42,836 nt of DNA, from the NCBI RefSeq assembly GCF_000157915.1, contig NZ_EQ973637.1, positions 174,506 through 217,341 of the forward strand, written 5' to 3'. Positions 1-42,836 of the stretch are shown here, piece after piece. How positions within the stretch are numbered: position 1 is the first letter of the stretch; every line of letters starts with the position of its first letter. A program made the position numbers and the translations under genes. The stretch is from Phocaeicola coprophilus DSM 18228 = JCM 13818 (GTDB lineage: Bacteria > Bacteroidota > Bacteroidia > Bacteroidales > Bacteroidaceae). The notes below the pieces were generated by a model. It did not search any database and was not told the origin of the DNA. It was given only the letters and a program-made list of their open reading frames with translations.

Positions 1-164
1 TGACGGTAAACTTCTCCGGCTGTCATGCCGGGATTTTCGTTGATGGTTGCGGAGACGATTTCCCAGGTAACCGAGGGATTGTCTGCAACTTGTGCGTGTA
101 AAGCCGGAAGGGCCAAAGAAGAATGTGCGTATGAACTGTTCAGGTCCAGCCAAAGTATTTTCAT
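1..164 (-). CDS. B12-binding radical SAM protein, N-terminal fragment (partial)
   Basis: The minus strand opens at ATG 162-164 and stays open for 54 codons to the window edge. The translation begins MKILWLDLNSSYAHSSLALP, which I recognise as the start of Bacteroidales radical SAM proteins with an N-terminal cobalamin-binding domain (DUF4080 group). The cobalamin domain normally fills the first 130 or so residues, so only its first strand and helix are visible and no iron-sulphur cysteines can be checked. It lies downstream of prs in the same direction but behind a strong terminator, so it probably has its own transcript. The assignment rests on N-terminal resemblance alone. Confidence 0.55.
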   Translation of the reverse strand, partial: MKILWLDLNSSYAHSSLALPALHAQVADNPSVTWEIVSATINENPGMTAGEVYR

Positions 165-200
165 GCAGGCAGAGAAGATGGGGAAGGAAAGTCTATCTAT

Positions 201-254
201 AAAAAAGGCCGTATCAAAGAAAAAAGAGAGTTGACCTCATTCTTTGATACAGCC
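201..254 (-). terminator. Rho-independent terminator of prs
   Basis: A 15-bp stem with one mismatch (207-221 with 240-254) is followed, on the minus strand, by six T residues (201-206 as A on the plus strand). It lies 17 bases past the prs stop codon. Confidence 0.9.
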
Positions 255-270
255 TTAGTAAAAGTATTTT

Positions 271-1209
271 TTAAATCAAGTATTGTGAGCTGATAGATTC
301 GTTAGTCATCACGCGGCGGATGGTCTCAGCAAACATGTCAGCGATAGACAGCTGTTTAACCTTAGCGCAACGGTTAGAGTAAGGAATACTGTCGGTAAAT
401 ACCATTTCTTCCAGCTGAGAGTTCTGTACACGTTCAGATGCAGGACCTGACATTACTCCGTGAGAAGCAATGGCACGTACAGAAAGAGCTCCGGCTTCTT
501 TCATGATGTCAGCAGCCTTGGTGATGGTACCGGCTGTATCTACCATATCGTCGATCAGAATTACATTCTTGTCTTTTACGTCACCGATGATCTGCATGGA
601 AGCAACAACATTTGCTTTTTCACGAGTCTTGTGACACAGAACCAAAGGTACATCCAGGTATTTAGCGTATGTGCTGGCACGCTTGGAACCACCTACGTCA
701 GGAGTAGCGATAACCAGATTTTCCAGATTCAGTGACTGGATGTAAGGAACGAAGATACCTGAAGCATACAGGTGGTCAACCGGAATATCGAAGAATCCCT
801 GAATCTGATCTGCGTGGAGATCCATTGTGATCAGACGGTCGATACCAGCTACGCTCAGCAGGTCTGCAACCAGTTTGGCACCGATTGAAACACGCGGTTT
901 GTCTTTGCGGTCCTGACGTGCCCAACCGAAATAAGGAACGACAGCGATAATGCTCTTTGCAGAAGCACGTTTTGCTGCATCGATCATCAGCAACAATTCC
1001 ATCAGATTGTCTGAGTTGGGGAAAGTTGACTGTACGAGGAATACATGTTGTCCACGGATAGACTCTTCGTAAGATACTGCGAATTCGCCGTCGGCAAAAT
1101 GTGTGATGTTCATGTTACCCAGCGGGCAACCCAGGCTGTTGCAGATTTTTTCTGCGAGGTATCTCGAATTTGTACCCGAGAATACTTTAAAAGGTGATGT
1201 TTCGCTCAT
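271..1209 (-). CDS. prs: Ribose-phosphate pyrophosphokinase
   Basis: The enzyme makes PRPP from ribose 5-phosphate and ATP in the cytosol, for purine, pyrimidine, histidine and NAD synthesis. The 312-residue length is typical of bacterial class I enzymes. Visible signatures are the DLHADQIQGFFDIP flexible-loop segment, the DVGGSKRA segment and the PRPP-binding loop VILIDDMVDTAGT near residue 220. The ATG at 1209 follows a good promoter (-7 box 1243-1250). It is a single-gene unit between this promoter and the terminator at 201-254. Confidence 0.97.
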   Translation of the reverse strand: MSETSPFKVFSGTNSRYLAEKICNSLGCPLGNMNITHFADGEFAVSYEESIRGQHVFLVQSTFPNSDNLMELLLMIDAAKRASAKSIIAVVPYFGWARQDRKDKPRVSIGAKLVADLLSVAGIDRLITMDLHADQIQGFFDIPVDHLYASGIFVPYIQSLNLENLVIATPDVGGSKRASTYAKYLDVPLVLCHKTREKANVVASMQIIGDVKDKNVILIDDMVDTAGTITKAADIMKEAGALSVRAIASHGVMSGPASERVQNSQLEEMVFTDSIPYSNRCAKVKQLSIADMFAETIRRVMTNESISSQYLI

Positions 1210-1242
1210 TGTGTAATTAGATATATTTCCTTAATAATGATG

Positions 1243-1274
1243 CAAAGTTACGCCATTTCTTCAAGCCGGACAAG
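1243..1274 (-). promoter_or_regulatory. prs promoter
   Basis: The minus strand has TAACTTTG (plus 1243-1250), an exact TAnnTTTG -7 box, and CTTG (plus 1271-1274), a 3/4 match to the -33 TTTG, separated by 20 bp. The box ends 34 bases upstream of the prs ATG. Confidence 0.7.
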
Positions 1275-1300
1275 TTTTGTCCTGAAAAAATGTATCTGAC

Positions 1301-1909
1301 TTAGTCGGCCAGCCGCTTTAATTTGCGGAAGTGGGCGATCAGTTCCTGATAATTGTAGTCGTAGGCCGGATCAAATTTGTTCCAGAGAGTTCCCATGATG
1401 GCAGCACCTCCGAATCCGAAATCCTTGACGCGAAGTAAATTGTTTTCGTCAATGCCTCCCAATGCAATGACCCGGCGGTCGATAATGCCGTTCTTGACTG
1501 CAGACCGGATTTCTTCTGCTGTGTATCCCGACTTATAATCTTGTTTGGAAATACTGTCAAAGATCGGACTCAGGAATACGTAATCGCATCCCGGTTTGTA
1601 TTGTTTCACTTCCTCCAGTGAATGACAGGAACAGCTGATGTGGCCGGAATAACAGGCAGGAGGTTCCGGATTTCTCCGGTTCAGATGGATTCCTTTCAGG
1701 TTATATTCTTTTTTCAGATAGAAATGCCCATGAACGACGATTCGTTTGTGATATTTTTCAGGAATGAGCGTAAGCAGACGTTCCGCATAGACCGGCGCAG
1801 TGTCGGGCTTACGCAGATGAAGGATATCAAGCCCTTCATCAAACAGAGTGGTCAGAATCTTGTCTTCTTCCACAAAATACGTGGGAGTCGTTATCAGTAT
1901 TAATTTCAT
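1301..1909 (-). CDS. TenI/ThiE-family protein (second thiamine phosphate synthase-like)
   Basis: The 202-residue protein has the TIM-barrel pattern of the ThiE/TenI family: LHLRKPD after strand 2, HLN near residue 76, a CHSLEEV helix and the phosphate-binding GGI loop near residue 152. It lacks the longer ThiE active-site segment seen in the other copy at 6331-6966, so the TenI role (thiazole tautomerase) fits better than true coupling activity. It is the last gene of the leftward thiamine cluster, 43 bases behind thiF. A TACCTTTG box in that gap suggests it may also be transcribed alone. The tautomerase assignment is an inference. Confidence 0.8.
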   Translation of the reverse strand: MKLILITTPTYFVEEDKILTTLFDEGLDILHLRKPDTAPVYAERLLTLIPEKYHKRIVVHGHFYLKKEYNLKGIHLNRRNPEPPACYSGHISCSCHSLEEVKQYKPGCDYVFLSPIFDSISKQDYKSGYTAEEIRSAVKNGIIDRRVIALGGIDENNLLRVKDFGFGGAAIMGTLWNKFDPAYDYNYQELIAHFRKLKRLAD

Positions 1910-1928
1910 GTAAACACAAATTAAGCCG

Positions 1929-1936
1929 CAAAGGTA
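1929..1936 (-). promoter_or_regulatory. -7 box before the TenI-like gene
   Basis: The minus strand carries TACCTTTG, an exact TAnnTTTG, 19 bases upstream of the TenI-like ATG. I see no clear TTTG -33 box at the right distance, so this is a possible internal promoter. Confidence 0.4.
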
Positions 1937-1952
1937 ATAATTTGTTTTAAAT

Positions 1953-2660
1953 TTAAAGCATTATTGTGTATGATTCCATGGTGCGGAGATCAATTTGCCA
2001 TAGTTTCCCGCTTAATACTTCTCCGTAACCCCCGATGATTTTCATGACTTCGTTGGCTTCCATGCAGCCGATTACTCCCGGAGTAACTCCTAATACTCCT
2101 TTGAAAGGGGCAGGCATGGCAAGCATTTCTTCTTCATCGGGATATAAGGTACGGTAGTCAGGGCCTCCCTGGTAGTTGAATACGGATACCTGTCCTTCGA
2201 AAGCCAGAATTGCACCATATACATAAGGACGTCCCCAGTGGGCACATGCGTCGTTAATTATGTATCGGGTGGTAAAATTATCACAACCGTCCACGACGAT
2301 GTCATAGTTGGCAATCAGTGATGCGGCATTCTCCTTCGTGAGCCGTGTGGGATAGGCATTGATCCGAATGTCATGATTCAGGGCCTGCAGACGCTTTTGT
2401 GCCTGTAAAGCTTTGGAGAGACCGATTTCGTCTTCTGTATAAAGCACCTGACGCTGCAGGTTGCTTTCGCTTACGACATCATCATCAACCAGTCCGATCG
2501 TACCAACACCCGCACCTGCCAGATAGAGGGCGATGGGGGAACCAAGTCCCCCAACGCCGACAATCAGTACACGGGCTTTGCTGAGTTTCTCCTGTCCGGT
2601 CTTGCCGATTTCCGGAAGGATTATCTGCCGGTTATAGCGCTCCATGTTTTCTGTCTTCAT
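1953..2660 (-). CDS. thiF: ThiF-type sulphur-carrier adenylyltransferase
   Basis: ThiF adenylates the C-terminal glycine of ThiS so that sulphur can be loaded for thiazole synthesis. The protein shows the Rossmann motif VGVGGLGSP, the DDDVVSESNLQRQ nucleotide-binding segment and the GCDNF loop of the E1/MoeB/ThiF superfamily. No paired CxxC zinc site is visible, unlike many ThiF/MoeB proteins. A longer frame opens at 2705, but the ATG at 2658-2660 overlaps the thiH TGA as ATGA and gives the usual N-terminus ending in MERYNRQ, so I use it. It acts with thiS, thiG and thiH in the same operon. The MoeB role cannot be excluded, but context argues for thiamine. Confidence 0.92.
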   Translation of the reverse strand: MKTENMERYNRQIILPEIGKTGQEKLSKARVLIVGVGGLGSPIALYLAGAGVGTIGLVDDDVVSESNLQRQVLYTEDEIGLSKALQAQKRLQALNHDIRINAYPTRLTKENAASLIANYDIVVDGCDNFTTRYIINDACAHWGRPYVYGAILAFEGQVSVFNYQGGPDYRTLYPDEEEMLAMPAPFKGVLGVTPGVIGCMEANEVMKIIGGYGEVLSGKLWQIDLRTMESYTIML

Positions 2661-3790
2661 CCTACGGTCTTGAATAAATCGAAGGAAGCATCCCAATCCT
2701 TCCATACAGGTTCACGTCCCAGAGCCTTCAGGGCTTTCTCCACTTCCACAGCCTTGCGTTCATCGCTGACATGGAATTGTTCCAGGGCCTGAGGATAGGT
2801 GTAATATCCGCCCGGCTCCGTTTTGCTTTCGGCACTCATGGTGGTTACTCCTAATGTTGCCATGTGATCGCGGATGTTGGCCGGTTCACGGGTTGAATAG
2901 GAGATGTCCACGTCGTGATCAAATATTCGCATGGCGAATGTAACCTGAGCCAGTTCCCGGTCGCTCATGATGACATTCGGCTGGAAACCTCCGTTTTCGG
3001 AAGGACGCATACGGGGGAAGTTGACGCTATACTTGGTCTTCCAGTAATGTTTCTGGAGGTAACGCAGGTGATAGGCCATCATGGTGATATCCGTCCGCCA
3101 TTCCTTTTCCAGTCCGATCAGGACACCCATACCGATGGAATGTACGCCGGCCTGTCCCATCCGGTCGAAACCATTGACACGCCATTCGAATTTGGATTTC
3201 ATGCCCCGCGGATGATAAATGTTGTAATGTGCCTTGTTATAAGTTTCCTGGAAGCAGATTACTCCATTCATTCCATGCTTGATCAGTTCCGCATATTCTT
3301 CCGTTTTCAGAGGCATGACTTCAATCTTCAGATTGGAAAAATAAGGTTTGGCCAGATCGAGTGCCCGGGCAATGTAAGGAACCCCCGCCTTGGCCGGATT
3401 CTCTCCGGTAACAAGCAACAGGTTCTCAAAAGGAGCCAGTTTCTTGATGGCCTTGTATTCGTTTTCGATTTCCTCTTCTGTCAGAATGGTACGCTTCATG
3501 GGATTGCTGATGTGGAAACCGCAATAGACACATGAGTTGGTACATGAGTTGGTGATATAAAGCGGAATGAACATGGAGATAGTCCGTCCGAAACGTTCTT
3601 CGGTATATTTGCGACTCAGCCGGGCCATTGTTTCCAGATACGGTTCTGCTGCAGGCGAGATCAGTGCCATGAAGTCGTCTATATCGCAATGTTCTTTAGC
3701 CAAGGCGCGGCGTACATCAGCGTCTGTCTTCGACAGGATGCGTTCCGTCGTTTCGTCCCAGGATATTTTTTCTAATTCTTCGCTAAACAT
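2657..3790 (-). CDS. thiH: 2-iminoacetate synthase ThiH
   Basis: ThiH is a radical SAM enzyme that cleaves tyrosine to dehydroglycine (2-iminoacetate) for thiazole formation in anaerobes. The 377-residue protein has the cluster motif CTNSCVYC (Cx3Cx2C) near residues 83-90 and the LLLVTGE segment that follows it. Its stop overlaps the thiF start by ATGA, which suggests translational coupling. thiC lies 13 bases upstream. Use of ThiH rather than ThiO fits an anaerobic host. Confidence 0.96.
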   Translation of the reverse strand: MFSEELEKISWDETTERILSKTDADVRRALAKEHCDIDDFMALISPAAEPYLETMARLSRKYTEERFGRTISMFIPLYITNSCTNSCVYCGFHISNPMKRTILTEEEIENEYKAIKKLAPFENLLLVTGENPAKAGVPYIARALDLAKPYFSNLKIEVMPLKTEEYAELIKHGMNGVICFQETYNKAHYNIYHPRGMKSKFEWRVNGFDRMGQAGVHSIGMGVLIGLEKEWRTDITMMAYHLRYLQKHYWKTKYSVNFPRMRPSENGGFQPNVIMSDRELAQVTFAMRIFDHDVDISYSTREPANIRDHMATLGVTTMSAESKTEPGGYYTYPQALEQFHVSDERKAVEVEKALKALGREPVWKDWDASFDLFKTVG

Positions 3791-3803
3791 GTTTTTCTAT
3801 TCC

Positions 3804-5537
<1,734 letters not shown>

Positions 5538-6314
5538 TTATTCATTCAGAAAACTTGTCAGAGGAGAGCTGGCTTCTGCTACGAAACTGTCAGCCTGGGT
5601 TCCCAGTCCGGCTTCATAAGCCCGGCGTCCGGAGATCACAGCTTCCTTGAAGGCCTGGGCCATAGCTACCGGATCGCCGGCAACGGCAATGGCTGTATTG
5701 ACCAGACAAGCGGACGCTCCCATTTCCATGGCTTCCGCTGCATGGCTGGGTGCACCGATTCCTGCATCGACTACGACGGGAATGTTTGCCTGTTCGATGA
5801 TGATGCGCAGGAAGTCACGTGTCTGTAATCCTTTGTTTGTTCCGATAGGAGCACCCAGAGGCATTACGGTTGCAGCTCCGGCTTCTTCCAGGTGTTTGCA
5901 CAAGGTCGGATCGGCCTGGCAGTAGGGAAGTACCACGAATCCCATCTTAACCAGCTTTTCCGTAGCTTTCAGTGTCTCGACAGAATCGGGGAGCAGATAG
6001 CGCGGATCCGGATGGATTTCCAGTTTCAGCCAGTTTGTTCCGAAGGCTTCGCGGGCCATCTGGGCTGCAAAGATTGCTTCCTCGGCATTGCGTACGCCGC
6101 TGGTGTTTGGCAGCAGCTGGATATGAGGATGAAGAATATGCTTCAACATGTCATCTTCTTTGTTTTCCAGTTCAATGCGTTTCATGGCAACAGTCACCAT
6201 TTCTGTATCTGAAGCCAGAATTGCTTTTTCCATCAGATCGTTTGAGTTGAACTTTCCGGTTCCTAAAAACAGGCGTGAATGGAATTCACGTCCGGCGATG
6301 ATAAGTTTTTCCAT
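5538..6314 (-). CDS. thiG: Thiazole synthase ThiG
   Basis: ThiG condenses deoxyxylulose 5-phosphate, dehydroglycine and ThiS thiocarboxylate into the thiazole phosphate. The 258-residue protein has the LFLGTGKF start, the [14 protein letters not shown] segment, [16 protein letters not shown] and [19 protein letters not shown] typical of the family. The ATG at 6314 is 16 bases behind the thiE stop. It sits between thiE and thiC, and its partners thiS and thiH are in the same operon. Confidence 0.97.
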
Positions 6315-6330
6315 TTATGTAAGGTTTTAG

Positions 6331-6966
6331 TTATTTATACGTTCTGTATTTTCGGATTTCTTCCAGAATGCGGTGAGTTTCTTCTGCGGGAGAGTCTGCA
6401 CGCAGGATCGTTCCGCTCAGGGCGATGCCTGACACGCCGGTTTGCATGATGGCCGGTATGTCATCGCAGGTAATGCCTCCAATTGCAACGATGGGGAGCT
6501 CTATGTGCTCCTGTTTCATGGTTGCAACGATGTTCCGGTACCCGTCGAGTCCTAAAATAGGGCTGAGATTCTTTTTGGTCGTCGTGAAACGGAAAGGGCC
6601 GCATCCGATGTAATCGGTACCTGCCTGATGAAGGCGGCGTACATCTTCTATGGTATTTGCCGTGCCGCCGATGATGAACTGTTTGCCCAGAATCTTCCGG
6701 GCTTCATCTACGGGCATGTCGTTTTTGCCCAGATGTACCCCGTCGGCTCCGGTCTTGCGCACAATTTCCACATGATCATCAATAATGAATGTAGCTCCAT
6801 GCTCGCGGCAAAGAGGCAGGATGCGCAAGGCTTCCCGGGTGATCTCTGCTTCGGATGCATCTTTCATGCGCAGCTGGATCCAGCGGCAACCGCCTTTGAG
6901 AGCCATGCAGGCCGAATCGAAGTAGGAATAGCGGTCAGTGTAATGAGTGATGAATTGTAATTCCAT
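6331..6966 (-). CDS. thiE: Thiamine-phosphate synthase ThiE
   Basis: ThiE joins HMP-PP and thiazole phosphate to form thiamine phosphate. Visible are WIQLRMKD for pyrophosphate binding, HLGKNDMP, and the TTKKNLSPILGLDGY loop. A GTG at 6981 extends the frame five codons, but the ATG at 6964-6966 has a GGAGGA ribosome site made of the last codons of thiS, so I start there. It is the second gene of the operon, after thiS. Confidence 0.95.
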   Translation of the reverse strand: MELQFITHYTDRYSYFDSACMALKGGCRWIQLRMKDASEAEITREALRILPLCREHGATFIIDDHVEIVRKTGADGVHLGKNDMPVDEARKILGKQFIIGGTANTIEDVRRLHQAGTDYIGCGPFRFTTTKKNLSPILGLDGYRNIVATMKQEHIELPIVAIGGITCDDIPAIMQTGVSGIALSGTILRADSPAEETHRILEEIRKYRTYK

Positions 6967-6970
6967 GACT

Positions 6971-7171
6971 TTATCCTCCACAGGCTGCTTTAATGATGAC
7001 CAGACTGTCTCCGTCTTTTACGGTCTGTTCAGCCCATTGGGCGCGGGGAATCATTCGGTTGTTCAAGGCGATGGCTACTCCCTGAGCCGGAAGTTCCAGC
7101 TGACGGGCCACATCAGCCAGGGTATTTCCTTGTGTCAGTTCGGTCTCTTTGTTGTTTACCAGTATCTTCAT
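6971..7171 (-). CDS. thiS: Sulphur carrier protein ThiS
   Basis: This 66-residue ubiquitin-fold protein carries the sulphur used by ThiG. It ends in the required Gly-Gly (KAACGG, then TAA). It is the first gene of the thiamine operon. Its leader of about 80 bases begins at the TPP riboswitch. Its final codons double as the thiE ribosome-binding site. Confidence 0.96.
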   Translation of the reverse strand: MKILVNNKETELTQGNTLADVARQLELPAQGVAIALNNRMIPRAQWAEQTVKDGDSLVIIKAACGG

Positions 7172-7254
7172 AATTTAATTGCTTTAAAAGTATGAAGTAA
7201 ATCCAAAGAGTGCTCTAGCAGGGAGAGGGCAGGAAAAATATGCCGATAAGCAAC

Positions 7255-7327
7255 AATCCCTTCGTCGGTGCTAACCGCATCAGGTTCGTAGGGTATGATC
7301 TCAGCCCGTCAGGTAGGGCACCCCTTT
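7255..7327 (-). promoter_or_regulatory. TPP riboswitch (thi box)
   Basis: On the minus strand the leader contains the TPP aptamer core: GGGGTGCC, then GGGCTGAGAT, ACCC, GAACCTGATGCGGTTAGCACC and CGAAGGGA. It lies about 85 bases upstream of thiS, so thiamine pyrophosphate should turn the whole operon down. The segment between aptamer and thiS shows no clear terminator hairpin with a T run, so control may act on translation of thiS. Confidence 0.96.
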
Positions 7328-7340
7328 GTTTTACTTGCTG

Positions 7341-7349
7341 GCAAAGGTA
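7341..7349 (-). promoter_or_regulatory. -7 box of the thiamine operon
   Basis: The minus strand reads TACCTTTGC just upstream of the riboswitch aptamer, an exact TAnnTTTG. A start about 6 bases downstream would place the aptamer at the 5' end of the mRNA. The -33 region has no good TTTG. Confidence 0.6.
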
Positions 7350-7496
7350 GTTAAAAGTTTGGAACGTGGGACGGTTTTAGTGCTTTTTTAACGTGAGTTC
7401 AACATAAAATCCTGCAGCTGCTCCACCTTCGCAAGGTTCGTTACGTGCTTACCGATGCTTCGGCCGGTGCAGAAGGATGTTATTTCTGTATCGATT

Positions 7497-7571
7497 TCCA
7501 GCTGCAAGTCGATTGATTTTCATTTGGAAGTTGATTGATTGCCTGTTGGAAATCGATCGACTTCGCCTTGT
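7497..7571. repeat. Degenerate repeat in a 320-bp gene-free gap
   Basis: Between the thiamine promoter and the next gene (7350-7666) I see no gene. The only structure is about three imperfect copies of a roughly 24-bp unit built around AGTCGATTGATTTTC, AGTTGATTGATTGCC and AATCGATCGACTTCG. No function is evident. Confidence 0.45.
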
Positions 7572-7666
7572 CAGTCAGACAAAATGTCCTCAGTCTGGAG
7601 GCGCAGGGTGCGGTGAAACCTCTTTTAAGTTCACAGAACATGATGTCAGTCGGTGGCGGAACATAT

Positions 7667-8341
7667 TTAAGGGTTGTCGCGGAACAGCTGTACTTTGACG
7701 CCGAAAGAGAAACGCAGAATGTCTTTCATGCTCAGACTGCTGTTGGTTGCTTTACTGACCAGATACAGTTCGCACGTACTCACTTCGTAGAAGAGAGAGA
7801 CAGAACGGAGCAAGTCATGTTCCGGACTGAATGCAACTCTCTGTCCGATGAAAATATACGGACGCAGTTTGGTGCTGAATTTGTAGTAACGGTTCGGATA
7901 ACGTCCGGGTTCTTTCTTCCAGAAATCTTCTCCGGCTATCGTTGTCACATATAAGCCGCAATAGAAAGGTTCTATGGCCCAGTGTCTGTCGAAACTGACA
8001 CTCCAGGGGATGTAGTTCTGCTTGACGGTAAAGGTCAGTCTGAACTGATCCGCATATTTTCTGGGGAGATATCCGACCAGAAAGTCGGTTTCCCACTGAC
8101 ACCGTTTCCCATAATCCCATCCCACGCCGAAGGCTGTCACGCCCATTCCTCCGGCATATTGCATTTTGGCATGCGTAGGCTTCAGCCTTTCCCATCGTTC
8201 ATATTTCAGGTGTACACGCTTATCCCATTTCCTTTCCTGCTTCAGCGTCAGACTGTCTGCCGGTGCGGTTGTCTGTGACAAGGTGAAGAGAGGGAGCAGG
8301 CAGAAGGCGGATAATCCTGTTTTAATAATTGACCACTTCAT
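7667..8341 (-). CDS. Predicted outer-membrane beta-barrel protein
   Basis: I do not recognise a named family. From the ATG at 8339-8341 the protein starts MKWSIIKTGLSAFCLLPLFTLSQ, a clear Sec signal peptide. The rest alternates polar and aromatic residues with Trp/Tyr-rich strands and ends in a VKVQLF-type strand, as outer-membrane barrels do. Upstream ATGs in this frame would bury the signal peptide, so I choose the internal start. It overlaps the end of the metallophosphoesterase gene by 20 bp, so the two are probably cotranscribed and work in the envelope. Confidence 0.65.
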   Translation of the reverse strand: MKWSIIKTGLSAFCLLPLFTLSQTTAPADSLTLKQERKWDKRVHLKYERWERLKPTHAKMQYAGGMGVTAFGVGWDYGKRCQWETDFLVGYLPRKYADQFRLTFTVKQNYIPWSVSFDRHWAIEPFYCGLYVTTIAGEDFWKKEPGRYPNRYYKFSTKLRPYIFIGQRVAFSPEHDLLRSVSLFYEVSTCELYLVSKATNSSLSMKDILRFSFGVKVQLFRDNP

Positions 8342-9149
8342 ACAGGTATTCATTTTCTTTAAGGGTAAAACGGAGGTACGCCCGTTTCTTGGCGCAGGTA
8401 CATTCATAATATAAAATGCCGTCATCGAAAAAATCATTTACCTGGATACTGTGTCCGTGTCCGTAAACACAGAACTGCAGGCCCGGGAACTGGCGCAGAT
8501 ACAGCTGAAACACTCTGGCCACATTGTTGTTGAACTGTTCGGAATACGGTCCGGCATGCATGGCAACGATTGTTCTGCGTATGTCGGGTGAAAGGTTTTT
8601 CAGCAACTTTTCCAGAAAAGAGAAATCCGGAATGGCATCTGAATAATCGAACTCCAGCGCATTGGTATTTAAGCAGATAAAAAGAACGTCTCCGGCGGTA
8701 AATGAAAAGTTTTCTTCTCCGAAAATACGGTTGAACACCTCTTTCCCGGTTGCCAGACAGTCGTGGTTGCCCAGCAGACAGACATAAGGAACGGAAAGAC
8801 CGTTCAGGATGTCCCGCTGCTTCTCGAATTCCAGTTTCATCCCGAAGTCGGACAAATCTCCCGTATGGACAACAAAGTCGATGCCTCCTTTCTCATTCAT
8901 GTCGGCCACGGCGTCTTCCGTCTCGTCATACCATCGCTGGGTGTCGCTGATGACGGCAAATGAGAATTCCTTTTTCCCATCGAGTGCCGTTTCAATGCGT
9001 TGAATATTTCTGGCATTGACCTCTGTTTCACCGTCAATGTCGAGATCGTACGGATGATACTCAATCATGTCGCAGGCCTGCAAGAGTCCGGACAACGGCA
9101 AAAGCAGCGCGAACAGGTATCGTATATAAAGAGTTTTGCTGATTTTCAT
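8322..9149 (-). CDS. Calcineurin-like metallophosphoesterase lipoprotein
   Basis: The 275-residue protein has a lipoprotein signal ending in LLQAC (Cys 26), so it is likely anchored in the envelope. The metal-binding blocks of the calcineurin-like fold follow in order: SDTQ (Asp, with Gln at the usual His site), GDLSD, GNHD, a later MHAGP histidine and GHGHS. The Gln in block 1 is a known variant but could change metal affinity. The substrate cannot be told. The downstream gene overlaps it by 20 bp and encodes a likely outer-membrane protein. Confidence 0.85.
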   Translation of the reverse strand: MKISKTLYIRYLFALLLPLSGLLQACDMIEYHPYDLDIDGETEVNARNIQRIETALDGKKEFSFAVISDTQRWYDETEDAVADMNEKGGIDFVVHTGDLSDFGMKLEFEKQRDILNGLSVPYVCLLGNHDCLATGKEVFNRIFGEENFSFTAGDVLFICLNTNALEFDYSDAIPDFSFLEKLLKNLSPDIRRTIVAMHAGPYSEQFNNNVARVFQLYLRQFPGLQFCVYGHGHSIQVNDFFDDGILYYECTCAKKRAYLRFTLKENEYLYEVVNY

Positions 9150-9322
9150 GATGCTTGCATTTTATTTGCAAAGGAAAGGATAAAAAAGAAAACGAATGGT
9201 ATTCAAAAGTCGGTAAAAATGTTCCAAAAAGTAGGACTTTCTGAAAAATCATTATTTTTAGGTATTTCAGAACTCTCTTTCTTGCTCTTACTTTGCAATG
9301 TCAAATCAAGAAAGAATAAGAT

Positions 9323-9829
9323 ATGAAAAAGACTGGAATTTTTTATGGATCAACGACTGGCACTACGGAGTCTGTTGCCGGCCGGATCGCCGATGTTTTG
9401 GGCATTTCCTCTGCGGATGTCCACGATGTAAGCAAACTGACAGCCGAACTTGTTTCCGGTTATGAAGTTCTTCTGCTCGGAACCTCTACATGGGGAGACG
9501 GAGAGTTGCAGGATGACTGGTATGATGGTGTCAAGGTGCTGAAGGGAATGGATTTGTCTGACAAACTGGTCGGCTTGTTCGGATGTGGGGATTCGGAGTC
9601 CTATCCGGATACTTTTTGTGACGGAATGGGAATCCTTTATGGAGACCTGAAGAATTCCGGTTGTCGCTGGATAGGTGCCGTTCCTGCACAGGAATATACT
9701 TATGCTTCTTCCATCTCCGTGATTGACGGGCTTTTTGTAGGTCTGGCTCTTGATGAGATGAATGAAAGTGATCAGACGGATACCCGCATTGCTTCATGGG
9801 CGGAAATACTGAAAGCGGATCTGGTATGA
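9323..9829 (+). CDS. fldA: Flavodoxin
   Basis: The 168-residue protein is a long-chain flavodoxin, an FMN electron carrier. Visible are the phosphate-binding loop YGSTTGTTE (residues 8-16), the first isoalloxazine loop [13 protein letters not shown] (57-69) and the second loop [15 protein letters not shown] with its stacking Tyr. A near-match -7 box (TTACTTTG) lies about 30 bases upstream. Its stop overlaps the start of the DUF2023 gene by ATGA. Confidence 0.95.
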
Positions 9830-10194
9830 TTGCTCCTGATATAAATCCTGTAGAGCTGAAGGTTTTCCTGAACCATATTTATGAACTCAAGAAAGGTGTG
9901 CGGCAGATGGTTCTTTATACAACTAACAGGAAGTATGAAGCATTTGCTGTACGCCGCTTGAAAAGTCAGCGTATTCGTTTTGTCATTCAGCCTGTTGATG
10001 AGGAACGGATCAATCTGTTTTTCGGCAAACCGGAATGTATCGATGCTATCCGTATGATGGTGAACCGTCCGCTGAATCTGTTGACGCCGGAAGAGGATTT
10101 CATCTTGGGAGCCATGTTGGGATATGACATCTGTGCGCAGTGTAAACGGTATTGTGACCGGAAGATACGGCGGAGATGTCTGGCTGAAAGCTGA
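9826..10194 (+). CDS. DUF2023 family protein
   Basis: A small cytosolic protein (122 residues from the ATG at 9826) that I recognise as DUF2023, of unknown function. A longer frame opens at 9796, but the ATG at 9826 overlaps the flavodoxin TGA (ATGA), which decides the start. It has a Cys pair with a third Cys near the end (CAQCKRYC). The tight coupling to flavodoxin suggests a role in flavodoxin folding, FMN loading or electron delivery; that is inference from context. Confidence 0.8.
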
Positions 10195-10261
10195 GATAAC
10201 AGGGTAAAGCTGCTTTGGGAAAAGGGCAGGGCACGGGCGGCTTCGCATTTGAACGTTGATT

Positions 10262-10293
10262 TTTGTGCGATCATTTTTTTCATCGTATATTTG
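10262..10293 (+). promoter_or_regulatory. Promoter of the DUF454-pabB-pabC operon
   Basis: TTTG (10262-10265), a 20-bp spacer and TATATTTG (10286-10293) make a perfect Bacteroidetes promoter. The -7 box ends only four bases before the ATG at 10298, so the mRNA would be nearly leaderless. Confidence 0.8.
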
Positions 10294-10297
10294 CGCC

Positions 10298-10666
10298 ATG
10301 AAATGTGTTTTTCTTGTCATAGGTTTCCTTTCAGTCGCTTTGGGCTTTGTCGGGATTTTTGTTCCCGTATTGCCTACCACTCCTTTTCTATTGTTGGCGG
10401 CTGCCCTGTTTTTCCGGAGTTCTCCCCGGGCATATGCCTGGTTGATGCAACACCGGTGGCTGGGACCTTATATCCGCAGCTTTCGTGAGGATCGCGCCAT
10501 CCCGTTGCGGGCAAAGGTACTGGCCTTGTCTTTATTGTGGATTACCTCTGTACATTGCATCGTATTTCTTTTCGACTCCTGGTGGCTCCGGTTGCTGATG
10601 GGAGGCATTGCCGTGGGAGTTACTGTTTATCTGCTTTCTTTTAAGACACGTCGCACACATGAATAA
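10298..10666 (+). CDS. DUF454 (YbaN-like) small membrane protein
   Basis: From the ATG at 10298 this 122-residue protein begins MKCVFLVIGFLSVALGFVGIFVPVLPTTPFLLLAAALFF, the hallmark of DUF454/YbaN inner-membrane proteins. A second membrane region lies near residues 75-115. Function is unknown. The upstream extension of the frame overlaps the promoter and is excluded. It overlaps the pabB start by 8 bp. Confidence 0.85.
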   Translation: MKCVFLVIGFLSVALGFVGIFVPVLPTTPFLLLAAALFFRSSPRAYAWLMQHRWLGPYIRSFREDRAIPLRAKVLALSLLWITSVHCIVFLFDSWWLRLLMGGIAVGVTVYLLSFKTRRTHE

Positions 10667-11654
10667 TATCAGTTTTATTACCCGGGCTGAGGCTGTTTCC
10701 CGTATGAATGAATGGGGAAGGCGGCAAGTTCCTTTTTTCTTTCTGACAGATGCTGACGGAGAAAAGTGTCTGGTAGAGCCGCTTGACCGTATTCCGGCGG
10801 ATGAACTCCGGTTTGCTTTTCCGGGAATGTCTAATGCCGGAGAGTGCGAAACCCCGTATCCGCAGTCATTCTCATGGCTTTCTCATCCGCAGTCGTTCGA
10901 AACGTATAGCCGTTCATTTGAAATTGTCTATCGCAATTTGCATGCGGGGAATTCTTTTCTGACGAATCTGACCTGTATGACTCCGGTTGATACCGATCTG
11001 ACTCTTTTGCAGGTGTTTGAACATGCAAAGGCCCGCTATCGGGTTTGGCTGAAAGACTGTTTTGCCTGTTTCTCTCCGGAAATATTTGTCCGTATTCAGA
11101 AGGGATATATCTATTCTTATCCGATGAAAGGTACGTTGGATGCAACCTTGCCGGATGCTGCCGGCCGCTTGCTGGCTGATGAAAAAGAGACGGCAGAACA
11201 TGCGACGATTGTCGATTTGATCCGGAATGATCTAAGTCAGATTGCTACGGAGGTCTGTGTCCCCCGCTATCGTTATCTGGAAACTTTGCAGACTCATTGC
11301 GGACCGCTGCTTCAGATGAGTTCGGAGGTACGGGGACGTTTGCCGGAAAACTATCTGGAGCATCTGGGAACTTTCTTCTTCCGTCTGCTTCCTGCGGGAT
11401 CGGTTACCGGGGCGCCTAAAAAGAAAACGGTGGACATAATCCATGAAGCGGAAACCGGAGAACGCGGATTCTATACGGGAGTTGCAGGATGGTTTGACGG
11501 ACAGAATCTGGACAGTGCGGTGCTGATCCGTTTCCTGGAACAGACTCCCGAAGGCAGGCTGGTTTTTAAAAGTGGGGGAGGCATAACCTTTCAGAGTGAT
11601 GTGAAGAGTGAGTATGAGGAAATGAAAAGAAAAGTTTATGTGCCGATTTATTGA
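10659..11654 (+). CDS. pabB: Aminodeoxychorismate synthase component I
   Basis: PabB converts chorismate plus ammonia (from PabA) to aminodeoxychorismate for folate. The 331-residue protein is a compact chorismate-binding enzyme with YPMKGT (the Lys of PabB-type PIKGT), HATIVDLIRNDLSQIA and GSVTGAPKKKT, followed by GERGFYTGVAGW. The ATG at 10659 lies inside the end of the DUF454 gene; earlier in-frame codons encode DUF454 overlap and are unlikely. It overlaps pabC by 17 bp. It lacks the usual N-terminal half of anthranilate synthases. Confidence 0.92.
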   Translation: MNNISFITRAEAVSRMNEWGRRQVPFFFLTDADGEKCLVEPLDRIPADELRFAFPGMSNAGECETPYPQSFSWLSHPQSFETYSRSFEIVYRNLHAGNSFLTNLTCMTPVDTDLTLLQVFEHAKARYRVWLKDCFACFSPEIFVRIQKGYIYSYPMKGTLDATLPDAAGRLLADEKETAEHATIVDLIRNDLSQIATEVCVPRYRYLETLQTHCGPLLQMSSEVRGRLPENYLEHLGTFFFRLLPAGSVTGAPKKKTVDIIHEAETGERGFYTGVAGWFDGQNLDSAVLIRFLEQTPEGRLVFKSGGGITFQSDVKSEYEEMKRKVYVPIY

Positions 11655-12243
11655 GACCATACGCCTGGAGCATGGAAGAATCCTGCATGCCGGTTATCAC
11701 AACCGGCGGTTGAACGCAACTCGCCGCGCTTGGTGGGGCGAAATGCCGGATTTGCATGTGGAAGATTATATTGTGCCGGAGTATACGGAGCGGACGCGAT
11801 GCCGGATTGTTTATGGCCGTGAGATTGAGAGCGTGGAATACTTTGCTTATCAGCCCCGTCAGGTTCGCCGGCTGAGGCTGTTGGCTTGTGATACGATTGA
11901 ATACCGTTACAAACAGGCAGACCGTTCCTTGCTGGATCAGCTGTATGCTTTACGGGGCGAAGCTGACGATGTGCTGATTGTACGGGAAGGGCTGATTACG
12001 GATACTTCCATAGCTAATGTTGCCTTATGGGACGGACGGCGATGGGATACGCCGGCCCGTCCGTTGCTGGCTGGAACCCATCGTCAGAGGTTATTGGATC
12101 AGGGAATTATTCAGGAACGGGATATCCGGGTAGCAGATCTGCCTGCATATCGGAAAATATGCCTGTTTAATGCCATGCTCGATTTTGAAGAAGTCGTGAC
12201 GGATGTCAGCCGGATTCTTATTCCAGCAGTTCATAACTGCTGA
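11638..12243 (+). CDS. pabC: Aminodeoxychorismate lyase-like class IV aminotransferase
   Basis: The 201-residue protein follows pabB and has class IV PLP features: the Lys in YRYKQADRS for Schiff-base formation, and TDTSIANVALWDG followed by PLLAGTHRQRLLD. It is shorter than the usual 270-residue PabC, as in other Bacteroidetes. It should release pyruvate from aminodeoxychorismate to give 4-aminobenzoate. The stop lies within the convergent kinase gene, a 26-bp tail-to-tail overlap. Confidence 0.87.
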   Translation: MCRFIETIRLEHGRILHAGYHNRRLNATRRAWWGEMPDLHVEDYIVPEYTERTRCRIVYGREIESVEYFAYQPRQVRRLRLLACDTIEYRYKQADRSLLDQLYALRGEADDVLIVREGLITDTSIANVALWDGRRWDTPARPLLAGTHRQRLLDQGIIQERDIRVADLPAYRKICLFNAMLDFEEVVTDVSRILIPAVHNC

Positions 12244-13213
12244 TCTGAATGGGCATTTTCAGGTTGGGAAGCACTTTTTCCAGCATGATGCCTTCCAGGT
12301 TGTTGTATTCGTAGCCAAAGGTCGCACGAATCCCCTGAAGTATAAACTGGGTGGCACGGTCCAGAGCAATCGGCAAACTGTCTCCTTGCATTAAGGCTCC
12401 GGTAATGACGCTGGTAAATGTATCGCCTGTGCCCGGATAATGGGCGGGCAGATACGGACAGGTTACTTTCCAGTATCGGTTTCCGTTCCGGTTGTATGCA
12501 TAGACCGAAGTCATGTGCGGATTGTCGCATACGGGAACGCTGGTGACAATTACGATTTCAGGGCCTGCGTCCGACAATTCCTTGAGATACGTTTTTAGTT
12601 CTGCATCCGATAAACTGGTCTGGTGAGGTTTGTCCAGAAGAAGGAACAGTTCTGTCAGGTTAGGAGTAATGATGTCTGCATGACGGATCAGCTGTCGCAT
12701 TTCCCGTACCATTTCCTCTGTAATGCCTGTATATAAATGACCGTTGTCTCCCAATACGGGATCTGTAACAACCAGGTCTGTCGGACGGCGGAAGCGCTGG
12801 ATAAAGGACTGTACGATCTGAGCCTGTTGCGCAGAGCCGAGGTAACCGGTATAAAAGGTGTTGAACTTGATATGAAGCTTTTCCCATTTTTCAATGATCT
12901 TTTTCATTTCTTCGGTCAGGTCAAGGAAAGAAAACTCCGGATATTGGGTGTGCGTGGAAAGTACGGCGGTTGGAAGGGGACAGACCTGAAAGCCCATTGT
13001 AGAAAGAATGGGAATGACTGCTGTCAGGGAAACACGTCCTACTCCGGAAAGGTCGTGCACGGCTACAATCTTTTTTACCTGGTTCTGTAATACGGCTCTA
13101 TGCTCCGGCTGTTGTACGGCCGGCTTTTTACGGACCGTTTTGCGTGATTTCTCCCAGGCGGCTTTCCGGGCCTCGTACTGTTCGTATTGTCGTTCGATGT
13201 AATTATCTGCCAT
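12218..13213 (-). CDS. Pyridoxamine/pyridoxal kinase (PdxY-like)
   Basis: The protein phosphorylates B6 vitamers. After a basic 48-residue N-terminal extension it has the ribokinase-fold blocks VHDLSGVGRVSLTAVIPILS, a YTGYLGS segment, VVTDPVLGDNG, ITPNLTELFLL and the anion-hole/catalytic PGTGDTFTSVITG. The charged N-terminal extension is unusual next to ordinary PdxY. It converges on pabC, itself a PLP enzyme. The ATG at 13213 follows a CAACTTTG near-promoter. Confidence 0.9.
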   Translation of the reverse strand: MADNYIERQYEQYEARKAAWEKSRKTVRKKPAVQQPEHRAVLQNQVKKIVAVHDLSGVGRVSLTAVIPILSTMGFQVCPLPTAVLSTHTQYPEFSFLDLTEEMKKIIEKWEKLHIKFNTFYTGYLGSAQQAQIVQSFIQRFRRPTDLVVTDPVLGDNGHLYTGITEEMVREMRQLIRHADIITPNLTELFLLLDKPHQTSLSDAELKTYLKELSDAGPEIVIVTSVPVCDNPHMTSVYAYNRNGNRYWKVTCPYLPAHYPGTGDTFTSVITGALMQGDSLPIALDRATQFILQGIRATFGYEYNNLEGIMLEKVLPNLKMPIQISSYELLE

Positions 13214-13289
13214 AAGAATCGTTCATATCTTGATATTGCTTGCAAAGTTGGTAAAAATCTAGCCAATATCTAAGGGTTTGACGGAAAAC

Positions 13290-13321
13290 TTTGTGCGGAT
13301 TGGCTGCTTTTTGTACCTTTG
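13290..13321 (+). promoter_or_regulatory. Promoter of the DEAD-box helicase
   Basis: TTTG (13290-13293), a 20-bp spacer and TACCTTTG (13314-13321) match the Bacteroidetes consensus exactly. The in-frame ATG at 13329 would be almost leaderless, and that at 13350 would have a leader of about 25 bases. Confidence 0.8.
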
Positions 13322-13349
13322 TAACCAAATGACTAATGAAAGATCTCTT

Positions 13350-14666
13350 ATGAATATCCAGACTATCTTAGCCAATCTGAAGATTGAGCAGTTGAATCCC
13401 ATGCAGCAGGCATCATTGAAAGCCTTTCAGGAAGGATGTGATCTGATTCTCCTTTCACCGACCGGATCCGGTAAGACTTTAGCTTATTTGCTTCCTTTGG
13501 TTTCTTCACTGAAGGAAGGAGTGGATGGCGTGCAGGCAGTTGTTTTGGTTCCTTCGCGTGAGCTGGCTTTGCAGATAGAGCAGGTATTCAAGGCCATGGG
13601 TACGGGCTGGAATGTTATGAGCTGTTATGGCGGACGTCCGGCGATGGAAGAACATCGTACCATGAAAGGAATACGTCCGTCTGTCATTATCGGTACGCCG
13701 GGACGAATGAACGACCATCTGGATAAGCAGAATTTTGACGCGTCGACGGTCCGTCTGCTGGTCATTGATGAGTTTGACAAATGCCTGGAGTTCGGATTCC
13801 AGGAAGAGATGGCGGAGGTCATTGGAAAACTTCCTGCTTTACGTCGCCGTTTCCTTCTTTCGGCAACCGATACGGAAGAAATCCCCCGTTTTACGGGATT
13901 GAATCAGACGGTCAAACTGGATTTCCTGAATCCGGAAGAACAGGTCTCTGAACGTTTACATATATATAAGGTGTGTTCACCGGCCAAGGATAAACTGGAA
14001 ACTCTTTATAAGTTGCTTTGCTCGCTGGGCGATGCTTCTACACTTGTTTTCTGTAACCATCGTGAAAGTGTGGATCGGGTGATGAAATATCTGCATTCCC
14101 AGAAAGTTTACTGTGAAGCTTTCCACGGAGGAATGGAACAGGATGACCGGGAACGGGCCTTGTATAAATTCCGTAACGGAAGTTGTCATATCCTGATCTC
14201 AACGGATCTGGCTGCCCGCGGACTGGATATTCCAGAGATCCGGAATATTGTACACTATCATTTGCCGGTGGGTGAGGATGGATTTATCCACCGCAATGGC
14301 CGGACGGCCCGCTGGGAAGCTGAAGGTTCTGCTTATCTGATTCTTCATTCTGAAGAAAAACTGCCTTCCTGGTTACCGGAGATTTCTGAAGAATATGTCT
14401 TGCCTGAACAGCTGCCGAAACCGGCTTTGCCCAAGTTTGTGACTCTCTATATAGGAAAAGGGAAAAAGGATAAAATTAACCGGATCGACATTGTTGGTTT
14501 CCTTTCTAAAAAAGGAGGCCTGAACCGGGAAGACGTTGGACGGATAGACGTAAAAGACCATTATGCTTTTGCCGCTGTATCTCGTGTAAAAGTGAAACAA
14601 ATGTTAAAAATGATACAAAATGAAAAGATAAAGGGGGTAAAAGCTTTGATAGAACTGGCAAAATAA
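13350..14666 (+). CDS. DEAD-box RNA helicase with DbpA-like RNA-binding tail
   Basis: An ATP-dependent RNA helicase. Motifs in order: Q-region LNPMQQ, motif I SPTGSGKT, Ia VPSRELA, Ib TPGRM, motif II DEFD in place of DEAD, motif III SAT, motif V STDLAARGLDI and VI HRNGRTAR. The C-terminal 75 residues (TLYIGKGKKDKINRIDIVGF onward) match the DbpA RNA-binding domain, which suggests work on 23S rRNA in ribosome assembly. An alternative ATG at 13329 adds seven residues. The next gene is 250 bp away. Confidence 0.93.
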   Translation: MNIQTILANLKIEQLNPMQQASLKAFQEGCDLILLSPTGSGKTLAYLLPLVSSLKEGVDGVQAVVLVPSRELALQIEQVFKAMGTGWNVMSCYGGRPAMEEHRTMKGIRPSVIIGTPGRMNDHLDKQNFDASTVRLLVIDEFDKCLEFGFQEEMAEVIGKLPALRRRFLLSATDTEEIPRFTGLNQTVKLDFLNPEEQVSERLHIYKVCSPAKDKLETLYKLLCSLGDASTLVFCNHRESVDRVMKYLHSQKVYCEAFHGGMEQDDRERALYKFRNGSCHILISTDLAARGLDIPEIRNIVHYHLPVGEDGFIHRNGRTARWEAEGSAYLILHSEEKLPSWLPEISEEYVLPEQLPKPALPKFVTLYIGKGKKDKINRIDIVGFLSKKGGLNREDVGRIDVKDHYAFAAVSRVKVKQMLKMIQNEKIKGVKALIELAK

Positions 14667-14692
14667 TAACTTTGTGCTATCTTCTCATTGGC

Positions 14693-14713
14693 AAAAAAGG
14701 GTTTCGGCCTTTT
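14693..14713 (+). terminator. Possible helicase terminator
   Basis: An AAAAGG / CCTTTT stem with a short GC loop lies 27 bases past the helicase stop. The T run is only four bases, so this is weak. Confidence 0.35.
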
Positions 14714-14844
14714 CATACTGCGGCTTCAGACTATCTCTTCAGGCCCCAGCTTATATTCATGTGTCAATTTGTTACTTAAAATGGATGCTCGCTGGCATAA
14801 ATGAAGAAATATTTTTCTTTTTGCATAAAATTATCACGAAAACT

Positions 14845-14875
14845 TTTGGAAGTCTAGGAATAATCACTAAATTCG
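14845..14875 (+). promoter_or_regulatory. Promoter of the serine operon
   Basis: TTTG (14845-14848), a 19-bp spacer and TAAATTCG (14868-14875), a 7/8 match to TAnnTTTG, lie 45 bases upstream of serC. I see no gene in 14667-14920. Confidence 0.65.
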
Positions 14876-14920
14876 CAAGTGTAAGAACTAACCCAATGTT
14901 TAACCAAAACAAACTTCCAA

Positions 14921-15991
14921 ATGAAAAAGCATAATTTTAATGCGGGACCTTCTATCCTGCCTCGTGAGGTAATCGAAAAGACAGCTCAAGCTATACTTGA
15001 TTATAATGGATCAGGACTTTCGTTGATGGAAATCAGTCACCGCGCTAAAGACTTCCAGCCTGTGGTGGATGAAGCGGTTGCGCTGTTTAAGAAACTTCTG
15101 AATATTCCGGAAGGTTATTCGGTCTTGTTCCTGGGCGGAGGTGCAAGCATGGAGTTCTGTATGGTTCCTTATAACTTCCTCGAAAAGAAAGCAGCTTATC
15201 TGAATACGGGAACATGGGCCAAGAAAGCACTTAAAGAAGCGAAAGCTTTTGGTGAAGTGGTGGAAGTGGCTTCTTCCGAAAAGGATGGCTTTACTTATAT
15301 TCCGAAGAACTATGAAGTTCCGGCTGATGTGGACTATTTCCATATAACTACGAACAATACGATCTATGGTACGGAATTGCATGCTGATCCTGATGTAAAT
15401 GTTCCATTGGTGGGCGATATGTCTTCTGATATTTTCTCCCGTCCGGTAGATGTATCGAAGTATATTTGTATTTATGGAGGTGCACAGAAGAATCTGGCTC
15501 CGGCCGGTGTGACTTTCGTCATTGTGAAAGACGATGCGCTGGGTAAAGTTTCCCGTTATATTCCGACCATGTTGAACTACAAGACTCACGTAGAAAAAGG
15601 TTCTATGTTCAATACTCCTCCGGTAGTTCCTATTTATGCAGCTCTTCAGACCTTGCGCTGGATTAAAGCACAGGGCGGTGTAGAGGAAATGCAGCGTCGC
15701 GCTAAAGTTCGTGCGGAGATGTTGTATGCAGAAATAGACCGTAACAAATTGTTCCGCGGAACAGTTACGAATAAAGGCGACCGTTCACTGATGAATATTT
15801 GCTTTGTCATGGCCGATGAATATAAGGATCTGGAAGCAGAATTCCTGAAATTTGCGACAGAGAAAGGCATGGTCGGCATCAAGGGACACCGTTCAGTAGG
15901 CGGATTCCGTGCTTCCTGTTACAATGCAATGCCAGTAGAAAGTGTACAGGCACTGATTGACTGCATGCAGGAATTTGAAAAGATGCATTGA
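14921..15991 (+). CDS. serC: Phosphoserine aminotransferase
   Basis: SerC transaminates 3-phosphohydroxypyruvate to phosphoserine. The 356-residue protein begins [14 protein letters not shown] and has [20 protein letters not shown] and the PLP-lysine segment [13 protein letters not shown]. It also serves PLP synthesis in many bacteria. It heads an operon with serA, a small membrane protein and a DUF1015 protein. Confidence 0.97.
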
Positions 15992-16014
15992 TCTTAGCGC
16001 CTGATAAGGATTTT

Positions 16015-16056
16015 GACATCCGTTACCGCAGGTAGTAACGGATGTCTTCTAGTTTT
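16015..16056 (+). terminator. Strong hairpin between serC and serA
   Basis: A perfect 12-bp stem (16015-16026 with 16035-16046, GACATCCGTTAC) with an 8-base loop is followed by a T-rich but broken tract. It may attenuate transcription or protect the serC mRNA end. Confidence 0.6.
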
Positions 16057-16097
16057 GAAATTCATTCTATCTCTTGTAACTATTAATTTATTTTTCT

Positions 16098-17021
16098 ATG
16101 AAAGTTTTAGTTGCCACAGAAAAACCGTTTGCCAAGGTAGCGGTTGACGGTATTCGTTCAGAAATAGAAGCAGCCGGTTATGAATTGGCTTTGCTTGAAA
16201 AATATACTGAAAAAAGTCAGTTGCTGGATGCGGTAAAAGATGCTGATGCTTTGATTATCCGTAGCGATATTATAGACGAAGAAGTATTGAATGCTGCTGG
16301 GCAATTGAAAATCGTGGTGCGTGCAGGTGCCGGATATGATAATGTCAGTCTGGAAGCAGCCACAGCTCATCATGTTTGCGTAATGAATACGCCGGGACAG
16401 AATTCAAATGCCGTGGCAGAACTGGCATTTGGTTTCATGGTAATGGCTGTACGTAACTTCTATGACGGAAAGTCAGGTACGGAGTTGAAAGGCAAAAAAC
16501 TGGGTATTCATGCTTATGGTAATGTCGGACGGAATGTTGCACGTATTGCCAAAGGTTTTGGAATGGATATTTACGCATACGATGCTTATTGTCCGAAAGA
16601 AGCCATGGAGGCTGATGGCGTGAAGCCGGTTGATTCTCCGGAAGTTCTATATTCCACTTGTGATATTGTATCTTTGCACATTCCTGCTACCGCTGAAACA
16701 AAGAACTCCATTAATTATGATTTGGTGAATCTGATGCCGAAGAATGGTTTGCTGGTCAATACAGCCCGAAAAGAAGTCATTAATGAAGCAGATCTGCTTC
16801 GTCTGATGAACGACCGTGCTGATTTGAAATATATAACTGATATTATGCCGGTTCATCATGATGAATTTGCAGATCATTTCCCGGGACGTTATTTTTCTAC
16901 TCCCAAGAAGATGGGTGCTCAGACAGCTGAAGCCAATATCAATGCAGGTATTGCTGCCGCCCGTCAGATTGTAGGATTCCTGAAAGATGGATGTGAAAAA
17001 TACCGTGTAAATAAGAAATAA
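16098..17021 (+). CDS. serA: D-3-phosphoglycerate dehydrogenase, short form
   Basis: SerA oxidises 3-phosphoglycerate to start serine synthesis. The 307-residue protein has the D-2-hydroxyacid dehydrogenase fold with the dinucleotide loop GIHAYGNVGRN, NTPGQNSNAVAE and LVNTARKEVI. It lacks the ACT and intervening domains of the E. coli enzyme, so feedback inhibition by serine is unlikely. At the usual catalytic His position (TPHxG) it has TPKKMG, a Lys, as I recall for the short PGDH type of Bacteroidales and Entamoeba. Partners serC and DUF1015 are adjacent. Confidence 0.93.
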   Translation: MKVLVATEKPFAKVAVDGIRSEIEAAGYELALLEKYTEKSQLLDAVKDADALIIRSDIIDEEVLNAAGQLKIVVRAGAGYDNVSLEAATAHHVCVMNTPGQNSNAVAELAFGFMVMAVRNFYDGKSGTELKGKKLGIHAYGNVGRNVARIAKGFGMDIYAYDAYCPKEAMEADGVKPVDSPEVLYSTCDIVSLHIPATAETKNSINYDLVNLMPKNGLLVNTARKEVINEADLLRLMNDRADLKYITDIMPVHHDEFADHFPGRYFSTPKKMGAQTAEANINAGIAAARQIVGFLKDGCEKYRVNKK

Positions 17022-17040
17022 GTACTTCATAAATGTTGCC

Positions 17041-17247
17041 ATGAGAATGAATGAAAATGAGAAGCGCATTCTGCTTCCTTTGGCCGTGGGCAATACGCTG
17101 TTATTGATCTCTTCTCTTTGTAAATCGCAATTGGGCGAGTTTGGAGATGGCCTATTATGCGGGATGACATTGATGTGTTATATCTATGCATTTATTCACA
17201 TGGTAGTTTTTTTCAGAAATAATTTGAAACATTATGGCAATCGTTAA
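17041..17247 (+). CDS. Small two-helix membrane protein in the serine operon
   Basis: Not recognised. The 68-residue protein has two hydrophobic stretches (about residues 10-25 and 38-58) and charged ends. It starts 19 bases after serA and overlaps the DUF1015 start by 14 bp, which supports it being translated. Confidence 0.6.
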   Translation: MRMNENEKRILLPLAVGNTLLLISSLCKSQLGEFGDGLLCGMTLMCYIYAFIHMVVFFRNNLKHYGNR

Positions 17248-18481
17248 ACCCTTTAAAGGTATACGTCCTCCCAAAGATTTGGTTGAACAGGTCGCTTCGC
17301 GTCCTTATGATGTGTTGAATTCAGCTGAGGCTCGTGCAGAAGCGGCTGGTAATGAAAAGTCGCTTTATCACATCATCAAGCCGGAAATTGATTTCCCGGA
17401 AGGAACAGATGAACATGATCCGCGGGTGTATGGCAAGGCTGCCGAGAATTTCCTGAAGTTTCAGGAGAAAGGATGGCTGGTACAGGACAAGAAAGAATGT
17501 TATTATATTTATGCCCAATCCATGAATGGCAAAACACAGTATGGTTTGGTCGTTGGTGCTTATGTTCCTGATTACATGAATGGAGTAATCAAGAAACATG
17601 AACTGACCCGTCGTGACAAGGAAGAAGACCGCATGAAGCATGTGCGCGTAAACAATGCCAATATCGAGCCGGTATTCTTTGCTTATCCGGATAATGATGT
17701 GCTGGATGCAGTTGTTGCGAAATATACGTCTCGCCAGCCGGAATATGATTTCATTGCACCGGGAGATGGCTTCGGTCATACATTCTGGGTAATTGATGAG
17801 GATGCCGATATTGCAGCCATTACGAAAGCATTCGAACAGATGCCTGCCTTGTATATTGCCGACGGACATCATCGCAGTGCTGCGGCAGCATTGGTCGGGG
17901 TGGAGAAGGCCAGACAGAATCCTAATCATAAAGGGGATGAGGAATACAACTATTTCATGGCTGTTTGTTTCCCTGCCAGTCAGCTGACAATCATTGATTA
18001 TAACCGGGTGGTGAAAGATTTGAACGGTCTGACTCCGGCTCAGTTCCTGGATGCGCTGCGAAAACATTTTGACGTGGAAGAAAAAGGCACGGAAATCTAT
18101 AAACCGGCTGCTTTGCATAATTTCTCTCTTTATCTTGACGGAAAATGGTATAGCCTGACAGCCAAACCGGGAACGTATGATGATCATGATCCGATTGGAG
18201 TACTTGATGTAACAATCTCTTCCAATCTGATTCTAGATGAGATTCTGGGCATAAAAGACCTGCGTTCTGACAAACGGATTGACTTCGTAGGCGGTATTCG
18301 TGGTCTTGGTGAATTGAAGAAACGGGTTGACAGCGGTGAGATGAAGATGGCGCTGGCCCTTTATCCAGTATCCATGAAGCAATTGATGGATATTGCTGAT
18401 ACAGGAAATATCATGCCGCCCAAAACAACCTGGTTTGAACCGAAATTGCGTTCTGGATTAGTGATTCATAGGTTAGATTGA
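17234..18481 (+). CDS. DUF1015 family protein
   Basis: The 415-residue protein begins with IVKPFKGIRPPKDLVEQVASRPYDVLN and carries the family signature IADGHHRSAAA near residue 212. Function is unknown. The DGHHR motif resembles the catalytic loop of the ParB/sulfiredoxin-fold serine kinases (SerK, SbnI). Its place behind serC and serA suggests a step in serine metabolism, such as serine phosphorylation or phosphoserine handling. That is inference from motif and context. Confidence 0.88.
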   Translation: MAIVKPFKGIRPPKDLVEQVASRPYDVLNSAEARAEAAGNEKSLYHIIKPEIDFPEGTDEHDPRVYGKAAENFLKFQEKGWLVQDKKECYYIYAQSMNGKTQYGLVVGAYVPDYMNGVIKKHELTRRDKEEDRMKHVRVNNANIEPVFFAYPDNDVLDAVVAKYTSRQPEYDFIAPGDGFGHTFWVIDEDADIAAITKAFEQMPALYIADGHHRSAAAALVGVEKARQNPNHKGDEEYNYFMAVCFPASQLTIIDYNRVVKDLNGLTPAQFLDALRKHFDVEEKGTEIYKPAALHNFSLYLDGKWYSLTAKPGTYDDHDPIGVLDVTISSNLILDEILGIKDLRSDKRIDFVGGIRGLGELKKRVDSGEMKMALALYPVSMKQLMDIADTGNIMPPKTTWFEPKLRSGLVIHRLD

Positions 18482-18497
18482 TTGTTTCAAGAAAACA

Positions 18498-18550
18498 AAA
18501 TGCGGATTCTTGCCTGAGCCGTCAGACGACTTTGTGTAAGATCCGCATTT
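18498..18550 (+). terminator. Hairpin ending the serine operon
   Basis: AAATGCGGAT (18498-18507) pairs with ATCCGCATTT (18541-18550), extended by CTT/AAG with one bulge, around a 26-base loop that holds a smaller stem. There is no long T run, so its role as terminator is moderate. Confidence 0.5.
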
Positions 18551-18569
18551 CTTGTTGGGGGATTTTCAT

Positions 18570-18577
18570 TACCTTTG
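18570..18577 (+). promoter_or_regulatory. -7 box of the YigZ-like gene
   Basis: TACCTTTG, exact, ends four bases before the ATG at 18582, the same near-leaderless layout as at 10298. The -33 region has only TTTC at 18 bp. Confidence 0.6.
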
Positions 18578-18581
18578 CGCT

Positions 18582-19181
18582 ATGGAAGATACTTATAGAA
18601 CAATCGAGGAAATGGCCGAGTCAGTTTATACTGAAAAGCGCAGCAAATTTATTGCCATTGCGCTTCCGGTGCGTACACTGACCGATGTGAAGAATTATCT
18701 GGAAGAATATCAGAAGAAATACTATGATGCCCGTCATGTATGCTATGCATATATGCTGGGACCAGCCCGTAAGGATTTTCGGGCCAATGATAATGGAGAG
18801 CCTTCAGGAACAGCAGGAAAACCGATTCTGGGGCAGATCAATTCCAATGAGTTAACCGACATTCTGGTTATCGTGGTACGGTATTTTGGGGGAATCAAAC
18901 TGGGAACAAGCGGATTGATCGTAGCATATCGTACTGCTGCGGCACAAGCACTGGCCGAAGCCCGTGTAATCGAAAAAACAGTAGATGAGCAGGTGACCGT
19001 GGCTTTTGAATATCCGTTTATGAATGATGTGATGAGGATCGTTAAGGAAGAATCGCCTGAGATTGTAGAACAGTCATACGATATGGATTGTCTGATGACC
19101 TTGCGGATCCGGAAATCGCAGATGGACAAGCTCCGTTCACGTCTTGAAAAGGTAGAAACGGCCAGGTTTGTGGAGGTGTAA
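18582..19181 (+). CDS. YigZ/IMPACT family protein
   Basis: The 199-residue protein has the conserved IMPACT segment ARHVCYAYMLG...NDNGEPSGTAGKPILGQI and VVVRYFGGIKLGTSGLIVAYR, with a C-terminal domain resembling EF-G domain IV. Eukaryotic relatives modulate Gcn2; bacterial function is unclear, possibly ribosome or RNA binding. The start at 18582 gives MEDTYRTIEEMAES and follows a -7 box directly; a longer frame overlaps that box. Confidence 0.9.
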   Translation: MEDTYRTIEEMAESVYTEKRSKFIAIALPVRTLTDVKNYLEEYQKKYYDARHVCYAYMLGPARKDFRANDNGEPSGTAGKPILGQINSNELTDILVIVVRYFGGIKLGTSGLIVAYRTAAAQALAEARVIEKTVDEQVTVAFEYPFMNDVMRIVKEESPEIVEQSYDMDCLMTLRIRKSQMDKLRSRLEKVETARFVEV

Positions 19182-19225
19182 CAGTTTTGTAATACATTTG
19201 ACATGCCTGTTTTATCTGACTCAGA

Positions 19226-19233
19226 TACCTTTG
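19226..19233 (+). promoter_or_regulatory. -7 box of the porin gene
   Basis: TACCTTTG, exact, 25 bases before the porin ATG. No TTTG at the right distance is visible. Confidence 0.5.
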
Positions 19234-19258
19234 CCGCCAGAATAAAAAGACATAATCA

Positions 19259-20269
19259 ATGAGAAAAATTGCATCTGTGCTGCTGGCGGCATTAACCATA
19301 GCCTCTGCAAGCGCCCAAGACTGGAAACAGTATCTGCCGGAAGTCCATGGAACGGTTCGGGGAAAATATGAGTATCAGACTTCCACTGATGAACAGCGTT
19401 TTCAAGTTCGTAACGCCCGAGTCAGTTTGGACGGAAAAGTACATTCCTTGGTAAGCTATAAAGCTGAAATTGACCTTTCTGATGAAGGACAAATCAAGAT
19501 GTTGGATGCCTTTGCGCGTGTAACTCCTTTGGAAGATTTCAAAATCACTGTCGGACAGATGCGTGTTCCTTTCACTATTGATGCACATCGTTCTCCACAT
19601 CAGCAATATTTTGCCAACCGTTCGTTTATTGCCAAGCAGGTAGGTAATGTCCGTGATGTCGGTGCAACCGTAGGCTATTCCATGGATGAAGGTTTTCCTT
19701 TTATCCTTGAGGGAGGACTGTTCAGCGGTTCGGGACTGACGGCCCAGAAAGAATGGCACCGTGTTCTGTGCTATTCGGCCAAGTTGCAGCTGATGCCGTG
19801 GAAAGATTATAATCTGACGCTGAGTACGCAGCGTATCCGTCCGGAAAATGTAAACATTTATATGTACGATATCGGTACTTATTATAAATGGAATAACTGG
19901 CATTTTGAGGTTGAAGGATTGTATAAACGCTATGCACATGATTCTTTCCAGGATGTATGGGCTGTAGATGCTTTTGTCAATTACGACTGGTTTATTCAGA
20001 AGAAGAAATTCCCGTTCAAGAAGATTTCCTTCCTGGCTCGTTTCGACTATATGGGCGATCACAGTGACGGTACGCTTAATGAGGACGGTCAGATGTATAT
20101 CACCGATTATGAACGCAAGCGTGTTACCGGTGGTCTGACTTTCAGCTTCGGTAAACCGTTCCAGGCAGATTTACGCTTAAACTATGAAAAGTATTTCTAC
20201 GATAACCAGGCATTGGTCAAAGCTTCAGAGCAGGATAAGCTGGTGGTAGAAATGATGGTTCGCTTCTAA
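19259..20269 (+). CDS. Outer-membrane porin (OprP/phosphate-selective porin-like)
   Basis: A 336-residue protein with signal peptide MRKIASVLLAALTIASASAQ. The mature part resembles OprO/OprP-type 16-stranded porins as found in Bacteroidetes: VHGTVRGKYEYQT, RNARVSLDGKV, AFARVTPLEDFKITVGQMRVPFT and a final Phe (MVRF) for barrel assembly. It would sit in the outer membrane. The substrate cannot be inferred. It is a single-gene unit ending in a shared terminator. Confidence 0.85.
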   Translation: MRKIASVLLAALTIASASAQDWKQYLPEVHGTVRGKYEYQTSTDEQRFQVRNARVSLDGKVHSLVSYKAEIDLSDEGQIKMLDAFARVTPLEDFKITVGQMRVPFTIDAHRSPHQQYFANRSFIAKQVGNVRDVGATVGYSMDEGFPFILEGGLFSGSGLTAQKEWHRVLCYSAKLQLMPWKDYNLTLSTQRIRPENVNIYMYDIGTYYKWNNWHFEVEGLYKRYAHDSFQDVWAVDAFVNYDWFIQKKKFPFKKISFLARFDYMGDHSDGTLNEDGQMYITDYERKRVTGGLTFSFGKPFQADLRLNYEKYFYDNQALVKASEQDKLVVEMMVRF

Positions 20270-20290
20270 AGAATCACACACAAAAAAGGC

Positions 20291-20348
20291 TTCGGCGTTT
20301 TGATGTGAACGTTTCGACGTTTGTGTCAAAACGCCGAAACGTTTTTTT
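20291..20348 (+). terminator. Terminator between porin and AAA genes
   Basis: TTCGGCGTTTTGA (20291-20303) pairs with TCAAAACGCCGAA (20326-20338), with a smaller AACGT/ACGTT stem inside. Seven T follow at 20342-20348, and A-rich sequence on the other side makes it partly bidirectional. Confidence 0.9.
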
Positions 20349-20366
20349 AAAATCCCGAGGGCTTTT

Positions 20367-22244
20367 TTATGCTCTGAATCCGATACGTGCAGAAGCTTTC
20401 AGTTTCAGAGGATAACATTCCTGGAAGCGTTGGGCGGCAGAGGTAATGTCACAAGCTTCGATGGTGCAGAACAACTTCCGGCTGGAGATATCGGGGTGGG
20501 GAAGCGACATAATTCTCCGGGCCATACTCTTGAGAATTCCCTGGTTGATCAGGTTGTGTATCCAGCGTCCGTTTCCGAAATACTCATCACGTTGGGCAGA
20601 AGCCTCTCTGACCAGCAGTTCCAGTTGCCGGTCAGCTTCCGGTGTGAGAATGAAGTTCCGCTGCTGCAGTGAGCGGTGAGCCATTTCCAACAGTTCTTCA
20701 GCTGTGTAATCATCGAAGTAGAACCGGAGAGGAAAACGGTCTTTCAGTCCCGGATTACTTTGAAGCAGGATGTGCATTTTGTCTTCATAGCCTGCCAGAA
20801 TAATGATCATGTCCGGATTGGGTTCGGAAAGAACCGTTAACAGAGCCTGAATGACTTCCTTGCCATAGTCCTTTGAATAGGTATCCTTTTCGATCAGGGT
20901 GTAGGCTTCATCTATAAACAGAACTCCGCCGCGGGCCTTGTCAATGACTTCTTTCATCTTTTTTTCCGTTTGGCCGATATATTCCCCGACAAGGTCGGTA
21001 CGTGATACTTCCACGGTGTGTCCGCTGGAGAGGACTCCAATGTAATGATACATTTTCCCTGCCAGCCGGGCCACTGTTGTCTTGCCTGTTCCGGGGTTCC
21101 CCAGAAAGAGCATGTGATGACGGTTTTCTGTGCCTGAATCCAGGGAAAGATCTTTACGCCTTTGCAGAAAGCAGGCCATCATCCGGGCCTCTGCCATATC
21201 TTCCTTTACGCGATGGAGCCCGACCATCTCCTGTAATTCCAGCTCGGCGGCACAAGGGGCATTGAAATTCCGGCTCTGCGAAGGAGGATTGGTGGGATCA
21301 TCGAAAGGCAGAGGGGTATCAAAAGGAAGCGACTCAGAACTGTCGGGCTCAGATTCCGGAGGAAGGATGTGAAAGGTGGTTTCATTTGTAAAAAGGCTTT
21401 CGAAGGCCTGGCATTCCTGAAACAGGCTGCTGATATATTCACATTTCCCATGGAAGATGTATACGGGATCTTGAGGGGCCCTGTTTCTGATCAGGTCTGC
21501 CGCTCGGGTGAGGATAATGGTTTTCTGTGAATTGATCTCCAGATCACCTATCTCTATAATGATGACTTTTTTCCGGGCCGTTTTCTGTTTCAGCTGTTTC
21601 CAGGTAATGTCTCCGGTCATCAGCTCCTTGAGGGAAAGACTGAAACGGTCGTCTACGTTTGAACCGGTGAAATAGTTTGACAGTATAAAGAAGGTGAAAG
21701 CTTTGGCCAGAAGTGTCCGACTGCTGTCTACAAGCAAACAAGGGAGAGTCTGAGCAGGATCAGTATATATACGGAAGCGTCTGATAAGTTCCTGAACGGG
21801 AAGCGTCTTGAATTTCCCTTCATACAGTTTAGGCCACCAGGCGGTGTTGCACAACTGTTCTGCGAAAAATTTCTGATCCGGATGCAAACGTATGTTCTCC
21901 AGTCTGGTTCTGTTCCATTTCTCGTACTTGTTTTCTGGGGAAAGAGTAGCATACCATTGTGGATATCCATTCCGGAAGATAAAAACATGATACAGACTTT
22001 CGTCCCAAAAACTGTCGGAAACCAGTTGGAAACGTATTTTCAGAGGAGTTTTCCGGGAAGAAAATTTCCGTGAGTTACTTCCTGTCAACTGGTAATCGGC
22101 CGAGTAAATGCGTACGTCCAGTTCGTTTGTATCTGTAAGAGGCTCGTCAGAAATTATTTCAACAACCAGCTGGTTGCAGGCATATTCAGGACCGGTGAGG
22201 CTTTCATCGAATGAGCGCATGGTTCGTAAAACAAGATTTTTCAT
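20367..22244 (-). CDS. CbxX/CfxQ-type AAA ATPase
   Basis: The C-terminal part is a CbxX/CfxQ AAA module: Walker A GNPGTGKTT (about residues 382-390), the RTDLVGEYIGQTEKK pore segment, Walker B GGVLFIDEAYTL (about 441-452), a sensor segment IIILAGYEDKM and arginine-finger region NPGLKDRFP. The first 330 residues are not recognised; they are beta-rich and may bind a partner. The ATG at 22242-22244 is preferred over TTG codons just upstream. A 250-bp structured region precedes it. Related ATPases remodel protein complexes, for example Rubisco activase CbbX, but the client here is unknown. Confidence 0.85.
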   Translation of the reverse strand: MKNLVLRTMRSFDESLTGPEYACNQLVVEIISDEPLTDTNELDVRIYSADYQLTGSNSRKFSSRKTPLKIRFQLVSDSFWDESLYHVFIFRNGYPQWYATLSPENKYEKWNRTRLENIRLHPDQKFFAEQLCNTAWWPKLYEGKFKTLPVQELIRRFRIYTDPAQTLPCLLVDSSRTLLAKAFTFFILSNYFTGSNVDDRFSLSLKELMTGDITWKQLKQKTARKKVIIIEIGDLEINSQKTIILTRAADLIRNRAPQDPVYIFHGKCEYISSLFQECQAFESLFTNETTFHILPPESEPDSSESLPFDTPLPFDDPTNPPSQSRNFNAPCAAELELQEMVGLHRVKEDMAEARMMACFLQRRKDLSLDSGTENRHHMLFLGNPGTGKTTVARLAGKMYHYIGVLSSGHTVEVSRTDLVGEYIGQTEKKMKEVIDKARGGVLFIDEAYTLIEKDTYSKDYGKEVIQALLTVLSEPNPDMIIILAGYEDKMHILLQSNPGLKDRFPLRFYFDDYTAEELLEMAHRSLQQRNFILTPEADRQLELLVREASAQRDEYFGNGRWIHNLINQGILKSMARRIMSLPHPDISSRKLFCTIEACDITSAAQRFQECYPLKLKASARIGFRA

Positions 22245-22264
22245 AAGCAACAAATGAATTAATG

Positions 22265-22500
22265 AATGAATAATTGAAAAGATAAAATTGACCGCCGCGG
22301 GAAGCAGTATATCCGCGGTCGTGCAAAAGAAACCCCTCCTTCCCCGTTGAAGAAGAGGTTAAGAACTCGTACGTCAAAGAGCACAACAATCCCTGCCACT
22401 CCCGTCAGTGGCTTTGATCGATGGAAATACGTTTGGTTGCCAAACCCCTTTGTCAAGGAGCCAGCAGGACGTAACCGATCATTTGTTGTTCAACTTTGAC
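22265..22500 (-). other. Structured gene-free region, candidate ncRNA or leader of the AAA gene
   Basis: On the minus strand this region has four stable hairpins in a row: GTTTGG-CAA-CCAAAC, GCCACT-gacggg-AGTGGC, an AACC..CTTC / GAAG..GGTT stem, and GACCGC..GCGGTC followed by ATTTTATC. A 17-codon frame starting MKVKVEQQMIGYVLLAP ends CCT TGA C, and the +1 frame is open for 66 codons. The frame has no family I recognise. RNA function seems more likely than protein. Confidence 0.5.
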
Positions 22501-22644
22501 TTTCATTTGTTGTTTATTTTTAAGGAAAGCTTCCGCCTGTAGAAAAATAGGGAAGCAGATATATGGACAAAATTAGAAAATGTTTTCGAGTCTGACAATG
22601 GTTCTGTCATATTTTTCTTATCTTTACCTGAAAAACAGAAAGTC

Positions 22645-23688
22645 ATGTTAGCTTATACATATATAGAAAAAGGCCGGTTCTTGATGTTGGAGAAGCCTGT
22701 TCCGGAGTTAAAGGATCCGTGTGATGCCCTGGTACGTGTCACGCTCGGAAGTATCTGTACCAGTGATCTGCATATCAAGCATGGAAGTGTTCCCCGTGCT
22801 GTTCCGGGCATTACGGTGGGGCATGAGATGGTAGGCATTGTTGAGCAGGTAGGTTCCGGAGTTACTACGGTTAAGCCTGGCGATCGGGTAACGGTGAATG
22901 TGGAAACATTCTGTGGCGAGTGCTTTTTCTGTCAGAAAGGATATGTAAATAATTGTGAGGATCCGGATGGAGGATGGGCTTTGGGCTGTCGCATTGACGG
23001 AGGACAGGCCGAGTATGTACGTGTGCCCCATGCAGATCAGGGATTGAACCGGATTCCGGATGGAGTGACCGATGAACAGGCTTTGTTTGTAGGGGATATT
23101 CTGGCTACCGGATTTTGGGCAGCGCGTATCTCGGAGATTACCCCGGACGATACAGTCCTTATTATAGGAGCAGGCCCGACTGGAATTTGTACGTTGCTTT
23201 GCGCAATGCTGAAACATCCGCGCCGCATTATTGTGTGCGAAAAATCGGAACAGCGGGCTCGTTTTGTGCGTGCGCATTATCCGGATGTAGAAGTGACAGA
23301 TCCGGACAACTGTCTGTCTTTCGTAAAATCACACAGTGAGCATGGAGGAGCTGATGTGGTCATTGAAGTTGCAGGGGCTGATGATACTTTCCGGCTGGCC
23401 TGGGAGGCAGCCCGTCCGAATGCGACTGTCACCGTTGTTGCCCTGTACGATCGTCCGCAGGTTCTTCCGCTTCCCGATATGTATGGCAAGAATCTGACCT
23501 TCAAGACAGGTGGTGTAGACGGATGTGACTGTGCGGAGATTCTCCGTCTGATTGCAGAAGGAAAGATTGATACTACGCCGCTGATTACCCATCGTTTTCC
23601 GCTTGACCGGATAGAAGAAGCCTATCATATTTTTGAGAACCGTCTGGACGGGGTGATCAAAATAGCCATTACGGAACGTAGCCGTTAG
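22645..23688 (+). CDS. Zinc-dependent medium-chain alcohol dehydrogenase
   Basis: The 347-residue protein is a medium-chain dehydrogenase. Catalytic zinc ligands are Cys38 (SICTSDLH) and His60-Glu61 (VGHEM), and the structural zinc lobe has Cys90, 93, 96 and 104. The nucleotide fold shows LIIGAGPTG near residue 172 with Glu ending strand 2 (VCEKSEQR), which suggests NAD. The alcohol substrate is not evident. A TATCTTTA -7-like box lies about 20 bases upstream of the ATG. Confidence 0.92.
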   Translation: MLAYTYIEKGRFLMLEKPVPELKDPCDALVRVTLGSICTSDLHIKHGSVPRAVPGITVGHEMVGIVEQVGSGVTTVKPGDRVTVNVETFCGECFFCQKGYVNNCEDPDGGWALGCRIDGGQAEYVRVPHADQGLNRIPDGVTDEQALFVGDILATGFWAARISEITPDDTVLIIGAGPTGICTLLCAMLKHPRRIIVCEKSEQRARFVRAHYPDVEVTDPDNCLSFVKSHSEHGGADVVIEVAGADDTFRLAWEAARPNATVTVVALYDRPQVLPLPDMYGKNLTFKTGGVDGCDCAEILRLIAEGKIDTTPLITHRFPLDRIEEAYHIFENRLDGVIKIAITERSR

Positions 23689-23710
23689 TCAGCATTTCTT
23701 ACCGGCCGTT

Positions 23711-24436
23711 TCAGAGCAGTCCTGTGTGCTGGATGTAGGCCATGAACTGTTCTTTGTAATTCTCTCCGATGGGTATATATGTATCTTTCCCGAAGAGAAT
23801 CCGGAAGCGGGAAACTTCGGTAATTTGATGCAGATTGACAATGTAGGAACGGTGTACACGCATGAAATGAGGGGGAAGCAGGGTTGAGAATTTCTGCAGG
23901 CTGTTCAACGTGATGACCGGTTTGTTCCGGTCTTCCAGGTATATGCAGATATACTCACTCATGCTTTCAATGTAAATAATCTTATCTATATTGATGCGTA
24001 TCATCTTGTACTCACTTTTTACGAAAAGTGTGCGCTCCTTCTCATCCCAGTCAGTTTGTGTCTGTGATGTGTTGTGGGCCATGCTATACATTTTCCTGGC
24101 CTTTTCAGCAGCTTTCAGGCAGTCTCCCAGATCGAATGGTTTCATCAGGTAATCAACGGCATTCAGCCGGAATCCCTCAATGGCATATTCGGAGTAGGCT
24201 GTTGTGAAGATAATCATCGGTGCCTGAGGGAGTGAACGTACGAATTCGATTCCATTCAGGTCGGGCATATTGATATCCACAAAAAGCAGATCGATGGTGT
24301 GGCTGGCCAGTACTTTACTGGCCTGATGTGCATCCTGGCAGGAAGCTATCAGTTTCAGGAATGGGATGCGTGAGATATAGCCGGCCAGTTGGGCCAGAGC
24401 CAGTGGCTCATCGTCAACAATCAGACAGTTCATCAT
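23711..24436 (-). CDS. LytTR-family response regulator
   Basis: The 241-residue regulator has a receiver domain (acidic pair DDE at 8-10, phospho-acceptor Asp54 in FVDINMPDLNG, Lys in LMKPFD) and a C-terminal LytTR DNA-binding domain (about residues 135-237, with KSEYKMIRINIDKIIYIESM and MRVHRSYIVNL). It is coupled to the upstream kinase by an ATGA overlap, so the two should form a LytS/LytR-type pair. Confidence 0.93.
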   Translation of the reverse strand: MMNCLIVDDEPLALAQLAGYISRIPFLKLIASCQDAHQASKVLASHTIDLLFVDINMPDLNGIEFVRSLPQAPMIIFTTAYSEYAIEGFRLNAVDYLMKPFDLGDCLKAAEKARKMYSMAHNTSQTQTDWDEKERTLFVKSEYKMIRINIDKIIYIESMSEYICIYLEDRNKPVITLNSLQKFSTLLPPHFMRVHRSYIVNLHQITEVSRFRILFGKDTYIPIGENYKEQFMAYIQHTGLL

Positions 24437-25494
24437 GACAGGAAAGGAATAATAAGTAAAACTTCAAAACAATTTTCGCTCTCATTGGTGGTGAATGTAT
24501 AGTTGTTTCCATACAACAGATGAAGCCTTTTCTTGATATTGTCTATACCGATTCCATGATAGGCATCTTTGTGGGCATGTGTATGTTTGCTGTTCTTGCA
24601 ATTAAAGATGACACCCTCGTCTGCCAGTTCGATGCGTACTTCAATAAACGAAGGCTCCTGATAGCTCACGCCATGCTTGAAAGCGTTTTCCAACAGGGAT
24701 ATGAAAAGCAGGGGAGGTATCTGTACGCAGGGAACAACGACGGGAAACTCTGTGCGTATGTTCAGATTGTCGATATACCGGAGCTTCATCAAGGCTATGT
24801 AATTCTCCAGGAACTGTATTTCGTGTTCCAGTGAAATCTGGTTCTTGTTTGCCTCGTAAAGAACGTATCTCATCAGCTTGGAAAGTTCAATAATGGTTTT
24901 CTTGGCCTGTTCTGTATTGAGATCCACCAAAGCATATATATTGTTGAGAGTATTCATAAAGAAGTGCGGGTTGAGCTGATACTTCAGGTATTGCAGCTCT
25001 GACTCCAGCCGCTGGCGTTCCAGATCTTTCAGCATTTCATCATCGCGCAGAGATTTCAGAAAAAGCCGGATGGAAAGATTAAATCCAACCAGCAGGACCG
25101 CAATCGCAATGTGAATGGTCTGGAACGGAGGACGGATAGGAGGGCGTCCGTTCTCTGAATCCGGCATTAACGGAAGCTGGGGGAGCGGCAGCCACGATTC
25201 AGCAGGTTCAAAAGTTCTTTCTTTTTGTCCTTGGAGGGGTGGTTGTGGATGCAGGGCTTCCAGCCATCCTGGCATATACAGGAAAAGGATGCCGATTGTA
25301 AAGATCACGGCAAGCATGTATCTGACATAGTATTTTTTCAGAAACAGTTGCGGGATAAGCAGGAAGTTATGGATAAGAAACAGTACAAAGAAAGGCAATA
25401 CCAGCATTCCTGTTTCAAGAATGACGTTTTTCAGTTCTCCGGCTTGCAGCGTATGATCGTCGTCTAACAGCAGGTTGATGGGTGGAATGCACAA
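24433..25494 (-). CDS. LytS/YehU-type sensor histidine kinase, N-terminus interrupted by TGA
   Basis: The frame encodes a HisKA_7TM-less LytS-type kinase: membrane segments near residues 31-48, 57-75 and 128-146, the H-box LNPHFFMNTLNN with His177, and an ATPase domain with NAFKHGV. The open frame begins at a TTG (25492-25494). In the same frame, just upstream, TGA 25504-25506 separates it from an ATG-started stretch at 25507-25560 that completes the first membrane helix. A good promoter precedes that ATG, so the original start was probably 25560. Without readthrough the kinase would restart at TTG 25494 or ATG 25407 and lose part or all of helix 1. Confidence 0.8.
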   Translation of the reverse strand: MCIPPINLLLDDDHTLQAGELKNVILETGMLVLPFFVLFLIHNFLLIPQLFLKKYYVRYMLAVIFTIGILFLYMPGWLEALHPQPPLQGQKERTFEPAESWLPLPQLPLMPDSENGRPPIRPPFQTIHIAIAVLLVGFNLSIRLFLKSLRDDEMLKDLERQRLESELQYLKYQLNPHFFMNTLNNIYALVDLNTEQAKKTIIELSKLMRYVLYEANKNQISLEHEIQFLENYIALMKLRYIDNLNIRTEFPVVVPCVQIPPLLFISLLENAFKHGVSYQEPSFIEVRIELADEGVIFNCKNSKHTHAHKDAYHGIGIDNIKKRLHLLYGNNYTFTTNESENCFEVLLIIPFLS

Positions 25495-25503
25495 AATGAG
25501 CAG

Positions 25504-25560
25504 TCACATGGAAAGATAGATAACTTGTTCCAGCAGTTGTTGTTTTTGCAGATATTTCAT
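25504..25560 (-). pseudogene. Cut-off N-terminus of the LytS-type kinase
   Basis: ATG at 25558-25560 opens MKYLQKQQLLEQVIYLSM and runs into TGA, in frame with the kinase that continues LLILCIPPINLLL. Changing TGA to TGG would give a continuous hydrophobic helix. The promoter at 25583-25614 fits this start. Confidence 0.7.
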
Positions 25561-25582
25561 TATAGTCTATTTTTGTTCGCTA

Positions 25583-25614
25583 CAAATTTAGGCTCATAAT
25601 GAGGTGGCTGCAAT
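25583..25614 (-). promoter_or_regulatory. Promoter of the two-component pair
   Basis: On the minus strand ATTG (25611-25614), a 20-bp spacer and TAAATTTG (25583-25590), an exact -7 box, lie 22 bases upstream of the ATG at 25560. Confidence 0.7.
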
Positions 25615-25709
25615 AAAAATCGGCGAACGGAATGATTTTACAGACAAACCTGTACTATTTAATATTTTTTCTTTTTCTATTTTGGCCCTTGTCTCCTCTT
25701 CGGGAGTTG

Positions 25710-25734
25710 GCTGATTTCATTTGATGAAATCAGC
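25710..25734. repeat. Perfect hairpin in the 280-bp gap before the lipoprotein gene
   Basis: GCTGATTTCAT (25710-25720) and ATGAAATCAGC (25724-25734) form a perfect 11-bp stem with a 3-base loop. There is no T run on either side. It could be an operator or mRNA structure. I see no gene in 25615-25897. Confidence 0.5.
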
Positions 25735-25897
25735 AGCCCCTTCTATATTTGTCCTCCGGAAAAGAGATGAATGTTTGTTGTGTATAATAAGAACGCAGCT
25801 GTACCCGGAGTCCTGGCTATGGATTGCCGGATTCCGGAACAGTTTTCTTTTCCTGTGAGTAGAATGATTTAGTATAAACAATCTGAAAATAGTCTGA

Positions 25898-26368
25898 ATG
25901 GGAAAAACAGTTTGGATGGGAATCGGGATGATTACTGCAAGTTTGCTGGCTTGCCAGAATGAGGAGTTGGAATATTATCCCATTGAGAAAAAACATTTGG
26001 GTGAGGCCTATACGGAATATGTGGACAACAATGTGCAGTCGGAAAGTTCGGGTGATTATATCGTTCTGAATTTTTACCCGGAAGAGATAACCGATTTATC
26101 GTATGTTACCTATAATGAGTCCTCGTGTTCGTTTCATATTTATCGGGGCAGTACCAATAAGTATGTAATATCCTGGGACTACGATACGGATGGAAGTTAT
26201 GTAGAGGTTCAATATATGCAGAATGGTTTCTGGTATACCATCAATGACCAGCAACATTCCGGAGAGTATACCTTGTTGGCGAATGATGGTATGGGAGTCC
26301 GCATGCGGATTCAGAGTGGAGGAGTTACAGTTCATCGCTTCAATATCCGTGAAGCTGGTGAAGAATAA
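25898..26368 (+). CDS. Small lipoprotein of unknown function
   Basis: The 156-residue protein starts MGKTVWMGIGMITASLLACQ, with a lipobox (LLAC, Cys19). The mature part is short, acidic and rich in beta-strand residues. I do not recognise a family. It lies alone between the kinase promoter and the LysR gene. Confidence 0.65.
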   Translation: MGKTVWMGIGMITASLLACQNEELEYYPIEKKHLGEAYTEYVDNNVQSESSGDYIVLNFYPEEITDLSYVTYNESSCSFHIYRGSTNKYVISWDYDTDGSYVEVQYMQNGFWYTINDQQHSGEYTLLANDGMGVRMRIQSGGVTVHRFNIREAGEE

Positions 26369-26498
26369 TGGCATTATTTTGTTTCATTATAAGTTTCTTT
26401 GTAGTTTCGGCAGACTGTCCGCGTTCCGATGTCGTTCGGAGGTTATGCGGGCAGCTGCCTTTACAAAGAGTAAGCGGCCTGAGTGGCCGAAAAGAAGT

Positions 26499-27389
26499 TT
26501 AGAGAGGATTTCTCTGGGTAATTTTTAAAAGATATTCGGAAAAGACCAGCGCAGATTTCTTGCGATAGCTTCCTTGGGGCCAGAACAGGCATCCTTGTGA
26601 GGAGAGGCTGTCAGCACAAAGAATGGGAATTTGTTTCAGATTGGCTTCACCCCGGACGGCGGCCTGTGTCAATATCGTAGCCCATTGTCCTCCCGATAAT
26701 GTATGAATAATGGTGTGTACATCATCCATTTCAATTCCGATAGTAGGTTTAAGCTGGTTTTGCCGGAACAGTTCATCTACTTTTTTTCTTGTGGCAAATC
26801 CTTTTTCCGGCAAGATCAGAGGAGTCTGTGCCAGCCGTTTTAAGGTAATTGACGATAAGTTAGCCATGGCGTGTGACTGATGCACGATAAAACAAAGCCT
26901 TGATGAAAATAGCGGCAAGGTTTCAAACTGTGCAGCGTGATTGTCCGGTTTGAAAGAAAGTACAAAGTCCAGATCGTTTTCCTCCAGTCTTTTCAGAAGC
27001 TCTTCAGAAGTCGCAAATCTGATTTCAACTTTAATCTTAGGATATATTTTAGTAAACTGATTCAGTGCTGCAATCAGCAATGGGCTCATGCTGTAAGTCA
27101 CTCCGATATGGAGACTGCCCGTTTCTATTCCCTTCAGATCGCGGATGATCTGTTTGCCATTTTCGGCATCCTGTATTGCCTTATGCGCATAAGGTAAAAA
27201 TGCGACTCCTGCTTCCGTGGGAATAACTCGTTTTCCGACACGGTCAAAAAGTAATACATCCAATTCATTTTCCAGCTGCTTGATTTGTTGTGACAGTGTG
27301 CTTTGAGATATATGTAGCGCCCGGGCTGCTTCCGAAAAGTTTTGCAATTCGCAAGCCTGTTTGAAGTATTTCAGTTGTCTTAATTCCAT
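26499..27389 (-). CDS. LysR-family transcriptional regulator
   Basis: The 296-residue protein has the LysR winged helix (residues 1-60: LRQLKYF...NFSEAARALHISQSTLSQQIKQLENEL) and a periplasmic-binding-like effector domain. The effector region lacks the two spaced cysteines expected of OxyR (single Cys in RLCFIV and a pair near the end), so peroxide sensing by that mechanism is unlikely despite the nearby catalase. It is divergent from a flavodoxin-like gene and katA, which it probably controls. Confidence 0.92.
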   Translation of the reverse strand: MELRQLKYFKQACELQNFSEAARALHISQSTLSQQIKQLENELDVLLFDRVGKRVIPTEAGVAFLPYAHKAIQDAENGKQIIRDLKGIETGSLHIGVTYSMSPLLIAALNQFTKIYPKIKVEIRFATSEELLKRLEENDLDFVLSFKPDNHAAQFETLPLFSSRLCFIVHQSHAMANLSSITLKRLAQTPLILPEKGFATRKKVDELFRQNQLKPTIGIEMDDVHTIIHTLSGGQWATILTQAAVRGEANLKQIPILCADSLSSQGCLFWPQGSYRKKSALVFSEYLLKITQRNPL

Positions 27390-27435
27390 TTTTAATCGTT
27401 TTTCTCTATTGTTCTTATCGAAAAAATGATTTTTG

Positions 27436-27472
27436 CAAATATAGATGAATATTTTGTTTCAGCCTATATTTG
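27436..27472. promoter_or_regulatory. Divergent -7 boxes between LysR and flavodoxin-like genes
   Basis: TATATTTG occurs on the minus strand (plus 27436-27443) facing LysR and on the plus strand (27465-27472) facing the flavodoxin-like gene. Both are exact. Their -33 regions overlap, the usual place for a LysR site. Confidence 0.65.
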
Positions 27473-27501
27473 CTCCAAACCAGATGAAAATTAAATGTTT
27501 A

Positions 27502-27924
27502 ATGAAAGCTACAGTACTATATTACAGTCGTCGAGGAAAGACGGCCGGTTATGCTCGTGAAATAGCGATGTATTTATGGTCCAAGGGGCTGGATGTCAGT
27601 TTGAGCTTCTTGACAGACTATGATCCGGAGAAACTGTCAGGGACAGATTTCCTGTTTACCGGATGCTGGACTTGTGGATGGTTTGTAATCGGGCAGCATC
27701 CACATCGTCGCTGGAAGGAGTTCAGCCGAAAACTTTCGGGAGTAATACCAGCCGACCGGACTCTTCTTTTCACAACATATAAGTTTCGTACCGGTTCTCT
27801 TTTTGGACAGATGAAAAAGACTTTGCATATTCCCCGTTCTGTCCGGGTTCCATGTCTGAGCTCCAAAACAGGATTTCTGACAAAGGAAAATAAAGAATTG
27901 CTGGATCAGTTTATTCATTCATAA
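27502..27924 (+). CDS. Flavodoxin-like protein
   Basis: From the ATG at 27502 the protein (140 residues) begins MKATVLYYSRRGKTAGYAREIA, a flavodoxin phosphate loop (YSRRGKTA), and has GCWTCGWFVIGQ where flavodoxins have the first flavin loop. It is short and probably binds FMN. It is 29 bases upstream of katA, so an oxidative-stress role with catalase is likely. The longer upstream frame overlaps the promoter. Confidence 0.75.
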   Translation: MKATVLYYSRRGKTAGYAREIAMYLWSKGLDVSLSFLTDYDPEKLSGTDFLFTGCWTCGWFVIGQHPHRRWKEFSRKLSGVIPADRTLLFTTYKFRTGSLFGQMKKTLHIPRSVRVPCLSSKTGFLTKENKELLDQFIHS

Positions 27925-27953
27925 TCTATTCATAACCCTTAAAAACAACATTT

Positions 27954-29417
27954 ATGGAAAGTAAGAAATTAACGAGTGCTTCAGGTGCTCCTGTTGCAGA
28001 CAATCACAATGTTGCTACTGCCGGCCGGAGAGGTCCGATGCTTCTGCAGGACGTATGGTTTCTTGAAAAGTTAGCTCATTTTGACCGTGAGGTAATTCCT
28101 GAACGCCGGATGCATGCCAAGGGTTCCGGTGCTTTTGGAAAATTTACGGTAACTCACGATATTACTTCTTATACGAAGGCAGCCTTGTTTTCTCAGATAG
28201 GAAAAGAGACAGAGGTTTTTGTCCGTTTTTCCACAGTGGCCGGTGAACGTGGTGCGGCAGATGCGGAACGTGATATCCGTGGCTTTGCAATTAAATTCTA
28301 TACGGAGGAAGGAAACTGGGATCTGGTCGGTAATAATACTCCTGTCTTCTTTTTGCGGGATCCCTTGAAATTTCCTGATTTGAATCATGCCGTGAAGCGC
28401 GATCCGAGAACCAATATGCGCAGTCCGCGCAACAACTGGGATTTCTGGACTTTGCTTCCTGAAGCTCTTCATCAGGTAACGATTACCATGAGCGACCGGG
28501 GAATTCCGGCGTCCTACCGGCACATGCATGGATATGGAAGCCATACTTTCTCTTTCATCAATGCGGAAGGCAAACGCACCTGGGTGAAATTCCATCTGCA
28601 TACAAAGCAGGGTATTAAGAATCTGACGGATCAGGAGGCAGAAGCAATCATTGCCAAGGACCGTGAAAGTCATCAGCGGGATTTGTATGAGAATATTGAG
28701 CAGGGAAATTTCCCTCAGTGGACCATGTATGTACAGTTGATGACGGAGGAACAGGCTGCCGAATGTCCTTTTAATCCGTTTGATCTGACTAAGGTCTGGT
28801 CACAAAAGCAATATCCTCTTATTGAAGTGGGCGTATTGGAACTGAACCGTAATCCGGAAAACTATTTTGCCGATGTAGAACAGGCAGCCTTTAATCCGGC
28901 CAATGTGGTTCCGGGTATCAGTTTCTCTCCGGACCGTATGCTTCAGGGACGCCTTTTCTCTTATGGTGATGCACAACGTTATCGTCTGGGCGTAAATCAT
29001 TATCAGATTCCGGTAAACCGCAGCCGTTGTCCTTTCCTGAATATGTATCATCGGGATGGCCAGATGCGTGTGGACGGAAATCATGGTTCTACTTTGGGCT
29101 ATGAGCCGAACAGCTATGGTGAATGGCAACATCAGCTGGAATATAAAGAACCTCCTTTGGAGTTGGACGGAGCTGCATATCAGTGGGATTTCAGAGAAGA
29201 CGATTCTGATTACTATTCTCAACCGGGCGATCTGTTCCGTCTGATGACGCCGGCCCAGCAGCAGGTGTTGTTTGAAAATACGGCACGGGCGATGGGAGAT
29301 ATTCCGGAAGAAATCAAGATCCGTCATATCCGGAATTGTACAAAGGCTGATGAAAATTATGGTAAGGGCGTGGCTAAAGCTCTTGGAATGGATTGGGAAC
29401 GTTTAGACTTACGCTGA
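27954..29417 (+). CDS. katA: Haem catalase
   Basis: The enzyme dismutates hydrogen peroxide. The 487-residue length fits small-subunit (clade 3) catalases. The distal His is in [12 protein letters not shown], the distal Asn in VGNNTPVFF, and the proximal haem Tyr in [14 protein letters not shown]. No signal peptide is present. It follows a flavodoxin-like gene and ends in a clear terminator. Confidence 0.97.
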
Positions 29418-29428
29418 TTGGAAATGTG

Positions 29429-29469
29429 AATGGTCTGAAAGCTGAGTGGCTTTCGGGCCATTTATTTTG
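29429..29469 (+). terminator. katA terminator
   Basis: AATGGTCTGAAAGC (29429-29442) pairs with GCTTTCGGGCCATT (29449-29462) with wobble pairs, followed by TTTATTTT. Confidence 0.8.
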
Positions 29470-29635
29470 TGTCCCATATTTTTACTCCTTAGAACTCCCT
29501 GCTCGTTTTTTGCTGTGAAAAATAAAACGTCTGAAGTTCTGAGTTACTTTTATAAATGGTGATATATTTAGAGAAAATGTATACATTTGTATTCATTTGT
29601 AAATAAGGACAATTCATTTATCAAATTTATTACCA

Positions 29636-29829
29636 ATGGGAACAAAAAAGAAAATTCTATTCTTGCTTTTTTAGGGCTGGTTGCTGAAGTGGATGCCCAG
29701 TTGCGGCTTTCACAATTGGATTTAAGCCGTGCAACACAAACCTATGGCACACTGGTTACCGGCAGATCGGTTACCGGGGAAGAAGCGTTTGTCGCTGCAG
29801 AAAATATAAATATGTTTGTATTTAGTTGA
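29636..29829 (+). pseudogene. Decayed N-terminus of a secreted NPCBM-type glycosidase
   Basis: ATG 29636 opens MGTKKKILFLLF and hits TAG in a run of six T. One more T would continue it as FLGLVAEVDAQLRLSQLDLSRATQTYGTLVTGRSVTGEEAFVAAEN. This looks like a signal peptide followed by the first strands of the NPCBM carbohydrate-binding module that starts many Bacteroidetes GH27/GH97-like enzymes. The module normally goes on to YERGIGTHA; here the likeness stops at about 29805 and the frame ends at 29829. It is therefore both frameshifted and truncated. Confidence 0.55.
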
Positions 29830-30369
29830 TAATTAATATATTATATATTGTATTTCTTTTGATGGGGACAAAATGGGGACGGAAATGTGGCAAGAAAAAT
29901 AGTAAGAAAAGAAGAAGCGAGCTGAAAAATTGCATTGCCAATTAAAATTGTTGTTTTGATCTTCTTGTTTGTTGGACAAAGATAATAATGTATTTTAGGT
30001 ATTCTATATTTATAATGGGAAATATTAATTCTTTTAGAAATGATATTTTGCTGTCCAAAAAATAAATAGTTAATTGCTTGATATTTAATTGGTATTGTTC
30101 TAATTTATTCCTTGTTTTTTATCTATGATGTTTTGTCCCTCATTTTTTTACTTCTATGTAACCTTTCCTCATGTTATTAACAACTATTTGGTGAATCATA
30201 TTTTAGATGCTTTGGATAGTTTAGTTTGGTTTTTTGTATATTTAATCAAGTTCTAATCTAAACTTAATGATTTTTTTTTGGCCAGCAGAGCCTTTATACT
30301 AAACCAAGTATGATTACCGTTTCATTAAGTTTTTGTAAATCGACATTCGGGCTTTATGAATAAAATTGT
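29830..30369. other. 540-bp AT-rich gene-free stretch at the left edge of the element
   Basis: No convincing gene is seen. The stretch is AT-rich, opens just after the truncated glycosidase with GGGGACAAAATGGGGAC, and leads into hairpin A. It is a plausible place for the left attachment site, but no duplicated core can be checked because the right end is outside the window. Confidence 0.4.
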
Positions 30370-30508
30370 GGTGCAAAGGTATTTGTTGTGACATTATTGC
30401 ATCGCAAGTTCAGGTCTTTTTGATTCGTGAACAAATCTCCACACTCCATTGGGGGTAGTATTTGTTCACGAAAACTTGCATGAATAGTCAAAACACCTTT
30501 CAAGCACC
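30370..30508 (+). repeat. Hairpin element A (candidate ssDNA promoter)
   Basis: GGTGC (30370-30374) pairs with GCACC (30504-30508); AAAGGT with ACCTTT (30495-30500); GCAAGTT (30404-30410) with AACTTGC (30473-30479); TTCGTGAACAAAT (30424-30436) with ATTTGTTCACGAA (30460-30472). The apex has AAATCTCC facing AGTATTT. The minus-strand -7 box is TACCTTTG (30374-30381), 8/8, with CTTG 23 bp up the arm. A GTAGT/ACTAC stem and AAAAGGGAAA follow at 30530-30553. Confidence 0.85.
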
Positions 30509-30579
30509 CGAATTTTAATTAACCCCGAAGTAGTTGATACTACAAAAGGGAAACAATAACAATCAATAACTAGAAAATT

Positions 30580-30756
30580 ATGTTTGAATACGAAGAACAG
30601 ACTGAAATCATTGGTGCAAGATGCACTCTACACGAAGCGTACAAAGGTTATACAGAGGGAACAATTGTGGGCGATTTTGGGCTCAGAGTCGTTGTCCAGC
30701 TTGACAACGGTAAGGAGATTGTTGAATACCGTGATGAAGTAACGATTTACGATTGA
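30580..30756 (+). CDS. Small SH3/KOW-like protein (58 residues)
   Basis: ATG at 30580 opens MFEYEEQTEIIGARCTLHEA and stops at TGA 30754-30756. The middle (EGTIVGDFGLRVVVQLDNGKEIVEY) has the look of a small SH3-like barrel such as the DUF4314 group. It is the first gene behind hairpin A, with AAAAGGGAAA about 26 bases upstream of the ATG, and likely cotranscribed with the next two genes. Function unknown. Confidence 0.7.
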   Translation: MFEYEEQTEIIGARCTLHEAYKGYTEGTIVGDFGLRVVVQLDNGKEIVEYRDEVTIYD

Positions 30757-30779
30757 TGACTGATTAAATATATTATGAT

Positions 30780-31091
30780 ATGGATAATTTTAGATTCTAT
30801 CAAGATTGTAAAGTTACGTGCTGGGAGCGCGATTACTTTACTGTTGAAGCGGAAAACTATGAAGAAGCAGTAGCTATCGTACGTTCCTGGAAATGTGAAG
30901 ATGTAACCAATATAATAGATTCACGCCTTCATTTGGAGAGAAACGAAGTTCTTCGTGATACTTCCGAACGTATATTTCCTAATGAGAATGGCGGTTGTCC
31001 CACTATGGAGATATATAATGTTGATGGCTTGGCAGTTATAAATGACGCTCCGGATTTGGAGCAAAATCTTGAACATAAATCAATAGTTTAA
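30780..31091 (+). CDS. Small acidic element protein (103 residues)
   Basis: Not firmly recognised. The segment FTVEAENYEEAVAIVRSW resembles the DpnD/PcfM-like small proteins of conjugative elements, but the match is short. It is acidic and soluble. It lies 23 bases after the 58-residue gene and directly abuts the next gene (stop 31091, start 31092). Confidence 0.65.
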   Translation: MDNFRFYQDCKVTCWERDYFTVEAENYEEAVAIVRSWKCEDVTNIIDSRLHLERNEVLRDTSERIFPNENGGCPTMEIYNVDGLAVINDAPDLEQNLEHKSIV

Positions 31092-31349
31092 ATGAATGTG
31101 ATAATAGAACATATATTTTGCCAGTATAGCGATGAAGCTACGGCATTATATTTAAGGATTATTAATGTGATACTTATGTCTTCCAATGAAGCGGAACTTC
31201 GTGCGAGTATGGAAAAATTGAAGCATACATCTAAACTTGACGAATATTTCATATATGGATTTGGCAAGCATCATATTTGGGTATGTTTGCGTAAACCAAG
31301 TGATAGAAATAAGATCTTTGAGCATCGGGTCCTGATGGCCCAGTTCTGA
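31092..31349 (+). CDS. Small element protein (85 residues)
   Basis: Not recognised. A soluble protein with KLDEYFIYGFGKHHIWVCLR in its second half. Its ATG directly follows the preceding TAA, which supports translation as an operon member behind hairpin A. Confidence 0.6.
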   Translation: MNVIIEHIFCQYSDEATALYLRIINVILMSSNEAELRASMEKLKHTSKLDEYFIYGFGKHHIWVCLRKPSDRNKIFEHRVLMAQF

Positions 31350-31359
31350 ATTGGTTTGT

Positions 31360-31396
31360 TTGGTCTGGAGGAGTATGAATCCAATTGCCAGACCAA
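31360..31396. repeat. Hairpin after the first small-gene operon; 600-bp gap follows
   Basis: TTGGTCTGG (31360-31368) pairs with CCAGACCAA (31388-31396) 10 bases past the stop. There is no T run. The gap 31397-31950 is pyrimidine-rich on the plus strand and holds only one weak minus-strand frame. Confidence 0.45.
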
Positions 31397-31639
31397 CTCT
31401 CCCAAGAAGACATCCAGGCAAATCCTTTTTTAATACTTCCATTCCTTTTCTACTTTTAGTGTGGTTGCACTTTGCACTTTTGCATTTTGGACTGTTTTAA
31501 CAATCCTATTCCTCTTGTACTCTTATTTCTTTTGGTTGTGTCCCCTTTTTATTTCAATTTTGTAGTTGTGGTTAGGCTGTGACTTTGTAAGGAGTATGCA
31601 TGTCCTGTTTCCTTTCTCCCCTCTGATCATTTCTTTATG

Positions 31640-31876
31640 TCACAGTTGATTTTGTGTCCACCAATTGCGTTCCGTCGCTGCCCTTCTGTCCATATTCCAA
31701 TTATGGGCTTCTATCCACTGTAGCATTTTCCGCTTGTCTGATCCTTTGGGTGTTCTTCTTTGTTTCTTGTGCTCATATACTATATGGCCGTATGCTTGCT
31801 GCCATGCCATCCTTTCCGTCTGCCGCTTATCGGTCTTATGTCTCTTGCAGGTGGTTTTGGATTTTGTACCATTCAT
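31640..31876 (-). CDS. Doubtful basic ORF (78 residues)
   Basis: A minus-strand frame starting MNGTKSKTTCKRHKTDK and very rich in Lys, Arg, Trp and Gln. An AAGGGA sequence precedes its ATG, and the minus-strand -7 box of hairpin B lies about 80 bases upstream. No family is recognised, and its composition may just mirror the pyrimidine-rich plus strand. Confidence 0.2.
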   Translation of the reverse strand: MNGTKSKTTCKRHKTDKRQTERMAWQQAYGHIVYEHKKQRRTPKGSDKRKMLQWIEAHNWNMDRRAATERNWWTQNQL

Positions 31877-31950
31877 TCCCTTACCTGTCTTCGTTGTCTA
31901 GACTCGATTTTTCATTATTGCTTTTGGGCGAAGTAGTCATCATTTTCCGA

Positions 31951-32112
31951 TGCAAAGATAGTGTGCAGCCGGGAGCGGCCTATGGCCTCTGCCAATGGCG
32001 TGTTTGCACAAATCTTCCTTTATCAAGCCCAGGTTTGTCGTAAAGCCAAAATAAAGAGTATTTGCGCTCCATCCTTGGCCTGTCCCTAAATCAGCACCTA
32101 CTTTTTGATGCA
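31951..32112 (+). repeat. Hairpin element B upstream of ssb
   Basis: Base pairs: TGC (31951-31953) with GCA (32110-32112), AAAG with CTTT (32101-32104), TAG with CTA, GTGC with GCAC. The apex is CAAAT (32009-32013) / ATTTG (32060-32064) with CTTCC (32014-32018) facing GAGT (32056-32059) and an inner TTTAT/ATAAA stem. The minus-strand -7 box is TATCTTTG (31953-31960), 8/8. A small GGCC-TAT-GGCC side stem (31977-31987) sits in the left arm. Confidence 0.8.
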
Positions 32113-32150
32113 ACGTAAAATTGATGTTTAACTTCTAAAAGCAATTAATC

Positions 32151-32531
32151 ATGAAAAAGATCGAGAACAACTTCATCGTAACAGGTTATGTAGGAAAGGA
32201 TGCAGAAATCCGTCAGTTTACCACCGCAAGTGTCGCCCGCTTTTCCATAGCGGTCAGCCGTCAGGAAAAGTCTGGCGATGACAGCAGCTATGTGTCGGCC
32301 TTTATGAATATCGAGGCCTGGAGAAAGAACGAGAACACCTCTTCTTTTGAGCATCTTACCAAGGGAACACTGCTCACAGTTGAGGGCTATTTTAAGCCTG
32401 AGGAATGGACAGACAAGGATGGCGTCAAGAGAAATCGCATTATAATGGTGGCCACTAAGTTCTATCCAGCTGTTGACAAGGAAGAAGAAGCTCCTACGGA
32501 AGCTCCAAAAGGGAAAAAAGGCAGGAAATAA
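32151..32531 (+). CDS. ssb: Single-stranded DNA-binding protein of the element
   Basis: The 126-residue protein has the SSB OB-fold: NNFIVTGYVGKDAEIRQF, VARFSIAVSR, SAFMNIEAW, KGTLLTVEGYFKPEEWTDKDG and RIIMVATKFY. It ends in a basic tail (KGKKGRK) and lacks the acidic DDxPF-type tip that recruits partner proteins in chromosomal SSB. Element-borne ssb genes are typical of conjugative leading regions, where they coat incoming single strands and blunt SOS. It stands alone behind hairpin B and ends in a strong terminator. Confidence 0.93.
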   Translation: MKKIENNFIVTGYVGKDAEIRQFTTASVARFSIAVSRQEKSGDDSSYVSAFMNIEAWRKNENTSSFEHLTKGTLLTVEGYFKPEEWTDKDGVKRNRIIMVATKFYPAVDKEEEAPTEAPKGKKGRK

Positions 32532-32551
32532 TATCCTGCCTCCCACAGGGA

Positions 32552-32575
32552 AGCGGCCTTCGGGTCGCTTTTTTT
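32552..32575 (+). terminator. ssb terminator
   Basis: AGCGGCC-TTCG-GGTCGCT forms a 7-bp stem (one G-T pair) with a UUCG tetraloop, followed by seven T. Confidence 0.95.
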
Positions 32576-32644
32576 AACTTGATTTGTTTCTTCCTTTTTA
32601 TCTGTTGTTCCTACTAGAAGTCAGACCGTCACCCATTGAATTTC

Positions 32645-32813
32645 TACGTGCGAATTTAAGGAGTAAGTGAACCGTCAAGGCGCTTCTTCATTTGTATTAA
32701 GAAACATCAACTTATTTTTTCGCTGACATTTCTTAACGCAAATGATACAGTAATATACTTTTTCGCTTCCTCCTTGCTTGTTCACTTCTTTTTCTCCTTT
32801 CTCTTGGCACGTA
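32645..32813 (+). repeat. Hairpin element C
   Basis: TACGTGC (32645-32651) pairs with GCACGTA (32807-32813); GTGAAC-cgt-CAAGG with CCTTG-ctt-GTTCAC; CATTTG-ta-TTAAGAAA with TTTCTTAA-cg-CAAATG. These long perfect stems share almost no sequence with other copies beyond the CAAGG/CCTTG rung. The minus-strand -7 box is TAAATTCG (32651-32658), 7/8, with CTTG 17 bp up the arm. GGTC/GACC (32830-32844) and AGGGAAATG follow. The apical CTTCC motif is not evident here. Confidence 0.85.
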
Positions 32814-32894
32814 AATTCAATCTCCTGCCGGTCAAGATTAGACCTCAAAAGCAGGGAAATGAACAACAATCTTAAACTTTTAAATTATTGTAAG

Positions 32895-33416
32895 ATGAAA
32901 CAGATGTTTATTTGGTCAAGCGAAAGAGAATTTGACGAGCAGGCTAAAACAGAAATGCAGCAATGGAAACGTGATTTATTAGGCGATGATTCCTATGTCC
33001 TTACCGATGAGGATATAGCAGATGAACTACAGCGAGAGCTTGAAGACGAACGCTGTAATCTCAACAAATCAGTTGAAGGTGTTATTGTTGTATTTGGTGA
33101 CCTCGGACTTTGGTATGGACGGCGACAAGGTTATCAGATTTTAGGAAATAATATCGCCAATATCCTGTATAGTCAGTGTGAGATTGCGGAATGGTACGGA
33201 GACGGTTATAATATCAGAGGACGCATGTCGCACCATGATGGCACGAACTATACTCTTTATCGCATCGCTAAGGACGAAGACGATGCAGAACGGATTGCAG
33301 AAATGATTTATAACAACGAGATTGACGAAGCAGGCTTCAGACGCAGAACACGTTCACTTTACCCACATGTGGCAAAAGTGTACGGATGGAAGATAAGAGG
33401 GCGCAAGAAAGTTTGA
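32895..33416 (+). CDS. Element-specific protein with HHDGTN motif (173 residues)
   Basis: I recognise the type from Bacteroides conjugative elements but know no function. The protein starts MKQMFIWSSEREFDEQAKTE and has a conserved-looking core VFGDLGLWYGRRQGYQ, a second segment GRMSHHDGTNYTLYRIAKD, and a basic C-terminus. ATG 32859 is in frame upstream, but it overlaps the AGGGAAATG leader motif shared with other hairpins, so I start at 32895. It is the only gene between hairpin C and a terminator. Confidence 0.7.
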   Translation: MKQMFIWSSEREFDEQAKTEMQQWKRDLLGDDSYVLTDEDIADELQRELEDERCNLNKSVEGVIVVFGDLGLWYGRRQGYQILGNNIANILYSQCEIAEWYGDGYNIRGRMSHHDGTNYTLYRIAKDEDDAERIAEMIYNNEIDEAGFRRRTRSLYPHVAKVYGWKIRGRKKV

Positions 33417-33431
33417 TCACAGTAGACGAAT

Positions 33432-33482
33432 GAACGTCGCCACTATATTTTGAATATATATTGCGGCGTTCGTTGGGTTTTA
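33432..33482 (+). terminator. Likely terminator after the HHDGTN gene
   Basis: GAACGTCGC (33432-33440) pairs with GCGGCGTTC (33463-33471) with one wobble, around an AT-rich inner stem, followed by GTTGGGTTTT. Confidence 0.55.
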
Positions 33483-33542
33483 CGGATAACTCCGTATGTA
33501 CCTTTTTAGCCAACATCCCTTAGAAATGGTTCTTTTACATAG

Positions 33543-34259
33543 TCATTGTTTTTGTTTATTTTCTTCTTTTTCTATGATTTTGCATACCTTATCTACCTCT
33601 TTTAGTGAAGGCATAATCTCAGGGTCTATCCATGTAAGAAAATCACTGATTATCGTATACATACCCTTCACATAAGAAAAATCACATTTTCTGTTTACAA
33701 AACATATCGGCTCATTATGATTGATGCGGTTACGCAGTTCACGAACTTGTACTATAATATCGTTAATCTCCTTGCGACCGAATCCGGGAGGCAGTTTCTT
33801 GAAAATCCGGCAGGGTACACCAGCCAAAAGCGCATAGTGGTGTGTTTCATAAAAGCTATTCCAGAAGCCCAGGGTCTGTTCAGCTATTACTCTCCCAGTC
33901 GTAACCCTGACACCCCTATCGGCAATTTTCTTTTCTGCTTTCAGAACCTCTTTCAATATATAGTCATTGGTAACTTTTTTCTTTGTCCGCTTGTTCGTAT
34001 ATGTCAGAGACGGAGCAATCATGAATCCGGTTTTCTGGTTGATAATCCAGTTACCATCGGAAAAATGGTGTGCCAGCGCATAATGCAGTTGGTTACGTAA
34101 TATAACTTCAAATGAAGACAGTAACGGATGAAACGCTTGTGCTATCTTCATGTTGGCAAAATAGAGCATGACTGCCTTGTTTTTGTTGCGGTTGGTCGCC
34201 CTATAATATTTGGCGACCCTCGAATTGGAATATAATCTGACTACTTTTTTATATTTCAT
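33543..34259 (-). CDS. Abi-family HEPN protein (AbiD/AbiF-like)
   Basis: The 238-residue protein matches the Abi_2 family of abortive-infection proteins: AVMLYFANMKIAQAFHPLLSSFEVILRNQLHYAL near the N-terminus, and the HEPN ribonuclease motif Rx4H in RNRINH (residues 176-181). It would act as an RNase that halts growth upon phage or plasmid entry. It is on the minus strand, without a hairpin element. Directly upstream and divergent is a promoter and short structured RNA, an arrangement I recall from abiF-associated RNAs, so the RNA may act as its partner or antidote. Confidence 0.85.
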   Translation of the reverse strand: MKYKKVVRLYSNSRVAKYYRATNRNKNKAVMLYFANMKIAQAFHPLLSSFEVILRNQLHYALAHHFSDGNWIINQKTGFMIAPSLTYTNKRTKKKVTNDYILKEVLKAEKKIADRGVRVTTGRVIAEQTLGFWNSFYETHHYALLAGVPCRIFKKLPPGFGRKEINDIIVQVRELRNRINHNEPICFVNRKCDFSYVKGMYTIISDFLTWIDPEIMPSLKEVDKVCKIIEKEENKQKQ

Positions 34260-34290
34260 TTTGCATATTCAAATAAAAGTCGTATCTTTG
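34260..34290 (+). promoter_or_regulatory. Promoter of the abi-associated small RNA
   Basis: TTTG (34260-34263), a 19-bp spacer and TATCTTTG (34283-34290) form an exact Bacteroidetes promoter. The -33 box touches the start codon of the divergent abi gene. Confidence 0.85.
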
Positions 34291-34294
34291 TATC

Positions 34295-34373
34295 GTAATG
34301 CTTGGTAAAGCCTCTGTTGTCAAAACACGTAACCAAGTTAAGGATATACCCGTTCATCAAGAACGGGTTTTTT
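34295..34373 (+). ncRNA. Candidate abiF-type small RNA
   Basis: Between an exact promoter and a perfect terminator lies about 80 nt without an ORF. CTTGGT (34301-34306) pairs with ACCAAG (34332-34337), and ACCCGTTC-ATCAA-GAACGGGT (34348-34368) with a six-T tail ends it. Placement next to an AbiF-like gene matches the abiF RNA motif described from comparative genomics; the consensus itself could not be compared here. Confidence 0.8.
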
Positions 34374-34665
34374 CATTTGTGGCCATCCTTTTGTTTTCTG
34401 CAACAAAAATACAAAAAGGAAGGCTGTTAAAAAATACTTCAAGCCATTTTTAATATCATAAGAGCATAAAATCTCTTTTAGGAGGCAATAAACATTTACA
34501 GTAGATGTTGTTTTGATATAAGTGTTGGCTTATGTTAAACAGTAGCATCCGTAGTAAATGTTGGTGGTACTCCTTTTATAACTCCTATAGTACAAGAACA
34601 ACCAGTTTTGATATTTATAGTTCCTCTTCCTCGATGTGTGTCCTTTCCGAACTCTGGTTATTTTC

Positions 34666-34805
34666 TCTGCAAAGTTCGATTGCCTTCTCTTCGTCCTGTC
34701 AAGGTTTGCTTTTAGCGTGTTGCTGAAAAATCTTCCTTTCCACTTCGCTGAAAGTGTATTTTTCGCATCATCCTTGACCGGACTGCTTGCCAATCTTTGG
34801 GCAGA
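34666..34805 (+). repeat. Hairpin element D
   Basis: TCTGC (34666-34670) pairs with GCAGA (34801-34805); GATTG (34678-34682) with CAATC (34791-34795); GTCC-tgt-CAAGG with CCTTG-acc-GGAC; GAAAAAT with ATTTTTC at the apex, with CTTCC (34732-34736) facing GTGT and an inner TTTC/GAAA stem. The minus-strand -7 box is GAACTTTG (34670-34677), 7/8, with CTTG 22 bp up the arm. GGTC/GACC (34822-34837) and AGAGGGCAG follow. It is closely similar in sequence to element G. Confidence 0.85.
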
Positions 34806-34875
34806 AAAATAATCAGCCTTCGGTCCAGAATGCGACCAGAGGGCAGAAAAAGCAAAATGTAAAGATTGGTAAACT

Positions 34876-35562
34876 ATGGTACAACAAATTTTAGATGACT
34901 TGCGGACGTATTTCGAGGCAAAGACCACGATAACACCAGAAGAGCAGGCTCTCCTGCAGCGGTTGAAAGATGATTTCTTTCCTATTACCTCCGTCAGCAG
35001 GGAGGATTTGCAGACCTACGGCTTCGATACGCGTTCCGTTACAGATGCTCAGATGCGTAGATTGGCTCAAAAAATGGCAAATGATTACTGCGAGCAGCTT
35101 TTTTGGTCAAGCATGGAAATTATCGCCGAAGGGTTGGAGTTTCCGCGTTACCCCGAATGTCCGGTTTGCGCCAGCCGGCATGTTTGTCTCGATGGGCAGA
35201 AAGGTACTTTTCGTTGTGAAGGTTGCGGGCAGGAGTGGCATGAACATTTGTATGTTCTGGTTGAGTTTCCTGACGACACGTCTTTCTTCGAAGAAGAATA
35301 TATCGGTTATCCTTCGTTTGGTAGCAGTGACAATGGTGCACGTTATGTTTCCGAATACGATTATATTGCCCATTTTAAGAAACAACCGGAGTCGAACAGA
35401 TATTTCAAACCGCTTGGCTGGCCGGAATCACAACTATACCTTTTTCAAGACGAATCTAACGATGATCTCTATAGTTTGAACGAGCCAATTCAAGATGAGA
35501 GCGGTATCGAGGATTTTGGGGAGAATGCGGTATGGGTTCCACTCTGCAACCTCAAGCAATGA
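34876..35562 (+). CDS. Zinc-ribbon element protein (228 residues)
   Basis: Not assigned to a named family with confidence. The N-terminal half has DLQTYGFDTRSVTDAQMRRLAQKMANDYCEQLFWSSMEIIAE, a pattern I associate with large polyvalent-protein-type element proteins. It is followed by a zinc ribbon CPVC...CEGC (about residues 94-118) and an acidic C-terminus. It is alone behind hairpin D. A role in establishment in the new host is inferred from context. Confidence 0.7.
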   Translation: MVQQILDDLRTYFEAKTTITPEEQALLQRLKDDFFPITSVSREDLQTYGFDTRSVTDAQMRRLAQKMANDYCEQLFWSSMEIIAEGLEFPRYPECPVCASRHVCLDGQKGTFRCEGCGQEWHEHLYVLVEFPDDTSFFEEEYIGYPSFGSSDNGARYVSEYDYIAHFKKQPESNRYFKPLGWPESQLYLFQDESNDDLYSLNEPIQDESGIEDFGENAVWVPLCNLKQ

Positions 35563-35741
35563 TTACTCGGAACAGATTCAGAAAGGTGTCGTATGAACGG
35601 GAAGAGGGCGGAGAATCCGTCCTCTCTCTTTATGTCGTGTACCTTTGGTTGGCTTGTTTCACCATGTATAACATCTTGTTTGCATTTCACTTGTTGACGC
35701 AGTATTTCCCAAATGTTTTGGCAGTGAGCTGGCGATAAACG

Positions 35742-35786
35742 ACGGTATCTCACCGAGAAGCCGTTACTTATCGGCGAGATACCGGT
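35742..35786. repeat. Long hairpin in a 530-bp gene-free gap
   Basis: ACGGTATCTCACCGA (35742-35756) pairs with TCGGCGAGATACCGGT (35771-35786) with one mismatch and a bulge. There is no T run. The rest of 35563-36092 has no convincing gene on either strand; frames there are short and unlike known proteins. Confidence 0.6.
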
Positions 35787-36092
35787 AGTCACGTTGTTCA
35801 GAAACCACTCTTACCGGTTCACGAAGTGATGCCGTAGTCTCCGCAGATTGATGTAGAAGCAGGCTTTGCTGTAGTGTACTTATCGACTTGCAATGATCGT
35901 TCCTACATTTTTATCCTATAGTATCACATAGGGACTTCATGTCATTTCTTACCCTCTTTTACTCGTTTCGTACCATACAGTACCATATATAGATGAATCC
36001 CTTTTTAGCTTCCATCGTCCTTTTTTATCGTTCCCCGGTATCAGTATTCTTTTCCGTCAGACTTTCTTGTCCGTTATCGCATCGGTTTTATC

Positions 36093-36224
36093 GGTGCAAA
36101 TATGGGCTGCCGCGCCTGATTCCGTCGTTTTGAAGTGCATTTCTTGCAAATTCTTCCTTCTGCGAAGTGTAATTGACAAGAAAAAACGTCGGAAAGGGCT
36201 TCATCGTCAGCCCCGGAAAGCACC
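36093..36224 (+). repeat. Hairpin element E
   Basis: GGTGC (36093-36097) pairs with GCACC (36220-36224); GGGCTG (36104-36109) with CAGCCC (36208-36213); TTCCG (36120-36124) with CGGAA (36190-36194); TTTCTTG with CAAGAAA; apex AAATT/AATT with CTTCC (36153-36157) facing GTGT (36167-36170) and an inner TTC/GAA stem. The minus-strand -7 box is CATATTTG (36097-36104), 7/8. A GGATTCC/GGAAGCC stem, GACC and AGAGGGAAATG follow. Confidence 0.85.
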
Positions 36225-36296
36225 ATAAAACCCGAAGCGGATTCCGTTACAAGGAAGCCGACCAGAGGGAAATGAAACAACTTAAAAAATATAGTT

Positions 36297-36611
36297 ATGA
36301 CATTCAAAGAATTTATGCAAGAGAACGGTTATGAGTTGCAGACAACATTTTGGGAAGACTTTTCAATAGCTGATAGGTTTGGTTTGACAGCTATCCAAGA
36401 CACATTCAACCGTGCTTTTGAAGAGTGGAAAGAGCATTACAAGTATCTAACAGAGTTGATATTGGTACTTAATCATAAGATATGGCAATATCATGATACA
36501 TACCCTGAGTTTGCAGCACTGTATAATAGCCTATGGGAAAAGGCAGACTTATATGCTGTTGAAAACCTTAAAGGGGAGGCGTTGGACTATTTTTATGAAG
36601 TAACAGATTAA
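36297..36611 (+). CDS. Element protein (104 residues)
   Basis: Not recognised beyond being typical of Bacteroides elements. The acidic, helical protein begins MTFKEFMQENGYELQTTFWEDFSIADRFG. It is the first gene behind hairpin E and lies 11 bases before an LPD11-like gene. Confidence 0.7.
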   Translation: MTFKEFMQENGYELQTTFWEDFSIADRFGLTAIQDTFNRAFEEWKEHYKYLTELILVLNHKIWQYHDTYPEFAALYNSLWEKADLYAVENLKGEALDYFYEVTD

Positions 36612-36622
36612 TTTACAAGAAT

Positions 36623-36916
36623 ATGAGTACGTGTACAATACCTACAGAGGAAAACGGTCGGGTGACACTTGCTGATGTTGTCAATCGTGACAAGCGATTC
36701 CGATATATGCTATTATCCCGTCTGCAGTCAGATTGTGATTATTATCTTCATTATGGGGAGCGGCATCCCAAAGGGTTGTGGGCTGGCGACGAAGCTCTTC
36801 AGATTGAGTTTATGACCAAGCTATACGAGAGTTTTAAAGCCGATGAAAAGCCGGAGTGGCTGACAATGGAACAGATTCGACGCTATGCGGCTGAGATGTT
36901 GGGAACAGGTTCATAA
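36623..36916 (+). CDS. LPD11-like protein, copy 1 (97 residues)
   Basis: The core RDKRFRYMLLSRLQSDCDYYL...LWAGDEALQIEFMTKLYESF...KPEWLTMEQIRRYAAEM matches the large polyvalent-protein-associated domain 11 pattern. Such domains occur in proteins deployed by mobile elements on entry. A second copy lies at 42254-42508. It is in the operon behind hairpin E and ends in a strong terminator. Confidence 0.8.
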   Translation: MSTCTIPTEENGRVTLADVVNRDKRFRYMLLSRLQSDCDYYLHYGERHPKGLWAGDEALQIEFMTKLYESFKADEKPEWLTMEQIRRYAAEMLGTGS

Positions 36917-36954
36917 TGCTTTGGACAGCTGCATACGTGCAACCGTCATTTTCT

Positions 36955-36999
36955 ATCAATGCTGCAGAGGACAAATATAGTTTAGCAGCATTGATTTTT
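36955..36999 (+). terminator. Terminator of the hairpin-E operon
   Basis: ATCAATGCTGC (36955-36965) pairs perfectly with GCAGCATTGAT (36985-36995), followed by TTTTT. Confidence 0.85.
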
Positions 37000-37066
37000 C
37001 AATGTTGTACAGTTTTAACGCAGGTTTTTATCGTGCCTAGAAGTCTCTTATTCCATTTATATTATT

Positions 37067-37168
37067 TCATCTGTCGTCCCTGAAGTTGCTTTTCCCATAG
37101 CCTCTTAGCAGGGCTTTTACTATCTTGGCAAATATCCATACTGCTGCTACTACTATTATAACTTCCAT
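37067..37168 (-). CDS. Candidate 33-residue membrane peptide after the RHH gene
   Basis: ATG 37166-37168 opens MEVIIVVAAVWIFAKIVKAL and ends RDDR at TGA 37067-37069. It is one hydrophobic helix followed by a basic tail. It lies 108 bases downstream of the ribbon-helix-helix gene on the same strand. It is too short for certainty. Confidence 0.4.
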   Translation of the reverse strand: MEVIIVVAAVWIFAKIVKALLRGYGKSNFRDDR

Positions 37169-37260
37169 GGTTTAATTATTTAATTATACATTTATATTAT
37201 TATATAATTAAATATTTATATAACTATGTAATTACATAAATATTCTCATTGTCTTATATG
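37165..37260. repeat. AT-rich repeats downstream of the partition pair
   Basis: Almost pure A/T with recurrent TTAATTAT, TATAATTA and ATTTATATAA words. Similar words lie on the other side of the parA operon at 38367-38580, so the two may be partition (centromere) sites bound by the RHH protein. Confidence 0.45.
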
Positions 37261-37275
37261 CTGTTAATAAGTAGA

Positions 37276-37644
37276 TTATAGGTTCTCAAACTTTGTCTTA
37301 TTCTCTTCGATGTATGTCATGATTATAGCTGAAGCAAGTGTCCTGATAGGAATGTTGCGGTTAGAGTTAATACGTATTTTCTCTAGTTCCTTTTTTACCT
37401 CTTTAGGCAGCCATACTGCTACTCCTTGTTCGCCAAAACCAGTGTACTTTGCTAGATTCTCCTCGAAGAATTTTTTGCTGCTTTTTCTGGTTTTAGGCTT
37501 CTTTTCTGCCTTTGTTGTTTCTTCCGTTTTAGGCTTTTCTTTTTTGTCTTTCGGCGCCTCCGGCTGGGTTATTCCGCGTACTATTTGGTCAAGCCCTATG
37601 CTTGCCAATGGGTTATCTATCGCAGGTCTTTCGTTCTTTTTCAT
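37276..37644 (-). CDS. Ribbon-helix-helix DNA-binding protein next to parA
   Basis: The 122-residue protein has a Lys/Glu/Pro-rich flexible N-terminal 65 residues and a C-terminal ribbon-helix-helix-like region (VAVWLPKEVKKELEKIRINSNRNIPIRTLASAIIMTYIEENKTKF). It follows the ParA-like gene by 16 bases, as RHH-type ParB partners do, and DUF3408-type proteins follow ParA-like TraA in CTnDOT relatives. It probably binds the AT-rich repeats flanking the operon. Confidence 0.75.
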   Translation of the reverse strand: MKKNERPAIDNPLASIGLDQIVRGITQPEAPKDKKEKPKTEETTKAEKKPKTRKSSKKFFEENLAKYTGFGEQGVAVWLPKEVKKELEKIRINSNRNIPIRTLASAIIMTYIEENKTKFENL

Positions 37645-37660
37645 ATCATTTGAGTTTTAT

Positions 37661-38306
37661 TTAAATTATTTCCATGATTTTTCTGAATGCAGGTTCTACA
37701 ATGTCAAGCTGTGTCTTTTCCAAAGGATACAATGTCGTATATCGCTTCACGGCTACACTCTGCTTTACCATCGGCATTACGGCACCTACCAGTCCGAGCA
37801 ACTCGATGGTTTGCGCTCTCTGTCTCAATTCTTCTGACTTGCGCTCCGATGTAATGATACGATTGGGAATAAATACAAGATTGGCTTTTGATACACTCTT
37901 CAATGCTTTGATGAATATTCCGGTTGCATCTACAGTATCTGGGTCAAATGAAATCGGGATTATAGCTGCGTCTGCATTCTTGTAGATGTACTCAAGATTG
38001 CGGTCGTTCAGGTTTCCTGGACAGTCGATAAGGACGATGCCCGGAACTTTTTTAAGTTGTTCCATCGCCTTTTTCAGATGCTTGCTGTCTGCGGTGTCAA
38101 GCAAATCTACGTTCCATGGAGCCTTTGCATCTGCAGCCACGTCCTGCTCTCTTTGGCGATGACGATAGAGTGAGGCCTGGAGGTCTGCGTCTATCGTGAT
38201 TACAGGCACTCCGTTTTCTGCAAGATAGCTTGCGAAAAGTGCGCAGAGTGTGGTTTTGCCTACACCTCCTTTTATATTGCTGAAGATTACAATTTTTATT
38301 TTCCAT
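37661..38306 (-). pseudogene. ParA-family partition ATPase with a one-base frameshift at its start
   Basis: The ATG at 38304-38306 has a good GGAG site and an exact promoter, but its frame leaves the ParA frame at a run of five A (plus-strand T 38293-38297). One A fewer would give MENKIVIFSNIKGGVGKTTLCALFASYLAENGVPVITIDADLQ, a perfect ParA start with the deviant Walker A. The rest is intact (LIDCPGN Walker B, then IIPISFDPDTVDA) to a stop at 37661. As it stands, the open frame begins at GTG 38209 without Walker A. It may be a true mutation, a sequencing error in the homopolymer or a slippage site. Confidence 0.75.
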
Positions 38307-38337
38307 ACTTCTCCTTTTATATAGTTTCTATCTTCCG

Positions 38338-38367
38338 CAAAGATAGTAAAAACTCTTTAAATTCAAA
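38338..38367 (-). promoter_or_regulatory. Promoter of the parA operon
   Basis: On the minus strand TTTG (38364-38367), an 18-bp spacer and TATCTTTG (38338-38345), an exact -7 box, lie 31 bases upstream of the parA ATG. Confidence 0.75.
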
Positions 38368-38580
38368 ATATTCTATTATATAATTATATAATTGTCTTTT
38401 TATTTTATTATATAATTGTATAATATATTTAGCTTATAAACAACATGTATATAATTTGTTACATGTTATATACGTGTTACTTTTTGTTTATCTTAACAAC
38501 GTAATGTAGTGATATAATTATATAAATATATAATTCATTAAAAATATAATTATACATTTGCATAAATATATAATAATGTA
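38367..38580. repeat. AT-rich repeat block upstream of parA
   Basis: About 200 bp of nearly pure A/T with at least five TATAATTATA- or TATAATTGTA-like words and ATATAATT runs. It could be a partition site, operator or replication-related region. From 38581 to 38776 I see no gene. Confidence 0.5.
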
Positions 38581-38776
38581 ATTTCCTGGCATCGTTGCTG
38601 ATTTTAAGTGACAGAGACACGGAAAACGGATATTGGCATAAATTTCATGTTGATTATACCGCAATAGGGTAATATTTTTGTTTTAGTCCCTTTCTACTTC
38701 CTTCAGAACCCTTTTAATTTCTTTTTGTCTTTATTGCATTTTGCCCTATTATTGCCCGTTGGGTGATGTCATTTTA

Positions 38777-38906
38777 TCTGCAAAGTTAGCTTGCACCTGA
38801 ATTTTGGCCAAGTGATGCTTCGCTTTTCATTTGAAAAATCTTCCTCCTCTGGAGAGTATTTTTCAAGAAACACTTGTCTTCATTCTATTGCAATCTTTTA
38901 GGCAGA
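38777..38906 (+). repeat. Hairpin element F
   Basis: TCTGC (38777-38781) pairs with GCAGA (38902-38906); AAAG with CTTT; TTGCA (38791-38795) with TGCAA (38889-38893); CAAGTG (38809-38814) with CACTTG (38871-38876); TTTGAAAAAT with ATTTTTCAA at the apex, CTTCC (38840-38844) facing GAGT (38854-38857) and an inner TCC/GGA stem. The minus-strand promoter is the best of the family: CTTG, 20 bp, TAACTTTG (38781-38788). AAGGGAACA follows. Confidence 0.85.
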
Positions 38907-38992
38907 AAAATAGACAAATCCCTCCGGGCAGAATAAGCTGGAATATAAGGGAACAAACAATTTGATTATTAATTTCTTAAATAATTATTGTT

Positions 38993-39475
38993 ATGAGTGT
39001 TTTGAAACAAACAGAAAAAATTCGTTCTATTGTCGTGTCGGTATTGTGCCGTAAAAATCGCAGGTTTCAGTCCGAGCCGGTGTTTGCCATGGAGCGTTGT
39101 ATAGAAAAGGAAAATAATCTTACCCGTGTTTTACTCACCGAAATTTTCACCAACGGCCTTTGTTTAGTAACATATCCTTGCTACAACGAGGAACAGCGAA
39201 ACCTTTCCGATATTTGCCTTGACAGTTTGCTTCGCTTGCTGTACTTGGTTGAGCCAGAGTTTGACTTTGTAAGTTGTCTTGACGAATACTCAGTATATGC
39301 TTATCCCGTTAGCCGTTTTAGCCGTGATGTGTCTGACGAGGATATTATTTCCGATTACGTGAATAACTTCAATGATGAAGATCCGGTAAGGAAATATACC
39401 ATTGAAGAGTTTTTGTCCTATATCAACGACGAGTGCTTTGATGATCTTGGCTATTGGGTTCGTTTGCTCAGGTAG
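38993..39475 (+). CDS. Element protein (160 residues), first gene of the hairpin-F operon
   Basis: Not recognised. A soluble, acidic protein with a Cys-rich middle (SDICLDSLLRLLYLVEPEFDFVSCLDEY) and an acidic tail. It has no membrane segment. It is followed by three further genes on the same strand with short gaps, which suggests one operon. Confidence 0.65.
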   Translation: MSVLKQTEKIRSIVVSVLCRKNRRFQSEPVFAMERCIEKENNLTRVLLTEIFTNGLCLVTYPCYNEEQRNLSDICLDSLLRLLYLVEPEFDFVSCLDEYSVYAYPVSRFSRDVSDEDIISDYVNNFNDEDPVRKYTIEEFLSYINDECFDDLGYWVRLLR

Positions 39476-39520
39476 TTTTGGTAGTTAAATATTTTGTATA
39501 ATATATTAATCAGATGCTTT

Positions 39521-40354
39521 ATGAATTTAGAGAATATTAGTAAGCAACAGCTTTTTCGGGAGATTACAGAACTTATGCAGCCGTTGTATTTCCCTGTACC
39601 TTATGAAGAAAATAATATCCAGGAATTAGCCCAACAAGAATATAAGTTGTTTTGTAAGGTAATATCCGCAAGATATGGCTTCGACAATGACAAGTATATC
39701 CTTGCCCATAATGGGCATTCACTGTTTGACATTGTACACGATGATGTCATTTGTGAGTTGCGTTCCCGTATGCGTAGAGATTCCTATCTGCTTCAGAGCG
39801 AAACCATTCGGTGGCATCTTGTTGCATTGGTTCGTCAGGCCGTTGTCAGAGCTGGAGGATGTCTTGGCACTTGTTATAAGAATGTGGGTATCCACCATAT
39901 GGAATATAGTTCCGCAGATATGTATGAGGATGTTCCTGCAGTAGTCTTTCAGAGCGGTATGGTATGTACAGCCGGAGGGTATGAGAGTGCCATGTTGTAC
40001 GATATTTATCTTGCATCGGACGACATACTGATGTGTACTCTTGATGACAAATACAGCAGCGAGTATGATATTCCATTCGACACTCTTTTACTCGAAAGTA
40101 TGTTGGATATAGTGCATTGGTTACGTTTCCATTCATTCCTGCCTGATACTGACGAACCGGAGTGGGTATGCGAGGAGTGCGGTTCATCTGAGGTGGAAAC
40201 TCTGGCATGGGTTAATCCCAACGAGGACAATTCGTTTGTCGATTTTTTGGGTACAGATGACAGAGGTAACAACTGGTGTCATCATTGTGAGGAGCATACT
40301 GGTCTTGCGCTGTTTGCAGATTATGGTAGTAACCAATCATCTTTAGGAGATTAA
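39521..40354 (+). CDS. Element protein with C-terminal zinc ribbon (277 residues)
   Basis: No family recognised. From the ATG at 39521 it begins MNLENISKQQLFREITELMQ. The C-terminus has a split zinc ribbon, CEEC (after PEWV) and CHHC about 45 residues later. The upstream frame from 39494 uses a non-ATG start and is not preferred. It ends 5 bases before the radical SAM gene, so the two are probably coupled. Its middle (AVVFQSGMVCTAGGYESAML) is unassigned. Confidence 0.65.
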   Translation: MNLENISKQQLFREITELMQPLYFPVPYEENNIQELAQQEYKLFCKVISARYGFDNDKYILAHNGHSLFDIVHDDVICELRSRMRRDSYLLQSETIRWHLVALVRQAVVRAGGCLGTCYKNVGIHHMEYSSADMYEDVPAVVFQSGMVCTAGGYESAMLYDIYLASDDILMCTLDDKYSSEYDIPFDTLLLESMLDIVHWLRFHSFLPDTDEPEWVCEECGSSEVETLAWVNPNEDNSFVDFLGTDDRGNNWCHHCEEHTGLALFADYGSNQSSLGD

Positions 40355-40359
40355 TATTT

Positions 40360-41046
40360 ATGGATAGTGTTTATATCAGGAATTTCAGCATCGAAGTGAC
40401 ACGCCGTTGCAATATGGCGTGTTCACATTGTATGCGTGGCAATGCTATGACACTCGACATCAGCCATGCCTATATTCGGAATATGTTAAGCCGTGTTTGT
40501 GCGGTTCACAACATCAATATTACAGGTGGTGAGCAGTCTCTCAATGTCAAGGCTATGCGATACCTTCTTTCTCACCTCAAACATCGAGAAATCCATGTTG
40601 ACCGTTTCTATATTGTCACCAATGGCTCTTTGTCCTCTATTTCTCATGAGTTTATAGAAACTTGTTGTGCTCTGTATGATTACCAGACAGAGAAGGTCGA
40701 AGATACAGGCAGGTGTATGCTCGAATTGAGCGATGACCGTTTTCACGACAGTACAGGTCGTGAAAAGATCGTATTCCGTTTGTCAGAGCTTCCTTTTTTC
40801 GGTATGCGTGGCCAGTCGGAACACATGTTCCTTTTCAAGGAAGGAAGATGCACAGTCGGTTTTGACAATCCGGTTTATCCCATTTACATGGACGAGGATG
40901 GAGTCGTTCACGGCGATGTTTATCTCAATGCAAAAGGCATGGTCTGCAGTAATGGAGACATGAGTTACCAGCGACAGGAGTCTAATTCCCTTTGCACTTC
41001 CTCTCGCTTTTATAGTTATCTGAAGTCAACAGTCGGTAAGTATTGA
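40360..41046 (+). CDS. Radical SAM protein (228 residues)
   Basis: The 4Fe-4S motif is CNMACSHC (Cys17, Cys21, Cys24), the usual Cx3Cx2C, followed by a GGEQ segment near residue 56 for SAM binding. At 228 residues it is a minimal radical SAM barrel. A Cys-containing tail (GMVCSNGDMSYQ) could hold a second cluster but is short for SPASM. The next gene is a PAPS-reductase-like PP-loop protein 9 bases downstream, which suggests joint modification of a nucleic acid or nucleotide. The substrate is unknown. Confidence 0.85.
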   Translation: MDSVYIRNFSIEVTRRCNMACSHCMRGNAMTLDISHAYIRNMLSRVCAVHNINITGGEQSLNVKAMRYLLSHLKHREIHVDRFYIVTNGSLSSISHEFIETCCALYDYQTEKVEDTGRCMLELSDDRFHDSTGREKIVFRLSELPFFGMRGQSEHMFLFKEGRCTVGFDNPVYPIYMDEDGVVHGDVYLNAKGMVCSNGDMSYQRQESNSLCTSSRFYSYLKSTVGKY

Positions 41047-41055
41047 ATTTAAGTT

Positions 41056-41904
41056 ATGAAGACAGTTAATAGTTTGTCAGGAGGAAAAACTTCCTCTTAC
41101 ATCGCCGTGCATTATCCGGCAGATATCGAAGTCTTTGCGCTTTGTTGCATTGATTGTCACAATGCCGGAGCCACCATCGACAAGCGTATGAAGCAGATGG
41201 TCAATGACAGGTTGCAGAAGTATTGTTCACATTATCCCGAATTTGTGGCCACTTCCGAAGATCCGAAAGTTCTCAAGGTCATTTTCGATCTTGAACAGCG
41301 TATAGGTCGTGAGATAATTTGGTTACGCGGTATGGGTTGGGAGGAAATGATACGCCGTAAGCGTGCTATTCCCAATCGGACCAAACGCTTTTGTACGACA
41401 GTCTTGAAGATGCAGCCCATCTTCGAATTTCTTTATTCATACCACGAGCTGCCCGTTCGTATGAGGATAGGCTATCGTTACGACGAGCAGGAACGTGCGT
41501 TGCGTTTTACCGAGAATTTCAAGTTCGCTTATATGGCGGAATGGCAGGAGCGGTCATGCCGCTGGATTAACCGCTGGCAGGATATTCATTGGCGGGTGGG
41601 TGAGTTCCCTCTCATAGAAGACCGTATCACCCACTATGACATCAAGCGTTACTGGCAGGACAAGGGAATTGACTTTCCCGAAGATTCCAACTGTCTCAAC
41701 TGCTTTTGGAAAGCGCCGGCACAACTGCGCAAGAATTTCGATACATGTCCTCCCGTCATGTGGTGGTCAGCTATACAGGAGGATCTTCAAGGCAACACCT
41801 TCAAGGACAAGATGAGCCTTTCATCCATATCCAGGCTGCCGCTTCAGCTCGACTTCTTTTATGGTACAGGTTCAGGCTGTCAAGCAGGTTTCTGTACAGA
41901 TTGA
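41056..41904 (+). CDS. PAPS-reductase-like PP-loop ATPase
   Basis: The 282-residue protein begins MKTVNSLSGGKTSSYIAVHYPADIEVFALCCIDC, a PP-loop (SGGKTS) of the phosphoadenosine phosphosulphate reductase/DndC superfamily. Cysteines in FCTTVLK, NCLNC and the C-terminal GCQAGFC could bind a cluster or take part in sulphur transfer. True PAPS reductases end with a catalytic ECGLH, which is absent. A thiolation or other base-modifying role is inferred from this and from the adjacent radical SAM gene. It ends the hairpin-F operon. Confidence 0.82.
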   Translation: MKTVNSLSGGKTSSYIAVHYPADIEVFALCCIDCHNAGATIDKRMKQMVNDRLQKYCSHYPEFVATSEDPKVLKVIFDLEQRIGREIIWLRGMGWEEMIRRKRAIPNRTKRFCTTVLKMQPIFEFLYSYHELPVRMRIGYRYDEQERALRFTENFKFAYMAEWQERSCRWINRWQDIHWRVGEFPLIEDRITHYDIKRYWQDKGIDFPEDSNCLNCFWKAPAQLRKNFDTCPPVMWWSAIQEDLQGNTFKDKMSLSSISRLPLQLDFFYGTGSGCQAGFCTD

Positions 41905-41921
41905 TCCTATATTCCTTATTG

Positions 41922-41952
41922 GACCTGTCGGCTGCTTGTCGGCGGGTCTTTT
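41922..41952 (+). terminator. Terminator of the hairpin-F operon
   Basis: GACCTGTCGGC (41922-41932) and GTCGGCGGGTC (41938-41948) pair along 11 positions with G-T wobbles, followed by TTTT. Confidence 0.65.
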
Positions 41953-42036
41953 CCCGTTTATATATTGTAGTCCCGGATATCCCTATTATACTCGTTGCCG
42001 GTTAGTATCATCAATGCCAAACCTGTTTATTTTCTC

Positions 42037-42172
42037 TGCAAAGTTCGATTGCCTTCTCTTAGTCCTGTCAAGGCCTGCTTTCAGCGTGTTGCTGAAAAAT
42101 CTTCCTTTCCGCCCTGCCGAAAGCGTATTTTTCGCACCATCCTTGGCCGGACTGCTTGTCAATCTTCGGGCA
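42037..42172 (+). repeat. Hairpin element G
   Basis: TGC (42037-42039) pairs with GCA (42170-42172); GATTG with CAATC; AGTCC-tgt-CAAGG (42061-42073) with CCTTG-gcc-GGACT (42141-42153); GAAAAAT with ATTTTTC at the apex, CTTCC (42101-42105) facing GCGT (42123-42126) and an inner TTTC/GAAA stem. The minus-strand -7 box is GAACTTTG (42039-42046), 7/8, with CTTG 22 bp up the arm. A CTTTT/AAAAG stem, GACC and AAAGGGAAAT follow. Confidence 0.85.
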
Positions 42173-42253
42173 TAAAAAATCAACCTTTTGGCAAAAAGAT
42201 GTACGACCAAAGGGAAATAAATAATTTAATGTTCAATTTAATCGGATAATACA

Positions 42254-42508
42254 ATGGGAATAGAAGAAATTTTACAGCGTGATTCAAAATACAAATATAT
42301 GTTGCTTGGTCGTATGCAGTCAGATTGCGAGTACTATCTTGGCTTCGGTAATAGGAATCAGTCCCGTCTATGGGCTGGCAACGAAGAAAAGCAGATAGAA
42401 TACATGAAACAGCTTTATAACAGTTTCGATGAAGATGAGAAACCGCAATGGCTGTCCATGAGCCAGATTCTGGATTACGCCAGACAGATGATACCTTCTG
42501 CTGAATAA
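42254..42508 (+). CDS. LPD11-like protein, copy 2 (84 residues)
   Basis: A paralogue of 36623-36916: RDSKYKYMLLGRMQSDCEYYLGFGN...LWAGNEEKQIEYMKQLYNSF...KPQWLSMSQILDYARQM. The whole protein is the LPD11-like domain. It is alone between hairpin G and a terminator. Confidence 0.82.
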   Translation: MGIEEILQRDSKYKYMLLGRMQSDCEYYLGFGNRNQSRLWAGNEEKQIEYMKQLYNSFDEDEKPQWLSMSQILDYARQMIPSAE

Positions 42509-42534
42509 ATCTATATACTGGCCATAATCAAATC

Positions 42535-42570
42535 CCGCAGGCATTGAGTTTTGCTTAATGCCTTGCGGTT
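42535..42570 (+). terminator. Terminator of LPD11-like copy 2
   Basis: CCGCAGGCATT (42535-42545) pairs with AATGCCTTGCGG (42557-42568) with one bulge. The T run is short (TTATATCC). Confidence 0.6.
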
Positions 42571-42680
42571 ATATCCTGTTTCCCTCTTTTAGTCAGCATA
42601 TCCATTTTATATTTCCATGCCTCCACTTATATCTGTTGTTCCAACATTCATTGTTCACATCGGGAGTAGCCATTCATTTC

Positions 42681-42822
42681 ACTGCAAAGTTCTATTGATG
42701 CCAGCCATATCTTTACAAGGCTTCCTTCCTCCTTCCAGTTATGTCAGAAATCTTCCTTTTTCCTGAAAAAGAGTATTTCAGCCATAAACCTTGCAGATAT
42801 TGGCATCAATACATTAAGCAGT
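42681..42822 (+). repeat. Hairpin element H (its gene lies beyond the window)
   Basis: ACTGC (42681-42685) pairs with GCAGT (42818-42822); ATTGATGCCA (42694-42703) with TGGCATCAAT (42801-42810); ATATCT with AGATAT; CAAGG (42716-42720) with CCTTG (42789-42793); apex GAAAT/ATTTC with CTTCC (42752-42756) facing GAGT (42771-42774) and an inner CTTTTT/AAAAAG stem. The minus-strand -7 box is GAACTTTG (42685-42692), 7/8, with CTTG 23 bp up the arm. Confidence 0.85.
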
Positions 42823-42836
42823 AAAATTGAATTAAT

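Follow-up and report, generated by a model that had tools for sequence, protein, structure and literature searches.

The locus considered here raises the question of what is done by eight long hairpins, A to H, that lie in one mobile element of Phocaeicola coprophilus DSM 18228 = JCM 13818. They were recognised in a stretch of 42,836 nt (NZ_EQ973637.1, 174,506-217,341, forward strand), which as a whole is referred to below as the window. Single-strand promoters are known from a few enterobacterial plasmids, and the Bacteroidota are a dominant phylum of gut bacteria. The hairpins are here read, with a probability of roughly four in five, as single-stranded-DNA promoters in the leading region of an integrative conjugative element, since each has a Bacteroides-type promoter box on one arm, in the strand predicted to be the first into a recipient.

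A family of conserved folds

All eight hairpins of the original prediction were found where it had placed them: A at 30370-30508, B at 31951-32112, C at 32645-32813, D at 34666-34805, E at 36093-36224, F at 38777-38906, G at 42037-42172 and H at 42681-42822, each assigned to the minus strand. Folded as single-stranded DNA with 12-nt flanks, and compared with 100 dinucleotide shuffles per hairpin, they gave z scores of -6.5 (A), -2.4 (B), -6.6 (C), -5.8 (D), -5.5 (E), -4.8 (F), -3.0 (G) and -6.6 (H). Among 130 hairpin-free 160-nt segments of positions 30000-42836 (40 shuffles each), z was -3 or lower in seven and -4 or lower in one, while three of the five segments on the same grid that held at least 120 nt of hairpin reached -4 or lower. 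Six of the eight hairpins therefore stand out by fold alone; B and G are weak in this respect, and are counted as members because the alignment and the covariance model place them in the family, not because of their own z scores.

The original prediction held that selection acts on the fold and not on the sequence, and both the covariation and the fold scores support this. In a MAFFT alignment of 13 copies, with the structure hand-set from the folds, 77% of cells pair (66% when shuffled) and both sides have changed in 28 of 38 pairs (16 when shuffled), a value equalled in none of 500 shuffles; RNAalifold, run unguided on the same alignment, returned only 15 pairs at -4.3 kcal/mol. A covariance model built from the raw MAFFT alignment (R1) retained only six pairs and was dropped in favour of a second, R2, based on the hand-set structure. 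In 89 distinct rows, an alignment fitted to the model, the covariation score was 0.43 against 0.14 for shuffled rows. The copies of 72 non-redundant relatives have a mean fold z of -4.8, with 93% below -2. Hairpin C was omitted from model building, was not recovered by R2 and is absent from the 72.

The contig has more hairpins than these eight, namely a ninth (k1), apparently in the same element, and five that belong to a second element. Seven of the eight precede plus-strand genes as had been proposed; the surroundings of H are hidden on its downstream side by a run of 1601 N directly to the right of the window. None of the hairpins precedes the minus-strand abi or parA genes, in agreement with the earlier description.

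A promoter box on the minus-strand arm

Outside the apical core, conservation is highest in a -7 box that can be read on the strand opposite the genes. The Bacteroidota -7 box TAnnTTTG, from the sigma-ABfr -33/-7 consensus given in passages of PMC7366714, ends the 3' arm of the hairpin on the minus strand, with at least five of its six bases in all eight window copies and all six in three of them. The window copies had been picked for their hairpins and not for the box. The box reads TACCTTTG in A (30374-30381), TATCTTTG in B (31953-31960), TAAATTCG in the divergent C (32651-32658), CATATTTG in E (36097-36104, opposite a mismatched CGGAAAG), TAACTTTG in F (38781-38788) and GAACTTTG in D (34670-34677), G (42039-42046) and H (42685-42692, opposite a mismatched CATTAAG), all on the minus strand; its first base is G in D, G and H, and C in E. 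The basal TGC/GCA core that had been reported for the hairpins is, by the alignment, the last G of this box together with the two bases after it.

A TTG lies 20-23 nt upstream of the box in five window copies (23 nt in A and H, 22 nt in D and G, 20 nt in F). The -33 element is accordingly weak, because in B and E no TTG falls within 18-24 nt and that of C is at 17 nt. Among the 72 relatives, TTG occurs 18-24 nt upstream in 53, as against 20 and 0 in two control windows of equal width.

On the same arm of the relatives the -7 box is complete in 41 copies, has five of six bases in 29 and four in two, a degree of conservation that is inflated because these copies were selected by a model containing the box. 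The template arm of the same 72, scored at the best of nine offsets, never reached six (mean 3.5, against 3.3 for random letters). Complete -7 boxes anywhere in the hairpin number 40 of 71 on the T-strand (4.1 when shuffled) and 0 of 71 on the gene strand (again 4.1 when shuffled), and the gene strand of the window hairpins also contains no complete box. Averaged over the relatives, the stem is loose over the box and tightly closed just downstream, with a mean pairing of 0.35-0.57 across bases one to seven of the box and of 0.92-0.93 at its last G and the following C. The loose part is TAnn more than the box in its entirety, as TTTG pairs with the other arm in some copies, and such a bubble is not unique to the box, since the spacer further upstream is likewise only 0.44-0.66 paired.

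These data bear directly on the reading implied by the original prediction, that the hairpins are structured RNA leaders (attenuators, riboswitches or antitermination sites) co-transcribed with the plus-strand operons from ordinary promoters that lie upstream. A fold maintained with covariation and a single orientation before genes would suit such leaders. Nevertheless, complete gene-strand -7 boxes upstream of the hairpins show no excess (4 of 71, against 5.7 when shuffled), the conserved hairpin base is a promoter box of the other strand, and the Rfam search that had been proposed found no family at gathering score at the hairpins, its only such match in the whole window being a TPP riboswitch elsewhere. 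RNA-type wobble is not in excess either: minus-strand mismatches in the 72 model-selected copies comprise 81 C.A (equivalent to G.U in a gene-strand RNA) and 125 G.T, and those in 14 seed copies 17 and 20, a difference that is not significant. The T-strand excess is confined to the model-selected copies. Overall, RNA leaders appear very unlikely.

Genes downstream of the hairpins

Genes follow the hairpins at a short distance, mostly on the side predicted for promoters of the minus strand. The median gap between hairpin and gene is 56 nt, on the side whose genes have the minus strand as template, and an open reading frame of at least 80 aa lies within 400 nt on the predicted side in 59 of 63 copies and on the other side in 26 of 63 (nine of the 72 copies did not have enough flank). 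By a loose form of this test the two sides barely differ at the loci of a phylum survey (9 of 10 and 7 of 10).

In the window, all on the plus strand, hairpin A is followed by small open reading frames from about 30580, and B by an SSB gene at 32151-32531 (Pfam PF00436, E 3.6e-16; TIGR00621 above cut-off). The gene behind C (32778-33416) has no family; its listed reading frame opens at a TTG within the hairpin, and by eye the likely start is an ATG near 32895. Behind D is a gene with a weak zinc-ribbon match (34876-35562), and behind E are two genes (36297-36916), the second encoding an LPD11 protein (PF18824, E 5.3e-32). Hairpin F leads a four-gene operon (38993-41904) in the order unknown, unknown, radical SAM and weakly SspD-like, and G a further LPD11 gene (42254-42508; PF18824, E 2.3e-34).

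Among the first genes behind the relatives' hairpins (n = 62, the 63rd having run into the edge of its record), Pfam identified eight SSB, three ParB, three N6-methylase, one RadC and one DNA polymerase III beta clamp gene, along with many unknowns. In addition, an ArdA gene stands behind one copy in the window's own family (L128), and the hairpins precede SSB in four of seven loci of a family from another order. Several diverged copies of one hairpin could also be produced by a miniature transposable element repeat inserted before genes. The uniform orientation inside each cluster on the window's contig, the short gap to genes, the covariation and the recurrence of the position before SSB in another order all speak against such an element, which is scarcely credible as an explanation.

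Distribution and predicted origin of transfer

In a survey of the phylum, hairpins were found in 11 of 394 genomes, probably an underestimate of their spread, because the filters were strict and only about seven candidates per genome were scored. A relaxase gene lies within 40 kb of 29 hairpin clusters, 20 of which point at it and run with the nearest one; six run with it yet lie past or around it, and three do not run with it. In a circularised element the six might come to adjoin the remainder of the leading region. A further 26 clusters have no relaxase within 40 kb. Relaxases of PF03432 alone were rejected as the partners of the clusters, as they fail for those adjoining MobV genes; PF01076 fits many.

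When 32 MobV loci were fetched regardless of hairpins, 13 matches were obtained in seven loci and none in the other 25. All 13 lie upstream of mobV, on the opposite strand, and point at the predicted origin of transfer. Of 15 loci, 11 carry the motif GTTATAC on the hairpin strand upstream of mobV, in most cases after an imperfect inverted repeat; the motif resembles the MOBV1 nick sequence TAGTGTG/TTA described in a section of PMC5090054. In a set of seven elements, two of which belong to the 15 as well, it occurs upstream of mobV on the hairpin strand in five and on the mobV strand in none; the other two lack the predicted nick motif upstream of mobV. The predicted oriT region gave nothing in Rfam at E<=0.1.

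One record, NZ_OY725765.1, illustrates the arrangement. All seven hairpins found in it (in 50,000 of its 52,438 bases) are on the plus strand, and GTTATAC lies on the plus strand 189 nt before mobV; the nick motif occurs twice more, once per strand. The record is labelled circular but is not closed: its start cuts a gene (86.5% identity to residues 1-1330 of a relative of 1657 aa) whose remainder is not present at the other end, so that the record does not serve to show the two hairpin groups adjoining.

From the nick motif and by analogy with the layout of the F plasmid we infer that, in the window, the minus strand would be the transferred strand. In pMV158 and a streptococcal element, by contrast, nicking falls on the coding strand of the relaxase gene (passages of PMC5863519 and PMC5090054), opposite to what is proposed for the hairpin elements.

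Proposed mechanism

In the mechanism suggested by these observations, the minus strand would enter the recipient first and fold back into hairpins, so that the arm bearing the -33/-7 promoter pairs with the other arm, the template for the downstream gene. Host RNA polymerase might then use the folded strand, starting at the hairpin base before a second strand exists, and synthesis of that strand would be expected to silence the promoter, as in duplex form the gene strand offers no complete -7 box. The products of the hairpin-led genes may protect or establish the incoming element.

The transcript could also prime second-strand synthesis, as Frpo does according to the title of Masai and Arai 1997. 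A stronger version of this idea makes the hairpins ssi/sso-type initiation sites whose main task would be to prime second-strand synthesis on the incoming strand, gene expression being incidental. The same strand and the same folded promoter would serve such sites, and a sliding-clamp gene lies behind one copy, but an element with eight or nine such sites, all of them a short way before a gene, seems to have more than priming requires, and we regard this version as very unlikely.

The hairpins are best read as a class of single-strand promoters specific to Bacteroidota, many per element, that sit in the leading regions of conjugative elements in Bacteroidales and in a family of another order. 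It is rather likely that this class is the Bacteroidota elements' own, unrelated in sequence to Frpo, keyed to the sigma factor of the phylum and present in up to nine copies per element, with the whole leading region forming a regulon that fires only in a newly arrived element still in single-stranded form. Every hairpin-led gene would accordingly be a candidate for a factor of gut bacteria that acts in anti-defence or establishment. If the hairpins work in the same way as the enterobacterial ones, the single-strand promoter principle would extend to a dominant gut phylum with a different promoter consensus, and model R2 would provide a sequence handle for listing the early-expressed, mostly uncharacterised genes of these elements, as candidates for countering restriction, CRISPR and SOS responses.

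Comparison with known systems

The mechanism is known from Escherichia coli plasmids, and for Bacteroides none appeared in the literature listings searched. Repeated upstream sequences also precede several establishment operons of pLS20 plasmids. According to passages of PMC8708921 these EGeRS differ in being longer, in folding without a promoter and in a nicked strand that does not fit; there the long upstream sequences shared by the establishment genes are argued, partly by the nicked strand, not to be single-stranded-DNA promoters. The present hairpins might by extension be double-stranded sites that co-regulate establishment genes. Here, however, the folded strand shows a recognisable promoter box, and the strand predicted to be nicked does fit; no complete box is present on the gene strand, and a leftward duplex promoter was set aside as it would fire away from the gene. 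Duplex sites are thus a highly improbable explanation.

The single-strand promoter reading finds closer counterparts. In ColIb-P9, as described in parts of PMC9849209, PMC3969726 and PMC8708921, leading operons that include ardA lie behind ssi-type single-strand promoters, as ArdA follows a hairpin in L128, although the promoter class differs. Leading-region anti-defence islands similarly carry SSB, methyltransferase and anti-restriction genes on the strand for which the T-strand can serve as template (sections of PMC11541004). That survey located Frpo through sigma-70 boxes and through BLAST with a set of five known Frpo/ssi sequences, and the string "bacteroid" has no occurrence in the main text.

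Held against the features of Frpo/ssi sites, the family has a stable hairpin formed from one strand and host sigma-factor boxes in the folded strand reading toward the gene (-7 in 8/8 window copies and 70/72 relatives, the -33 TTG in only 5/8 and 53/72). The predicted nick motif and the relaxase position agree with a transferred strand and leading region in most cases, 9 of 29 clusters not pointing at the nearest relaxase. Where Frpo/ssi sites drive ssb, anti-restriction or SOS-inhibition genes, the hairpins are associated, by position only, with SSB, N6-methylase, ParB, RadC and ArdA genes. Sequence homology to known sites, in a comparison with F only, was not found: searched with R2 at E<=1, the F leading region yielded nothing, and blastn gave only 13-base matches (E 0.03-0.04).

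The likeness to Frpo1 and Frpo2 of F (Masai and Arai 1997; in vivo work in passages of PMC9849209) lies instead in architecture. In F as well, a promoter is rebuilt by a hairpin that the transferred strand forms in the leading region, ahead of ssb and further early genes, and the genes point toward the tra side. Under the same folding, the hairpin upstream of ssb in F shares the AT-rich tip and upper stem and the unequal arms. The present hairpins differ in having boxes of sigma-ABfr type (TAnnTTTG) rather than sigma-70, in their Bacteroidota hosts, and in numbering apparently nine in the window's element where two are described for F.

Hairpin fold and promoter box

The eight hairpins (A-H, 130-170 nt each, window 30370-42822) that the original prediction placed before plus-strand genes were borne out at their positions, with fold z-scores of -2.4 to -6.6. 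In a minus-strand alignment of 13 copies, from which hairpin C was left out, the common parts are an apical core and the bases near the hairpin 3' end, where TT.GC is invariant. With its neighbouring bases TT.GC reads TAnnTTTG. This is the -7 box recognised by the primary sigma factor of Bacteroidota, whose promoter consensus combines TAnnTTTG with TTTG near -33 (PMC7366714). All eight window copies have five or six of the six box bases, always beside the closing GCA. Among 72 non-redundant copies drawn from 101 model matches, six bases are present in 41, five in 29 and four in two, and TTG lies 18-24 nt upstream of the box in 53. At the mirror site of the gene strand the match is barely above random. 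The complete box was found on the hairpin (minus-type) strand in 40 of 71 hairpins and on the gene strand in none of the 71, with about four expected from shuffling in each case.

Mean stem pairing is 0.54-0.78 over the eight bases preceding the box, 0.35-0.57 at box bases 1-7 and 0.92-0.93 at the last G of the box and the following C, and 0.44-0.66 in the spacer further upstream. The opening over the box is plain in E (CAGCCC-ATATTTG-CACC vs CAGCCC-CGGAAAG-CACC) and in H (GGCATCAATA-GAACTTT-GCAGT vs GGCATCAATA-CATTAAG-CAGT). Thus the box would be complete for the downstream gene only once this one strand folds on itself, and the gene-proximal arm of the folded strand would serve as template. 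At the hairpin tips, upstream of -33, there is a conserved internal loop and an apical core, AAATAC.CT / AGGAAGATTT, nearly invariant except in C, for which an UP-element-like site or a protein site are candidate readings.

Genes downstream and spread of the family

Of the 72 copies, 63 have enough flank to look for an ORF of 80 aa or more that starts no further than 400 nt away; 59 of these have one on the predicted side (median distance 56 nt) and 26 on the other. Most of 62 first genes have no family at E<=0.001; the others include SSB (8), ParB (3), N6-methylase (3), RadC (1) and a sliding clamp (1). An RGGGAM motif, by eye often preceded by a small second inverted repeat, occurs within 130 nt of the hairpin on the gene side in 43/63 copies and on the other side in 21/63.

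Matches at E<=0.001 were present in 22 of 60 genomes in a search of relatives, own genome included. Across the phylum, 11 of 394 sampled genomes matched at E<=1e-4, and seven of these belong to a single genus from another order. First genes in ten survey loci read include SSB (4), ArdA (1), PcfK (1) and an AbiEii-like gene (1). Relatives of hairpin D occur in three plasmid records and in two filed as Bacteriophage sp. (MT837569.1, 808-977; MT835864.1, 1493-1664), which are possibly pieces of conjugative elements.

The probable conjugative element

From about 30.3 kb on, the window resembles the left portion of a conjugative element. Its genes within the window include SSB, LPD11, ParA-like and radical SAM genes besides small unknown ones, followed to the right of the window by DUF4313, then a resolvase and a MobV relaxase; the succession SSB, DUF4313, LPD11, resolvase, mobV recurs in one Parabacteroides and one Bacteroides record. 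The window (C64:174506-217341) probably belongs to Bacteroidales, to judge by the named relatives of the element's relaxase. A 1601-nt N run (C64:217342-218942 of the contig) adjoins the right end of the window and conceals what comes after H. Within the hairpin region, a 540-aa protein has an Hcp/TssD domain (L015 9547-11169; C64:219547-221169). The operon behind F (window 38993-41904) encodes the radical SAM protein (PADLOC pVip, E 2e-8) and an SspD-like protein (E 4e-8), possibly for DNA or nucleotide modification. The minus-strand Abi-like gene (window 33543-34259; PADLOC PD-T4-5, E 1.5e-13) has no hairpin. Outside the element, the minus strand carries a TPP riboswitch (RF00059, window 7240-7335, E 3.7e-11). 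A second element on the contig has an apparently split methylase-helicase gene (L010 3721-10257; C64:113721-120257); a reverse transcriptase of a group II intron lies downstream.

Orientation and the predicted entering strand

In nine genomes where both relaxase families were sought, 108 matches fall into 55 clusters, of which 29 have a relaxase no more than 40 kb away. Twenty of the 29 run with the nearest relaxase and point at it. Another six also run with it but are located beyond or around it, and may represent the same leading region across an integration junction. The last three do not run with it; one of them (G002:C1, 1926-1936 kb) points at a PF03432 relaxase that lies 13 kb away to its other side.

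In 32 loci chosen by MobV relaxase alone, the covariance model matched 13 places in seven loci (matches in L089 and L090 being identical); the remaining 25, which include short or distant loci, gave no match. Each of the 13 lies upstream of mobV, on the strand opposite to it. In pMV158 the bases past the nick read TTATAC. The MOBV1 nick is TAGTGTG/TTA (PMC5090054). GTTATAC occurs upstream of mobV on the hairpin strand in 11 of 15 loci examined, in L108 at a differing distance; most sites are directly preceded by an imperfect inverted repeat, which L067, L089 and L108 lack. In the seven hairpin-bearing elements it is on the hairpin strand in five and on the mobV strand in none. Upstream of mobV, a conserved block with palindromes CGGGCTTGCCCG and CAGCAAGCTG (L015 17674-17876) is a predicted oriT.

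In NZ_OY725765.1 all seven hairpins found are on the plus strand, and GTTATAC is at +36009, 189 nt before mobV, and also at +5519 and -40983. The record is labelled a circular plasmid, and the gene cut by its start is not continued at its end, so it is no proof that its two hairpin groups adjoin. The ends do not join in frame, phage-tail-type genes lie at one end, and the record is likely a mislabelled linear contig.

If the nick is at GTTATAC, the transferred strand would run from mobV to the hairpin region with the relaxase genes last, the typical arrangement (PMC11541004). Against this, it is the relaxase gene's coding strand that is nicked in pMV158 and in an element of group B streptococci (PMC5863519, PMC5090054).

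Proposed mechanism and comparison with known systems

Among the open-licence journal papers listed for single-strand promoters and leading regions, titles and abstract openings gave no description of such promoters in Bacteroidota. The hairpin would form on the strand entering the recipient, RNA polymerase would start at its base and read toward the strand's 5' end, and second-strand synthesis would end this transcription, the course of events put forward for Frpo (PMC9849209). Of this picture, the anatomy, the strand and the neighbouring genes are observed, and the nick, the transcription, its silencing and what the gene products do are predicted. In plasmid F the leading genes (methylase, antirestriction, SSB, ParB-like and psiB) face traM and the tra region and are similar in make-up to the genes behind the hairpins.
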